Notes under the pieces: generated by a model
Databases searched by the model: none
Seen by the model: the letters and a program-made list of their open reading frames with translations, nothing else
What the model was told of the DNA's origin: nothing
Translations under genes and position numbers: made by a program
Shown here: piece after piece, positions 1-52,045 of the stretch
How positions within the stretch are numbered: the first letter of the stretch is position 1
Layout: every line of letters begins with the position of its first letter
NCBI GenBank assembly: GCA_003252105.1
Contig: QKDL01000088.1
Location: 1-52,045 of the forward strand
Source: Arcobacter sp.
Lineage (GTDB): Bacteria; Campylobacterota; Campylobacteria; Campylobacterales; Arcobacteraceae
Length of the DNA stretch: 52,045 nucleotides
Reading direction: 5' to 3'

Positions 1-129
1 GTTTGATTATTAAATATTATACATTAAATATTATAAATATTTCTTATTTTAAAATATTAGTTTAATTTATCTTATTTTTGATTGAAAATTCAATTGTTTG
101 ATTTGTTATTATTTAATAACCATAAATTA

Positions 130-177
130 GAAATAAAAATTAAGAAATATTGATATAATTAGCAAAAAAGGATTTAT
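130..177 (+). promoter_or_regulatory. Promoter and ribosome-binding site of the cupin gene
   Basis: A consensus -10 box (TATAAT, 154-159) preceded by TG lies 18 bases before the ATG at 178, and an AAGGA ribosome site sits between them. No convincing -35 hexamer is visible in the A/T-rich upstream DNA. Bases 1-130 hold no gene that I can see, only A/T-rich sequence with a small inverted repeat (GTTATT/AATAAC near 104-119). Confidence 0.5.
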
Positions 178-525
178 ATGTATTGTAAAGATTCAAACAG
201 TTTTGAAAAAAATGATATTCCTAAAACAGTAGAAGCAAAAATTGCAGTTTTAACGCCAAAAGAGGATAAAGATTTTATAGTAAGAAAAATAGTTCTAAAA
301 AATGGTGGTTCTATGCCAAATCATACAAATGAGATACAACATCAACAATATGTTTTAAGTGGTACTGCAAAAGTTGTAGTAGGGGATGAAGAGTTTCAAG
401 CTAAACAAGGAGATTTTATATATATACCTGCGGGAGTGAACCACCACTATGAAGCATGTTATGATAGTGATTATGAATTTTTATGTATGATAACAACAAA
501 AGATGATGAAATTAAAATGTTATAA
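178..525 (+). CDS. Small single-domain cupin protein
   Basis: The 115-residue product is one cupin beta-barrel. Motif 1 is degenerate: a Pro-Asn-His-Thr-Asn-Glu stretch around residue 48 followed by paired His-Gln residues. It is followed by the usual Gly-Asp-Phe-Ile-Tyr-Ile-Pro-Ala-Gly-Val-Asn-His motif 2 near residues 78-90. The His and Glu residues could hold a metal ion, as in many small cupins, but the substrate cannot be told from sequence. There is no signal peptide, so it is probably cytosolic. The ATG has its own ribosome site and promoter, and the gene stands alone. Catalytic, sugar-binding and sensory roles are all possible for this fold. Confidence 0.85.
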   Translation: MYCKDSNSFEKNDIPKTVEAKIAVLTPKEDKDFIVRKIVLKNGGSMPNHTNEIQHQQYVLSGTAKVVVGDEEFQAKQGDFIYIPAGVNHHYEACYDSDYEFLCMITTKDDEIKML

Positions 526-576
526 AATAAACTAAATATATATTTTTATTCTAAATTAAGAACTTTTATTATATAT

Positions 577-599
577 TTTAGTAATAAAATATTACTAAA
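577..599 (+). promoter_or_regulatory. Perfect 10-bp inverted repeat abutting a ribosome-binding site
   Basis: TTTAGTAATA (577-586) and TATTACTAAA (590-599) are exact reverse complements separated by three A. The right arm runs straight into the AAAGGA ribosome site of the small gene at 610. It could be an operator or an RNA hairpin limiting translation. It has no following U-tract, so it is not a normal terminator for the cupin gene. Confidence 0.45.
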
Positions 600-609
600 G
601 GAAATAAAA

Positions 610-729
610 ATGAAAAATTTAGCATATTATGATTCATCATTTAATTCAAAGTTTACATCTGTTGATATTATAAATTTTGGGAAAATAGAATTAGCATTGA
701 TTTGTATTCTTTTAATTGTTTTTTTGTAA
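610..729 (+). CDS. Putative 39-residue single-pass membrane protein
   Basis: An ATG 7-8 bases after a good AAAGGA site opens a 39-codon frame ending in TAA. The first 25 residues are polar with aromatic residues. The last 14 (roughly Ile-Glu-Leu-Ala then Leu/Ile/Val/Phe to the end) form a hydrophobic tail, as in small tail-anchored membrane proteins. I do not recognise the family. Support comes from the ribosome site, the upstream palindrome and the hydrophobic profile. Its shortness and the A/T-rich background mean a chance frame cannot be ruled out. Confidence 0.4.
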   Translation: MKNLAYYDSSFNSKFTSVDIINFGKIELALICILLIVFL

Positions 730-758
730 AAAATATTTTAGAATTAAATAATATTAAG

Positions 759-1493
759 TTACTTAAAGGACTGGGCCAGATTTCCAATAATCAATGCCCA
801 ACCATCTATAACTATAAAAAAGATGATTTTAATAGGGAGGGATATCATAACTGGAGGTAACATCATCATCCCTAGTGACATAAGGATGGAAGCTACGATA
901 ATATCTATTACTAAAAATGGTAAAAAGATTAAAAATCCTATCTCAAAGGCTGTTTTAAGTTCACTTACTATAAATGCTGGCATTAATAGTGTTGTTGGAA
1001 CATCCTCAATATTTTTTGGATTTTCCTCTTTTTTGATTCTATAAAACAAGGCTAAATCAGCTTCTCTTGTATTTTTTATCATAAACTCTTTAAATGGTTT
1101 TATACCTTTTTCTAAAGCTTCTTCATATCCAATTTGTTCATCCATATATGGTTTGATTGCTTCATTCCATGATTTTTTTGCATATGGTTCCATAATAAAT
1201 ATTGTAAGAACTAAACACATTGAAATAATAATTTGATTGGGAGGAGTTTGTTGTAACCCCATAGCTTGTCTTAGCAATGAAAATACAATCATAAGTCTTG
1301 TAAAACTAGTAACCATTAGTAATAAAGTTGGAGCTAAGGCTAAAAGAGTTAATAATATAGCGATATTTATAGTTTTTACAAATTGTGCTGGTTGTTCTAA
1401 AGCAGCAACTGAAAGGTTTATAACAGGAGGAGCATCTTGTTGTTGAGCAAAAAGTGAAACTGTAAAAAATAATACTAATATTATGTATTTCAA
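759..1493 (-). CDS. fliP: Flagellar type III export apparatus protein FliP
   Basis: FliP forms the core of the flagellar export gate with FliQ and FliR in the inner membrane. The 244-residue product starts with a cleavable-looking signal sequence (Met-Lys-Tyr, hydrophobic core, Phe-Ala-Gln). It then shows the family signature Leu-Leu-Met-Val-Thr-Ser-Phe-Thr-Arg and the Gln-Thr-Pro-Pro-Asn-Gln motif near residue 80, a periplasmic loop, and two C-terminal hydrophobic hairpins with the Ser-Leu-Gly-Met-Met-Met-Leu-Pro-Pro motif. Length is typical. It is separated from the other flagellar genes here (flhX and the FliK-like gene) by mrdA, reflecting the scattered flagellar genes of Campylobacterota. 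Confidence 0.97.
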   Translation of the reverse strand: MKYIILVLFFTVSLFAQQQDAPPVINLSVAALEQPAQFVKTINIAILLTLLALAPTLLLMVTSFTRLMIVFSLLRQAMGLQQTPPNQIIISMCLVLTIFIMEPYAKKSWNEAIKPYMDEQIGYEEALEKGIKPFKEFMIKNTREADLALFYRIKKEENPKNIEDVPTTLLMPAFIVSELKTAFEIGFLIFLPFLVIDIIVASILMSLGMMMLPPVMISLPIKIIFFIVIDGWALIIGNLAQSFK

Positions 1494-1560
1494 AAAATAT
1501 CCTCTGTTAAAATGAAAGTTGATAATATCTAAAATATTATTAAATATAAAGAAATCAATG

Positions 1561-3330
1561 TTACTTGATATATTTCAATTCTAAGAGTTTATTGTATATT
1601 TTACTTACTATTTCTCCTGCTGCACTACCACCATGTCCTCCATGCTCTACTAAAACAGTAACAACATATTGAGGATTTTTATATGGTCCATAAGTTGTTA
1701 ACCAAGCATGAGATCTATGATAATATTCAAGTTCACTCTCTTTCATTCTTTTTTTCTCAGATTGAGGGATTGAAATAACTTGTGCAGTACCAGTTTTCCC
1801 TGCAACTTTTATTTTTAAATTTTTTGAGTAATATGCAGCGGTACCTTTTTCATGATTCATAACATCATACATTCCTTGTCTCATCATTCGCATATATTTG
1901 TTATCAAATTTTATCTCTTCAGGTTCTTCGTAGTTTAAGTCCGAAAAATGTGGTTTTGGAAGTTTCCCTGTTGCTAAAAATGCAGTATATCGTGCAATTT
2001 GTACGGGAGTAACTAACATCTGACCTTGCCCAATAGAGGTAATAACTGTTTCTCCAATATACCAAGGTTCACTATACTTTTCCTCTTTCCATGATTTATT
2101 TGGATTTGTCCCAAAATGTTCATTAACTAAATCAATTCCTGTTTTTGCACCAATCCCAAGCTTAGCCAATGTTTTTGAAATTTTATTTATACCTATTGTT
2201 AAACTACCTTTATAAAAAAAATCATCACAACTTTCTCTAATAGCCTTCCTAAATCCAACAATACCATGCCCCTCATGTTTCCAACATCTAAAGTTTCTTT
2301 TTCCTAATGTTAATGAACCACTATCAAAAACAGTATAGTTTGATTTGATTCCATTTTCTAAAAAGGATAGGGCAACTCCCATTTTAATAACTGAACCAGG
2401 AGGGTATAATCCATTGATAATTTTATTTGTAAATGGATGATTAAAATCATTAATCATTTTATTCCAATCCTCAATTGAAATACCATCAACAAATATATTT
2501 GCATCAAACTCTGGATAAGATGCAGCAACAAGTAATTCACCTGTTTTAGCATTCATTACAATTACAGCACCACTTTTGTGATTGAAAATTTGTTTTACAT
2601 ATTTTTGTAATTCTATATCAATAGTGATTTTTAGATCATTGTTAGAATATACTTTTTTTTCATCTAAAACTTCAAGCTCTTTATTCAAAGCATTAACTTT
2701 TATATCTTTGTATCCTAGTTCCCCTTGTAAATGATTGTTATAATATTTTTCAAGTCCTACTTTACCTATAATATCACTATGTTTAGAAAAAGGGTTTTTT
2801 GTAATATCAAGTTTTGATGCTTTCCCTACATACCCTATTATATGAACACCATTTTCTTTATAGGGATAGATTCTTTTTACTTCTGATTCAATCTTAATAG
2901 AATCTAGTGAATTAAAGAGTGTATATTTATCAAAAAACTTATCATAAGGGATATAATCAACAAGTTTTACAAAATCATGCTTATAAGAAGAATCTAATTT
3001 CATATACTTTTCAAATAACTCTTCTTTTGAGTATTCTGGAAAGTGGTCATTGATTAGATTTATCAATTTTTTTAGAAGAGGTATTCTTTTTGTTGATCTT
3101 AAATGGGGTTTAATGTTTATAGAAAAACCTAATTTATTCATAGCTAGTGGTTTTCCATTTCTATCACTTATAATTCCTCTATTTGGAACTGTATAAACCC
3201 TTTTGATATAATTGTTTTTAGATAATTCTTCATAATATGTATTTGATTTTATACTTAAAAAATATATTCTTAATAATAAAGTTAATAAAATTATTGATAT
3301 TAAAATAAAAACTAAATTTAACCTTCTCAA
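1561..3330 (-). CDS. mrdA: Penicillin-binding protein 2, elongation transpeptidase
   Basis: PBP2 cross-links peptidoglycan during cell elongation with RodA and MreB-associated proteins. The 589-residue protein has one N-terminal membrane anchor (residues 5-25) and a pedestal/dimerisation domain containing Arg-Gly-Ile-Ile-Ser-Asp-Arg-Asn-Gly (51-59). The transpeptidase domain carries the active-site Ser-Val-Ile-Lys (Ser313, Lys316), a Ser-Cys-Asp motif in the Ser-x-Asn/Asp position, and a late Lys-Thr-Gly-Thr-Ala box. Length matches the family. Its start overlaps the stop of the upstream small membrane gene by four bases (ATGA), so the two are translationally coupled. Confidence 0.96.
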   Translation of the reverse strand: MRRLNLVFILISIILLTLLLRIYFLSIKSNTYYEELSKNNYIKRVYTVPNRGIISDRNGKPLAMNKLGFSINIKPHLRSTKRIPLLKKLINLINDHFPEYSKEELFEKYMKLDSSYKHDFVKLVDYIPYDKFFDKYTLFNSLDSIKIESEVKRIYPYKENGVHIIGYVGKASKLDITKNPFSKHSDIIGKVGLEKYYNNHLQGELGYKDIKVNALNKELEVLDEKKVYSNNDLKITIDIELQKYVKQIFNHKSGAVIVMNAKTGELLVAASYPEFDANIFVDGISIEDWNKMINDFNHPFTNKIINGLYPPGSVIKMGVALSFLENGIKSNYTVFDSGSLTLGKRNFRCWKHEGHGIVGFRKAIRESCDDFFYKGSLTIGINKISKTLAKLGIGAKTGIDLVNEHFGTNPNKSWKEEKYSEPWYIGETVITSIGQGQMLVTPVQIARYTAFLATGKLPKPHFSDLNYEEPEEIKFDNKYMRMMRQGMYDVMNHEKGTAAYYSKNLKIKVAGKTGTAQVISIPQSEKKRMKESELEYYHRSHAWLTTYGPYKNPQYVVTVLVEHGGHGGSAAGEIVSKIYNKLLELKYIK

Positions 3331-3767
3331 ATAAACACTCCAAATATCAAGAAATCTATTATTAAGTTTATGAGTAAAACATAGTTTAATTGAGCACTTA
3401 TTTCATTATTTAATGACCATAAAATAAAAGTTCCTAAATAAAATACAGCCATATAGATATATGGAGTAGAACTTTCAAATGATAAAACTCTTTTTATATA
3501 TGGTTTTACAAAAAAGTATGTAAATCCAGCTAATAAAGATAGTGAAAAAGGCTTAAATCCATTGTTTAATTCAATAAATAAAAAAGTGATTATTACAAAA
3601 AACAAAGAGTAATAGTATTCTTGTTTTATACATAAAAAAAACAACAAACATAAGATACCAATAAATAAAATTGGAAAAAAATATATAGATGAGATGATAT
3701 TAATAATAATAGAATATATACAAAGTATAACTATAAAAATTGGACTATCATGGTTTGTGATTTTCAT
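3327..3767 (-). CDS. Small polytopic membrane protein coupled to mrdA (MreD-like position)
   Basis: The 146-residue protein is very hydrophobic, with about five membrane-spanning segments and few charged residues. It overlaps mrdA by four bases, and a membrane protein in this position next to the PBP2 gene is common in Campylobacterota. Its size and context suggest an elongasome partner of the MreD kind, but no diagnostic motif was recognised, so the link to cell-shape control is an inference from position. Confidence 0.7.
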   Translation of the reverse strand: MKITNHDSPIFIVILCIYSIIINIISSIYFFPILFIGILCLLFFLCIKQEYYYSLFFVIITFLFIELNNGFKPFSLSLLAGFTYFFVKPYIKRVLSFESSTPYIYMAVFYLGTFILWSLNNEISAQLNYVLLINLIIDFLIFGVFI

Positions 3768-3832
3768 AAATTGAAGTTCTTTATATTTTTTTATGGATTA
3801 TATTAAAAATCTACTTATATCATTATTGAGTA

Positions 3833-4126
3833 TTACTTATCTAAGGCTTCTTTTCTTTTTCTTTGTATTGTAGTTAAATCATAAATAAAAGCAAATATTT
3901 CTGATACAGCTTTATACATATTTGGTGGAATCTCTTTATCAATATCAATTGCTGATAAAAGTTCAATTAAATCTTCATCTTTTTTGATTGGGATATTATT
4001 GTCTTGGGCTATTTTTATGATATTCCCTGCAATTTCACCTTTACCTTTTGCAACTACTTTTGGAGCATTGTCAATATCTATATCATATTTTAAGGCAACA
4101 GCTTTTTTTATCTCATTTTTATCCAT
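3833..4126 (-). CDS. flhX: FlhX: stand-alone FlhB C-terminal-domain homologue
   Basis: The 97-residue product matches the cytoplasmic switch domain of FlhB/YscU-type export proteins (Ala-Val-Ala-Leu-Lys-Tyr, Ala-Pro-Lys-Val-Val-Ala-Lys-Gly-Lys-Gly, and Asn-Asn-Ile-Pro-Ile), without any membrane domain. It lacks the Asn-Pro-Thr-His autocleavage site. It therefore resembles the part of FlhB after the cut, as known for the extra FlhB-like gene of Campylobacter. It lies one base after the FliK-like gene. That pairing fits a role in export-substrate switching or hook-length control, because FlhB and FliK act together. Confidence 0.9.
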   Translation of the reverse strand: MDKNEIKKAVALKYDIDIDNAPKVVAKGKGEIAGNIIKIAQDNNIPIKKDEDLIELLSAIDIDKEIPPNMYKAVSEIFAFIYDLTTIQRKRKEALDK

Positions 4127-4127
4127 A

Positions 4128-6377
4128 CTAAACCTTTATATCAACTCCAAAACCTAAATCTAGGTTATCTTGATTGTAGATATTTTGTTTTTTTATAGCT
4201 GTATCTATCTCTTTTTCTTTTTTTAAATCAATAATTTTAATATTTACAGGTATTAAATCTGCTTTATTAAGTGCTGTTCGAAGTTTAAAAAAGTTTTCTC
4301 TAATTGCTTGTTTAAAACTCTCTTTTGATGCAAAAATTGACAGATCTAATTTATTTTTATCATACATTGATAATAATAGTTGAGTTTGTCCAAACTCTTT
4401 AAGATTTAGATTTATTTCACAATAAAATCTGTCTTCATTTAGTTTTTTCATTGAAATATTTCCATCTTCTAACATATCCCATAAAAATGGAATATAAACA
4501 TTATTACTATTTGAGCTTATTGATAAAAGCTGAAAATATTCTATTTGCGTAACCATTTTATCAACATGTTTTAAGGTATCCATAGATTTAGGGTCAGTTT
4601 TTGAAGATAAATCATCTTGCATTTGTAATAAAACAGTTTTTAAATCATTTTGTATATTGTTTTGAATAGTCTCTTTTGTATTTATTTTATTTGAATCAAG
4701 AGGAAAGTTATTTAGTAGATTTTCAAGTTTTTCAACATTTTTTAAAATAGTTTGCTGAAGATTTAGATTAGTTGGATTATTTGAAGAGTTTATTATTGCT
4801 TCTTTCAAATTTAAAATCAAATTATCTATATTTGAACTAAATAGACTTTGAAAGTTTGTAAGATTTGAACTTTGTGATTGGATAGTTTGTTGTAAAGCTT
4901 TTAAATCTTGGGGTAATTCAATTTTTGAAAATAGATTTTGTATATTTAAAAGTTTATCAATAACTTGATTTGCCATTTTAGAATCAATAGTATTGTTTGT
5001 TAAAAGTTCATTTTTCAAGCTTGTTAAAGCCTCTTTTATGTTTTGTGTTAATATATTTTTTTGCTCACCAACAGGTGTATTTGATAATATTTTATTTTCT
5101 AAACTTGTTATTTTATCAGTCAAATCTTTTAAATTATTTACTAAGTTTGAGATATTTGAATTTTGAGTTGTTGCTGTTTTTATTTCATCTAAATTTACTA
5201 ATTGGTTTAATAACTGTTTGGGTTCTATAAGTTCTGTGTTTTTTGAAAAAAGATTGTTATTTAGAATCAAATTATCTATTTGTTTTAGTATTGTTTGTGA
5301 GTTTGGAATGGTTTTATTGTTTTGTAATTCATTTTTTAGTTGAAAAAGTATATCTTTTGTTTGTGTTATGATATTTTCTTTAGAGGTTTTTAAATTAAAA
5401 TTCTCCTCTATAGTTTCATTGTTACTAATTAAATTTTTAAGTTGATTAGATAGATTATTTAGATTTTGATTAGAGTTAGATTTTGATAAGGTTTCTAGTG
5501 ATGAACTCATAGTTTTTAAATCTTGTAAATTAATTGAATCACTCTTTAATATTTTATCAATATTATTCATCATTGACTTTATCTCTGGTTGATTTGAAAT
5601 TGGCTGCAATTGTTCTTTTATTTGGGTTAATAAATTTTTTATTTGTCCTTCAATACTATTTGATAGTTTTGATTCGACTAATTGGGCATTTGACGAGATA
5701 TTTTTTAGTTGATTTGTTAAACTTGTCAAATCTAAAACTTGTTTATCTGGTAATTGTTTTGAAAGGTTTTGCAATAAATTTATTAAAGATTTTAAATCAG
5801 TATTATTTTGTATGTTAGAAGCTGTATTTCCACCTTTATTGTTTTGTATCAGTTTTTCAATCAAACTTTCAATATTTTTAATCTCAGCTTGGGGTAAATT
5901 TTTTATTAAACTTTTGATTTGATTTAATATATCTTCAAGATTTTTTGGCAATGTTGTATTTGATAATAAACTATTTGTAATTTTAGCTTCTTGAAAAACC
6001 CCTGATTTATTTAATAACTCTTTTAGAGAGTTATCATCTATTGATGAGATATCTTTTAAAAAACTATCTAATATAGGTTTATACTTTTCTAAACTTGGAT
6101 TGTTCTTAATCTCATCTTGTAGGGTTTTTACAGATGAAGTGAAGTTTCCTAAATCTTTAAATATATTTGTATTTTTTAACAGGTTTTCTACTGTAGTGTT
6201 TGTTTTATTTCCTGTTTTTAATTGAGTAAATAAATCTTTTAAAACATCATTTACATTTTTATTATTACTTTTTAAATTTTCTAAAGTTTTTGTATCAGCA
6301 TCTTTAAGAACTTCTTTTAAAGCTTTGTTATCATTTGGTAATAAAATGTTAAGTATGCTATTATTTGAAACTATCAT
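4128..6377 (-). CDS. Large FliK-like hook-length control protein
   Basis: The 749-residue protein is low in complexity, rich in Asn, Leu, Lys, Ser and Gln, and predicted to be mostly amphipathic helix. It contains loosely repeated blocks of roughly 100 residues, seen in the recurring Leu-Lys-Asn-Glu-Leu, Ile-Asp-Asn-Leu-Ile and Asn-Leu-Phe-Ser-Lys phrases. The C-terminal 110 residues are compact and resemble the FliK C-terminal domain: an Ile-Asn-Leu-Asn-Leu-Lys-Glu-Phe-Gly-Gln strand pattern, then Ile-Arg-Glu-Asn-Phe-Phe-Lys-Leu-Arg. FliK is secreted, measures the hook and switches FlhB specificity, and the direct partnership with flhX downstream supports the call. The long repetitive body could act as the ruler. 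The exact ruler function is inferred. Confidence 0.75.
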   Translation of the reverse strand: MIVSNNSILNILLPNDNKALKEVLKDADTKTLENLKSNNKNVNDVLKDLFTQLKTGNKTNTTVENLLKNTNIFKDLGNFTSSVKTLQDEIKNNPSLEKYKPILDSFLKDISSIDDNSLKELLNKSGVFQEAKITNSLLSNTTLPKNLEDILNQIKSLIKNLPQAEIKNIESLIEKLIQNNKGGNTASNIQNNTDLKSLINLLQNLSKQLPDKQVLDLTSLTNQLKNISSNAQLVESKLSNSIEGQIKNLLTQIKEQLQPISNQPEIKSMMNNIDKILKSDSINLQDLKTMSSSLETLSKSNSNQNLNNLSNQLKNLISNNETIEENFNLKTSKENIITQTKDILFQLKNELQNNKTIPNSQTILKQIDNLILNNNLFSKNTELIEPKQLLNQLVNLDEIKTATTQNSNISNLVNNLKDLTDKITSLENKILSNTPVGEQKNILTQNIKEALTSLKNELLTNNTIDSKMANQVIDKLLNIQNLFSKIELPQDLKALQQTIQSQSSNLTNFQSLFSSNIDNLILNLKEAIINSSNNPTNLNLQQTILKNVEKLENLLNNFPLDSNKINTKETIQNNIQNDLKTVLLQMQDDLSSKTDPKSMDTLKHVDKMVTQIEYFQLLSISSNSNNVYIPFLWDMLEDGNISMKKLNEDRFYCEINLNLKEFGQTQLLLSMYDKNKLDLSIFASKESFKQAIRENFFKLRTALNKADLIPVNIKIIDLKKEKEIDTAIKKQNIYNQDNLDLGFGVDIKV

Positions 6378-6410
6378 GGTTTAGTATACCATAATTTATA
6401 GAGAAACTAA

Positions 6411-6439
6411 TTGACAAGAAAAGTAATTTTTTGTACAAT
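6411..6439 (+). promoter_or_regulatory. Consensus sigma70 promoter of fliW
   Basis: TTGACA (6411-6416) and TACAAT (6434-6439) are separated by exactly 17 bases, with fliW starting 23 bases later behind a TAAGG site. This is one of the two best matches to a housekeeping promoter in the window. Beside it, around the fliK-like start codon, an imperfect palindrome (ATGGT...ACCAT, 6376-6392) may bind a regulator of the divergent gene. Confidence 0.75.
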
Positions 6440-6462
6440 TTTGACTTTAAATAAGGTTAGAA

Positions 6463-6837
6463 ATGAGTTATACAGTAGTTGTACCTATTGATGGTTGTGA
6501 AGAAGAAACAGAATTTGAATTGATAAAACTAGATGATTTTTTTTCATTGATTCAAGGAAAAGAAACAGGTGTAAAATTAAGGCTGATGAGTTTTGGTGCT
6601 TTAAAATCACTTGCTTTTGAATTTCCGGAAGATTTTAAAGAAAAACTAGAAATTGAATCTTTAGAAGATGTTTCTATTTATTATATATTTGTTTTACAAG
6701 CACATGTTTCTAACTCTTCAATGGATATTGCTTCTCCTATAGTTGTAAATAATAAAACTAAAAAGATAGGTCAAATACATTTAAATCTTTCAGAATTAGG
6801 AATTGATTTATTAAATGAAAAATTACCAAAATTTTAA
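6463..6837 (+). CDS. fliW: Flagellar assembly factor FliW
   Basis: FliW binds flagellin and antagonises the translational repressor CsrA, tying flagellin synthesis to secretion. The 124-residue product has the family's all-beta layout, including Leu-Met-Ser-Phe-Gly and Tyr-Ile-Phe-Val-Leu-Gln in the middle. The conserved Ala-Ser-Pro-Ile-Val-Val-Asn-Asn-Lys-Thr-Lys-Lys-Ile-Gly-Gln stretch lies near residues 86-100. Length is slightly below the usual 130-150. It has its own strong promoter and is followed nine bases later by the ArsC-family gene. Confidence 0.88.
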   Translation: MSYTVVVPIDGCEEETEFELIKLDDFFSLIQGKETGVKLRLMSFGALKSLAFEFPEDFKEKLEIESLEDVSIYYIFVLQAHVSNSSMDIASPIVVNNKTKKIGQIHLNLSELGIDLLNEKLPKF

Positions 6838-6846
6838 AGGGAAAAA

Positions 6847-7194
6847 TTGGAAAATATTATAATCTGGCATAATCCAAGATGTTCAAAATCAAGAAATGCA
6901 CTTACATATTTGGAAGAAAAAGGTATAGAACCACAAATTATAAAATATTTAGATACTACGCCAAGTTTTGAAGAGTTAAAAGAGGTTTTGAAACTTTTAG
7001 GGATGCATCCACAAGAGCTAATGAGAAAAGGTGAAACTATCTATAAAGAATTAAATCTAAAAGATGTTGAAGATGAAGATAGTTTAATAAAAGCAATGAT
7101 TGAGAACCCAAAACTTATAGAAAGACCAATTATTATAAAAGGTGATAAAGCAGTAGTTGCTAGACCACTAGAAAATATTGATACTATTTTATAA
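6847..7194 (+). CDS. arsC: ArsC-family (thioredoxin-fold) reductase, probable arsenate reductase
   Basis: ArsC enzymes of the glutaredoxin-linked class reduce arsenate to arsenite in the cytosol. The 115-residue product has the active-site phrase His-Asn-Pro-Arg-Cys-Ser-Lys-Ser-Arg (residues 8-16) and later arginines in Met-Arg-Lys-Gly-Glu and in Ile-Glu-Arg-Pro-Ile. The Val-Val-Ala-Arg-Pro ending is typical of ArsC. The start is a TTG at 6847 preceded by AAAGGG. No other arsenic genes are nearby, so it may instead be one of the related Spx/YffB-like reductases. The complete arginine set favours ArsC. Confidence 0.88.
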   Translation: MENIIIWHNPRCSKSRNALTYLEEKGIEPQIIKYLDTTPSFEELKEVLKLLGMHPQELMRKGETIYKELNLKDVEDEDSLIKAMIENPKLIERPIIIKGDKAVVARPLENIDTIL

Positions 7195-7547
7195 TGCATG
7201 AAAAACAACTAAGAATAAGATATATAAGAGTTCTAGAAAAATTTTTTACTAGAACTTTATCTTTATTAAAACTAGAAAACTTTGATAAAAGCCTATTTAT
7301 AGAAAGAACACTAAAAAATTATGAAGATATCAAACGGGTAAAAGCTGTTGATTTAAACTCTGCATATTTATCAGGTTTAATAGCTTTTATAAATAAAACT
7401 TTAGAATATACTCAAAACTCCTCTTCAAGCTTTGAAAATGAAAGAGCAACTTTATTAAAAGAAGCAAATCTATTACAAAAAGAGAAAAATAGAAGTTCTT
7501 ACAAAAAAGAGAAACATAAAAAGTCAAAGTTTGATGATGGCTATTGA
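7194..7547 (+). CDS. Hypothetical basic helical protein
   Basis: The 117-residue protein has no domain that I recognise. It is predicted to be helical throughout. It begins with basic and aromatic segments (Arg-Ile-Arg-Tyr-Ile-Arg, Phe-Phe-Thr-Arg) and ends in a Lys-rich, disordered tail (Lys-Lys-Glu-Lys-His-Lys-Lys-Ser-Lys). The ATG shares one base with the arsC stop and its own stop overlaps the recD2 start in TGATG, so it is coupled to both. Position and basic tail would suit a nucleic-acid-associated accessory protein, but this is a guess. Confidence 0.75.
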   Translation: MHEKQLRIRYIRVLEKFFTRTLSLLKLENFDKSLFIERTLKNYEDIKRVKAVDLNSAYLSGLIAFINKTLEYTQNSSSSFENERATLLKEANLLQKEKNRSSYKKEKHKKSKFDDGY

Positions 7548-9850
7548 TGAAAGAGATTGAATCAAACCAAGAAGAGAAACTGTTTAACCTCTCAGGTGTT
7601 TTAAAAAAAGTTTTATATACAAATGATGAAACAAAGTACACAATAGCAGTTTTAGAAAACAATCAAAAGATTTGCGGTACATATTTTGATACAGATATAG
7701 AAAAAATTGTTGGCGAAGAGATACTTCTAACAGGAAATTGGACTACACACAAAAAATATGGTGTTCAATTTGAGTTTCAAACATTACAGCTAAAAGAAGC
7801 AGAGCTATTTTTCTTTTTAACAAAAATTGTAAAAGGTGTGGGTAAAAAGTTTGCCCATGAGCTTTTAGAAGAGTTTAGTGAAGAAGAGTTAATTGAGATT
7901 TTAAATGAAAGACCTCACGAACTTTTGAAGTTCAAAGGAATAAAAGAGAAAAAACTTCAAAAAATAGTATCATCTTGGCAAAAATTTAAACATTTAAGAG
8001 AGTTAGGAAGCTTTTTATCAAAATTTGGTGTAACATCTAACCTAATTACAAAAATCTATTCTCATTTTAGTGAAGTTGATAATCTAATAGAGAAAATAAA
8101 AGATAATCCATATATTCTTATAAATATAAAAGGTATAGGTTTTAAAAGAGCAGATGAGATAGCCAAGTCTTTAGGTATAGATCCAAAATCTGAGTTTAGA
8201 ATAAATGCCTGTGTAAATTATACTCTAAGAGAATTTTGTGATAACAATGGTAACTCTTCAATAGATAAATCTCATCTATTTAAACTTCTTGATGAATCAT
8301 TGCATTTTCAAAATGAAGAAGAATTATATGAACAAGTAGTTACAACAATGTTAGCCCAAGAAGATATATTTCAGACAACACAGTATAGGTTATCTCCTGC
8401 TATGTTGTATTTTGCAGAAAGAAGAGTTTTGGAATTTTTTCAAAGAAGAGAAAATGAATCAAATCCAAGAATTATCGCTGCATTTGATGAGTATATTGAG
8501 AAAAAAGAGGAAAGCTTAGGTTTTAAACTAAACGAAGAACAAAAAAAGGCAGTTGAACTTATAAATCAAGGGCATAAAACATTGTTTTTGATTGGTTATG
8601 CAGGAACAGGTAAATCAACTTCTAGTAGGGCAATTTTAGAACTACTTGAAGAGATTGTATCTTTTGATGATATTATAACTATTGCATTAAGTGGGATAGC
8701 AAGTCAAAGGATATCTGATACAACAGGTTATAACAGTTCGACTATTCAGTCTCTTTTTGTAAAACATGAAGATAAAGAGTTTTTCCCTCACAAAGTGATA
8801 CTTTTGGATGAAGCTTCAATGGTAAACTCTGTTATGTTTTATAATTTAACAAAAAAAATTCATGATGATACAATCTTTATAGTTGTTGGTGATGATGGAC
8901 AGCTTCCTGCTATTGGTGCAGGTAATATTTTAGCTGATGCCATAAAACATGATTTAGCTCCAATTTGCAAACTAGAACAAATATATAGACAAAGTAGTGA
9001 TCAAGCTATTGCAGTAATTGCAAATGATATAAGACAAGGTCATGTTCCTGAGTATAAGCAGGATTATAAAGATTTTAAATTTGTAGATGTATCCCAAAAT
9101 AACTATTATGCAATAAAAAATTCTGCATCAAAAAGTGAATTTTCAAACCTAAGAGCACAAATTAGTGAGAATATTTTAAATACAATTTTAAATATCTCTT
9201 CCCATTTTATACAAAAATATTATGACTTTATAAAAGAGAAAAAAATATCTAAAGCTTTAACTCTATTTCAAGTTATAACCCCAATGAAAGCTGGAAGTTT
9301 AGGTGTTGAAAACTTAAATATGCAATTGCAAACACTTTTTAATCATGTAAAAGCAAAAGGGTATAAAACAAAACTTTATGAGTATAAAATGAGTGATAAA
9401 GTTATCCATACTAAAAATGAAAATATGAAAGCTCAAACGATGCAGATGTATAAAACAGGTTCTTCTGAGTTTATGGAAAAAAGAGTTTTCAATGGACAAT
9501 TAGGACTTATAATTAAACTTAATTTTGAAGAAAATCAATGTATTGTTTTATATCCTAGTGATGATATGGTTGTATTTTATGATTTTGATGATTTAGCTTC
9601 ATTACTTAGTCTTGCATATTGTTTGACTATCCATAAAACACAAGGTATGGAGTATGAAAATGCCCTTATTCCTATGAGTTTTTCCCACTATATCATGCAT
9701 AATACAAAGCTTCTTTACACCGCAATTACTAGAGCAAAAAAGATGTGTTTTATTGTTGGAGAAGAGGAAGCTTTTAAAACTGCATGTAAAAGAATTGAAA
9801 CTACAAAAAGAGAATCTGTAATTAACGATTTGTTATCTAAACAAAATTAA
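7547..9850 (+). CDS. recD2: RecD2-type ATP-dependent DNA helicase
   Basis: RecD2 is a 5'-3' superfamily 1B helicase for DNA repair in bacteria without a linked RecBC. The 767-residue protein has an N-terminal OB-like region, then helix-hairpin-helix motifs (Ile-Lys-Gly-Ile-Gly, Phe-Lys-Gly-Ile-Lys). The motor has Walker A Gly-Tyr-Ala-Gly-Thr-Gly-Lys-Ser-Thr near residue 350, Walker B Leu-Leu-Asp-Glu-Ala-Ser-Met-Val, and late motif His-Lys-Thr-Gln-Gly-Met-Glu. I chose the ATG at 7547, which overlaps the preceding stop by one base, over a TTG one codon upstream at 7544. Confidence 0.94.
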   Translation: MKEIESNQEEKLFNLSGVLKKVLYTNDETKYTIAVLENNQKICGTYFDTDIEKIVGEEILLTGNWTTHKKYGVQFEFQTLQLKEAELFFFLTKIVKGVGKKFAHELLEEFSEEELIEILNERPHELLKFKGIKEKKLQKIVSSWQKFKHLRELGSFLSKFGVTSNLITKIYSHFSEVDNLIEKIKDNPYILINIKGIGFKRADEIAKSLGIDPKSEFRINACVNYTLREFCDNNGNSSIDKSHLFKLLDESLHFQNEEELYEQVVTTMLAQEDIFQTTQYRLSPAMLYFAERRVLEFFQRRENESNPRIIAAFDEYIEKKEESLGFKLNEEQKKAVELINQGHKTLFLIGYAGTGKSTSSRAILELLEEIVSFDDIITIALSGIASQRISDTTGYNSSTIQSLFVKHEDKEFFPHKVILLDEASMVNSVMFYNLTKKIHDDTIFIVVGDDGQLPAIGAGNILADAIKHDLAPICKLEQIYRQSSDQAIAVIANDIRQGHVPEYKQDYKDFKFVDVSQNNYYAIKNSASKSEFSNLRAQISENILNTILNISSHFIQKYYDFIKEKKISKALTLFQVITPMKAGSLGVENLNMQLQTLFNHVKAKGYKTKLYEYKMSDKVIHTKNENMKAQTMQMYKTGSSEFMEKRVFNGQLGLIIKLNFEENQCIVLYPSDDMVVFYDFDDLASLLSLAYCLTIHKTQGMEYENALIPMSFSHYIMHNTKLLYTAITRAKKMCFIVGEEEAFKTACKRIETTKRESVINDLLSKQN

Positions 9851-9862
9851 TCTATTTAACAA

Positions 9863-9886
9863 TTACTTTTACCTATTTAAAAGTAA
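9863..9886 (+). terminator. A/T-rich inverted repeat after recD2, possible weak terminator
   Basis: TTACTTTTA (9863-9871) and TAAAAGTAA (9878-9886) are exact complements with a six-base loop, followed by CTTTT. The stem is almost all A/T, so it would be weak. It lies between recD2 and the ppiD-like gene and might instead be an operator, since the arm sequence AAGTAA recurs just downstream. Confidence 0.3.
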
Positions 9887-9929
9887 CTTTTAAGTAATAT
9901 ATCTAAAATTTTTAAAAGGGTAATATTTT

Positions 9930-11393
9930 ATGATAACTTGGATGCAAAGACACAAAAAATGGCTTGTAATAACTATTTGGATAAGTACTATCGCATTTGT
10001 CGGAGCAGGTTTTGTTGGCTGGGGTTCTTATGATTATGGTTCAAAAGGTGGAGCTGTAGCTGTTGTAGGAGATAGAGAAGTTTCTGTTACAGAGTACCAA
10101 AATGAATACTCAAATTTATACAATCAATATTCACGAATGTTTGGAGATCAGTTCAATCAAGAGATGGCTGATAAATTAAAATTAAAAAATGCAGCATATA
10201 CTTTAGTTATTCAAAAAAATCTTATATTATCTTATGCTGATGAGTTAGGTTTAGATGTTACAGATGAAGAGATTGCAAAACAATTAGTGAAATATGAAGC
10301 CTTTAAAAAAGATGGTAAGTTTGATAAAAACACATATGTAACTGTTCTACAACAAAATAGAACAACACCTACAGATTTTGAAGCTTCAATCAAAAGAGAT
10401 TTACTTTTACAAAAAGTTGAATCATTATTTAAAGTTGAAGCAGCTAAAAATGAAATCAAAAATCTAAATGAATTATTATTTTCAGAAGATGAAATCTCTA
10501 TAGAGGTTTTAAATTCAGATGATTTAACAGTTACAATTAAAGATGAAGATTTAAAAAATTATTGGAATACAAATAAAGATAGTTATAAATCAGAGCCATC
10601 AGTAGAACTTCAAATAGATGAAATCTCAATCTCTAAGAAAAACTTTAGTGATGAAGAGATAGCAAAACATTATAATGATTTTAAAACAGATTATAAAAAA
10701 GAAGATGGAAAAATCAAAACTTTAGAAGAAGCAAAAGCTGATATCTTAAAAGTTTTAAATGAAAATGAGAGTAAAACTACAGCTTTAAAAAAATATCTAA
10801 AGCTTAAAAAAGGTGAAGAGAAATTTACAACATCTAAAAACTACTTAGAAAAAGATTTACCTTTTGGTATAGAGAGTAATAAAGATATTTTAGCAATGGT
10901 TCCAGGAGATATTTTAAAACCAATTTTAATAGATGGAAAATATATTACAATTAAAATGACTAACAAAATTGTTCCAAAAACTTTATCTTTTGAACAAGCA
11001 AAAGATATGGTTTCAAAAGATTATAATGAAGTAGCTAAATCAATAGCTTTAGAGAAAAAAGCTACAGAACTTTTAAAAGATTTTAAAGGTAAAAATATTG
11101 GTTATGTATCTAGAGGTTCTTTTGATAAGATTGTTGGTTTAAATCAAAATGAAGCTTCAACATTTTTAAATAAACTTTTTACAACTACAGAGAAAAAAGG
11201 TAAAATCTCAATAGGAAACAAAGTAGTTTTATATGAGATTCATGATACAAAATTTGTAGAATATGATGATAAAAAAGATGAAGCAGTAAAATCTACTTTA
11301 AATAATTTATTAAATCAAGAACTTATGAATAATCTAGTAAAAAATTTAGAAAAAAGATATGAAGTTCAATCAGATTTAAAGTTTGAGGAGTAA
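9930..11393 (+). CDS. PpiD/SurA-like periplasmic folding factor
   Basis: The 487-residue protein starts with a short cytoplasmic segment and one membrane anchor (about residues 10-35), as in PpiD. It continues with a SurA-N-like helical chaperone domain (Val-Ala-Val-Val-Gly-Asp-Arg-Glu-Val, then Leu-Gly-Leu-Asp-Val-Thr-Asp-Glu-Glu-Ile). The central region holds Glu-Ile-Ser-Ile-Ser-Lys-Lys, where a parvulin domain would sit, but I see no clear parvulin catalytic pattern. Chaperone activity is therefore better supported than isomerase activity. It is four bases upstream of ftsA, and a foldase/ftsA/ftsZ order is also found in Campylobacter. It probably helps outer-membrane and secreted proteins fold. 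Confidence 0.87.
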   Translation: MITWMQRHKKWLVITIWISTIAFVGAGFVGWGSYDYGSKGGAVAVVGDREVSVTEYQNEYSNLYNQYSRMFGDQFNQEMADKLKLKNAAYTLVIQKNLILSYADELGLDVTDEEIAKQLVKYEAFKKDGKFDKNTYVTVLQQNRTTPTDFEASIKRDLLLQKVESLFKVEAAKNEIKNLNELLFSEDEISIEVLNSDDLTVTIKDEDLKNYWNTNKDSYKSEPSVELQIDEISISKKNFSDEEIAKHYNDFKTDYKKEDGKIKTLEEAKADILKVLNENESKTTALKKYLKLKKGEEKFTTSKNYLEKDLPFGIESNKDILAMVPGDILKPILIDGKYITIKMTNKIVPKTLSFEQAKDMVSKDYNEVAKSIALEKKATELLKDFKGKNIGYVSRGSFDKIVGLNQNEASTFLNKLFTTTEKKGKISIGNKVVLYEIHDTKFVEYDDKKDEAVKSTLNNLLNQELMNNLVKNLEKRYEVQSDLKFEE

Positions 11394-11396
11394 TAA

Positions 11397-12797
11397 TTGA
11401 ATAAAACTCTTTTAGCAATTGATATTGGTTCATCAGGAATAATAGCAGTAATAGCAAGAAATAATTTAGAATATAAAATCAATATTTTAGGAACAGGTTC
11501 TGCTAAAAGTAAAGGTATAAATAAAGGTGTGATTTCAAATATTGAAGTTGCATCTAAGTGTATAAAAGAGGCTGTTTTTATAGCTAAAAAAAATACAACA
11601 GAACCTATTGATTCAACTGTTGTATCTATATCAGGAGCATATACTAAAGGTGTTAGAAGTTCTGGTAGTGTAAATGTACCAAATGGATTGATTACTGAGA
11701 GTGAAATAAATCAAGTTCTTCAAATGGCATTGTACAATGCTACAATAATTCCTGAATATGAAGTTATCCATGTGGTACCTTTATCATTTAAAATAGATGA
11801 TTCTGCAGATGTAGAAAATCCACTTAATATGAATGGTTCTAGGCTTGAGGCCTCTGTTTTTATTGTTACTGCTAAAAAAACTGCATTAACAAATATAAAA
11901 TCAGCTTTTAAAATGGCAGGTTTAAGTGTAAATAATTTTGTCCTAGATTCATATGCTTCTGCAATTTCAATATTAGATGAACAACAAAAGAATTTTGGGG
12001 CAACTGTAATTAATATGGGTGATACTACAACAGAATACTCATGTTACAAAGGAAGTTCTCTTATTTATAATGGTTTTGTACCTGTTGGGTCACACCATAT
12101 AACAAATGACTTATCTGTTATGTTACACACTCCACCAATTGCAGCTGAAAAAATAAAAACTGAATATGGTGATCTTTTAAAAACTTCAGAAGAGTTAGCA
12201 AATAAAAAAGTTAGAACTCCAAGAATAGGGGATGAAAAAAACTCATCTGAGGTTTCTTTAGAACATATACAAACAATTATTCATGCAAGAGTTGAAGAGA
12301 CATTAGTTTTAGTGAAAAACTCTCTTAAAAAAAGTGGAATTCATGAAAACTTGGGGGCAGGGATTGTAATAACTGGTGGTATGTCGAAACTTACAGGAAT
12401 GAAAGAGTTAGCAACTTTGATTTTTGATAACTTACCTGTAAAAATTTCTACGCCAATAAATATTAAAAATGGATATATGAGTTTTGAAGATGAAAAGATG
12501 GCAACTATTGTTGGTCTTTTATTATATTCTTTAGAACCAAATAGAAATTTCGAACTAGATTCAAATAAAAACTTGATGATGAAAGTTAAAATAGAAGAAA
12601 CACCATCTGTAAATGAAGAACTTATATCAACAAGTGAACAAATTAAACCTAAAACTGCACAAAAAGAGCAAAAAACTAGAGCAGATGATGGAATAATTAA
12701 AGGTAATACAAATACAACTATTTTACCTACTATATCAAAAGATAAAAAAGGTAAAGGAGTATCAAGAATCTGGAATATGATCACGGAGTGGTTTTGA
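11397..12797 (+). CDS. ftsA: Cell division protein FtsA
   Basis: FtsA is the actin-like membrane tether of FtsZ. The 466-residue protein starts with a TTG three bases after the previous stop and opens with the phosphate-1 motif Ala-Ile-Asp-Ile-Gly-Ser-Ser. It keeps the SHS2-type 1C domain (Gly-Val-Ile-Ser-Asn-Ile-Glu) and the adenosine motif Val-Ile-Thr-Gly-Gly-Met-Ser. After residue 390 comes a polar linker, then a final amphipathic helix rich in Trp and Ile (Ile-Trp-Asn-Met-Ile-Thr-Glu-Trp-Phe), which should be the membrane-targeting sequence. Its stop overlaps the ftsZ ATG. Confidence 0.97.
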   Translation: MNKTLLAIDIGSSGIIAVIARNNLEYKINILGTGSAKSKGINKGVISNIEVASKCIKEAVFIAKKNTTEPIDSTVVSISGAYTKGVRSSGSVNVPNGLITESEINQVLQMALYNATIIPEYEVIHVVPLSFKIDDSADVENPLNMNGSRLEASVFIVTAKKTALTNIKSAFKMAGLSVNNFVLDSYASAISILDEQQKNFGATVINMGDTTTEYSCYKGSSLIYNGFVPVGSHHITNDLSVMLHTPPIAAEKIKTEYGDLLKTSEELANKKVRTPRIGDEKNSSEVSLEHIQTIIHARVEETLVLVKNSLKKSGIHENLGAGIVITGGMSKLTGMKELATLIFDNLPVKISTPINIKNGYMSFEDEKMATIVGLLLYSLEPNRNFELDSNKNLMMKVKIEETPSVNEELISTSEQIKPKTAQKEQKTRADDGIIKGNTNTTILPTISKDKKGKGVSRIWNMITEWF

Positions 12798-13936
12798 TGA
12801 ATGATAATTTATTTAAGGTGGATGATATAAAAGTGGAAATGCCAAATCAAACGTTGTCGGATAATGTAGCTAAAATTTCAGTTATTGGAGTTGGTGGTGG
12901 TGGTTGTAATATGGTCAACCACATGATAAATGAAGGGACTCATAAGATAGATTTGATTGCTGCAAATACTGATATGCAAGTACTTCATATATCAAAAGCA
13001 CCAAAAAAAATCCAATTAGGAATTAAACTTACAAAAGGTCTTGGTGCTGGTATGAAGCCTGAGGTTGGACGTGATTCGGCAGTTGAAAGTTATGAAGATA
13101 TTAAAAATTCACTAAAAGGTGCAGACATTGTATTTATTGCTGCAGGTCTTGGTGGTGGAACAGGTACAGGTGCTGCTGCAATTATTGCAAAAGCAGCAAA
13201 AGAGATAGGTGCTCTTACTGTTTCTGTTGTAACTAAGCCTTTTACTTGGGAAGGTAAAAAAAGAGCTGGTTTAGCAAATCTTGGATTAGAAGAGATTAAA
13301 AAAGTTAGTGATTCAATTATTGTAATTCCAAATGATAGATTATTAGAGATTATTGATGAAAATGTTGGTATGAAAGATGCCTTCAAAATTATTGATAATA
13401 TTCTTTATCAAGCTGTAAATGGTATGAGTGAAGTTATCTTAAATCCTGGGAATTCAGATATTAATACTGACTTTGCAGATGTAAAAACAATTATGCAACA
13501 CAGAGGTATGGCTCTAATGGGTATTGGTAAAGCCAAAGGGGAGAATGCAGCCCAAAGAGCTTTAGAAAATGCAATTGAATCTCCACTATTAGATAAAGTA
13601 TCACTTAGTGGAGCAAAAGGTATTTTAATCCACTTTAATATCCATCCACAAGTATCACTTTTTGCAATAAATGATGTAATGTCAAGAATCCATGATACTA
13701 TTGATTCAAATGCAGAGATTATTTTTGGTACAACTTCTGATAATACTTTAGAAACTGATGAAGTAAAAATAACCATAGTTGCAACTGGATTTGAATCTAA
13801 AAACTTATCACCAGAAGTTGAAACAAAAGAGAATGAAGATAGTCCTCAAAAACTATCAATGGATGATGAAAATTTCTTAGATGTTCCACCTTTAATGAGA
13901 GATTACAAGGTTCAATATCAAATTATTCCTCAATAA
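12797..13936 (+). CDS. ftsZ: Cell division GTPase FtsZ
   Basis: FtsZ polymerises into the division ring. The 379-residue protein has Gly-Val-Gly-Gly-Gly-Gly near residue 31, the tubulin signature Gly-Gly-Gly-Thr-Gly-Thr-Gly at 119-125 and the T7-type Asn-x-Asp-Phe-Ala-Asp region. It ends in a short linker and a conserved tail (Leu-Asp-Val-Pro-Pro-Leu-Met-Arg) that binds FtsA. I start it at the ATG 12797, overlapping the ftsA stop by one base, with GGAG at 12785-12788. A GTG at 12788 in the same frame would overlap that ribosome site, so it is unlikely. Confidence 0.98.
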   Translation: MNDNLFKVDDIKVEMPNQTLSDNVAKISVIGVGGGGCNMVNHMINEGTHKIDLIAANTDMQVLHISKAPKKIQLGIKLTKGLGAGMKPEVGRDSAVESYEDIKNSLKGADIVFIAAGLGGGTGTGAAAIIAKAAKEIGALTVSVVTKPFTWEGKKRAGLANLGLEEIKKVSDSIIVIPNDRLLEIIDENVGMKDAFKIIDNILYQAVNGMSEVILNPGNSDINTDFADVKTIMQHRGMALMGIGKAKGENAAQRALENAIESPLLDKVSLSGAKGILIHFNIHPQVSLFAINDVMSRIHDTIDSNAEIIFGTTSDNTLETDEVKITIVATGFESKNLSPEVETKENEDSPQKLSMDDENFLDVPPLMRDYKVQYQIIPQ

Positions 13937-13957
13937 ATCTAACTAATAGTTAGATTT
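13935..13957. terminator. Bidirectional hairpin between ftsZ and hspR
   Basis: AAATCTAACTA (13935-13945) and TAGTTAGATTT (13947-13957) are exact complements separated by one base, with T-rich sequence on the plus-strand exit side. It begins in the ftsZ stop codon and lies between two convergent genes, so it probably ends both transcripts. Confidence 0.7.
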
Positions 13958-13963
13958 TATTGA

Positions 13964-14344
13964 TTACTCTTCAAATATAACTATATCATATGAGCTTTTT
14001 TTAATAACCAATGCTTTTGAATTTGGAACTATTCCAAATTTATTTACATCTTTTAATTTTCCTTTATACGATTCAACCTCTTCTTCAAGAGCACTTATTT
14101 TGTCATTTAACTGAAGTATTAAATCAACTCCCGCAAGATTTATACCTAGTTCTCTTGTTAGAGTTAAAACATATTTTATATGATCAATATCTTTTTGAGA
14201 ATATAATCTAATTTTTCCATTTGTACGAGAAGGTTTGATTAAACCTTCTCTTTCATATTGTCTTAGTGTTTGAGGATGTATATTTAAAATCTCTGCAACT
14301 GCTGAAATTAGATAAACAGGTTCATTGTATGCATTATTATCCAT
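13964..14344 (-). CDS. hspR: MerR-family heat-shock repressor HspR
   Basis: HspR represses chaperone genes by binding HAIR inverted repeats. The 126-residue protein opens with a MerR-type winged helix (Tyr-Leu-Ile-Ser-Ala-Val-Ala-Glu, Pro-Gln-Thr-Leu-Arg-Gln-Tyr-Glu-Arg-Glu-Gly-Leu), followed by Arg-Leu-Tyr-Ser-Gln-Lys-Asp-Ile and a coiled coil (Leu-Glu-Glu-Glu-Val-Glu). It lies 11 bases after cbpA, the arrangement seen in Helicobacter and Campylobacter. A HAIR-like site in the promoter upstream of cbpA implies autorepression of the operon. Confidence 0.95.
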   Translation of the reverse strand: MDNNAYNEPVYLISAVAEILNIHPQTLRQYEREGLIKPSRTNGKIRLYSQKDIDHIKYVLTLTRELGINLAGVDLILQLNDKISALEEEVESYKGKLKDVNKFGIVPNSKALVIKKSSYDIVIFEE

Positions 14345-14355
14345 AATTACTCCTT

Positions 14356-15237
14356 TTATACTGTTTCAGGTAATTTCTCTTCTAATAATGTTCGTAGATT
14401 TTCATCTAAATCTTCAACTTTAGGTAATATAATATTTGCTTTTAGAAATAAATCACCTTTAACTCCACTAGTTCTATCTAAAACCCCTAATTCTTTTACT
14501 CTAAATTTTTGGTTTTCTTTAGTATTTTGTGGAACTTTTAGTGTAATATCTTTATGAAGAGTTTTTATCTCAACTTTTCCACCAAAAAGTGCAGTTTTTA
14601 AGGGTATATCAAAAACTTTTGTTAAAGTATTATTATCCCTTGTATACTCAGGACTTTGAGCAATATTTATTTTAATAATTAAATCTCCACGTTTACCTTG
14701 GTATGATTTTCCTTTACCTTTTGCACGAATCTTTTGACCATCTTTTATCCCTTCTGGAATTTTTATATCAAATGATTCTCCATTTAATGATATATGTTGT
14801 TTTCCACCCAATATTGATACATCAAATGCAATAGTTATTTGAGCTTGTGTATCTAAATCTGGTTCATTGAAACCTCCATTAAATCCTCCAAAACCACTAA
14901 ATCCAGATGAAGAAAATCTACTACCGCCAAAGCCCCCTTGACCAAACATTTGTCTTAGAATTTCATCTAAATCTACACCTGAACCTTGACCTCTTGCAAA
15001 ATCATGGAAGTTTTGACCTCCAAACATTGAATCACCAAATTGATCATATTGTTGTTTTTTCTCAGGGTCTGATAAAACCTCATAAGCTGCATTAATCTCT
15101 TTAAATTTTTCTTCAGCATTAGGGTCTTTGTTTACATCAGGGTGATATTTTCTTGCAAGTTTTCTATATGCTTTTTTTATTTCATCTGCTGAAGCAGATT
15201 CATTTACTTCTAATGTTTCATATAAACTTTTCGCCAT
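14356..15237 (-). CDS. cbpA: DnaJ-like co-chaperone CbpA
   Basis: CbpA is a J-domain protein that stimulates DnaK. The 293-residue product has an N-terminal J domain with His32-Pro33-Asp34 and a Gly/Phe-rich linker (about residues 70-125). Two C-terminal beta domains bind client proteins. It lacks the four Cys-x-x-Cys-x-Gly-x-Gly zinc repeats of DnaJ, which makes it CbpA-type. Its ATG follows an AGGA site. It is the first gene of the operon with hspR, whose product should repress it until heat stress. Confidence 0.95.
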
Positions 15238-15276
15238 TTTAAATCCTAATAATTTATTCTATTTATTTAAGTTAAT

Positions 15277-15310
15277 ATTTTATCAAAAACTTGAGTCAAT
15301 GTCAATCAAC
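15277..15310 (-). promoter_or_regulatory. cbpA-hspR promoter with HAIR-like HspR operator
   Basis: On the minus strand TTGACA (15300-15305) and TAAAAT (15277-15282) are 17 bases apart, an excellent sigma70 promoter. CTTGAGT (15290-15296), seven bases, then AATCAAC (15304-15310) matches the HAIR layout (CTTGAGT-N7-ACTCAAG), with a perfect left arm and five of seven in the right arm. The operator overlaps the -35 box and spacer, so bound HspR would block RNA polymerase. Confidence 0.75.
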
Positions 15311-15435
15311 TTTTAAATAATATTTAGCAATTATATTAATCAGGAGGTATTTTAAGAGAGATAGTTTGAGTCATACTGACTAAGATTTATTTTGATTTTA
15401 ACTTCTTTTAATAAATATTTTGTAATTATTCTTTT

Positions 15436-15762
15436 ATGTTTAATAAAGATGAATGGACTCAACAAGAGTTATATAAAAATATAGTAGAACTTGAAAAACA
15501 AGGTATAGAAGTGGTTTTAATTGATACGATATTAAAACCTATTGATAATATAGAAACAATCACATATAATCCATATGAGATGGAAAAAATGCCTGAAGGT
15601 ACAGTGTTTGTATTTTATTGTGATACTGGAAAAACTACAAAAGAGAGATTAGATTATTATAAAAAAAGATTTCCCAATCATAAATGTGTGAGTCTTAGAG
15701 GTGGAAGAGGATATTGGAGACCAAATTTTCAACTTCAAAAAGAGATAAACAAAGATGTCTAA
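15436..15762 (+). CDS. Rhodanese-like small protein
   Basis: The 108-residue product has a rhodanese-type active-site loop, Val-Phe-Tyr-Cys-Asp-Thr-Gly-Lys-Thr-Thr (Cys near residue 59), after a Pro-Glu-Gly-Thr-Val strand. It ends with the Leu-Arg-Gly-Gly-Arg-Gly-Tyr-Trp phrase typical of the end of a rhodanese fold. Such proteins move sulfane sulfur as a Cys persulfide, but substrate and partner are unknown here. It overlaps the next gene, an MnmC-like oxidoreductase, by eight bases. A link to sulfur-containing tRNA modification is possible but not shown. Confidence 0.75.
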   Translation: MFNKDEWTQQELYKNIVELEKQGIEVVLIDTILKPIDNIETITYNPYEMEKMPEGTVFVFYCDTGKTTKERLDYYKKRFPNHKCVSLRGGRGYWRPNFQLQKEINKDV

Positions 15763-16933
15763 AGATTATGATTATATCATAGTTGGAGCCGGAATCGCTG
15801 GATGTAGTACTTCATATTTCCTTTCAAAATACTCTGATTCTATTTTACTTATTGATAGAAATTGTGATTTAGCCCAGGGAGCTAGTGGAGCTGCTGGGGC
15901 TTTTTTATCTCCACTTTTAGGCAAAACAAACAAATTTAAAGATTTAGTTACAGATGCTTTAAAATTTTCTACAAATTTTTATTTAGAAAATATTCCAACA
16001 GAGATTACAAATTGTGGAGTAGTAAGAATTCCAAAAAATCAAGAGGATAGAGATAAATTTGAAACATATATCCCTTTTATGGATTTTCCTTATGAAGAGA
16101 TGGAAGATGGTTACTATTTTAAAGTTGGTTCACAAGTAAACTCTTATAACATTTGTAAATATTTGTCACAAGAGGTTGAAACTTTATTTAAATACGAAGT
16201 TGTAAAAATAGAAAAATATGAAAACTTTTGGTTAATAAATGATGAATTTAAAGCAAAAAACCTTATTTTAACTACTGGAGCTGATATCTCTTTAATAGAA
16301 GAAGAATATTTTAATATTAGAGCTGTATGGGGTCAAAAAATTGATATATTTACATCAACTCAAACTACAAAAAACTATCATAAAGATTGTTCTTTGTCCC
16401 ATTCAACATCTGTAAAAGAAAAAAATGGTTATATAACATCCATTGGTGCAACTCACAATAGAATAGAATGTGATTTAAATGTTTGTAATCATTGTCTAAA
16501 AAAGCTAGGACTAGATAATTTTTCCCATGATACATATACAAATGATTTAATTTTAGATGATACAAAAAAGCTTATAAGCTTGGCAAATAGTATTAAATCT
16601 TTAGAAAATGTTGAATTATTAGATATAAAAATTGGACCAAGAGCATCAAGTATTGATTATTTTCCAATGCTTGGTAGATTAATTGATTCAAAAAAAACTT
16701 TAGATAACTTTCCTCATTTGGTTAATGGTTCTTTTATAAAAGACAAAATGTTATCGCAATTAGAAAATTTATATGTTCTAAATGGAGTGGGTGGAAGAGG
16801 TTATGTTCTTTCTCCTTATTTAGCTTATTTATTAGTTGAATCTATAATAAATAAAAAAGATTTTCTAGAAGATATTCAAACCCATAGACTTTTTAAAAGA
16901 TGGGTAAAAAAGTATAAAAATCATAAAATATAA
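15755..16933 (+). CDS. FAD-dependent oxidoreductase, MnmC C-domain-like
   Basis: The 392-residue protein begins with a Rossmann FAD-binding motif (Val-Gly-Ala-Gly-Ile-Ala-Gly-Cys, residues 9-16) and has Ala-Ser-Gly-Ala-Ala-Gly-Ala next to it. Near the end it carries a Gly-Pro-Arg-Ala-Ser...Tyr-Phe-Pro-Met-Leu-Gly phrase and a Gly-Gly-Arg-Gly-Tyr-Val-Leu-Ser-Pro motif. This matches DAO-type oxidases and most closely the FAD domain of MnmC, which demodifies cmnm5 groups at tRNA wobble uridines. No methyltransferase half is fused. A glycine/D-amino-acid oxidase role is the alternative. Confidence 0.82.
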   Translation: MSKDYDYIIVGAGIAGCSTSYFLSKYSDSILLIDRNCDLAQGASGAAGAFLSPLLGKTNKFKDLVTDALKFSTNFYLENIPTEITNCGVVRIPKNQEDRDKFETYIPFMDFPYEEMEDGYYFKVGSQVNSYNICKYLSQEVETLFKYEVVKIEKYENFWLINDEFKAKNLILTTGADISLIEEEYFNIRAVWGQKIDIFTSTQTTKNYHKDCSLSHSTSVKEKNGYITSIGATHNRIECDLNVCNHCLKKLGLDNFSHDTYTNDLILDDTKKLISLANSIKSLENVELLDIKIGPRASSIDYFPMLGRLIDSKKTLDNFPHLVNGSFIKDKMLSQLENLYVLNGVGGRGYVLSPYLAYLLVESIINKKDFLEDIQTHRLFKRWVKKYKNHKI

Positions 16934-16947
16934 TAAAAATTATAAGT

Positions 16948-16966
16948 TGAGACAAAGTTGAGACAA
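16948..16966 (+). promoter_or_regulatory. Tandem TGAGACAA boxes upstream of the small membrane-protein gene
   Basis: Two identical TGAGACAA octamers (16948-16955 and 16959-16966) lie 11 bp apart, start to start, as is usual for OmpR-type winged-helix sites. A GATAAT -10 box follows at 16973-16978, so a bound activator would sit where the -35 box belongs. The same pair with the same spacing occurs at 17694-17712 before the regulator gene. Confidence 0.6.
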
Positions 16967-17008
16967 AAATATGATAATATTTTTGTAAATAAGTTATAAG
17001 GGTTTTCT

Positions 17009-17176
17009 ATGCCTGCAAATGAGATTTTTAGTCTAACTTTTATTCTTAATATTATTATTTTTACAGTTACTGGACTAATATTAATTGAGTTTTTATTATT
17101 TTTAAAAAGAAAAATTACAGATGATAAAAATGATGATAAATTTACTAATGAAGAGTTCTATAGTAGTAAGAAATAA
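17009..17176 (+). CDS. Small single-pass membrane protein, 55 residues
   Basis: An ATG nine bases after AAGGG opens a 55-codon frame ending in TAA. Residues 7-32 form one strongly hydrophobic membrane segment, followed by Lys-Arg-Lys and an acidic, polar tail (Asp-Asp-Lys-Asn-Asp-Asp), so the tail is probably cytoplasmic. I do not recognise the family. The gene has a probable promoter and the tandem TGAGACAA boxes shared with the neighbouring regulator gene, so the regulator probably controls it. The size and layout resemble small accessory subunits such as CcoQ, but nothing specific supports that. Confidence 0.65.
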   Translation: MPANEIFSLTFILNIIIFTVTGLILIEFLLFLKRKITDDKNDDKFTNEEFYSSKK

Positions 17177-17188
17177 ATTATATATATT

Positions 17189-17217
17189 TTTTTAGTCTCC
17201 TTTAAGGAGACTAAAAA
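17189..17217. repeat. 12-bp perfect inverted repeat between convergent genes
   Basis: TTTTTAGTCTCC (17189-17200) and GGAGACTAAAAA (17206-17217) are exact complements around a five-base loop. It lies between two convergent genes and may end both transcripts. On either strand the 3' arm ends in A rather than a U-tract, so it does not look like a standard intrinsic terminator. Confidence 0.55.
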
Positions 17218-17220
17218 TGA

Positions 17221-17631
17221 TTAAAATCCTGCAGAGTATCCTCTACTTGAATGACTTTTGATTAATCCATAGTAAGTTTTATCTCTAATTTGTTTAATCA
17301 TATTTCTTAATGTAAAAATAGAAGTATTTTTATCTTTCCATGCTGCTTTTTTTATTACTTCAACATCTACAATGTTACCTCTACTTTTTAACAATGTATT
17401 GAATATATTCATTTGAGTTTTTGTTAACCCAACATCAACATTTTTTCTATCAAATACTTTTTTTAGTACTTTATCATAATAGAAACCTTTTCCCAAGTCA
17501 ATTCTACTGTCAATTTGTTGATTGATTAGTTCAACCAATGTATCTTCAATAGTTAAATTAAATTCTTTAGATTTACTTTTAAGAAATCTTTCCATTTCTT
17601 TAGTTAAATCAATGCTAATATTACTGCTCAT
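17221..17631 (-). CDS. One-component regulator: ribbon-helix-helix-like N-terminus plus OmpR-type winged helix
   Basis: The 136-residue protein has a C-terminal OmpR/PhoB-type winged helix (about 65-136): Leu-Thr-Lys-Thr-Gln-Met-Asn-Ile-Phe at its start, a recognition-helix region with Thr-Leu-Arg-Asn-Met-Ile-Lys-Gln-Ile-Arg, and Ser-Ser-Arg-Gly-Tyr-Ser in the wing. There is no receiver domain. Residues 1-45 look like a ribbon-helix-helix dimer unit (a short strand, then two helices). I use the ATG at 17629-17631, seven bases after AAGGG, rather than the GTG ending at 17646. Tandem TGAGACAA boxes lie just upstream and also before the neighbouring membrane-protein gene, so it probably regulates itself and that gene. 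Confidence 0.75.
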   Translation of the reverse strand: MSSNISIDLTKEMERFLKSKSKEFNLTIEDTLVELINQQIDSRIDLGKGFYYDKVLKKVFDRKNVDVGLTKTQMNIFNTLLKSRGNIVDVEVIKKAAWKDKNTSIFTLRNMIKQIRDKTYYGLIKSHSSRGYSAGF

Positions 17632-17693
17632 AATTTTACCCTTCACTTTTTTTTGTAATTATAACATAATCTATTATAAAAGTTACCTTAAAT

Positions 17694-17712
17694 TGAGACA
17701 ATTATGAGACAA
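17694..17712. promoter_or_regulatory. Tandem TGAGACAA boxes upstream of the winged-helix regulator
   Basis: TGAGACAA occurs at 17694-17701 and 17705-17712, 11 bp apart, the same sequence and spacing as at 16948-16966. Toward the regulator gene a TATAAT box on the minus strand (17673-17678) follows 15 bases after the boxes. This fits direct autoregulation. Confidence 0.6.
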
Positions 17713-17758
17713 TTCTTATTAAACTTTAAGAAATAATAAAATGATAGTTATTTTATTA

Positions 17759-18451
17759 TTATTTTATGGCAAATTTTTTAAGAAATTTTTCTCTTGATAA
17801 AACTTTTGCACCTAAGTCAATTTTATATTCTAATTGAGGATGACCCAAATTCCAGTACGTATAGTTGTTATTTTTTAAATATTCATTTAAAAGGACTAAT
17901 TGTAGTTTTCCCCAATTGTTATATTTTTTATCTTTTGTAGTAAAGCCTGTAAGGGAAGTATAATTTGAATTAATTTTATAACCAATCTCACCAGAAACCA
18001 AAAAATCGTTTTTTTTATCACTAATTTCTATACTCAATAATTCAAAATTTTCTTTTGTAGTATTATAATTGTATATATTATTCAGAATTGTTATATAATC
18101 ATCGTTTAACCAAGAATCTTTATGATACTCTTTGATACGATTTAAAACTTCATTGAATCTTTTATTTATAGAAAAACTATATTCTTGTTTATTGATTAGT
18201 TTCTTTACCTTTTTTGGGATTATTATCTCATCAAACTCTAAAACGGCATATTCGAATTGAATTTCAGGTAGTAGTATAAATTTATCTTGATAATACATAG
18301 AGGTAGTTATAAATCCACATTTTGCAGCTTGGATATAAAATTCAGTTGAATAATCATCACTCCAATAATAGTTTTCTTTCATATTGGGATAAATATATTT
18401 TTCTAAAGTCTCTTTATTTTGTAAATCTTCTAAACTAAGGTAATAAATCAT
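17759..18451 (-). CDS. Leucyl/phenylalanyl-tRNA protein transferase (Aat)-like protein
   Basis: Aat adds Leu or Phe from tRNA to protein N-termini for ClpAP degradation. The 230-residue product follows the Aat layout: Tyr-Trp-Ser-Asp-Asp near residue 29 in the position of the family's early Trp-rich motif, Leu-Pro-Glu-Ile-Gln, and Phe-Asn-Glu-Val-Leu-Asn-Arg-Ile in the position of the Arg/Phe helix. A GNAT-like core ends in Trp-Asn-Leu-Gly-His-Pro-Gln-Leu...Leu-Gly-Ala-Lys, where Aat usually has Cys-Gln-x-x-x-x-His-Leu...Leu-Gly-Ala. The family is convincing, but the sequence is divergent and could have another acceptor. It shares one base with the ABC transporter stop. Confidence 0.7.
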   Translation of the reverse strand: MIYYLSLEDLQNKETLEKYIYPNMKENYYWSDDYSTEFYIQAAKCGFITTSMYYQDKFILLPEIQFEYAVLEFDEIIIPKKVKKLINKQEYSFSINKRFNEVLNRIKEYHKDSWLNDDYITILNNIYNYNTTKENFELLSIEISDKKNDFLVSGEIGYKINSNYTSLTGFTTKDKKYNNWGKLQLVLLNEYLKNNNYTYWNLGHPQLEYKIDLGAKVLSREKFLKKFAIK

Positions 18452-20217
18452 TAGATTAACTGCTTTTTAATAAATTCTAAATAGTGTCCCTCTTCATCTT
18501 CTAATTCTTCATGGGTTCCACTTTGTACAATTTTGCCATTATCTAAAACATATATTTTATTTGCATTTTTTACTGTACTTAATCTATGGGCTATAGTTAT
18601 TACTGTTTTTTCTTTTAAAATAGATTCAAGGGCATTAAATAGCTTTGCTTCTGTATGAACATCTAAAGCAGAGGTTGATTCATCAAATATAACAATTGAA
18701 GGATTTGATATAATCATTCTTGCTATTGATAATCTTTGTCTTTGACCACCGCTTAGTCTAATACCATGTTTTCCAACTATTGTATCAAGACCATTTTCCA
18801 TTTTTTCAACAGTTTCTTTAAGTTGTGCAATCTCTAAAGCTTTGAAAATTTTCTCGTCACTAATATCTCTACCCATAGTAATATTAAATTTTAGTGTATT
18901 GTTAAATAAAATAGGCATTTGTAATACTAGAAATAGTTCATCTCTTAATGATTGTTTATCTATCTCATCTACACTTATATTATTGTAGTATATCTCTCCA
19001 CTTTGTTTAGTATAAAAGGTTGCAATCACTTGTGCTAGTGTGGTTTTTCCACTTCCACTTGCTCCAATTAAAGCTATTTTTTCTCCTGCATTTATAGATA
19101 AGCTTATATTTTCTAGTACTTTTTTCGATTCATTATAAGAAAATGATACATTTTTTAAAACTATATTTATTCCATTATTGATTTTATTTAATTGTTTTGA
19201 TCCATTTTTTTCTACATTTAATTGTAAAATTTTATTTAGTCTATCAATTGCAGCATTTGCAGTGGAGTAAGAGTATTGAATAGACAAGATATCTTGAACA
19301 GGTGTCATGATAAACCAAATATATCCAAACATAGCAAACATCATACCAATACTTAAATCACTATAAGCAACCATAACCAATCCACTGGCTCTTAAAACTT
19401 CAAATGCAATTAAAAAGATAGTAAAAGAAAATCTTTCAAAGGCTACACTTTTATAACTATACTCATTTGAGGTTTGTTGTATATTTTTTGCTTTTGTTAT
19501 TGAGTTATTAAAAAAGAGGTTTTCTTTATTGCTTGCTTTTATTTGCCCAAATAGTTCTAATGATTCTGAGATATTATCTTGAAACTCTTCAATAGATTTA
19601 TTTTCAATCTTTTTTAGTGTTCCAACTTGTGCAGAGATTTTTTTTGAAAGTATTATAATAATTGGTTGTATAAATAAAATCATTAACCCTAAAATAGGAT
19701 GAATTGCAATCATTACAATAGATACTGCAATCAATGTTAATACAGAAGATACAAATTTACTAGCACCTGTGATAATAAAATTATCAAGTGTATTAACATC
19801 TGTTATAAGATTTGAAGAGATAGCTCCACTTCCTAAGCTTTCATATTCATTCATACAAACTTGTTTTAGATGGTTTAGAAGTTTTTCTCTTATTTTATAA
19901 GTTACATATTTTGAAATACTTGTAAAAATTTTTGTGATAATAACACTAAATATAAAGTGTATAATTCTTAAAAGTATCACAACTATGGTTACTATAGCTA
20001 TATAATAAAAGGTATCACCTATACCTAAATACTTATCAATTGTATTTACAAAAAAATCTGGTTTATCTAGTAGTATTTCATCTACTAATGCAGGAAGCAT
20101 TAAAGGGATAGGAATACTTATTAGTATTCCTATTATAGTTACAAATTGTCCTAAAACTAATGATTTTTTTTTATCTAAGAGTAATTTATAAATATATTTT
20201 AAATCAATCTTTTCCAT
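18451..20217 (-). CDS. MsbA-type ABC exporter, fused permease and ATPase
   Basis: The 588-residue half-transporter has six membrane helices (about residues 15-310) and a C-terminal ATPase. The ATPase has Walker A Gly-Ala-Ser-Gly-Ser-Gly-Lys-Thr-Thr, signature Leu-Ser-Gly-Gly-Gln-Arg-Gln-Arg, Walker B Ile-Val-Ile-Phe-Asp-Glu-Ser and a switch His in Thr-Ile-Ala-His-Arg-Leu-Ser. Homodimers of this type export lipids, peptides or drugs from the inner membrane. The substrate cannot be told here. It sits between a lipoprotein gene and the aat-like gene. Pairing of an exporter with Aat recalls CydC-Aat neighbourhoods, though this protein is not clearly CydC. Confidence 0.9.
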   Translation of the reverse strand: MEKIDLKYIYKLLLDKKKSLVLGQFVTIIGILISIPIPLMLPALVDEILLDKPDFFVNTIDKYLGIGDTFYYIAIVTIVVILLRIIHFIFSVIITKIFTSISKYVTYKIREKLLNHLKQVCMNEYESLGSGAISSNLITDVNTLDNFIITGASKFVSSVLTLIAVSIVMIAIHPILGLMILFIQPIIIILSKKISAQVGTLKKIENKSIEEFQDNISESLELFGQIKASNKENLFFNNSITKAKNIQQTSNEYSYKSVAFERFSFTIFLIAFEVLRASGLVMVAYSDLSIGMMFAMFGYIWFIMTPVQDILSIQYSYSTANAAIDRLNKILQLNVEKNGSKQLNKINNGINIVLKNVSFSYNESKKVLENISLSINAGEKIALIGASGSGKTTLAQVIATFYTKQSGEIYYNNISVDEIDKQSLRDELFLVLQMPILFNNTLKFNITMGRDISDEKIFKALEIAQLKETVEKMENGLDTIVGKHGIRLSGGQRQRLSIARMIISNPSIVIFDESTSALDVHTEAKLFNALESILKEKTVITIAHRLSTVKNANKIYVLDNGKIVQSGTHEELEDEEGHYLEFIKKQLI

Positions 20218-20227
20218 TTGATGAAGA

Positions 20228-20515
20228 TTAGTCAGCTAGTTTTTCGCAAATATCTATTTTCATTCCTTCATGATATTTACAATTAAGCCCACATTTATAC
20301 GTACCAGTTGAAGTTAAATCAAGTTTTGTAAGTTCATCTTTTGATGCTTTTTGACACTCTTCTAAAGTAGGATAAGTACCAATTTTCTTACTTCTTTTAG
20401 TATTATTTTTATCAGGAAATATTAATGCACTCCATTCTTGCTTCTCATTTCCTCCTCCAATACAACCTGTAAAAATTATAGTTGATAGTATTGAAAGTGT
20501 TATTAACTTTTTCAT
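20228..20515 (-). CDS. Small Cys-rich lipoprotein
   Basis: The 95-residue product has a lipoprotein signal peptide with lipobox Ile-Phe-Thr-Gly-Cys (Cys18), then Gly-Gly-Gly. The mature part is about 75 residues with four further cysteines (Glu-Glu-Cys-Gln, Lys-Cys-Gly-Leu-Asn-Cys-Lys and Ile-Cys-Glu) that could form two disulfides in the periplasm. The family is unknown to me. It lies ten bases before the ABC exporter and may share its transcript. The opposite-strand DUF1104 gene starts about 140 bases away, so the two promoters are divergent. Confidence 0.8.
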   Translation of the reverse strand: MKKLITLSILSTIIFTGCIGGGNEKQEWSALIFPDKNNTKRSKKIGTYPTLEECQKASKDELTKLDLTSTGTYKCGLNCKYHEGMKIDICEKLAD

Positions 20516-20654
20516 TATTCTCTCTTTTCTTTTTTGCTTGATTTTAGTATAAAGTTTATTAAATTTCTTTTTAAACCTATTGATAAAAGGCTTATTTTAC
20601 GATTATTCTACAATTTTTATGGTATCATTACAAAAATATTTGAAGAGATTATAT

Positions 20655-20879
20655 ATGAAAAAATTTTTAATTTTTATTATTTTAAATCTATTTTTAATTT
20701 CAAATTTATATGCTGAAGACTATTCTGAGATGAGTACCCAAGAGTTAATTGCTATTATGGGATATGTTAAACAAGAAAACAGATATAAATTTGAAAAAGA
20801 GTTAAAAAGTAGAGTTCCTACGATGTCTCAAAACGAGAGAAAAAAATATGAAGAAAATTTGAAAAAACAAAAAAGATAA
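20655..20879 (+). CDS. DUF1104-family periplasmic protein
   Basis: I start the gene at the ATG 20655, giving 74 residues that begin with a clean signal peptide (Met-Lys-Lys-Phe, hydrophobic core, Leu-Tyr-Ala-Glu). The frame is open 75 bases further upstream, but that start would place the signal peptide internally. The mature part (Met-Ser-Thr-Gln-Glu-Leu-Ile and a Lys/Glu-rich helix) fits the DUF1104 family of small periplasmic proteins common in Campylobacterota. Its stop overlaps the response-regulator start, so it belongs to that operon and may be a periplasmic sensor input for the kinase. Confidence 0.75.
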   Translation: MKKFLIFIILNLFLISNLYAEDYSEMSTQELIAIMGYVKQENRYKFEKELKSRVPTMSQNERKKYEENLKKQKR

Positions 20880-21547
20880 TGAAAACAAAACTATTACTTT
20901 TAGAAGATGACTTAACTCTTAGTGAAACTATAGTGGATTATTTTGAAGAACAAGGCTTTGAAGTTGTACCTGTATATGATGGACAAGAGGCCTTAGAAAT
21001 AGTATATGAAAATAGTTTTGATCTTTTTTTATTGGATGTAAATGTTCCTTTATTAAATGGTTTTGAACTACTTAAACAAATAAGAGAACAAGATAATACA
21101 ACACCAGCTATTTATATTACTTCATTAAACTCTATGGATTCGTTAGAAGAGGGTTTTCAAAGTGGTTGTGATGATTATATAAGAAAACCTTTTGAGTTAA
21201 AAGAGTTACTTCTTAGGGTACAAACTATTATAAAAAGGGAATTTTCAAATAAAAGTGAAGAGATAAAAATAGATGATAATATCACTTTTAGTACAACTAC
21301 AAATGAACTTAAAAAAGATGAACAAATAGTTCAGTTAAATCTAAAAGAATTAAAACTATTAAAGTTTTTTCTACAAAATAAAGATCAGGTTTTAGCTCAT
21401 GAAAGAATATATGATTATGTATGGGATTATGATGAACAATATAGTGATAACTCTTTGAGAACATATATAAAAAATTTAAGAAAAGTGTTAGGAAAAGATA
21501 GAATTGTTAGTCTTAAAAAGCTTGGATATCGATTTAACACAAAGTGA
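20879..21547 (+). CDS. OmpR-family response regulator
   Basis: The 222-residue protein has a receiver domain (acidic pair Asp10-Asp11, phosphoacceptor Asp53 in Leu-Leu-Asp-Val-Asn, switch Lys near residue 102 in Arg-Lys-Pro-Phe). It also has a C-terminal winged helix with Leu-Asn-Leu-Lys-Glu-Leu-Lys-Leu-Leu and a Gly-Tyr-Arg-Phe wing. It sits between a DUF1104 gene and its kinase, with cytochrome genes after. The direct repeats at 23028-23046 before the cytochrome c553 gene have the 11-bp spacing this family uses, so that gene is a probable target. Confidence 0.95.
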   Translation: MKTKLLLLEDDLTLSETIVDYFEEQGFEVVPVYDGQEALEIVYENSFDLFLLDVNVPLLNGFELLKQIREQDNTTPAIYITSLNSMDSLEEGFQSGCDDYIRKPFELKELLLRVQTIIKREFSNKSEEIKIDDNITFSTTTNELKKDEQIVQLNLKELKLLKFFLQNKDQVLAHERIYDYVWDYDEQYSDNSLRTYIKNLRKVLGKDRIVSLKKLGYRFNTK

Positions 21548-22697
21548 AAAAAGGACACTTTTAGGGTTTTTATCCCTTTATTCTTTTTTGACTATAGTTA
21601 TACTTTTTTTTATCTCCTTTATGTATTTTAATTTTCAAAAAAATTTAATGCTTCAAGAAAAAAGAATTATCTTACAAGAGTATTCAAATGATTTGATTTT
21701 TAGACTTAAAGATTTGCATATCAATTTTGATAAATATAAGTTTTATCCAAGAGATGAAAAGTTTAATTCTGCTATTTATGATAGTGATAAAAAACTTATT
21801 TTTTCAACACTTGAATCAAATGATTTGCATTTGGATAAAGTGATTTATACAACAGAATCAAAAATTCATTTTATAAAAGAACCAGAATCATACTATTTAG
21901 GGGCTAAATATGTAGTTTTAGAAATACCAAGTAATAACCTCTGGTTAGAAACTTTAAAAAAAGAGATTTTTATTTTTGTTATTTTAGCTTTTATTTTTAT
22001 GATATTTATTGGGTATTTTTTATTAAAACTATTTTTAAAACCTATGAGAGATTCTTTACATCTACTTGATAGATTTATTAAAGATACAACCCATGAGTTA
22101 AATACGCCAGTTTCTGCAATCATTACAAATGTTGAAATGATTGATACATCAAAACTGGATGAAAAATTGGCAAAAAAAATAAAAAGAATTGATATAGGTG
22201 CAAAAACTATCTCGAATATCTATGAAGATTTGACCTTTTTGACACTAAACAATAAAATTATTTCACAAAATGAAATCTTAGATTTATCTTCTATTGTGAA
22301 GCAAAGAGTAGAGTATTTTAAAATATTAGCAGAAGTAAAGAAAATAACTATATCTATTGATATTGAAGAAGATGTAACTATATATTCTGATAAGAAAAAA
22401 ATCTTTAAATTAATAGATAATCTTTTATCAAATGCAATAAAATATAATAATATTGCTGGTTTTATCAGCCTAACATTAAAAAAAGGTTTTTTATCTATAA
22501 AAGATACTGGAAAAGGTATGAGTGAGGAACAAACTGCACAATTATTCCAAAGATATAAAAGGTTTGATAATAGTGTAGGGGGATTTGGGATAGGATTAAA
22601 TATTGTTTCTATGATAGCTTCAGAGTATAATTTGGATATAAAAGTTATTTCCCAATTAAAAAAAGGAACAAACATGGAGATACGATGGCAAGAATAA
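21504..22697 (+). CDS. Membrane sensor histidine kinase
   Basis: The protein (397 residues from the TTG at 21504) has two membrane helices flanking a periplasmic region of about 95 residues. Then comes the H box Asp-Thr-Thr-His-Glu-Leu-Asn-Thr-Pro (His near residue 197), the N box Asn-Leu-Leu-Ser-Asn-Ala-Ile-Lys-Tyr, and G boxes Asp-Thr-Gly-Lys-Gly and Gly-Phe-Gly-Ile-Gly-Leu. It overlaps the regulator by 44 bases. A second TTG at 21522 is a shorter possible start and no ATG is available, so the N-terminus is uncertain. The signal is unknown. The downstream cytochrome genes suggest redox or respiration. Confidence 0.93.
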   Translation: MLVLKSLDIDLTQSEKRTLLGFLSLYSFLTIVILFFISFMYFNFQKNLMLQEKRIILQEYSNDLIFRLKDLHINFDKYKFYPRDEKFNSAIYDSDKKLIFSTLESNDLHLDKVIYTTESKIHFIKEPESYYLGAKYVVLEIPSNNLWLETLKKEIFIFVILAFIFMIFIGYFLLKLFLKPMRDSLHLLDRFIKDTTHELNTPVSAIITNVEMIDTSKLDEKLAKKIKRIDIGAKTISNIYEDLTFLTLNNKIISQNEILDLSSIVKQRVEYFKILAEVKKITISIDIEEDVTIYSDKKKIFKLIDNLLSNAIKYNNIAGFISLTLKKGFLSIKDTGKGMSEEQTAQLFQRYKRFDNSVGGFGIGLNIVSMIASEYNLDIKVISQLKKGTNMEIRWQE

Positions 22698-23014
22698 TAT
22701 TTTTTAGTTTATTAATACTTAGTTTTTTAAATGCAGATATTTATGAAAAAAATTGTGTATCTTGTCATAATAAACTTCCTGTATCAATTGATAAGTATTT
22801 TTATAGATATCTTTTAAAATATAGTAGTGAAAAAAATGTTAAAGAGGCTATGTTTAACTATTTAAAAGAGCCATCAGTAAAAACAACAATTATGCCAGAA
22901 GCCTTTATAAAAAGGTTTGGCGTTAAAAAACCTACTAAACTAGATAATAAAAAACTAAAAGAAGCTTTAGATATTTATTGGGAAAAATACAAAGTTTTTG
23001 GAAAATTAAAATAA
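22685..23014 (+). CDS. Small periplasmic c-type cytochrome-like protein
   Basis: The 109-residue product has a signal peptide ending near Leu-Asn-Ala and one haem site Cys-Val-Ser-Cys-His (about residues 24-28). A possible distal Met lies in Thr-Ile-Met-Pro-Glu-Ala near residue 75. The rest is a helical, Lys-rich protein. It overlaps the kinase gene by 13 bases, so the two are co-expressed. It may be an electron carrier or a haem-based input to the kinase. Assignment as cytochrome rests on the haem motif and size. Confidence 0.85.
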   Translation: MARIIFFSLLILSFLNADIYEKNCVSCHNKLPVSIDKYFYRYLLKYSSEKNVKEAMFNYLKEPSVKTTIMPEAFIKRFGVKKPTKLDNKKLKEALDIYWEKYKVFGKLK

Positions 23015-23027
23015 ATTCTACAAATCA

Positions 23028-23046
23028 TTCACAATCAATTCACAAT
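23028..23046 (+). promoter_or_regulatory. Tandem TTCACAAT boxes upstream of the cytochrome c553 gene
   Basis: TTCACAAT occurs at 23028-23035 and 23039-23046, 11 bp apart, with a degenerate third copy (TTCTACAAAT) just before. TATACT (23054-23059) and TATAAA (23065-23070) are possible -10 boxes. The spacing suits an OmpR-family activator, and the regulator gene at 20879 is the obvious candidate. Confidence 0.5.
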
Positions 23047-23086
23047 TAGTTTTTATACTTCTTCTATAAAAATCAAGGAGTATAAG

Positions 23087-23389
23087 ATGAAAACTACAAA
23101 AATTATAATGGGATTAGCACTTTTAGGAGCAACTGGATTATTTGCAAGTGACGGTGCAGCTTTATTTAAAGCATGTGCAACATGTCATGGTATAAATGCA
23201 GAAAAAGCTGCTCTTGGAAAATCACAAGTTATCAAAGGCTGGGATGTAGCAAAAGTTGAAAAAGCTTTACATGGATATAAAGATGGATCTTACGGAGGGC
23301 CTATGAAAGGCGTGATGAAAGGTCAAGTTGCAAGATTGTCTGATGATGATATTAAAGCTATTGCAAAACATATAGCTTCTTTAAAATAA
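23087..23389 (+). CDS. Cytochrome c553-type electron carrier
   Basis: The 100-residue product has a signal peptide (cleavage about after Leu-Phe-Ala-Ser), the haem motif Cys-Ala-Thr-Cys-His near residue 30, and Gly-Pro-Met-Lys-Gly-Val-Met around residue 70 carrying the probable axial Met. The C-terminal helix has Leu-Ser-Asp-Asp-Asp-Ile-Lys-Ala-Ile-Ala-Lys-His-Ile. Such single-haem class I cytochromes move electrons in the periplasm, for example to cytochrome cbb3 oxidase. It has its own promoter region with repeat boxes and a strong AAGGAG site. Confidence 0.93.
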   Translation: MKTTKIIMGLALLGATGLFASDGAALFKACATCHGINAEKAALGKSQVIKGWDVAKVEKALHGYKDGSYGGPMKGVMKGQVARLSDDDIKAIAKHIASLK

Positions 23390-23415
23390 TAAAGAAAATT
23401 TAAAAAGGATTTATT

Positions 23416-23958
23416 ATGAAAAAGTTATCTTTATTACTTATATTTTTAGTTACCTCTTTATTTGCAGGAGAAAACAGATTTTATGATTTTGCAAAGGTAA
23501 CTTATAGTCAACCTATTTATGAATATGTTTATGATAGGGGAAATCCTCATAAAGAGTGTAGGGAAGTTAGAAAAAAAGTTAGAAGTTATGATAATGGATA
23601 TTATTCGAATCATGATGATTCTTTAGGGGTAGATAGTTTAATAGGAGCTGCAGCAGGTGCTGTAATTGGAAGCCAAGTTGGTAAAGGAAATGGTAGAGTT
23701 GCAGCTCAAATTGTTGGTGGATTACTTGGAGCTAAAGTAGCTCATGAGGTTAGAAATAACTATAGACCAAATGCTTCTTATTATGACGATGATAGATATG
23801 TTACTACAACAGAGTGTTATACTGTTCATGATAGAGGTGTAAAAAGAAAAATTATAACTGGATATAAAAACTATTTTACTTATAAAGGTACAGAGCATTT
23901 TAAAATTACTGATTCACCTATTAGAAAAGTAAGAATCACTCACACAATAGATTTTTAA
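23416..23958 (+). CDS. Glycine-zipper 2TM-domain envelope protein
   Basis: The 180-residue protein has a signal peptide (cleaved near Leu-Phe-Ala-Gly), a basic, Tyr-rich N-terminal region, and a glycine-zipper hairpin at about residues 75-112. The hairpin reads Leu-Ile-Gly-Ala-Ala-Ala-Gly-Ala-Val-Ile-Gly and then Val-Gly-Gly-Leu-Leu-Gly-Ala-Lys-Val-Ala, as in SlyB/Rick_17kDa-type outer-membrane proteins. There is no lipobox Cys. It ends in a basic beta-rich region that may contact the envelope. It follows the cytochrome gene by 26 bases and is closed by a hairpin at 23959-23983. Confidence 0.85.
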   Translation: MKKLSLLLIFLVTSLFAGENRFYDFAKVTYSQPIYEYVYDRGNPHKECREVRKKVRSYDNGYYSNHDDSLGVDSLIGAAAGAVIGSQVGKGNGRVAAQIVGGLLGAKVAHEVRNNYRPNASYYDDDRYVTTTECYTVHDRGVKRKIITGYKNYFTYKGTEHFKITDSPIRKVRITHTIDF

Positions 23959-23983
23959 TAAGAGGAGTTTAAAACTCCTCTTA
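23959..23983. terminator. Hairpin shared by the glycine-zipper gene and flagellin
   Basis: TAAGAGGAGTTT (23959-23970) and AAACTCCTCTTA (23972-23983) are exact complements with one base between. The G/C core is strong and lies between two convergent genes, reaching the flagellin stop codon. T-rich exits are weak, so the efficiency is uncertain. Confidence 0.65.
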
Positions 23984-24811
23984 AGATAGAAGTCTAGTTA
24001 CTACGTTTTGATTAATATTGTTTGATTGTGCAGCGGCATAAGCACCAACTTGTGCTAAAACATTTTGTTTACTAAAATTTGAAACCTCTTTTGCATAATC
24101 AATATCAGTTAATATTGAACTAGACTCTCTTGTTTGAGTATATTGAGTTAAAAGATTAGTAGATGAACTTTGAAGTTGATTTTGCGTTGAACCAAAATCT
24201 GCTCTAAAATCATTTACTGTATTAATCGCATTGTCAACTTGGTCTAAATAACTTCTTGCAGTTGAAGCATCAAAAGTTGAAGCATCTTGATTTAATAAAT
24301 TGCTTAATCCTACACCTAAAGTATTAGATTGTACACTTCCACCTTCAATAATATCTTCACTAGAAGAACCTAATTGAAATTGTTGACCATTTGTTGCACT
24401 TTGGTCATCTGCTGCATTTTGTAGTAGTGTCTCACCGTTGTAGTTTGTACTACTAGCAATATTGTCAAAGTTTTTCAATAAATCTTTTATCTCAGTTAAC
24501 AGAGCGTCTCTTCCATCTTGTGATGTTGTATCTGTTGATGCTTGTAAAAGTTTTTCTTTTACTGTATCTAAAATATTTGATTGCTCAGATATTGCTTGAT
24601 CTCCAATTTGAGTTAAAGCAATTGCACTGTTTGCATTATCAATTGATTGCGAAACAGCATTTGATTCAGCAGTTAAGTTAGCAGATATAGCTAACGATGA
24701 AGCATCATCTGATGCTTTTGTAATCTCTAAACCTGTAGCAATCCTATTTAAAGATTGATTTAAATTGACATAAGGACTCTGATCAAGTTGAATATTGTTA
24801 TTTACTTGCAT
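23981..24811 (-). CDS. Flagellin
   Basis: The 276-residue protein is a short flagellin with only the D0/D1 helices. The N-terminal region has Ser-Leu-Asn-Arg-Ile-Ala-Thr-Gly-Leu and Ala-Ser-Asp-Asp-Ala-Ser-Ser-Leu-Ala-Ile. The C-terminus has Asp-Ile-Asp-Tyr-Ala-Lys-Glu and Asn-Val-Leu-Ala-Gln-Val-Gly-Ala-Tyr-Ala-Ala-Ala-Gln. The variable surface domain is reduced to a short loop, so this filament subunit has little exposed decoration. Its ATG follows a strong AAGGAG site. No sigma28-type promoter (GCCGATAA-like) is visible upstream. The FliW encoded at 6463 would control its translation with CsrA. Confidence 0.95.
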   Translation of the reverse strand: MQVNNNIQLDQSPYVNLNQSLNRIATGLEITKASDDASSLAISANLTAESNAVSQSIDNANSAIALTQIGDQAISEQSNILDTVKEKLLQASTDTTSQDGRDALLTEIKDLLKNFDNIASSTNYNGETLLQNAADDQSATNGQQFQLGSSSEDIIEGGSVQSNTLGVGLSNLLNQDASTFDASTARSYLDQVDNAINTVNDFRADFGSTQNQLQSSSTNLLTQYTQTRESSSILTDIDYAKEVSNFSKQNVLAQVGAYAAAQSNNINQNVVTRLLS

Positions 24812-24896
24812 AATTTACTCCTTATAGTTTTCCTTATTATTATTCTATTACTACTAAGTTTAATTTAAGATTAACTGTAAAAATTAGTTATTTTTT

Positions 24897-26183
24897 CTAT
24901 TTTGAGGGTTTAATTTCTTTTAATTCAGAAGCATTTTTAATAATATCAATACCAAATTTATTCCTTAATTTTTGTATTTGATTTGATAATTCTCTTTTTT
25001 TTACATCGTTTTCATATTCGAAGATATCATATGTAAAATCTTTTGGATTTGAAAAGTTATATACTGTAAGGTTCAGTTGTATAACCCCATGTGAACGGTG
25101 TGTGTCATTATGTAAAAAAAGTTTTTGCATATTAAACTTAAAATCACTTTCATTGAAAATCCTATTTACATTTATAAAAGCTTTTGATTTTATTTTTGAT
25201 TCATATTTTATTTTTATTGCATAAGTTTGAGGGTTAACTTCTGCTTTTTTTACTAAAAAACTTAAATATCTTGATAAAATTATTACTCTTCTTTTTAATT
25301 CATCTCTATCATAAACGGGGTCAAAGGTTCTACCTATGCCTATAGATTTTTTATCTCTTTGTAAAACTATATTTGTATCATTTACTCCACAAACTCTGTT
25401 ATATAACTCAATACCTGGCTTTTTCCATGAATAAAACAACTCTTTTTTCTTTTCAATATCTCCTAAAGTTTTTATTCCATAACCTTTTAATTTTTTTTGA
25501 TAAGCTCTTCCAATACCTGGAAAGTTTTCAATTGGAATATCTCGTGTAAAATTTTTTATACACTCTTTTGAGATATATTTTACCCCATTGGGTTTGGCAT
25601 ATTCTGTTATAAGTTTTGATAAATATTTAGAATGGGCAATCCCTATAGAAATAGGTAAATCTAACTCTTTTTTTATCTTTTTTTTGAGTTTAAAAGCGAA
25701 CTCTTCTACTTCATCCTCTTTTATATATCCTCTTAAATCTCCAAAAAATTCATCTATAGAAAACTGCTCTACTAGAGGAATTTCATTTTGTAAAAGTACA
25801 AAAAGTTTATGGGACAATTCATGATACAATGGATAGTTTGGTGGTACCATTTTTAGATTTGGGCATAGTTTTAATGCTTCATTTACACTCATGGCTGTTT
25901 TAACACCATAAGCTCTTGCTTCATAAGAAGCGGTTGTTACGATGCCTCTGATTTTGCCGTTTTCATCTACAAAATATTCTTGAAAAGTTTTTTGACCTTC
26001 ATTTGTAAGAATAGTGCTTACAAAGGAACCACTATTTTGGCTTATTTCCCTTTTCTCTTTTTCTGTTGAAAAAATATTTAAGTTGCTTCTTCCTCCCACT
26101 GCAACAGGAATATTTTCTAAACTTTTATTAAGGGTTCTATGAGCTGATACAAAAAAACAGTCTAAATCTAGGTGTAAAAACAT
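24897..26183 (-). CDS. Y-family DNA polymerase (DinB/Pol IV-like) with an N-terminal insertion
   Basis: Y-family polymerases copy damaged templates. The 428-residue protein has the catalytic Leu-Asp-Leu-Asp-Cys-Phe-Phe (Asp6, Asp8) and Ser-Ile-Asp-Glu-Phe-Phe-Gly-Asp motifs, a Thr-Thr-Ala-Ser-Tyr-Glu-Ala-Arg fingers motif, and a helix-hairpin-helix (Phe-Pro-Gly-Ile-Gly). It ends in a little-finger domain. Between Pro-Val-Ala-Val-Gly-Gly and the fingers motif there is a 40-45 residue insertion rich in Glu, Ser and Thr (roughly residues 32-78) that ordinary DinB proteins lack. The usual Ala after Asp-Glu is Phe here. There is no clear beta-clamp motif at the very end. Confidence 0.9.
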   Translation of the reverse strand: MFLHLDLDCFFVSAHRTLNKSLENIPVAVGGRSNLNIFSTEKEKREISQNSGSFVSTILTNEGQKTFQEYFVDENGKIRGIVTTASYEARAYGVKTAMSVNEALKLCPNLKMVPPNYPLYHELSHKLFVLLQNEIPLVEQFSIDEFFGDLRGYIKEDEVEEFAFKLKKKIKKELDLPISIGIAHSKYLSKLITEYAKPNGVKYISKECIKNFTRDIPIENFPGIGRAYQKKLKGYGIKTLGDIEKKKELFYSWKKPGIELYNRVCGVNDTNIVLQRDKKSIGIGRTFDPVYDRDELKRRVIILSRYLSFLVKKAEVNPQTYAIKIKYESKIKSKAFINVNRIFNESDFKFNMQKLFLHNDTHRSHGVIQLNLTVYNFSNPKDFTYDIFEYENDVKKRELSNQIQKLRNKFGIDIIKNASELKEIKPSK

Positions 26184-26236
26184 ATTGAAATTTTATCACA
26201 AAATATATCAAAATGCAATAAAATTTCAAAGTGTAA

Positions 26237-27316
26237 TTAAATATGATAGTCTGGAGTGTTATCTTTCCATTCAAAAATAAAGCACATTGGAAGTTGGCTT
26301 TTTTTGTTTAACCAAAGTGCAGTTATCGTAGCAGATGTAAAAATTGACAAGATAGCAACAGCAGAAGCAAAAGCTAGTGTAGAAAGACCACTTAATCCTT
26401 GTCCAACAGTACATCCTATAGATAAAACACCACCACAACCCATAAGTGCTCCACCTATCATATTGTATTGAAGTTTTTTCTGACCTTTTGTTGATGTACA
26501 TCCAAAGCTATATCTTCTATTTATTCTTGACATTAAAAATGCTCCTGCTAAAACACCTAATACCAAACAAACAGAAAAGCTTAAATCATAAGCTTGATAG
26601 TTCATAAAAAACTCTAAAGTTTTACCTGTAGGAAATACATAAGATAAAGCTTCTAAATCAACAATTCTTTCTATACTTTCAGCACCTAATACACCTGTAA
26701 TATACCAAGCAACAGCAACTCCTAATCCCATCAAAACTCCATCCCATAATGAGATAAGTCTATTTGCTTTTTTTACTAAAAAGTATAATAAAGCTACTAA
26801 AATAATCACAACTACATAGATATTCATAGTGATATTTCCTAAAAAAGAAGACCATTCTATAAGGGTTTGATTATTTGTAATTGGTTCAAATAAACCTCTA
26901 CTAAAACCTTTTGCTGTAGCAAAAGCAAAAATACCTGTAAATACAATAACTACTAAAGAGTGAATATCCCCTTGGGCAAATTTGATTAGATGTCTGTTAC
27001 TACAACCATCAGCAAGCATCATACCTACACCAAACAATAATCCACCAAATATGATAGAAAAATAGTTTATATTGTCTCTATAGTAATTTGATTCTGTTAA
27101 ATCGATCTCATAAACAGAGGCAATAATAGCGGTAGAGATTATAGCAACGATTATTGCCATAATAACAGATGAACCTCTCATAGTTGATTTTGTAAGTATA
27201 TAATCTTTTATAGAACCACTAAAGCAAAACTGGTTCTTTTGTGCAATTGCACCAAGTAATAATCCTAAAATAAATCCTAAGATATTAACTAATTGATATA
27301 TTTCTAATTGTGGCAT
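26237..27316 (-). CDS. YeeE/YedE-family sulfur-compound transporter
   Basis: The 359-residue membrane protein has about ten hydrophobic helices and two family signatures. These are Gly-Cys-Ser-Asn-Arg-His-Leu-Ile-Lys-Phe-Ala-Gln-Gly near residue 104 and Ile-Gly-Cys-Thr-Val-Gly-Gln-Gly-Leu-Ser-Gly-Leu-Ser-Thr near residue 300. Both have the conserved Cys that relays thiosulfate in characterised YeeE. The early Gln-Lys-Asn-Gln-Phe-Cys-Phe-Ser-Gly also holds a conserved Cys. Thiosulfate import is the best guess, with tRNA-selenium or sulfite-related roles possible. It has tandem repeats upstream (27387-27406) and stands alone. Confidence 0.9.
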   Translation of the reverse strand: MPQLEIYQLVNILGFILGLLLGAIAQKNQFCFSGSIKDYILTKSTMRGSSVIMAIIVAIISTAIIASVYEIDLTESNYYRDNINYFSIIFGGLLFGVGMMLADGCSNRHLIKFAQGDIHSLVVIVFTGIFAFATAKGFSRGLFEPITNNQTLIEWSSFLGNITMNIYVVVIILVALLYFLVKKANRLISLWDGVLMGLGVAVAWYITGVLGAESIERIVDLEALSYVFPTGKTLEFFMNYQAYDLSFSVCLVLGVLAGAFLMSRINRRYSFGCTSTKGQKKLQYNMIGGALMGCGGVLSIGCTVGQGLSGLSTLAFASAVAILSIFTSATITALWLNKKSQLPMCFIFEWKDNTPDYHI

Positions 27317-27386
27317 ATTTTTTCCTATCTAAATAAAAAAATCTTATATTCAATATAAAGATGGATTATATAATATGTTTGATAAA

Positions 27387-27406
27387 TTTAATTAAGTTTA
27401 ATTAAC
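27387..27406. promoter_or_regulatory. Tandem 10-bp repeats upstream of yeeE
   Basis: TTTAATTAAG (27387-27396) and TTTAATTAAC (27397-27406) are adjacent direct repeats that each hold the palindrome TTAATTAA. They lie about 70 bases upstream of the yeeE start, where an operator would be expected. The sequence is pure A/T apart from the ends, so chance is possible. Confidence 0.35.
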
Positions 27407-27442
27407 TTATGAAAAATTTTTAAGAATATTTAAAAGATGATA

Positions 27443-27472
27443 AAAGGTACACAATAATATTTGTGTACCTTT
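27443..27472 (-). terminator. Intrinsic terminator of the dienelactone hydrolase gene
   Basis: AAAGGTACACAA (27443-27454) and TTGTGTACCTTT (27461-27472) form a perfect 12-bp stem with a six-base loop, followed on the minus strand by TTTTATC. It begins four bases after the gene's stop and is one of the clearest terminators in the window. Confidence 0.8.
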
Positions 27473-27475
27473 GTA

Positions 27476-28207
27476 TTATTTTAAAGTTTCATTTAAAACT
27501 TCAACAAATCTATTCCAAGAACTTTTATCCGCTTTTTCATGATAACTAGCAGAACCAAACACTGTAAATGCATGAGGTGCTCCACTATATGTTATCATCT
27601 CATGTGGAATTTTTCTTTCTTCTAATTGTTGAGCTAGATTAGCAAAATCTTGGATGGGTACTACTTTATCAGCAGTACCATGAAATACAACAACACTACC
27701 TTTTATATTTGAATAATCTTGACCTTTAGGTGTATTAAGACCTCCATGAAAAGGTATAAATGATTTTAAATCTGCCCCTGAACGAGCCATCTCTAATATT
27801 GCAGCACCACCAAAACAATACCCTGTGCCAATAGAGTTGTTTATATTTGCTCCTAAATTTTTAGCTTCATTTAATCCTGCATTTAGAAGTTTTCTCATTT
27901 TTTCTCTATCTTTGTATAGTCCAGATGTAAGAGCTTTTTTATCTTCCAAAGCAGTAGGTCGAATACCTTTTCCATATAAATCAACTGCAAATGTTGCATA
28001 ACCTAAATCATAAAGCATTTGGGCTCTTTTTACTTCATAGTCAGTTAAACCATCCCAGTCATGTACCATAAAAACAAGGGGTGCATTTTTGGATGGAGAA
28101 CTATAGTATCCTTCATATTCTTTCCCATCAACATCATATGTAACAAAGCCTTGTGTGGCAAAAAGAATAGAAGATAACAACACTAAAAAAGACAAAATCT
28201 TTTTCAT
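27476..28207 (-). CDS. Secreted dienelactone hydrolase-family esterase
   Basis: The 243-residue alpha/beta-hydrolase has a signal peptide ending in Leu-Phe-Ala-Thr, so it is probably periplasmic. The nucleophile is Cys in Gly-Tyr-Cys-Phe-Gly-Gly near residue 129, as in dienelactone hydrolases. An Asp follows in Gly-Thr-Ala-Asp-Lys-Val-Val-Pro, and the His is in Gly-Ala-Pro-His-Ala-Phe. Arg-Ala-Gln near residue 62 is also a family feature. Substrates of secreted family members are mostly unknown. It stands alone with its own terminator. Confidence 0.9.
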   Translation of the reverse strand: MKKILSFLVLLSSILFATQGFVTYDVDGKEYEGYYSSPSKNAPLVFMVHDWDGLTDYEVKRAQMLYDLGYATFAVDLYGKGIRPTALEDKKALTSGLYKDREKMRKLLNAGLNEAKNLGANINNSIGTGYCFGGAAILEMARSGADLKSFIPFHGGLNTPKGQDYSNIKGSVVVFHGTADKVVPIQDFANLAQQLEERKIPHEMITYSGAPHAFTVFGSASYHEKADKSSWNRFVEVLNETLK

Positions 28208-28288
28208 AAGAACTCCTTTTTTATAAATATAAAAATTATATTATTAGAAGTTAGATTTGTAACTTAAGAATTTTTTTTAGTAATAGGT

Positions 28289-28314
28289 TTTATAATGTAT
28301 TTAAACATTATAAA
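28289..28314 (+). promoter_or_regulatory. 10-bp inverted repeat covering the -10 and ribosome site of the phosphatase gene
   Basis: TTTATAATGT (28289-28298) and ACATTATAAA (28305-28314) form a perfect stem. The left arm contains TATAAT and the right arm ends in the AAAGG ribosome site that precedes the TTG at 28323. It can be an operator or a translational hairpin, and it resembles the one at 577-599. Confidence 0.45.
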
Positions 28315-28322
28315 GGCAAAAC

Positions 28323-28781
28323 TTGGAAACAATCATAAATCTAATAAAAGTAAATGAAAAACTGTTTACTTCAGGGCAGCCTACAAAAGAGCAGTTTGAT
28401 TTAATAGCTGCAAGTCATTTTGATGTGGTGATAAACCTTGCGTTAGCCACAAGTGAAAATAGACTTGAAGATGAAGATGATATTGTGACAAGTTTAAGTA
28501 TGAATTATTTTCATATACCAGTTGATTTTGAAACACCAACATTAAAAAATCTAAACGATTTTTTACATCTTTTATACTCTTTAAGAGACAAAAAAGTTTG
28601 GGTTCATTGTATGAAAAATTATAGGGTCTCAGCTTTTATGTATGTTTATCATAAATATATCTTTCAAACACCTTTTGATGAGATAAATCTTGATATTTTT
28701 AATGAGTGGCAACCAAGTACAAAATGGCAAGATATTATGAAAACTCCTATGGAACAATTAAATTTAGATTTTATAAATTAA
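28323..28781 (+). CDS. Tyrosine-phosphatase-like protein with a shortened P-loop
   Basis: The 152-residue product (TTG start) has the fold signature of dual-specificity phosphatases: Leu-Phe-Thr-Ser-Gly-Gln-Pro-Thr near residue 15, then Val-Val-Ile-Asn-Leu-Ala, and His-Ile-Pro-Val-Asp-Phe. The catalytic strand Val-Trp-Val-His-Cys-Met-Lys-Asn-Tyr-Arg-Val-Ser has only four residues between Cys and Arg, not the usual five. Similar Cys-x-x-Asn-x-Arg variants occur in the family of phosphatases linked to beta-lactamase-like hydrolases. Activity is uncertain, and substrate and role are unknown. Confidence 0.72.
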   Translation: METIINLIKVNEKLFTSGQPTKEQFDLIAASHFDVVINLALATSENRLEDEDDIVTSLSMNYFHIPVDFETPTLKNLNDFLHLLYSLRDKKVWVHCMKNYRVSAFMYVYHKYIFQTPFDEINLDIFNEWQPSTKWQDIMKTPMEQLNLDFIN

Positions 28782-28851
28782 ATGCTTATTTAGGCACCTT
28801 TGGGTATTATTGCCCACTTAAATATAAATCTTTTTTACAAATGGACTAAAA

Positions 28852-29958
28852 TTGAAAATAGAGACTAAAGTTGCAAAATTTAAAGAACCACTATATTTAG
28901 AAAGTGGAAGACTACTAGAATCTTTTGAACTTGTTTACGAAACTTATGGTGAATTAAATGAAGATAAATCTAATGTAATAGTGATTTGCCATGCCTTAGC
29001 AGGAAGTCATCACGCAGCAGGACGATATGCAGATGAAGCAAAGCCTGGATGGTGGGATAAGTTTATAGGTGATGGAAAAGCAGTAGATACAAGAAAATAT
29101 TTTGTTATTTGTTCAAATAATATAGGTAGTACTTTTGGTTCTACAAATCCTTTGAGTATTGATCCCTCAACAGGTAAAGAGTATAGACTAAAATTCCCAG
29201 TTTTAACTGTATCTGATATAGTCAAAGCACAAATGAAACTTTACAAAAGCCTAGGAATCACAAAAGCAAAAGCAGTAATTGGTGGTAGTATGGGTGGTAT
29301 GCAAGCTCTATGTTACTCTATAGAGCAAGCAGATTTTGCAGAACATGTATTTGCAATGGCAACAACAGCATATACAAGACCTTGGGCAATAGCTATAAAT
29401 AAACTAGCAATAGAATCAATCAGACATGATAAAGCTTTTAAAGATGGTTTTTACAAAAAAGATGATTTAGTTGCAAATGGTTTACCAGGTCTTGCAATAG
29501 GTAGAATGGCAGGACTTATAGCATATTTAAGTCCAGGATTATTTAATAAAAAGTTTGGAAGAGATTATTCTAGAACGGATGGTTTATATGAGCTTTTTGG
29601 AAGATTTGAGATTGAAAGATATTTAGAATATAATGCATACAATTTTCCAAAGGTTTTTGATCCCTTATGTTATTTATATATTTGTAAAACTATGAATATC
29701 TTTGATGCAGGAAGAAACGAAGACACCCTTGAAAACTCTTTTAAAAAGGTAAAATGTAAACTTCATCTTATCTCTTTTAAAGATGATATGCTTTTTTTCC
29801 CAGAAGAGATGGAAGAGATAAGAGATATTATGATAAAACTAGGAAAAGAAGAACAACTAACATACAAGATGATAGATAGCCAATCAGGACACGACTCTTT
29901 TTTAGTAGAGGTTGAGAAGTTTAATGATTATGTTATCGATATATTGGAGAATAAATAA
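28852..29958 (+). CDS. metX: Homoserine O-acetyltransferase (methionine synthesis)
   Basis: MetX acetylates homoserine with acetyl-CoA, the first dedicated step of methionine synthesis by direct sulfhydrylation. The 368-residue alpha/beta-hydrolase has the nucleophile elbow Gly-Gly-Ser-Met-Gly-Gly-Met-Gln (Ser near residue 147), the Tyr-Glu-Thr-Tyr-Gly and Cys-His-Ala-Leu-Ala-Gly phrases, and a final Ser-Gly-His-Asp-Ser-Phe with the catalytic His. Start is a TTG. It ends exactly at the xseB ATG, so the two genes are coupled. Confidence 0.95.
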   Translation: MKIETKVAKFKEPLYLESGRLLESFELVYETYGELNEDKSNVIVICHALAGSHHAAGRYADEAKPGWWDKFIGDGKAVDTRKYFVICSNNIGSTFGSTNPLSIDPSTGKEYRLKFPVLTVSDIVKAQMKLYKSLGITKAKAVIGGSMGGMQALCYSIEQADFAEHVFAMATTAYTRPWAIAINKLAIESIRHDKAFKDGFYKKDDLVANGLPGLAIGRMAGLIAYLSPGLFNKKFGRDYSRTDGLYELFGRFEIERYLEYNAYNFPKVFDPLCYLYICKTMNIFDAGRNEDTLENSFKKVKCKLHLISFKDDMLFFPEEMEEIRDIMIKLGKEEQLTYKMIDSQSGHDSFLVEVEKFNDYVIDILENK

Positions 29959-30173
29959 TGAGTGAAAATATAGAAAAATTAGAAGAAAAGCTAAGCTTTG
30001 AGCAAAAAATCATAAAAGCAAAAGAGCTTTTAGAAAAACTAACAAACCCAGAAATAACCCTAAGTGATTCACTTGAAGTTTATAAAACAGGGATGAAAGA
30101 GCTAGAAGAAGCACAAAAAGAGCTAGAAGAAGCAAAACTTATCTTTACACAACTAGAAAAAACAAACTCTTAA
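29958..30173 (+). CDS. xseB: Exodeoxyribonuclease VII small subunit
   Basis: XseB pairs with XseA to degrade single-stranded DNA. The 71-residue, fully helical product shows Leu-Glu-Lys-Leu-Thr-Asn-Pro-Glu-Ile-Thr-Leu-Ser-Asp-Ser-Leu-Glu-Val-Tyr-Lys and a coiled coil with repeated Glu-Glu-Ala-Gln-Lys-Glu-Leu, exactly the family pattern. It overlaps the metX stop by one base. xseA is not in this window. Bases 30174-30250 separate it from radC. Confidence 0.93.
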   Translation: MSENIEKLEEKLSFEQKIIKAKELLEKLTNPEITLSDSLEVYKTGMKELEEAQKELEEAKLIFTQLEKTNS

Positions 30174-30221
30174 AAAATATTGCAAAATGTTATATTTTTA
30201 AGCTAACATTATAAAACTTGA

Positions 30222-30251
30222 TAAACTTCCTTTTTGATTAGGGGAAGTTTA
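30222..30251 (+). promoter_or_regulatory. Stem-loop covering the radC ribosome-binding site
   Basis: TAAACTTCC (30222-30230) pairs with GGAAGTTTA (30243-30251), whose last base is the A of the radC ATG. The ribosome site AGGGGA at 30240-30245 lies partly in the stem and partly in the loop. If the RNA folds this way, translation start would be hidden until it is opened. Confidence 0.5.
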
Positions 30252-30913
30252 TGAAATCGATAAAACAATTACAAACAATAGATAAGCCCAGAGAAAGACT
30301 TCTAAAATATGGATTAAGTTCTCTTAAAAACTATGAGCTTATAGCCATACTTTTAGGAAGTGGAGTAAAGGGAAAAGATATCATAAAACTCTCCCGTGAG
30401 ATAGAAAGATTTTTTGATACAGATTTTGAAACTATAGATTTAAAATCCCTACAAAACATACATGGATTAGGAACAGTAAAAGCTTCACAAATCCTAAGTG
30501 CTATAGAACTAAGCCGTAGATACCTGATAAAAGAACCCCACAGAAAAATATCTTGTGCCAATGATGTTTTTGAAGAGTTAAAACCATACAAATACAAACA
30601 ACAAGAGTATTTCTTGGCTTTATACTTAGATGGAGCAAATAATCTATACGAAACAAAAGTGATAACAATAGGAACCCTAAATCAAAGCCTAGTTCACCCA
30701 AGAGAAGTATTTAGCCAAGCAATTGAGAAAAGATGCGCCAGCATAATAGTAGCCCACAACCACCCAAGTGGTATTTTAGAAGCTAGCAGAGAAGATATAG
30801 AAGTAACACAAAGACTAAAAGAATCAGGCAAAATCTTAGGTATAGAACTACTTGACCATATAATCTTCACAAAAGACGCCTTTGTAAGTTTAAAAGAAGA
30901 GGGTGTTTTATGA
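30251..30913 (+). CDS. radC: RadC-family JAB1/MPN metalloprotein
   Basis: The 220-residue protein has N-terminal helix-hairpin-helix motifs (Ile-His-Gly-Leu-Gly-Thr near residue 75) and a JAB/MPN metal domain. Its motif is Glu...Val-Ala-His-Asn-His-Pro-Ser-Gly and the later Asp in Ile-Glu-Leu-Leu-Asp-His-Ile-Ile. Despite the name, its role in DNA repair is disputed, and related proteins are carried with mobile islands. Its stop overlaps the PemK-like ATG by four bases (ATGA), and codon use becomes more A/C-rich in its middle part. Confidence 0.94.
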   Translation: MKSIKQLQTIDKPRERLLKYGLSSLKNYELIAILLGSGVKGKDIIKLSREIERFFDTDFETIDLKSLQNIHGLGTVKASQILSAIELSRRYLIKEPHRKISCANDVFEELKPYKYKQQEYFLALYLDGANNLYETKVITIGTLNQSLVHPREVFSQAIEKRCASIIVAHNHPSGILEASREDIEVTQRLKESGKILGIELLDHIIFTKDAFVSLKEEGVL

Positions 30914-31293
30914 TAGAAAATGATTTTGATAAATGGAATGAAATAAAAAAGAGAACACAAGATAAAAAAATCACTGCTTATTTTAGAGAAAGAGAAATTT
31001 ATTGGGCTAATATTGGCAAGAATATTGGTAATGAGCAAAATGGTAAAGGTAAAGATTTTATGAGACCACTTTTGATTTTTAGAAAATATAATAATAAACT
31101 TTTTTGTGGAATACCTCTATCAACAACAATAAGAGAAGGTAGCTTTTTTTATAATTTTAATTTTTTAGAAAATAAAGACAGCTGTGCATTATTAGTTCAA
31201 GCTAAAACTTTTGATGTAAAAAGACTTGATAGAAAAATTGGAACAATAAATAAAAATGATTTTGAAAAGTTAGAAATTAAATTTAAAAAATAA
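30910..31293 (+). CDS. PemK/MazF-family toxin-like endoribonuclease
   Basis: The 127-residue product has an N-terminal helix (Trp-Asn-Glu-Ile-Lys-Lys) and a PemK-type SH3-like barrel: Arg-Glu-Ile-Tyr-Trp-Ala-Asn-Ile-Gly, then Arg-Pro-Leu-Leu-Ile-Phe, Ile-Pro-Leu-Ser-Thr-Thr and Lys-Arg-Leu-Asp-Arg-Lys-Ile-Gly. MazF toxins cut mRNA. No antitoxin-like reading frame lies next to it: radC overlaps it upstream and non-coding DNA follows. Solitary members of this form occur near accessory DNA. It could be a retained orphan, or an unrecognised antitoxin may be elsewhere. Confidence 0.8.
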   Translation: MIENDFDKWNEIKKRTQDKKITAYFREREIYWANIGKNIGNEQNGKGKDFMRPLLIFRKYNNKLFCGIPLSTTIREGSFFYNFNFLENKDSCALLVQAKTFDVKRLDRKIGTINKNDFEKLEIKFKK

Positions 31294-31736
31294 ATGAAGT
31301 TATAATTTTCCTCTCTTACAAAGGTAAGAGAGTAGTCCCGAAGGATAATTGTAAAAATATTATATCTAAGAATATTTGTTTTGTCAATTTTTATTTTTTC
31401 TTGAAAATCTGAGATTTCCGCTTCTTCACTTTTTGATGGCAAAAAGTAAAACAAAAAACCACCAACGGCTTCGAAGCCAAAGGTTCCCTCACTTATAATT
31501 TATCATTTCTGATTTGTAAAACTCATATAAAATTATGCTTTTGAGCATATTTCTTATATTCAAACAGTTGCAAATCTTTTTCGAAAAGAGAAATAAACGC
31601 TCGGCTTCTGTAGATGTTGGGTTGGGGATAAGGTTGTTTTCTTTTTTGATTTATAAAACTATTTTATATTTTAGCCATATCACTACTATGTTTGAGTAAA
31701 ATAATATTCTTAAATTTATAATACCTTGGAAAATAA
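31294..31736. other. 443-bp non-coding stretch with several hairpins
   Basis: No frame here has a good start and recognisable product. It holds a 9-bp hairpin (CTCTCTTAC 31311-31319 with GTAAGAGAG 31324-31332), the palindrome GGCTTCGAAGCC (31467-31478), TATGCT/AGCATA (31534-31549) and a TTTTCGAAAA element. Patches such as 31455-31490 and 31590-31640 are richer in G/C than surrounding spacers. It may be a structured RNA or a remnant of a dispersed repeat at the left edge of the restriction island. Confidence 0.5.
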
Positions 31737-34700
31737 ATGAAATATAATGAAGATACAAGAGTAAAAATACCATCTATATTACATCTTACCCGATTAGGAT
31801 ATAAGTATTTATCTTTGAAAAATTCCGAATGGGATATAAATACAAATATTTTTATAGATATCTTTAAATCTAGCATTGAAAGAATTAATACAACAATAAA
31901 TGATTTAGATTCAAATAAAGTTTATGAAGAGATTTCTTTATTACTTGATTATGAAGATCTAGGTAAAGCTTTTTACCAAAGAATTATTGAAAAATCAGGT
32001 ATAAAACTTATAGATTTTGAAAATTTTGAAAACAACTCTTTTAATGTAGTTACTGAACTTCCATGTAAAAATAGTGATGAAGAGTTTAGACCTGATATTA
32101 CACTTTTAATTAATGGTATGCCATTAGTTTTTATTGAGGTTAAAAAACCAAATAATAAAGATGGTGTATTAGCAGAAAGAGAAAGAATAAATGTAAGGTT
32201 TTCAAATGACAGGTTTAGAAAATTTATCAATATAACACAACTTATGGTATTTTCAAACAATATGGAATATGATGAAAATTCTATTGAACCAATAGAGGGA
32301 GCATTTTATGCTACACCATCAAAAAGTCCAATCTTTAACTATTTTAGAGAAGAAGAAAAATTAAATTTAGCACAACTTTTAAATGATTTGGATGATAATA
32401 CAGAAAATGAGATATTAAAAGACAATAATCTTGAAGTAATAAAAAACAATGCGGAATTTATTACAAATAAATCACCAAACACTCCAACAAACAGATTGAG
32501 TACTTCGTTGTTTTCAAAAGACAGATTAAAGTTTTTGTTAGAGTTTGGAATTGCTTATGTAAAATCAAAAGATGGTATGCAAAAACATATTATGCGATAT
32601 CCACAAATATTTGCAACAAAAGCTATTGAAAGTAAACTTGATGAGGGAATCAAGAAAGGTATTATTTGGCATACCCAAGGTAGTGGTAAAACAGCACTTG
32701 CTTTTTACAATGTAAGATATTTAACAAACTATTTTCAATCAAAAAAAATCATTCCAAAATTTTATTTTATCGTTGATAGATTAGATTTGTTAACCCAAGC
32801 AAAAAAAGAGTTTACAGCAAGAGGTTTAAAAGTTCATACCATAGCCAGCCGTGAAGATTTTGCAAAAGATATTAAAAAAACTACTGCTATTCACAATGAT
32901 AGAGGTGAATATGAGATAACAGTAGTAAATATTCAAAAATTTAAAGATGATCCTGATGTTATCTCTATACAAGATTATGATATTAACATTCAAAGAGTTT
33001 ACTTTTTAGATGAAGTTCATAGAAGTTATAATCCAAAAGGAAGTTTTTTGGCTAACTTAGAAACTTCTGATAAAAATGCAATAAAAATTGGACTAACAGG
33101 AACTCCTTTATTAGGAGAAGATACAAGTTCAAAATTATTGTTTGGTGATTATATTCATAAATATTACTATAACTCTTCTATTGCAGATGGTTATACATTA
33201 AGGCTTATAAGAGAAGAGATAGAGACAAATTATAAGTTACAATTACAAAAAGCTATTGAAGATATAGAAGTTTTACAAGGTAACTTAAAAACAGAAGAGG
33301 TTTATTCTCATAAAAAATTCGTAGAGCCAATGTTAGATTATATAATAAATGATTTTGAAAATAGTAAAATAAGATTTGATGATGACTCTATAGGTGCAAT
33401 GGTTATATGTGATAGTTCTGCACAAGCTAAAAAAATGTATGAGATATTTCAGTCAAAATATGCAAAATTAGAAGCAAGTAACAATGAAGACTTTTCAGCT
33501 CAATTTGTAGCCCAACCCCAAACTACTTATGGAACAAAGGACATTGAACTAAAAAGAGATTTAACAGCAAAAATCATTTTACACGATATAGGAACGAAAC
33601 AAGATAGAAAAGATTGGGTAGAAGAGTTCAAAGATGGAAAAATAGATTTTCTTTTTGTTTATAATATGCTTCTTACAGGATTTGATGCTCCAAGACTTAA
33701 AAAACTATATTTAGGTAGAATCATAAGACAACATGGCTTACTTCAAGCTCTTACAAGGGTAAATCGTACATACAAAAAGTTTAAATATGGGTTTGTAGTA
33801 GATTTTGCAGATATAAGTAAAGAGTTTGATGCTACAAATAAAGCTTATTTTGAAGAATTACAAATTGAATTGGGTGATGAAATGGAGTCTTACTCTTCAC
33901 TTTTTAAATCAAAAGAAGAGATAGCAGAAGAGTTAGAAAGTATAAAAGATGTATTGTTTGAATATGACACTTTAAATGCTGAAATATTCTCACAACAGAT
34001 ATCTAAAATTCAAGATATAAAAACGATGCAAGAGATAAAAAAAGCACTTGAAAATGCAAAAAGTTTATACAATCTTATAAGACTATTTGGGCATTTTGAA
34101 TTATTGGAAAAATTAGATTTTAAAAAGTTAAGTTTACTTTATAGAGAAGCTTCAAATCATCTAAATATTTTAAATCAAAAACTGGCTTTAGAAAAAGGCG
34201 ATGAAAATACAAATATTATAAATCTAGCTTTAGAAGATATCATTTTTAAATTTACAAAGATAAGTGAAGAAGAACTTGTATTAGCCGATAAATTAAAAAA
34301 TACATTGAGAAAAACAAGAGAAGCTTTTCAAAATAATTTTGATAAAAAAGACCCTCTTTATATCACTTTAAAAGAGGAACTTGAAAGACTGTTTAAAAAT
34401 AAAAATCTAAGTGAAATAAGCCAAGATGAGATGAATGAAAATATTGGTGAACTCAAAAAAATAGATGATAAGATAAGAGAGTTAAATAGACAAAATGACC
34501 TTTTAAAAGATAAATATAAAGGTGATAGAAAATATGCAAGGATGCATAAAAGAATAAAACAAAACAATATAACAGATAAACAAAGTAAGATTTTTAATGC
34601 TTTAGAAAAAATAAAAATGCAACTTGATGAAAAAGTTTTAAATAACAGTGCCATATTAAAACATGAAAACTTTTTTATAGCCCAAACAGAACCTATAGTA

Positions 34701-34817
34701 GATGTAGAGTTTGAAGATAACAATAAAATAAAATTAAATGATGAATCTTTTAGATACATCAACACTATGATAGCAACAGAATATTTAAATGAATACAACG
34801 GAGTAAATAATTGGTAA
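31737..34817 (+). CDS. hsdR: Type I restriction enzyme, R subunit
   Basis: HsdR cuts and translocates unmodified DNA. The 1026-residue protein has an N-terminal endonuclease core (Arg-Pro-Asp-Ile-Thr, then Val-Phe-Ile-Glu-Val-Lys-Lys near residue 135). A superfamily 2 motor follows, with Walker A Gly-Ser-Gly-Lys-Thr (315-319), Asp-Glu-Val-His in the DEAD position and Leu-Thr-Gly-Thr-Pro as motif III. A late Thr-Gly-Phe-Asp-Ala and Gln-Ala-Leu-Thr-Arg-Val-Asn-Arg form motifs V/VI. The C-terminal region is helical and would bind the methylase. It overlaps hsdM by seven bases and is complete. Confidence 0.96.
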   Translation: MKYNEDTRVKIPSILHLTRLGYKYLSLKNSEWDINTNIFIDIFKSSIERINTTINDLDSNKVYEEISLLLDYEDLGKAFYQRIIEKSGIKLIDFENFENNSFNVVTELPCKNSDEEFRPDITLLINGMPLVFIEVKKPNNKDGVLAERERINVRFSNDRFRKFINITQLMVFSNNMEYDENSIEPIEGAFYATPSKSPIFNYFREEEKLNLAQLLNDLDDNTENEILKDNNLEVIKNNAEFITNKSPNTPTNRLSTSLFSKDRLKFLLEFGIAYVKSKDGMQKHIMRYPQIFATKAIESKLDEGIKKGIIWHTQGSGKTALAFYNVRYLTNYFQSKKIIPKFYFIVDRLDLLTQAKKEFTARGLKVHTIASREDFAKDIKKTTAIHNDRGEYEITVVNIQKFKDDPDVISIQDYDINIQRVYFLDEVHRSYNPKGSFLANLETSDKNAIKIGLTGTPLLGEDTSSKLLFGDYIHKYYYNSSIADGYTLRLIREEIETNYKLQLQKAIEDIEVLQGNLKTEEVYSHKKFVEPMLDYIINDFENSKIRFDDDSIGAMVICDSSAQAKKMYEIFQSKYAKLEASNNEDFSAQFVAQPQTTYGTKDIELKRDLTAKIILHDIGTKQDRKDWVEEFKDGKIDFLFVYNMLLTGFDAPRLKKLYLGRIIRQHGLLQALTRVNRTYKKFKYGFVVDFADISKEFDATNKAYFEELQIELGDEMESYSSLFKSKEEIAEELESIKDVLFEYDTLNAEIFSQQISKIQDIKTMQEIKKALENAKSLYNLIRLFGHFELLEKLDFKKLSLLYREASNHLNILNQKLALEKGDENTNIINLALEDIIFKFTKISEEELVLADKLKNTLRKTREAFQNNFDKKDPLYITLKEELERLFKNKNLSEISQDEMNENIGELKKIDDKIRELNRQNDLLKDKYKGDRKYARMHKRIKQNNITDKQSKIFNALEKIKMQLDEKVLNNSAILKHENFFIAQTEPIVDVEFEDNNKIKLNDESFRYINTMIATEYLNEYNGVNNW

Positions 34818-36430
34818 TAGTAGAGTTTGAAAGAGAAACGAAAAAATTAATTGACAGTTTAAAAGCAGTATGTGCAAATTTTGGACTTGGAAATGATGGA
34901 AATGAGTTTAAAATCATTACACAAGTATTTTTATACAAGTTTTTAAATGATAAATTTGCCTATGAGATAAAAAAAATAGATGAAAATATAAAAAATGCTC
35001 CAAGTTGGGAAGAATACTATACAAACTTAAGCCAAGAACAAAGAAACAAAATACTAAGACGAATAGGAGCAAAAGCAGCAAAACTGAAGCCAGAGTATCT
35101 TATAACACATCTATTTAATATACAAGATAGTCCTGATTTTGCCCAAACTTTTGATGATACCTTACATCAAATATCTATAGAAAACAACGATATCTTTTCA
35201 GTAAAAACAGAAGGTGGTGCAAAAATAGAACTTTTTGATACTTTGAGTAAATATATTATTGATGATAAAGATGCTTTTTTTAAAGCAATTATCAATAAAC
35301 TTGTAGCTGCTTTTAGTTTTGAAAATATTTTTACACAAAAGTATGATTTCTACGCAACTATATTTGAATATCTAATCAAAGATTATAACAGTGATAGTGG
35401 TGGAAAGTATGCAGAGTATTATACTCCCCATGCAGTTGCTAAAATCATGGCGGCTATTATGGTGGATGAGGGAGTTTCAAATGTAACTTGCTATGACCCA
35501 AGTGCAGGAAGTGGAACACTTCTTATGAATATAGCTCACGCTATAGGTGAAGATAGATGTAGTATTTACTCACAAGATATATCTCAAAAATCATCAAGTT
35601 TACTTAGGCTAAATCTGATTTTAAATAACCTTGTACACTCTATATCAAATGTGATTAAAGGAAACACTCTTTTAACTCCATATCACAAAGAGGGCGAGAC
35701 TTTACAAAAGTTTGATTATATCGTATCAAATCCACCTTTTAAGACTGATTTTAGTGATTATAGAGATGATTTAGACTCCAAAGAAAACCATGATAGATTT
35801 TTTGCTGGTATTCCAAAAGTACCAGCGAAGAAAAAAGAGTCTATGGCTATTTATAGTATGTTTTTACAACATATTATCTATTCTTTAAAAAAAGGTGGAA
35901 AAGCCGCTGTTGTAGTACCAACTGGATTTATAACAGCTCAAAGTGGAATAGATAAAAAGATTAGAGAACATCTAATTGAAAAGAAAATGTTAGGTGGTGT
36001 AGTATCTATGCCAAGTAATATTTTTGCAACTACAGGAACAAATGTATCAATCATATTTATAGATGATACAAACAAAGAAAATGTAGTATTAATAGATGCT
36101 TCAAATTTAGGACAAAAAATAAAAGAGGGAAAAAATCAAAAAACAGTTCTACAAGAAGATGAGGAACAAAAAATTATAGATACTTTTAACGATAAAGTTC
36201 AAGTTGATGACTTCTCTATAGTGGTTTCTTATGATGATATAAAGCAAAAAAATTACTCTTTTAGTACAGGTCAATATTTTGATGTGAAGATAGAGTATGT
36301 GGATATTACAAAAGATGAATTTGATAAAAAGCTGAAAGAATATAGTGCAAATTTGGAGGAAATGTTTAATGAATCTAAAAGTTTAGAAAATGAGATTCAA
36401 AAGCAGTTAAAAGGTTTGTCTGTTGAGTAA
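34811..36430 (+). CDS. hsdM: Type I restriction-modification DNA adenine methylase, M subunit
   Basis: The 539-residue protein starts at a TTG with GGAG upstream. It has an N-terminal HsdM helical domain (Lys-Phe-Leu-Asn-Asp-Lys-Phe-Ala-Tyr), then a SAM site Asp-Pro-Ser-Ala-Gly-Ser-Gly-Thr-Leu-Leu and the catalytic Asn-Pro-Pro-Phe (residues 307-310) that marks N6-adenine methylases. The C-terminal helical tail contacts HsdS. It overlaps hsdR at one end and hsdS at the other, so subunit ratios are probably set by translational coupling. Confidence 0.97.
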   Translation: MVIVEFERETKKLIDSLKAVCANFGLGNDGNEFKIITQVFLYKFLNDKFAYEIKKIDENIKNAPSWEEYYTNLSQEQRNKILRRIGAKAAKLKPEYLITHLFNIQDSPDFAQTFDDTLHQISIENNDIFSVKTEGGAKIELFDTLSKYIIDDKDAFFKAIINKLVAAFSFENIFTQKYDFYATIFEYLIKDYNSDSGGKYAEYYTPHAVAKIMAAIMVDEGVSNVTCYDPSAGSGTLLMNIAHAIGEDRCSIYSQDISQKSSSLLRLNLILNNLVHSISNVIKGNTLLTPYHKEGETLQKFDYIVSNPPFKTDFSDYRDDLDSKENHDRFFAGIPKVPAKKKESMAIYSMFLQHIIYSLKKGGKAAVVVPTGFITAQSGIDKKIREHLIEKKMLGGVVSMPSNIFATTGTNVSIIFIDDTNKENVVLIDASNLGQKIKEGKNQKTVLQEDEEQKIIDTFNDKVQVDDFSIVVSYDDIKQKNYSFSTGQYFDVKIEYVDITKDEFDKKLKEYSANLEEMFNESKSLENEIQKQLKGLSVE

Positions 36431-37721
36431 AATTATATTAGCAGAAGACTATTGTGAAAAAGTCTTTGATGGGACTCATGAAACGCCTTTAGCAACCCTT
36501 GAAGGATTTCCTTTAGTAACTTCAAAGCATATAAAAAAATCAAAATTAAATCTAATGGAAACTTATAACATTTCTAATCAAGATTATGTGAAAATCAATC
36601 AAAGAAGTTCAGTTAAACAGTGGGATATATTATTTAGTATGATTGGTTCAGTAGGAGAAATATATTTAGAACAAAATAAGGAAATAAATTATGCAATAAA
36701 AAATATAGGTGTTTTTTCTTGTAATAATGAATTAAAGGCTAAATGGCTTTATTATTATTTACAAAGTCCACTTGCTAAAAGTTATATTAAAAGATATCTT
36801 AATGGTGCTGTTCAGAAATTTTTACCACTTAAAAACTTAAGAAGTTTTCCTATACAAGATTTCACAGAGTCTAAAGAAGGAATTGTGAATTTTTTATCAA
36901 TTGTTGATAAAAAGATTGAGATAAATAATCAAATAAATAAAGAATTAGAATCTATGGCTAAAACTCTTTACGGCTATTGGTTTATACAGTTTGATTTTCC
37001 AAACAAAGAAGGGAAACCATATAAATCTTCGGGTGCTAAAATGGTTTATAATGAAGTGTTAAAAAGGAAAATACCAGATAGATGGAGTATAAGTGTAATT
37101 TCAAAGGAACTTGAAACTGAATTAGGAGGAACACCATCAACAAAAAAAGATGAATTTTGGGAAAATGGTAATATACCTTGGCTAAATTCTGGAGAAATAG
37201 CTAATTTTCCAATTATTGATAGTGAAGAAAAAATTACTCTTGATGGTATAAATAATTCAGCAGCATCAATTTTATCAAAAGGGAGTGTGGTTATTTCTAT
37301 AGTGAGACATATTCGAGCATCAATTCTAACAATAGATTCTGCTACTAATCAGTCTGTTATTGGAATTAAAGAATCAGAAAAATTAAAAAGCTCTTATATA
37401 TATCCACTTATAAATAATGAAATCCCAAGATATAAGTCTTTAAGAACTGGTGCGCAGCAACCTCATATAAATAAAAAAGTTATTGATAATACTTATATCA
37501 TAATACCTGATGATAAAACACTTGAATGTTATTATAAAAAAGTTAATCCTATGTATATGAAAATATTTCAATTAGCAAAAGAAAACCAAAAATTATCAGA
37601 ATTAAGAAACTGGCTTCTTCCTATGCTTATGAATGGACAAGTAAAAGTAAAAGATGATTCCTTGCAAGACAATTTTAAAGAAGACTTAAAAGTAGCCCAA
37701 CCAAAACCAGAGTATAATTAA
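36423..37721 (+). CDS. hsdS: Type I restriction-modification specificity subunit
   Basis: HsdS sets the recognised DNA sequence. The 432-residue protein has two target-recognition domains (about 1-145 and 205-355). Each is followed by a conserved helix that spaces the half-sites (Asn-Asn-Gln-Ile-Asn-Lys-Glu-Leu-Glu-Ser-Met-Ala and Glu-Asn-Gln-Lys-Leu-Ser-Glu-Leu-Arg). The second domain starts with a typical Leu-Gly-Gly-Thr-Pro-Ser-Thr-Lys. The target cannot be read from sequence. It starts with a TTG overlapping hsdM by eight bases. There are no extra hsdS copies or inversion repeats nearby. Confidence 0.95.
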   Translation: MSKIILAEDYCEKVFDGTHETPLATLEGFPLVTSKHIKKSKLNLMETYNISNQDYVKINQRSSVKQWDILFSMIGSVGEIYLEQNKEINYAIKNIGVFSCNNELKAKWLYYYLQSPLAKSYIKRYLNGAVQKFLPLKNLRSFPIQDFTESKEGIVNFLSIVDKKIEINNQINKELESMAKTLYGYWFIQFDFPNKEGKPYKSSGAKMVYNEVLKRKIPDRWSISVISKELETELGGTPSTKKDEFWENGNIPWLNSGEIANFPIIDSEEKITLDGINNSAASILSKGSVVISIVRHIRASILTIDSATNQSVIGIKESEKLKSSYIYPLINNEIPRYKSLRTGAQQPHINKKVIDNTYIIIPDDKTLECYYKKVNPMYMKIFQLAKENQKLSELRNWLLPMLMNGQVKVKDDSLQDNFKEDLKVAQPKPEYN

Positions 37722-37793
37722 AAGTATTACATTATGAAATATTTTTTAAAAAATTTAAATCATCATGTTATCATAAAATAAAAAAGTAAAATT

Positions 37794-38786
37794 ATGGAAA
37801 ATCAAAATATCTTAATCTATGAAAACCAAAATGGAAATATCAAAGTTGATGTAAGATTTGAAGATAAATCTATTTGGCTAAATCAAGCCCAAATATGTGA
37901 ACTATATGGTAAAGCTAAGTCAACTATAAGTGAGCATATAAAAGCTATATTTGAAGATAAAGAGTTGGACAGAGATTCAACTGTTCGGTATTACCGAACA
38001 GTTCAACTTGAAGGCTCACGAGAAGTTTCAAGAAATATTGAGCATTATAATCTAGATATGATAATAGCTTTAGGTTTTAAAGTTCGTTCAAACACTGGTA
38101 CAAAGTTTAGAATCTGGGCAAATCAAAAGCTAAAAGAGTATATTACTAAAGGTTTTGTACTGGATGATGATAGATTTAAAAATGGCAATCAAATGTCATA
38201 TTTTGATGAGCTTCAAAACCGCCTTAGAGAGATACGACTTAGTGAGAAGTTTTTCTATCAAAAAATTAAAGATATCTATATGACAAGTATAGATTATAAC
38301 CCAAAAGATGAAAAAACAATAGAGTTTTTCAAAATAGTTCAAAACAAACTTTTATGGGCTGTATCATCCCAAACAGCAGCCGAACTTGTGCATAATCGTG
38401 TGGATATAACAAAACCACTTTTAGGTATGAGTTCATATGATAAAGAGAATAAAAACATCAGTAAAAAAGATGTAAATGTGGCAAAAAACTATTTAAATGA
38501 AGAGGAGATAAAACTTCTAGGACTTTTAGTGGAACAATACTTAGCTTTCGCAGAAACGATGGCAAATCAGCAAACTCCTATGTATATGAAAGATTGGATT
38601 GAAAGACTTGATTTAATCTTATCTATGAATGGAAGAGATCTTTTGAAAAATGCTGGAAAAATATCTCACCAAATAGCAAAAGAAAAAAGTGAATTAGAGT
38701 ATAAAAAATATAAACAACAGCAAAAAGATTTGCAAATGAGCGAGAGTATTAAAGAATTGGAAGAGGATATTAAAAAATTAAGATAA
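37794..38786 (+). CDS. RhuM-family protein
   Basis: The 330-residue protein matches the RhuM family first seen in a Salmonella pathogenicity island. It opens with Ile-Trp-Leu-Asn-Gln-Ala-Gln-Ile-Cys-Glu-Leu-Tyr-Gly and Ser-Thr-Ile-Ser-Glu-His-Ile, a helix-turn-helix-like part. Then come Tyr-Asn-Leu-Asp-Met-Ile-Ile-Ala-Leu-Gly-Phe and Phe-Arg-Ile-Trp-Ala-Asn-Gln. The middle and end are helical. Function is unknown. Such genes travel with type I restriction sets and genomic islands. A perfect palindrome lies within codons 62-70. Confidence 0.9.
   Translation: MENQNILIYENQNGNIKVDVRFEDKSIWLNQAQICELYGKAKSTISEHIKAIFEDKELDRDSTVRYYRTVQLEGSREVSRNIEHYNLDMIIALGFKVRSNTGTKFRIWANQKLKEYITKGFVLDDDRFKNGNQMSYFDELQNRLREIRLSEKFFYQKIKDIYMTSIDYNPKDEKTIEFFKIVQNKLLWAVSSQTAAELVHNRVDITKPLLGMSSYDKENKNISKKDVNVAKNYLNEEEIKLLGLLVEQYLAFAETMANQQTPMYMKDWIERLDLILSMNGRDLLKNAGKISHQIAKEKSELEYKKYKQQQKDLQMSESIKELEEDIKKLR
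37979..38003 (+). repeat. 25-bp perfect palindrome inside the RhuM gene
   Basis: AACTGTTCGGTA (37979-37990), one T, then TACCGAACAGTT (37992-38003) are exact reverse complements within coding DNA. The 12-bp arms contain G/C steps that are rare in this genome. It encodes the Thr-Val-Arg-Tyr-Tyr-Arg-Thr-Val stretch just after the predicted helix-turn-helix. Confidence 0.85.
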
Positions 38787-38904
38787 TACTTACTAGTTTA
38801 CTCAAGATTATTAATTGATTCAAGTCAAGAATTTTTAACCTAAATCTGCTATTATTATACCTATAGATATAAAAAATATACAACTAATTTACTAAGGATT
38901 ATGC

Positions 38905-39585
38905 ATGAGTGAGATTCATGAGTTTTTTAATAGACAGATAAAACTTTGGGGAGAGCAGACTCAATATAGTCTTCAAAATAAAAAGGTAGCTATTATTGGA
39001 AGTGGTGGACTTGGGTGTTCTGTTGGGATTGCTCTTGGGGCTTCTGGTATTGGTGAGTTTGCACTTGTGGATTTTGATGAAGTTGGTGTTCACAATATCC
39101 ATAGACAAATAGGATTTAAAGTAGGGGATGATGGCAGATACAAAAGTGAGGTTTTAAAAGAGCTTTTAGAATCACGTTGTCCATATACAAAAATCACTGC
39201 TTATACAGAAGGGTTTGATGAGTTTGCAAAAAGAGATTTGGATTTTGATTTGATTATTGATGCAACTGATAACTTACCAAGTAGGGCAGCTATAAATGAA
39301 TACTGCATGAAAAAAAATCAACCTTGGATTTATGGAAGTGTTGAGGAGTTTCATGGTCAGGTTTGTTTCTTTGAAAAAGCTTCTTATGAGGCTGTATTTG
39401 TAGTAAATGATAGAAAACCAAACGGTATTGCTTGTCCTATTGTTATGCATATTGCTTCACTTCAAGCAAATTTGGCTATAAGATATCTTGCGGGACTTCC
39501 TGTAAAAAAAGATATTTTATATTATCTATCTTTTGATCAAGAGGGTGTGCTTCAAAATCAAAAATTTAACTTACCTACAAACTAG
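38905..39585 (+). CDS. ThiF/MoeB/HesA-family adenylyltransferase
   Basis: This family activates the C-terminus of a ubiquitin-like sulfur carrier (ThiS, MoaD) by adenylation. The 226-residue protein has the nucleotide loop Gly-Ser-Gly-Gly-Leu-Gly (residues 32-37), Asp-Phe-Asp-Glu-Val and Asn-Ile-His-Arg-Gln-Ile, and the Asp-Ala-Thr-Asp-Asn catalytic region. It lacks the paired Cys-x-x-Cys zinc sites of MoeB, and is shorter, like some ThiF proteins. ThiF for thiamine is the best guess. No thiamine genes are adjacent. It has its own promoter and ends at a hairpin. Confidence 0.85.
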   Translation: MSEIHEFFNRQIKLWGEQTQYSLQNKKVAIIGSGGLGCSVGIALGASGIGEFALVDFDEVGVHNIHRQIGFKVGDDGRYKSEVLKELLESRCPYTKITAYTEGFDEFAKRDLDFDLIIDATDNLPSRAAINEYCMKKNQPWIYGSVEEFHGQVCFFEKASYEAVFVVNDRKPNGIACPIVMHIASLQANLAIRYLAGLPVKKDILYYLSFDQEGVLQNQKFNLPTN

Positions 39586-39596
39586 TTTATTAGAAG

Positions 39597-39620
39597 GAAG
39601 AGTATCTTTTGATACTCTTC
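39597..39620 (+). terminator. Terminator after the ThiF-like gene
   Basis: GAAGAGTATC (39597-39606), loop TTTT, GATACTCTTC (39611-39620) is a perfect 10-bp stem followed by TTGACATCTTT. It lies 11 bases after the gene and well before carB, so it should end that transcript. Confidence 0.72.
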
Positions 39621-39738
39621 TTGACATCTTTATAAATCTTTACTTTACAAAATTGAAACCTAACGAATTTTTAAGCCCTTATTAGATATACTATCCAAAT
39701 TTTTAAGACTACAAAAAACTATTACGGGGAAACTTTTT

Positions 39739-42700
39739 ATGCCAAAAAGAGAAGATATAAAATCTATTTTACTTATAGGTTCGGGACCTATTGTTATTGG
39801 ACAAGCATGCGAATTTGACTATTCAGGTACACAAGCTACGAAAACATTAAAAGAGTTAGGATATAGAGTTGTACTTATCAACTCAAATCCAGCTACTATT
39901 ATGACAGATCCTGAGTTTGCAGATAAAACATATATCGAACCAATTACAGAAGAGGTTGTTGCAAAAATAATTGAAAAAGAGAATATTGATGCGATTTTAC
40001 CAACTATGGGTGGACAAACTGCACTTAACGTTGCAACTTCTATGTATGAAAAAGGTATGTTAGATGGTGTTAAGTTTCTAGGAGCTCATCCTGATGCTAT
40101 TAAAAAAGGTGAAGATAGACATCTATTCAATGAAGCGATGATTAAAATCGGTATGGATTTACCAAAAAGTGCAAATGCTTATAGCGTTGAAGAAGCGATT
40201 AAAGTTGCAAAAGATATTGGTTTTCCTGTTATCTCTAGAGCTTCATTTACACTAGCTGGTGGTGGTTCTGGTGTTGCTTACAACATGGAAGAGTTCAAAA
40301 AGCTTGCAGAAGCTGGTATAGAAGCATCTCCAATCAATGAAATCGAAATCATGGAATCTATGCTTGGATGGAAAGAGTACGAGATGGAGGTTATCAGAGA
40401 CCATAAAGATAACTGTATCATCGTATGTTCTATTGAAAACTTAGATCCTATGGGAGTTCACACTGGTGACTCTGTTACAATTGCACCTGCACTTACTCTT
40501 ACAGACAAAGAATACCAAAATATGAGAAATGCATCTTTTGCTATCTTAAGAGAGATTGGAGTTGATACTGGTGGTTCAAATGTACAATTCTCTATTTGTC
40601 CAAAGACTGGTAGAATGATTGTAATTGAGATGAACCCAAGAGTTTCTAGATCTTCTGCACTTGCTTCTAAAGCAACTGGTTATCCTATCGCAAAAGTTGC
40701 AACTTTACTTGCTGTTGGATTTACACTTGATGAAATTACAAACGATATTACTGGAACTGCTGCATCTTTTGAACCAGTTATTGACTATATCGTTACAAAA
40801 GTTCCAAGATTTACTTTTGAAAAATTCCCTAAAGCTGATTCTACACTTACAACTGGTATGAAATCAGTTGGAGAGGTTATGTCTATTGGTAGAACTTTTA
40901 ATGAGTCAATTCAAAAAGCACTTTGTTCTATGGAAACAGGACTTGTAGGGTTTGATCCAATTTGTAGTGATATAGAAAAAATTAAAGCAGAGATTAGAAG
41001 ACCAAATGCTGATAGATTAAGATACTTAATGGATGGTATGAGACATGGTCTTACAAATGAAGATATCTTTGAATTATCTGCAATTGATCCATGGTTCTTA
41101 ACTAAATTTAGAGAGATTTACGAGTTAGAAAAAACTATTGATAAATCAATTCTTACTGATGAAACAAAAATGAGAATCATAAAATCAAATGGTTTCTCTG
41201 ATAAAATGATTGGTAACTTAATCGGTAAATCTGAACAAGAAATTTATGATGCAAGAAAAGCTCTAGATGTAGATTTTGAGTACAATGAAGTTGATACTTG
41301 TGCTGCTGAATTCAAAGCTTTAACACCTTATCTTTATTCTACTACAAATATTACAAAACTTCCAAAGGTTGAGAAAAAAGATGACCAAAAAAAGGTTATG
41401 ATTATTGGTGGTGGACCAAATAGAATTGGTCAAGGTATTGAGTTTGACTATTGTTGTGTACACGCTTCGTTTGCATTAAATGAAATGGGTATAAAAACAA
41501 TAATGTACAACTGTAACCCAGAAACTGTATCAACTGATTATGATACATCAGATGTATTGTATTTTGAGCCAATCGATTTTGAACACGTAAGAAGTGTAGT
41601 TGAAAAAGAGAATCCAGATGGTGTAATTGTTCACTTTGGTGGACAAACTCCATTAAAACTTGCAAATGCTCTTACAGATGCAGGTGCTAAAATTATAGGT
41701 ACAACAGCAGCTGTTATTGACCTAGCAGAAGATAGAAAAAAATTCTCAAGCTTTGTTGAAAAAACAGGACTTTTACAACCTGATAATGGTACAGCAGTTG
41801 AAGTTTTAGAAGCAATAGAAATAGCAGAAAGAATAGGCTACCCAGTATTAGTACGTCCATCATTTGTACTTGGAGGACGTGGTATGAGAATTGTTTATTC
41901 AACAGATGAGTTAAAACAATACATGGATGAAGCAGTTTCAGTATCAAATGATGCACCTGTATTAATTGATAAGTTCCTAGATAGAGCAATAGAACTTGAT
42001 GTAGATTGTATCTGTGATGGAAAAGAGGTTTATATTGGTGGAATTATGCAACATATTGAGGAAGCTGGGGTTCACTCAGGAGATTCTGCTTGTTCTTTAC
42101 CTCCTGTATCTATTGCACCTGAGCTTATCAAAGAGCTTGAAACAAAAACAAAAAATATGGCACTAGGTCTTGGTGTAGTTGGTCTTATGAATGTGCAATA
42201 TGCAATTCATAAAGGTCAAATTTACCTAATCGAAGTAAATCCAAGAGCTTCAAGAACAGTTCCATTTGTAAGTAAAGCAACTGGTATGCCACTTGCAAAA
42301 GTTGCTACAAGAGTTATGTGGGGTGAGAGTTTAAGAAGTGCACTTGATGTTTATAACTCTGAAATTGTTTATGAAGACAATGGGGTATTAAAACCAATTT
42401 TAAAAGATCATATTGCAGTAAAAGAAGCTGTTTTCCCATTTAATAAACTTAGTGGTTCTGATATGATTTTAACACCTGAAATGAAATCAACTGGTGAAGT
42501 TATGGGTATCTCTGAAAACTTTGGTATCTCTTATGCAAAAGCACAAAGTGCAGCTAAAAATGACCTTCCAACAGAAGGTAAAGTATTTATCTCTTTATGT
42601 GATTTAGATAAAGAGTTTGCTCCAAAAATTGCTCAAGGATTAGTTGAACAAGGTTTTTCAGTAGTTGCAACAGGTGGCACATACAAAGTTATTACTGATG

Positions 42701-42981
42701 CAGGTATTGAGTGTGAGAAAGTTTTAAAAATATCAGAGGGAAGACCAAATATCACTGATTCTATTACAAATGGTGAGATTGCTCTTGCTATTAATACAAG
42801 TGATGGAAAAGAATCATCAAAAGATGATGGTAAAAACATTAGAAGAGCAGTATTAAAAGAAAATGTACCATATGTAACAACAGCAGCTGCTGCTTTAGCT
42901 TGTGTAGAAGCTATGAAAGCACTAAAACAAAAAGATGGTATAGGTGTAAAATCTATTCAAGAGTTTTTACACGATAAATAA
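39739..42981 (+). CDS. carB: Carbamoyl-phosphate synthase large subunit
   Basis: CarB makes carbamoyl phosphate for arginine and pyrimidine synthesis, using ammonia supplied by CarA. The 1080-residue protein has two homologous ATP-grasp halves (first half begins with Gly-Ser-Gly-Pro-Ile-Val-Ile-Gly-Gln; second with Gly-Gly-Gly-Pro-Asn-Arg-Ile-Gly-Gln near residue 557). It also has an oligomerisation segment between them and a C-terminal MGS-like regulatory domain (Val-Ala-Thr-Gly-Gly-Thr-Tyr). The gene is complete and its codon use is the most highly biased in the window. carA is not nearby. It shares one base with the next gene. Confidence 0.98.
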
Positions 42982-43424
42982 TGGATTCTTCATTAGTTTA
43001 TTTAGTACAAACTGACACTACTGTGGGTTTCTCATCAAGTAATGATGAGAAACTATCACTTATAAAACAAAGACCAACAAATCAAAAAATTCTTCAAACA
43101 GTAGATAGTTTTAAAACTTTAAAACAAAATACAAGAGTTCCAAAAGAGTTTAGAAAAAGAGTAAGGAACTCTAAAAAAACAACTTTCATATATCCAAATA
43201 CTCATTCATTTAGAGTGATTTCAAAAGATGATAGATTTTTTAGATTTATTCATAAATTTAAATCTTTATATTCAACCTCTGCAAATCTTACTACAAAGAG
43301 TTTTGATTTTGATTTTGCATATAAAAATAGTGATATTGTAGTTTTGTCAAAAGATGGATTTAGTGAAAAAGGTTCCTCTTCAATTTTTAAGATAAATAAA
43401 AAAAAGATAAAAAAGATTCGATAA
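42981..43424 (+). CDS. Short Sua5/YrdC-like protein
   Basis: The 147-residue product is shorter than the usual 200-residue YrdC domain. It keeps the early Val-Tyr-Leu-Val-Gln-Thr-Asp-Thr-Thr-Val-Gly and Lys-Gln-Arg-Pro motifs, and a Tyr-Ser-Thr-Ser-Ala-Asn phrase near residue 95 matching the Ser-Ala-Asn nucleotide site. Sua5 enzymes make threonylcarbamoyl-AMP for tRNA t6A37. The truncated middle and basic tail suggest a divergent or RNA-binding relative, and a full TsaC may be elsewhere. It starts on the carB stop (TAATG) and ends immediately against the convergent LuxR gene. Confidence 0.75.
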   Translation: MDSSLVYLVQTDTTVGFSSSNDEKLSLIKQRPTNQKILQTVDSFKTLKQNTRVPKEFRKRVRNSKKTTFIYPNTHSFRVISKDDRFFRFIHKFKSLYSTSANLTTKSFDFDFAYKNSDIVVLSKDGFSEKGSSSIFKINKKKIKKIR

Positions 43425-44033
43425 TCAAGCTTGATTTTTAAAAAATAGAGCTAAAGATAATCTATCTTTTTGATTAAGTTTTTTTAATAAAGAACTAACA
43501 TGTTTTTTTACAGTAACCTCTGCTAAATTTAAAGTTTGTGAAATATCATGATTATTTAATCCTTGAGCTACTAATTCTAATACTTCAAGTTCTTTTACGC
43601 TTACTTTTTCTAAAAGTTTATTTTTGTTGTTTTCTTGTAATGGAATAGATGATATTAAAAATTGCATCAACTCTGGATATAACCATACATTTCCATTAAT
43701 TACTGCATTTATTGCATCCTCTAGTATATGTATATTTGATATAGCATGCATATAGGCTTTAACATTGTGTTTTAATAAACTACAACCTTCTATATTGTTA
43801 GGATTATTTCTTAATACAATCAATTTATATGAATCAAATAGTTCAGATATTATATTAAATAGATTTTGATAATTTTCATCATAATCTAAATGATGCAAAA
43901 ATATTATATTTTCATTTATATCCAAAGAATAGAGTTCATCAATTGTTTTTACTATATTTATATTTGTAAATATAGTTGACTTTTTTAATTCATTTATCAG
44001 AAAACCTGTATTAGAAAAGAGTACTATTTTCAT
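43425..44033 (-). CDS. LuxR/NarL-type regulator of the secretion locus
   Basis: The 202-residue protein has a receiver-like N-terminal half (alternating strands and helices) with weak conservation of the acidic pocket, so it may not be phosphorylated. A C-terminal GerE helix-turn-helix follows: Leu-Glu-Val-Leu-Glu-Leu-Val-Ala-Gln-Gly-Leu-Asn-Asn, then Val-Thr-Val-Lys-Lys-His-Val-Ser-Ser-Leu-Leu. It overlaps the adaptor gene by four bases, so it is the second gene of that operon. No histidine kinase is adjacent, so it probably reports through the PAS-bearing adaptor or acts constitutively. Convergent Sua5 gene abuts with no gap. Confidence 0.85.
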   Translation of the reverse strand: MKIVLFSNTGFLINELKKSTIFTNINIVKTIDELYSLDINENIIFLHHLDYDENYQNLFNIISELFDSYKLIVLRNNPNNIEGCSLLKHNVKAYMHAISNIHILEDAINAVINGNVWLYPELMQFLISSIPLQENNKNKLLEKVSVKELEVLELVAQGLNNHDISQTLNLAEVTVKKHVSSLLKKLNQKDRLSLALFFKNQA

Positions 44034-45766
44034 ATTCCTAATGACCTTACAATTGGTTTTAATATATAGCTTAAGATTGTTTTTTTACCTGTGATGATAT
44101 CTGCATCAACTGTCATACCTGGTTTTATCTCTAGTTTTTTATTATTACTTAGATATTTTGTATTTGATTTAATATGTATGATATATATTTCTTTATCTTT
44201 ATCTTGTGGATCTTTTAGTGTATTTGCGGATATATAACTAATTTTAGCATCAACAGCACCATAAAGTGAGAAGTCATAAGCTCTTAATTTAAGTCTAACG
44301 TCTTGTCCTATATATAAAAATCCAATATCAGCTGGGTCAATTTTAACCTCTGCTAGAAGATATTCTGTATCTGGAATAATTTCAGCAATAACAGTACCAG
44401 AAGATACAGCTTCACCTTTTGTTTGAATATTTATTTTATTTATTACACCATCACTAGGAGATGATATATTTGTTTCTGTGATTTTTTCTTTTAAAAATGA
44501 TATTTCATTTTTAACTTGATTTAAATCATTCATTGTAACTATTAGCTCATCTTTTGCAGAAGAGTGATATGTTTCTTTTGTCTCTTCAATACTTTTTTTA
44601 ATTTCATTAATTGCTGACTTAAGAGTAGGGATTGAACCTTTTAATTTTTTGATTTCTGATATAACATCATTCTCTTTTCTTTGTAAGTCTATAAGTTCTA
44701 CTTTTGAAATTATCCTTTCTTCAATCAAAGGTATTTTTATTTTCATCTCTCTTTTAATTAGTTTATAATTATCTTCTGTGATTTTTAGATTTTTATAAGC
44801 ATCTTCTAAATCATTTCTTCTTTGAATCAATTGCTCTTGTAAAACATTTATTGATGCGGTAAATCTTTTTTTATTTATAGCATAAAGTTCAAGTTCATTT
44901 TGCATAATTTCAGGATTATAAGACATAACATCTTGGTTTGTATTCATTGCTATGTTTTGAGACTGAGCTTTTAATCTTTCTATTTTTGCTAAAAGAGACA
45001 TCTGATTATCTAGATTTTTTTTATATTCACTTTTATATTTTAAGTCAGATAGTTTTAGTAGTTCTTGACCTTTTTTAACTCTATCACCTTCTTTTATGTA
45101 TATCTCTTTTAATATACCACCTTCTAAAGAAGAGATTGTTTGAACATTTGTAGTTGTGATTATTTTACCATTACTTCTAACAATATCATCAACTTTTGAA
45201 AAATATGACCATCCTAATAAAAAGATTATAGTAAAAGTGATTAGCCATAATACTTTATGTAATCCACTAGGAGTTCTTAGCAATACAGCAGAAGAAAGTG
45301 AAGGCATGAAATCAAGTACAGTTTTATCATGTTTCTTTTTTAATATATTTTCTTCATTGATTTTTTTTAATTTTTTCTCTTTTGTTATATCTGAACTAGC
45401 TAAAATAAAACCAACATTTTTTTTATCATCATTAAATAATGGAGAAATAATTGTATCTGTCCAGATTGTTTCATCATTAAAGCCAGAATGTTTTACTTCC
45501 CCTTTCCAGTCAGTTTTTAGTCTTCTAGTTTCTGAAAATTGGTTTTCAAAACTTATAATTGAATCTTTTTTTATAAGAAATGTATAAGGTTTATTAAGTA
45601 AATCTGATGTTTTATATTTAAAAACATTACATAGATTTGTACTAACATGTTTTATTATTCCATCATTATCAGTAACGGCTAATATTACATAGTTGTCAAG
45701 TAATTCCCTATTTTGGAACGTAAAGCTTCTTTTTAGTTCTTGATCTAATACTTGATTCTCTTCCAC
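44030..45766 (-). CDS. HlyD-family secretion adaptor with an N-terminal PAS domain
   Basis: The 578-residue protein is a type I secretion membrane-fusion protein: one inner-membrane helix (about 171-189), a biotinyl-lipoyl half (Ile-Ser-Ser-Leu-Glu-Gly-Gly-Ile-Leu near 211), a long coiled coil, the second lipoyl half and a beta-barrel. In ordinary HlyD/LapC proteins the part before the membrane is short. Here it is about 170 residues and carries a PAS domain (roughly 24-130): Asn-Tyr-Val-Ile-Leu-Ala-Val-Thr-Asp-Asn-Asp-Gly-Ile-Ile, Leu-Asn-Lys-Pro-Tyr and Gly-Phe-Ile-Leu-Ala-Ser-Ser-Asp-Ile-Thr. So a cytosolic sensor is fused to the secretion channel. It is transcribed with the LuxR gene and divergent from the TolC-ABC-adhesin set. 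Confidence 0.9.
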   Translation of the reverse strand: MEENQVLDQELKRSFTFQNRELLDNYVILAVTDNDGIIKHVSTNLCNVFKYKTSDLLNKPYTFLIKKDSIISFENQFSETRRLKTDWKGEVKHSGFNDETIWTDTIISPLFNDDKKNVGFILASSDITKEKKLKKINEENILKKKHDKTVLDFMPSLSSAVLLRTPSGLHKVLWLITFTIIFLLGWSYFSKVDDIVRSNGKIITTTNVQTISSLEGGILKEIYIKEGDRVKKGQELLKLSDLKYKSEYKKNLDNQMSLLAKIERLKAQSQNIAMNTNQDVMSYNPEIMQNELELYAINKKRFTASINVLQEQLIQRRNDLEDAYKNLKITEDNYKLIKREMKIKIPLIEERIISKVELIDLQRKENDVISEIKKLKGSIPTLKSAINEIKKSIEETKETYHSSAKDELIVTMNDLNQVKNEISFLKEKITETNISSPSDGVINKINIQTKGEAVSSGTVIAEIIPDTEYLLAEVKIDPADIGFLYIGQDVRLKLRAYDFSLYGAVDAKISYISANTLKDPQDKDKEIYIIHIKSNTKYLSNNKKLEIKPGMTVDADIITGKKTILSYILKPIVRSLGI

Positions 45767-45894
45767 TTCTAGCCTTAAAATTAGATTATTTGAAAAAATT
45801 AATAAATTTTAGTACAATTTTATTCAAAATTTGATAAAAATTTGGTAAGATAACTAAATAATATCTTTTTTTATGAAGGAAAGTAAATTAAATA
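45767..45894. promoter_or_regulatory. Divergent promoter region of the secretion locus
   Basis: The 128 bases between the adaptor and TolC genes are almost pure A/T. They contain two AAAATTTG octamers (45826-45833 and 45837-45844) with 11-bp spacing, which could be a regulator site for both transcripts. A GAAGGAAAG ribosome region precedes the TolC ATG. No sequence matches the palindrome before the adhesin gene. Confidence 0.4.
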
Positions 45895-48663
45895 ATGAAA
45901 TTACATAGAATTATACTAATTTTATTTTGTTTTTTTATGACTATTTCTAATGCATTTACCTTAACTGATGGATATAAATTTGCTTTAGAAAATGATATGA
46001 ATTCTAAAATAAATGAAAATAATATCAAAAAAATAAAATTTGATAAAGATATTGCAAATTCATTATTAAATCCAAAATTGGATTTCAACGCAACTGTTGA
46101 AACATCAAAATATACAGAAAATCAATTAACTCCTAACAACAATAAAAACCATACAAAAGCTGATGAATATAAACTTACATTAACGCAGCCAATATTTGAT
46201 GGTTTTGAATCAGATAGTGAAAAAAAATTACAAAAATATAGATTTGAATCAGCTCTTTTTTATTTAAAAGAGAGCCAAAATAATGTTGCTTTGAATTACA
46301 CACAAAATTATATAAATACACTTAAACAAAAAGATTTACTAAGTTTAAATAAAGAAGCTGTTTTAATAAGCGAAGAGATATTTAACAAAGTTTATAAAAA
46401 AGTAGCTAGTGGATATGGTACAAAATTAGAGTTTGATGAAGCAAAAAGTCAACTTGCAGAAAACAGAGTAAACTTAAAAGTTCAAAAAATAAATCTAAAA
46501 GAAGCAATAGAAAGCTTAAGATTTTATGTACAAAAAGATTTTGATACAAGTGAACTAATAAAGCCAAATTTTTATTATCCATTGCCTAAAACATTAGATG
46601 ATGCAATAGCTGCTTCAATGGATAAAAATCCATCTTTAATGGTTAGTAAATTAAATTTAAAAGTTGCAATCTTTGAAGAACAAAAAAATGATAAAAACTT
46701 CTTACCAAATGTTGATTTTGTAGGTTCTTATCAAGTAAATGATGCATTACACACAACTACAGATGAAAACAATCAATATAAAGTAGGATTTCAAATTAAT
46801 TATAACTTATATAATGGTGGCAAAGATAGTTTAGAGAGGAAAAAAGCATTACAAGATATAAAAGAGAAACATTTTTTAATTACAAAATCTGAATATGAGA
46901 TTAAAAACAAACTTCGATTAGCTTGGAATAGTTACAAACTAAATGAAGAAAAATTTGATACTTTAGAACAATATTTATTAGTAAAAAAAGACGTTCTTGA
47001 TGCAACAATCAAAGAGTTTGACCTTGGAACTAGAGATTTAAACAATCTTTTAACTATTCATACTGAATATGTAGATGTAAAAAAAGATTTTATTTCAACA
47101 ACTTATGATTTATTATTAGCAAAATATAGAGTTTTGGATGCAATAGGTTTATTATCTGATACTTTACAAAATAAAATGCCAACTTTAGAAAAAATAAAAT
47201 TGAGTGAAAAATCAAGTCGTAATTTATTTGAACAAACTGATTATAATTTTGATAAATCAGATGCCTTAAACAAGAAAAAATTATCATATCAAATATCTGA
47301 AGCAAAACTTGATAAGGTTTTATTACCACCATTAAAATTAGAAGATGATACATTAAATGATAAAGAAGATATATATGCAGATAACGATAATAAAGAAGAG
47401 ATAGAACTAGAAGAAAAACAAGAACAAACAATTACACAAAAAGAAGCAAAAAGTTTTAAAGAGAAGTTTTTAACTGCATCAAAAAATAAATATACAATAA
47501 ATTTAGCAATGTCGGATAGCAAAAAAAGGGCTAAATGGCTTATTCAAAGATACAATCTAGAAAATGATGCATTTTATTTTAGTTTTAGATATGAAAATCC
47601 ACTACAAAAAGTTATGATGGGGATTTATGATAGTAAAAAAGAAGCTCAAGAGGCTATAAATAGTTTACCAGATAGATTAAAAAAATATGGGCCAAAGATA
47701 GAGAAAGTTTCAGTAAAACAACAATTATATAAAAAATACCATACAGAAGACTATTTAAGAATTAAAAAACAAAATGAATATATAGTTGAAAAAAAACCAA
47801 TATTATATAAAAATGATATATATTCAAATAAAGATATAAAAACAAATATAAATCAAATTGAGGTTTCAAAAGAAACTAAAATAGAAGAAAAACAAGAACA
47901 AATAATTATACAAAAAGAAGAAAAAAGTTTTAAAGAGAAGTTTTTAACTGCATCAAAAAATAAATATACAATAAATTTAGCAATGTCAGATAGTACAAAA
48001 AGGGCAAAATGGCTTATCCAAAGATACAATTTAGAAAATGATGCATTTTATTTTAGTTTTAGATATGAAAATCCACTACAAAAAGTTATGATGGGGATTT
48101 ATAATAGTAAAAAAGAAGCTCAAGAGGCTATAAATAGTTTACCAGATAGATTAAAAAAATATGGGCCAAAGATAGAGAAAGTTTCAGTAAAACAACAATT
48201 ATATAAAAAATACCATACAGAAGACTATTTAAGAATCAAAAAACAAGAAAATTTTCTTGTAAAAAAGAAGCACTACAATACAAAAGAGATTACAAAAATA
48301 GAAAAAGTTGAAGCGAAAGAAAATCAAATAACTCAAAATAAAAGCTTCAAAGATAAATTTTTGGATGCAAAAAAAGACAAATATACAATAAATTTAGCTA
48401 TATCAGATAGTAAAAAAAGAGCTAAGTGGTTGATAAATAAATATAATTTACAAAATAAAGCATTTGCTTTTAAAATTAGAGATGAAAAGCCACTACATAG
48501 AATAATATATGGTGTTTTTGATACAAAAGATGAAGCGTATACAGCACTAAATAATTTGGATGAAAAATTAAAATCTAATTTGCCAATTGTTGAAAAAATT
48601 GAAAGAAAACAAAAACTTTATTATAAATATAATAGCTTAGATACTATTTCAGAAAGAATTTAA
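45895..48663 (+). CDS. TolC-family outer-membrane channel with three C-terminal SPOR-like repeats
   Basis: The 922-residue protein has a signal peptide and a TolC fold in its first 430 residues: four long coiled-coil helices and two beta parts, with Leu-Thr-Leu-Thr-Gln-Pro-Ile-Phe-Asp-Gly and its pseudo-repeat Gln-Ile-Asn-Tyr-Asn-Leu-Tyr-Asn-Gly. After a polar linker come three repeats of about 105 residues, starting near residues 519, 677 and 816. Each has Lys-Tyr-Thr-Ile-Asn-Leu-Ala and an Lys-Glu-Ala-Gln-Glu-Ala-Ile-Asn-Ser-Leu-Pro phrase typical of DamX-type SPOR domains, which bind peptidoglycan stripped of side chains. A TolC with SPOR tails would anchor the channel in the wall. It is followed by the exporter ATPase six bases on. 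Confidence 0.88.
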   Translation: MKLHRIILILFCFFMTISNAFTLTDGYKFALENDMNSKINENNIKKIKFDKDIANSLLNPKLDFNATVETSKYTENQLTPNNNKNHTKADEYKLTLTQPIFDGFESDSEKKLQKYRFESALFYLKESQNNVALNYTQNYINTLKQKDLLSLNKEAVLISEEIFNKVYKKVASGYGTKLEFDEAKSQLAENRVNLKVQKINLKEAIESLRFYVQKDFDTSELIKPNFYYPLPKTLDDAIAASMDKNPSLMVSKLNLKVAIFEEQKNDKNFLPNVDFVGSYQVNDALHTTTDENNQYKVGFQINYNLYNGGKDSLERKKALQDIKEKHFLITKSEYEIKNKLRLAWNSYKLNEEKFDTLEQYLLVKKDVLDATIKEFDLGTRDLNNLLTIHTEYVDVKKDFISTTYDLLLAKYRVLDAIGLLSDTLQNKMPTLEKIKLSEKSSRNLFEQTDYNFDKSDALNKKKLSYQISEAKLDKVLLPPLKLEDDTLNDKEDIYADNDNKEEIELEEKQEQTITQKEAKSFKEKFLTASKNKYTINLAMSDSKKRAKWLIQRYNLENDAFYFSFRYENPLQKVMMGIYDSKKEAQEAINSLPDRLKKYGPKIEKVSVKQQLYKKYHTEDYLRIKKQNEYIVEKKPILYKNDIYSNKDIKTNINQIEVSKETKIEEKQEQIIIQKEEKSFKEKFLTASKNKYTINLAMSDSTKRAKWLIQRYNLENDAFYFSFRYENPLQKVMMGIYNSKKEAQEAINSLPDRLKKYGPKIEKVSVKQQLYKKYHTEDYLRIKKQENFLVKKKHYNTKEITKIEKVEAKENQITQNKSFKDKFLDAKKDKYTINLAISDSKKRAKWLINKYNLQNKAFAFKIRDEKPLHRIIYGVFDTKDEAYTALNNLDEKLKSNLPIVEKIERKQKLYYKYNSLDTISERI
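47410..47771 (+). repeat. First copy of a 362-bp coding repeat (SPOR unit)
   Basis: This segment recurs at 47884-48245, 474 bases further on, with about eleven differences, most of them silent or in the linker. It encodes the first SPOR-like unit and its lead-in. The closeness indicates a recent in-frame duplication. Confidence 0.9.
47884..48245 (+). repeat. Second copy of the 362-bp SPOR coding repeat
   Basis: It is about 97% identical to 47410-47771 over the full length. A third, clearly older unit follows from 48340 with only protein-level similarity. Unequal recombination between the two close copies could change the number of SPOR units without a frameshift, because the 474-base period is divisible by three. 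Confidence 0.9.
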
Positions 48664-48669
48664 CAAATA

Positions 48670-50862
48670 ATGACAAAACAAAATGATAATATAAATTTGA
48701 ATAATATAAAAGAATATGATAAACAAGACTCTTTGCTTGATTGTCTTGCTCTTTTTTGTAAAATGAATGGGAGACCTTTTTCTAAAGAGTCTCTAATCTC
48801 TGGTTTACCTATTGAAAGTGATAGAAATACTCCAATTCTTTTTTCAAAATATAATTCTAAAGCCCTTTTTTCTAGAGCTGCATCAAAAGCTGGATTTAAA
48901 ACAAAAGTTTTAAGAAGTAAATTAACTGAAATAAACCCTTTATTATTACCTTGTGTTTTGCTTATCGATAATAGTCCCAATGAGGATAAATTAGAAGGGT
49001 GTATATTACTTGGTTTTGATGATGAGTTAAAAAATGCAAGAATAACTTTGCCAGAAGCTCCTGATGTAGAAACAACTATAAGTATTGAGGATTTACAAAA
49101 AAGCTATTTTGGTTTTGCAATATTATTAAAAAAACAATTAAGTTTTAAAGAGAATGAATCAGCCCTTTCTAGTGTAAAAGAGAGTCACTGGTTATGGGGA
49201 AGTGTGAAGATTGTTAGGGATGTTTATAGAGATGTAATTATTGCATCATTATTAATAAATCTTTTTGTATTATCAACACCTTTGTTTACTATGAATGTGT
49301 ATGATAGAGTTATTCCTAATAATGCAAAAGATACTTTGTGGTTATTGGCTATTGGTGTTGTTGTAATTTATGGTATTGATATTATTTTAAAATTTTTAAG
49401 ATCATATTTTTTGGAAACAGCTGCTAAAAAAACAGATATTATCGCATCATCTATTATATTTGAAAAAGTTTTAGATTTGAAAATGTCATCGGTACCTAAT
49501 TCTGTTGGTTCTTTGGCAAATATATTAAAAGAGTTTGAGAGTATTAGAGGGTTTCTTACATCTACTACAATCGCACTTTTGATTGATATACCTTTTATTT
49601 TTATATTTTTAATAGCAATATATTTTATTGGTGGAGCTTTAGTTTTTGTTCCTATTAGTGTAATTATAATTATTTTAATTTATACATATTATGCAAAAAT
49701 AAAATTAGCGAATAGTATTAAAGAATCTTATGATGCTGGTTCTAATAAAAATGGGGTATTGATTGAGAGTTTATCTTCTATAGAGACTATTAAATCACTT
49801 GGTGCTACAGGTTATTCTCAATGGAGATGGGAAGAAGCTACATCAAAAATTGCTGATAAGAGTATTAAAAGTAAAATGATATCATCTTCCATTACTACTG
49901 TTACATCATTTTTAGTACAGTTAAATACTGTAGCTTTAGTAATAATAGGTACGTATATGATTGCCGAAAATAACTTAAGTATGGGTGGATTGATTGCAAC
50001 TATTATTATCTCTTCTAGAACAATTTCTCCTATGGGACAAGTTTCATCACTTTTATCAACATTTCAACATACAAAAACTACATATGAAGCTTTAAATGAT
50101 ATTATGAATTTACCAGTTGAACATCCACAAGGTAAAAAGTTTGTTGCAAGACCAGAATATAGAGGAAAAATTGATTTTAAAAATGTAACATTTACTTATC
50201 CAAATGCAGATAAAGAGACTTTAAGTAATGTATCTTTTAGTATTGAACCTGGTGAGAAGATTGGTATAATTGGAAAAATAGGTTCAGGTAAAACTACAAT
50301 TCAAAAACTTTTAGTATCTTTATATCATCCAGAAGAGGGATCAATTTTGATTGATAATATCGATATTAAGCAGTTAGATCCTTCTGAACTTAGAAAAAAT
50401 GTTGCGTATGTTTCGCAAGATATTTTATTGTTTAATGGAACAGTAAAAGAAAATATTGTTTATAGAACACCCCATATTGATGATGATAAGATTTTAGAAG
50501 CAGCTGAGATAAGTGGTGTTTTAAATTTTGTAAACAAACATCCAAAAGGGTTCGATATGCCAGTTGGTGAGAGAGGATCTTTTCTTTCTGGTGGTCAAAA
50601 ACAGAGTATAGCTATCGCTAGATCGATTTTATTGCCTTATCCTATTGTTTTACTAGATGAACCTACAAGTTCAATGGATACTTCAACAGAAACAAGGTTT
50701 ATAAACAATATTCGAGAATATCAAAAAGACAAAACTGTAATATTAGTTACTCATAAAACATCTTTATTAAGACTTGTAGATAGAATAATTGTACTTGAAG
50801 ATGGTAAAGTTGTTCTTGATGGAAATAAAGACCAAATTCTACAAAAATTAGCTAAAAAATAA
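48670..50862 (+). CDS. Type I secretion ABC exporter with degenerate C39-like domain
   Basis: The 730-residue protein powers export through the adaptor and TolC channel. Residues 1-150 form a C39-peptidase-like domain in which the catalytic Cys motif is replaced by Asp-Ser-Leu-Leu-Asp-Cys-Leu-Ala, as in LapB and HlyB-like exporters where it holds the substrate without cutting. Five or six membrane helices follow, then the ATPase: Walker A Gly-Ser-Gly-Lys-Thr (538-542), signature Leu-Ser-Gly-Gly-Gln-Lys-Gln-Ser and Walker B Leu-Leu-Asp-Glu-Pro-Thr. The adhesin gene starts about 100 bases later. Confidence 0.95.
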   Translation: MTKQNDNINLNNIKEYDKQDSLLDCLALFCKMNGRPFSKESLISGLPIESDRNTPILFSKYNSKALFSRAASKAGFKTKVLRSKLTEINPLLLPCVLLIDNSPNEDKLEGCILLGFDDELKNARITLPEAPDVETTISIEDLQKSYFGFAILLKKQLSFKENESALSSVKESHWLWGSVKIVRDVYRDVIIASLLINLFVLSTPLFTMNVYDRVIPNNAKDTLWLLAIGVVVIYGIDIILKFLRSYFLETAAKKTDIIASSIIFEKVLDLKMSSVPNSVGSLANILKEFESIRGFLTSTTIALLIDIPFIFIFLIAIYFIGGALVFVPISVIIIILIYTYYAKIKLANSIKESYDAGSNKNGVLIESLSSIETIKSLGATGYSQWRWEEATSKIADKSIKSKMISSSITTVTSFLVQLNTVALVIIGTYMIAENNLSMGGLIATIIISSRTISPMGQVSSLLSTFQHTKTTYEALNDIMNLPVEHPQGKKFVARPEYRGKIDFKNVTFTYPNADKETLSNVSFSIEPGEKIGIIGKIGSGKTTIQKLLVSLYHPEEGSILIDNIDIKQLDPSELRKNVAYVSQDILLFNGTVKENIVYRTPHIDDDKILEAAEISGVLNFVNKHPKGFDMPVGERGSFLSGGQKQSIAIARSILLPYPIVLLDEPTSSMDTSTETRFINNIREYQKDKTVILVTHKTSLLRLVDRIIVLEDGKVVLDGNKDQILQKLAKK

Positions 50863-50895
50863 ATATAAAATAACTTTTTTTATTTAAATATATAC

Positions 50896-50909
50896 TAAAG
50901 TATACTTTA
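50896..50909 (+). promoter_or_regulatory. 14-bp palindrome in the adhesin promoter region
   Basis: TAAAGTATACTTTA (50896-50909) is a perfect palindrome immediately before a possible -35 (TTGAAT 50911-50916) and -10 (TATACT 50932-50937, spacer 15, short). A dimeric regulator such as the LuxR-type protein at 43425 could bind it. Confidence 0.45.
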
Positions 50910-50966
50910 CTTGAATAGTAAATTTTTATATTATACTTGTAATAAAATGATAATAAAGGACTCATC

Positions 50967-52045
50967 ATGGCTATTGCAAGAATTTCAGATATAAAAGGTT
51001 TAGTAACAATAGGTGGAGAAACTGAAGAGATATTAAAAAATAGGGATTTGATATCTGAACATGGCGGTATTTTAACTATCGAAGAGTTTGCAAAGATAAT
51101 TTTTGAAGATGGCAGAGAAGTAGATGTAACTGGACCTGTTTCTTTTAGTTTAGATAGTTCATTTTTCAATGAGGGAACTTTTGAAGAATCAATAACACAA
51201 ATTAGTGATTTAGCTAGTTTAGAATATGTAAATAATATTATTGATACTCCTGATAATCAAACAGAGATTGATAATAATCTATCATCACAAACAAATATTC
51301 AGCCTACAATTGAAACTGAACAATTAAATTCAAATTTAGAAAATAATGATATCACATTAGATGAGCAAGTATCTTTAGTCGCAAGAGAAGAGGCAACAAC
51401 ACAAGAAATCACTCCAACAGAAGAGACTCCAATAGAAGAACCTGTGATAGAAGAGTTAATAACTGAAGAACCAACGACTGAAGAACCAACGACTGAAGAA
51501 CCAACGACTGAAGAACCAACGACTGAAGAACCGGTAGTAGAAGATCCAATTGCAGAAGAAACTCCAGTTGAAGAACCAATATTCGAAGCAGGTATAGAAG
51601 TAGGAACACCAACAGTAACAATTGAAGCAGCAGATGTAAATGGGGATTCAGTTTATAGTGCAGTAGAATTAGGTGAAGATGGAACAGTAAACGCAACAAT
51701 CACGGCACCAGTAGATGCACAACTTGGAGATACTATCACATATACAGTTGATGGTGGAGAAGAAGTAGAAGTAGAAATAACACAAGATGTATTAGATAAT
51801 GGAATCACAATTGAAATTAACCCAGAATCTACAGTAAGTGCTACATTAACAGATGCAGCTGGAAACACATCAGATTCTGCAAGTGCAACAGCATTCGAAG
51901 CAGATACAAGCGCAGATGCAGGAGAAGTAACAGTAGATACAATTGCAGGAGATGATATTATCAATGCATCAGAAGCTGGAGAAGCTACAATAGCAGTAAG
52001 TGGAACAGCAACAGGTGGAGATATCGCAGCCGGAGATAGTGTAAC
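50967..52045 (+). CDS. N-terminal part of a giant type I secreted adhesin (runs off the window)
   Basis: The frame opens at ATG 50967 after AAAGGA and stays open to the window edge, at least 359 residues. Residues 1-75 (Ile-Lys-Gly-Leu-Val-Thr-Ile-Gly-Gly, then Ile-Ile-Phe-Glu-Asp-Gly) resemble the N-terminal retention module of LapA-type adhesins. Next comes an acidic Glu-Pro-Thr linker (about 130-205) with a 15-bp tandem repeat, then Ig-like repeats with Asp-Ala-Ala-Gly-Asn-Thr-Ser and Thr-Val-Asp-Thr. The sequence is strongly acidic with no Cys in sight. The preceding exporter and channel would secrete it. The C-terminal signal and calcium-binding repeats are outside the window. Confidence 0.85.
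   Translation, partial: MAIARISDIKGLVTIGGETEEILKNRDLISEHGGILTIEEFAKIIFEDGREVDVTGPVSFSLDSSFFNEGTFEESITQISDLASLEYVNNIIDTPDNQTEIDNNLSSQTNIQPTIETEQLNSNLENNDITLDEQVSLVAREEATTQEITPTEETPIEEPVIEELITEEPTTEEPTTEEPTTEEPTTEEPVVEDPIAEETPVEEPIFEAGIEVGTPTVTIEAADVNGDSVYSAVELGEDGTVNATITAPVDAQLGDTITYTVDGGEEVEVEITQDVLDNGITIEINPESTVSATLTDAAGNTSDSASATAFEADTSADAGEVTVDTIAGDDIINASEAGEATIAVSGTATGGDIAAGDSV
51465..51539 (+). repeat. 15-bp tandem repeat in the adhesin linker
   Basis: GAAGAACCAACGACT occurs four times in tandem (51465-51524), followed by a fifth diverged unit GAAGAACCGGTAGTA (51525-51539). It encodes Glu-Glu-Pro-Thr-Thr units from residue 167. Copies are identical, so it is young or actively maintained, and changes in number stay in frame. 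Confidence 0.92.

Follow-up and report, generated by a model that had tools for sequence, protein, structure and literature searches.

Organization of the locus

The stretch of DNA analysed here, referred to below as the window, is 52,045 nt long and is the whole of contig QKDL01000088.1 (contig C3 of the source genome, G000), so that the adhesin gene lying at its end is cut off by the end of the assembly; complete relatives of this adhesin are available. Five genes at positions 43425-52045 form one divergent locus, as the earlier note had described it. A LuxR/NarL-type regulator (202 aa, 43425..44033) and an HlyD-type adaptor that carries a PAS domain (PAS-HlyD; 578 aa, GTG start, 44030..45766) are encoded on the minus strand; on the plus strand, beyond a divergent intergenic region (45767..45894), lie an outer membrane channel of the TolC family that bears three SPOR copies at its C-terminus (922 aa, 45895..48663), an LssB/LapB-type ABC exporter (730 aa, 48670..50862) and the start of a giant adhesin (359 aa, 50967..52043, with no stop before the window ends).

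The components of a type I secretion system (T1SS) are recognized by profile. The exporter scores 893.7 bits against TIGR03375, the LssB-type model (cut-off 693.1), and the channel 138.2 bits against OEP (E=3.8e-40, cut-off 22) and 203.5 bits against TIGR01844, which is under the cut-off of 225.15 for that model. The C39-like N-terminus of the exporter looks degenerate in the N-terminal alignment, where the Cys is kept in most rows and the expected His is not seen at what we take to be the catalytic positions. The adhesin begins with a distinct N-terminal module that lacks a LapG motif and continues into Ig-like repeats, for which the Ig_like_ice match (8e-13, 48.2 bits) falls slightly below the cut-off of 50. 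Alignment of this module by hhalign with seven LapA-type N-termini gave a probability of 2% (E 0.024), and its AF2 model is poor (pLDDT 45).

The same gene set recurs in relatives, and the arrangement is therefore not due to chance; as previously proposed, there is an exporter dedicated to the adhesin, whose adaptor bears a PAS tail and which has its own LuxR gene, and these are kept as a set in all 12 genomes that carry PAS-HlyD. In G314 the PAS-HlyD/LuxR pair is still together, and the remaining genes of the locus are contiguous but turned round. Orthologues of the TolC and exporter genes also occur on a 4.3-kb contig of G431, a genome that is 54% complete and in which neither PAS-HlyD nor the 17-bp element described below was found. 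Among the matches listed in a search of the open-access literature, there was no description of PAS-HlyD, of TolC-SPOR in a T1SS, or of Lap control in Arcobacter-like bacteria.

The PAS-tailed adaptor

The PAS domain occupies residues 26-130 of the adaptor (45377..45691, minus strand; PAS_9 match over residues 30-129, E=2.2e-14) and is presumably cytosolic. A single membrane-spanning stretch, read from the sequence, lies between the PAS and HlyD parts at residues 171-190 (45197..45256, minus strand). The HlyD model begins at residue 171, and the HlyD part extends to residue 575 (44042..45256, minus strand; TIGR01843 335 bits, cut-off 208.65).

The fusion is real and rare. It is present in 12 of 104 Arcobacteraceae genomes, among which a gap in score from 660 to 427 bits parts PAS-HlyD from adaptors that have no PAS domain, and within a 398-genome draw of the order it was found in Arcobacteraceae only. 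A tree calculated from 83 HlyD parts places the 12 PAS-HlyD sequences on one side of a branch with support of 90/92 and requires one change for PAS; this tree was made by removing seven long rows from a set of 90, for which the tree requires two changes because of a long-branch pair. Among the 10 closer members identity is higher in the PAS domain (0.73) than in the lipoyl and helical part (0.55) or the barrel part (0.69), and in the two most distant members the PAS domain is only about 26% identical to the others.

The AF2 model of the PAS domain has a core pLDDT of about 90 and shows the standard fold followed by a C-terminal helix, as in sensors. Foldseek returned 565 PDB matches to this model at E<=0.001, with LOV and other PAS domains among the 50 listed. 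The nearest sequences in the PDB are those of Aer (8dik) and MmoS (3ewk), at E of about 1e-4, and the residues expected to hold the cofactor in Aer are not conserved at the corresponding positions of the PAS-HlyD set.

The channel and its SPOR copies

PF05036 detects SPOR in the window channel in three stretches (E=2.8e-23), and a home-made profile delimits three copies on the plus strand: copy 1 at residues 520-612 (47452..47730, 126.8 bits), copy 2 at residues 678-770 (47926..48204, 124.6 bits) and copy 3 at residues 817-909 (48343..48621, 119.2 bits), the last containing the best PF05036 stretch (828-889). SPOR is present in 11 of the 12 PAS loci; in G028 and G449 it is found by BLAST and by the home-made profile at the N-terminus of TolC, where Pfam misses it.

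An invariable pairing of PAS-HlyD with TolC-SPOR, which the earlier note had put forward as a check, does not hold, because SPOR is frequent where PAS is lacking. The home-made profile matched 11 of 13 TolC ORFs taken from outside PAS loci, a proportion that is not a frequency, since length guided part of the choice of ORFs and matches in this same set had gone into the profile. The matching channels are those of G462, G459, G401, G434, G435b, G329, G009b, G020 and G427, the second TolC of G023 and, more weakly, G000_C51; no SPOR was found by this profile in the TolCs of G000_C12 and G431. Because of these 11 channels TolC-SPOR is rejected as a diagnostic trait of PAS loci.

The proposal that the channel binds the cell wall is likewise weakened. 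The conserved Gln of SPOR that contacts denuded glycan (Q270 of RlpA, Q351 of DamX) is absent from all three window copies, which read YTINLA at the corresponding place as set by eye; by the same judgement the position is Asn in the window and in the other PAS-locus channels, and Asp in G028. Of 30 further SPOR loci in the family, 21 showed a motif containing the Q, and the remaining nine show no motif by the expression used. Wall binding is thus unproven, and for a TolC-SPOR subfamily in which the Gln is changed, what the channels bind becomes a testable question of its own.

The regulator and the element upstream of the adhesin gene

The regulator has a GerE helix-turn-helix domain (E=2.4e-14). 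PF00072, the phospho-receiver model, gives no match to it at E<=0.1, and its alignment shows no Asp at what we take to be the expected receiver position; the receiver part is degenerate. The gene adjoins PAS-HlyD in 12/12 genomes, and its first 4 nt coincide with the last 4 nt of PAS-HlyD in the window and, judged from coordinates, in 8/12 genomes. LuxR genes of the same family were found in 10 of 15 examined T1SS regions that have no PAS domain, so the regulator is not specific to PAS.

Upstream of the adhesin gene lies a conserved element, ACTAAAGTATACTTTAC, with a palindromic core, AAAGTATACTTT (50894..50910, plus strand), which overlaps a -35-like hexamer and is a candidate LuxR operator. 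The corresponding 17-bp pattern, ACYAAAGTATAMTTTAC, was written from six loci, widened at one place and then counted in 104 genomes; it occurs once in each of the 12 PAS-HlyD genomes and in none of the 92 other genomes of the family, and a control pattern gave one match in the 104. In the 11 loci measured it sits 53-56 bp upstream of the adhesin start, and no copy was found before PAS-HlyD or TolC. A previous search with one mismatch allowed had also matched G010, one of 11 genomes of the same genus that lack PAS; the reversed pattern, run as the control for that search, gave four matches in 23 genomes. Within the window taken by itself, a copy of the 12-bp core at one mismatch is unsurprising (1 found against 1.25 expected), so that the case for the element rests on the relatives. 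The associated promoter-like site, TTTACT-17-TATTAT (50906..50934, plus strand), agrees with the consensus at 9/12 positions and is weak on its own, because the stretch contains three such sites and shuffled sequence 1.6. The earlier note did not notice the element.

By eye, a related half, ACCAAAGTA, can be seen before the adhesins of four other LuxR-linked loci (G462, G459, G434 and, with one change, G329) and is not seen before the LapG-type adhesins G014b, G000_C57 and G016b. From this pattern of occurrence ACYAAAGTATAMTTTAC is probably the operator of the LuxR protein, and the earlier suggestion that this protein may set expression gains strong indirect support from the one-to-one presence of the element upstream of the adhesin gene.

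Relation to LapD and LapG

LapA-type giant adhesins are thought to be controlled largely at the step of release, through c-di-GMP, LapD and LapG. LapG is widespread in the family (85/104 genomes, 84 over the cut-off), and it is encoded elsewhere in 10 of the 12 PAS-HlyD genomes; no match was found in the whole genomes of G028 and G449. The absence of LapG from the source genome, which was considered as a possibility, is ruled out by three matches.

In none of the 12 PAS loci is LapG found within 25 kb, and in seven there is none on the same contig. LapG does occur within that distance in 15 of 26 loci with a TolC of at least 840 aa; against all non-PAS loci the comparison is 0/12 versus 21/81 (p=0.06). 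Peptidase_C93 was not found among the 26 window proteins searched with Pfam. BLAST of the ORFs of the 11 other PAS regions with one LapG and one LapD query gave matches only in the separate second T1SS of G014, apart from a LapD match, weak and partial (23%), in a different locus of G023. The separation of the system from LapD/LapG that had been proposed thus stands at the level of the locus, where neither gene is found, but not, in 10 of the 12, at that of the genome.

The LapG motif [T/A/P]AAG was found within residues 1-200 in 0/10 PAS-locus adhesins (G435 read to residue 167 only, G449 left out) versus 5/7 adhesins of other loci, which are not five independent cases, because the seven include the close relatives G459 and G462, and G434 and G329. 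The adhesin of G028 has no such motif in its first 300 residues, and sites or look-alikes at 225-257 in G004, G007, G014 and G033 lie, by eye, inside the repeat part. The motif divides the two kinds of adhesin cleanly only in part: TAEG stands in its place in the adhesin on contig C57 of the source genome and in the LapG-linked one of G014.

Interpretation

The reading that best accommodates these results is a T1SS dedicated to one giant adhesin and independent of LapG, in which LuxR controls expression and the adaptor bears a PAS tail. Such a system would have two control points of its own; its probability is put at roughly 0.55. The LuxR protein would bind ACYAAAGTATAMTTTAC at the -35 region and activate the adhesin promoter. 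The PAS domain, joined by a helix to the membrane span, would sit in the cytosol next to the exporter, where a signal such as redox state, oxygen or a small ligand may alter the adaptor and so open or close export; the PAS-tailed adaptor probably gates export in this manner. The N-terminal module would keep the adhesin anchored in the channel, with no release by LapG, and control would then lie at expression and export rather than at release by LapD/LapG. The SPOR copies probably hold the channel to the wall or place it there. Taken to its full extent, with the PAS domain gating export according to the state of the cell interior in replacement of the LapD/LapG switch, and with expression set by a LuxR protein dedicated to the system and acting at a private operator, the proposal is tentative, at slightly under even odds.

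Two other explanations concern the role of the PAS domain. In HlyD-type adaptors the cytosolic tail helps to recruit the substrate, and the PAS domain could be a docking module which binds the C39-like domain of the exporter, or the adhesin, and helps to recruit the giant substrate. A single adhesin gene beside each exporter in the PAS loci, conservation of PAS like that of the rest of the machine and the lack of recognized cofactor residues are all in keeping with docking, but adaptors of the same family adjoin giant adhesin genes with no PAS domain, and the sensor-like form of the model, with its C-terminal helix, speaks for sensing; docking is given about one chance in four. Alternatively PAS-HlyD might act as a sensor and hold or release the LuxR protein, coupling adhesin transcription to a working exporter. 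The constant adjacency and frequent overlap of the two genes, the survival of the pair in G314 despite the turning round of the other genes and the missing phospho-receiver would fit such signalling, which is nevertheless improbable; against it, LuxR genes also follow HlyD genes without PAS in nine regions.

Two further alternatives concern the control points themselves. The element might serve a regulator other than the LuxR protein, as its restriction to the adhesin gene would allow; its perfect co-occurrence with the PAS-HlyD locus and the distribution of the ACCAAAGTA half among LuxR-linked and LapG-type loci (by eye) make this unlikely, at perhaps one in five. The system might also be an ordinary LapA-like one, in which the adhesin is released in trans by LapD and LapG encoded elsewhere, with PAS and SPOR as decoration. 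The frequency of LapG in the family and in the PAS genomes favours this, as does a precedent in V. cholerae, whose LapG can act on adhesins encoded elsewhere (PMC6890996). The motif counts weigh against it, as do G028 and G449 with their lack of any LapG match, and it is the least probable of the alternatives considered.

These observations suggest that the bacteria may turn on adhesion in response to the state of their own interior, and not by the known protein-cutting switch. Loci that combine the lack of a release site with a PAS domain on the export adaptor would demonstrate control of adhesion at the level of export, and the regulatory half of the proposal is directly testable, since the 17-bp element occurs once per genome and only in genomes that have the locus.

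Comparison with known systems

The SPOR copies resemble those of DamX, FtsN and RlpA in having the SPOR fold by Pfam and in being appended to an envelope protein, and they differ in the replacement of the conserved Gln noted above. Closer at hand are the TolC-OmpA loci of the family (the second locus of G014, G016b, G334 and contig C57 of the source genome), which likewise have an LssB exporter, an HlyD adaptor, a LuxR gene and a channel with an added wall-type domain, and in which, except in G334, a giant adhesin adjoins the T1SS. In these loci, however, the added domain is OmpA rather than SPOR and the adaptor has no PAS domain; LapG and LapD lie inside the loci of G014, G016b and G334 and were not found on contig C57, whose sequence stops within the adhesin.

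With the LapA/LapBCE-LapD/LapG systems of Pseudomonas fluorescens and, for FrhA/CraA, of V. cholerae, the locus shares a T1SS made up of a LapB-type exporter, an HlyD adaptor and a TolC-like channel, together with a giant repeat adhesin. It differs from them in the PAS domain on the adaptor, the lack of LapD and LapG at the locus, the adhesin N-terminus without a LapG motif, and the possession of its own LuxR gene and element. The DvhA/DvhG/DvhD system of Desulfovibrio vulgaris keeps the protease and has a different c-di-GMP receptor (PMC13090378). The likeness lies in a Lap-like adhesin system whose control proteins are unlike LapD in their domains, and the difference in that the protease arm is absent from the present locus and a sensor-like domain is instead carried on the export machine.

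Organization and distribution of the locus

The locus of five genes claimed in the earlier note at positions 43425-52045 is confirmed, with clear domain assignments: a LuxR-type regulator, a HlyD adaptor fused to a PAS domain (PAS-HlyD), a TolC channel with three SPOR copies, an LssB-type ABC exporter and the start of an adhesin. The genes for LuxR and PAS-HlyD share 4 nt, where the PAS-HlyD gene ends, and this pair is divergent from the TolC-ABC-adhesin genes. The adhesin C-terminus is unreadable in the window because the contig (G000:C3, the entire window) ends within the adhesin gene. Elsewhere in the window lie a penicillin-binding protein gene adjoining genes for flagellar FliP and a FliK-like hook-length protein (759-6377), a flagellin gene (23981-24811), and a type I restriction-modification set, assigned by Pfam as HsdR, HsdM and HsdS, followed by a RhuM-family gene (31737-38786).

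A profile of nine PAS-HlyD proteins, searched against 104 genomes of the family Arcobacteraceae, recovered the full-length fused protein in 12: five of the 16 in the genus studied here (G000, the source of the window, with G004, G007, G009 and G014), together with G033, G016, G023, G435, G314, G028 and G449. For the remaining adaptors listed for these genomes at E<=1e-90, no match starts before position 98, and between the fused proteins and the others there is a drop in score from 660 to 427 bits. In an order-wide draw of 398 genomes, in which up to three candidates per genome were scored at E<=1e-125, so that weaker fusions would escape, fused proteins were found in eight, all in Arcobacteraceae. 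A pattern scan of named genome contigs gave 34 loci, of which three (L049, L050 and L051, corresponding to G023, G028 and G449) matched the PAS part. In a tree of the HlyD part with 83 rows (90 minus seven long ones), a branch supported at 90/92, though not starred, sets the 12 fused proteins apart from the rest, which fits a single origin; with all 90 rows, two changes are needed for PAS. In six of the 12 genomes, carB and a Sua5-like gene stand before the locus; the remaining six have other neighbours.

LuxR/PAS-HlyD diverges from TolC-ABC-(lipoprotein)-adhesin in nine of the 12 loci, and three are arranged otherwise. Six of the nine have no extra gene (G000, G004, G007, G009, G014, G033), while the other three carry a lipoprotein-like gene of 184-197 aa between exporter and adhesin (L043 11976-12527 in G016, L045 in G023, L110 in G435); the G016 product matched no Pfam family. 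The genes of G028 and G449 are colinear, with LuxR last and a histidine-kinase-like gene adjoining (L047 8352-10214; L113 3581-5782), and in G314 the halves face each other, so that PAS-HlyD and LuxR point at the 3' end of the adhesin gene, over about 12.4 kb in total. Complete adhesins from seven genomes (G004, G007, G014, G033, G016, G023, G314) span 1112-5046 aa, that of G314 having 1705 aa; the G009 gene is interrupted by a run of N, and that of G435 extends beyond the fetched stretch.

The PAS domain

In an AlphaFold2 (AF2) model of the PAS domain based on four sequences, the core reaches a pLDDT of about 90, its elements come in the standard PAS order, and residues 128-147 form a helix after them. 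A Foldseek search with this model gave 565 PDB matches at E<=0.001, headed by LOV and other PAS structures. The nearest chains by sequence are those of Aer (8dik) and MmoS (3ewk), each at E ~1e-4, which are flavin-binding redox sensors. PAS-HlyD does not conserve the presumed FAD ligands of Aer at the corresponding alignment positions.

Among ten closer proteins, the PAS domain has a mean identity of 0.73, with 56 of 110 positions invariant, compared with 0.55 and 61 of 240 for the lipoyl and helical part; the barrel part, at 0.69, is near the PAS value. With this higher conservation, the PAS domain looks to be under selection. The proteins of G028 and G449 are far more divergent, with an identity to the ten of 0.26 in the PAS domain, and the two groups may respond to different signals.

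The TolC channel

Of the 12 PAS-HlyD loci, 11 have SPOR in their TolC. Nine of these TolCs carry one to three C-terminal copies, and in G028 and G449 SPOR is N-terminal and was missed by Pfam; the G314 TolC is the sole one among the 12 with no SPOR. PAS-HlyD and TolC-SPOR, whose constant co-occurrence the earlier note proposed to test, do not always go together: SPOR-TolCs also lie beside PAS-less HlyD (G462, G459, G434, G435b, G329, G009b, G020), beside a shortened HlyD (G401), and in a fetched stretch with no HlyD gene (G427). SPOR as a feature specific to PAS loci is ruled out by these cases. Another TolC class ends in OmpA, as found by Pfam at the second G014 locus and by BLAST in G000_C57, G016b and G334; further members are inferred from TolC length only. 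The genome studied here has three further type I secretion (T1SS) loci: L203 on contig C57, with TolC-OmpA, LuxR and a LapA-type adhesin; L206 on C12; and L207 on C51, whose TolC has a weaker SPOR match. In G023 a separate export locus (L045/L046, ORF 20400-23378 of the joined stretch) encodes a TolC-like protein of 992 aa carrying three SPOR copies.

Among the SPOR residues that contact glycan, a Gln is the best conserved (RlpA Q270, DamX Q351; PMC6895207). Unlike RlpA and DamX, the three SPOR copies of the window TolC (YTINLA) have Asn at this position, as do the other PAS-locus copies save for Asp in G028, all placed by eye. Outside the PAS loci, Asn is again the usual residue in the TolC copies; G462 and G459 have Ser, G000_C51 has Lys, and one of three copies in the second G023 TolC has Tyr. 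The Gln motif occurs in 21 of 30 other SPOR loci of the family, the other nine being without a match to the expression used. Given this replacement, the TolC SPORs seem to form a T1SS-linked subfamily of uncertain ligand, which weakens the proposed binding of the channel to the wall.

The element upstream of the adhesin gene

Comparison of the upstream regions of six adhesin genes yielded a common stretch, ACYAAAGTATACTTTAC, and the conserved 17-bp element lies at 50894-50910 in the window. With one mismatch allowed, every one of the 12 PAS-HlyD genomes has ACYAAAGTATACTTTAC once, and it also occurs in one of 11 same-genus genomes without PAS, against four matches for the reversed pattern in the 23 genomes. 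With zero mismatches, ACYAAAGTATAMTTTAC occurs in 12 of the 104 family genomes, which are exactly the PAS-HlyD genomes, in single copy, against one match for the control; its degenerate position was fixed after the one-mismatch search, so this count mainly tests the 92 others. The element ends 53-56 bp before the adhesin start codon in the 11 loci measured, and in G449 it lies on a different contig, directly 5' of an open frame resembling an adhesin start. A -35-like hexamer overlaps the element, and a -10-like hexamer follows after 17 bp, which is weak evidence taken alone; overlap with the -35 region is typical of activators that contact polymerase.

A related half, ACCAAAGTA, lies upstream of adhesins in four SPOR-type non-PAS loci with LuxR, in one with a change, and was not seen at the three LapG-type adhesins examined. 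Of the 15 non-PAS regions examined, 10 contain a LuxR gene of the family, next to HlyD in nine and to TolC in one. The simplest reading of these sequence patterns is that LuxR is an activator acting through the element as a putative operator. An inverted repeat, ATCACCC..GGGTGAT, was noted by eye in two LapG-type loci, G000 C57 (L203) and G014 (L040), where it lies between the LuxR and adhesin genes; it may be an operator or a terminator.

LapG and the proposed mechanism

Ordinary LapG control in trans is one rival explanation, and LapG-family genes are indeed found in 85 of the 104 family genomes; 10 of the 12 genomes with PAS-HlyD carry them, and the genome studied here has three such genes. 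Within 25 kb, among 46 genomes with complete LapG lists, LapG accompanies none of the 12 PAS-HlyD genes, compared with 15 of 26 loci with a TolC of at least 840 aa (p=8e-4) and 21 of all 81 non-PAS loci (p=0.06), distances that contig ends constrain, same-contig LapG being absent for seven of the 12. LapG proteases have their cleavage site, [T/A/P]AAG, on the C-terminal side of a retention module at the N-terminus (PMC13090378). This motif is found at residues 119-128 in five of seven adhesins from non-PAS LuxR-linked loci and within the first 200 residues in none of ten PAS-locus adhesins (p=0.003); the seven are not independent, as they include the close pairs G459/G462 and G434/G329, and the ten leave out G028 and G449. 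In G028, the first 300 residues of the adhesin lack the motif. Two LapG-type adhesins (the second G014 locus and contig C57) carry TAEG where other non-PAS-locus adhesins of the family have [T/A]AAG, so absence of the motif alone is no proof of LapG independence.

Most likely, LuxR would drive adhesin expression, PAS on the adaptor would gate export, a distinct N-terminal module would anchor the adhesin in its own channel, and the adhesin would not be released by LapG. Gating by PAS is the least supported step. The rivals of this reading as a whole are, besides LapG control in trans, that PAS serves as a docking module or that the adaptor signals to LuxR.

The literature searched did not yield a PAS-tailed T1SS adaptor combined with a private regulator element and a lost LapG site; the individual parts of the system are already known.
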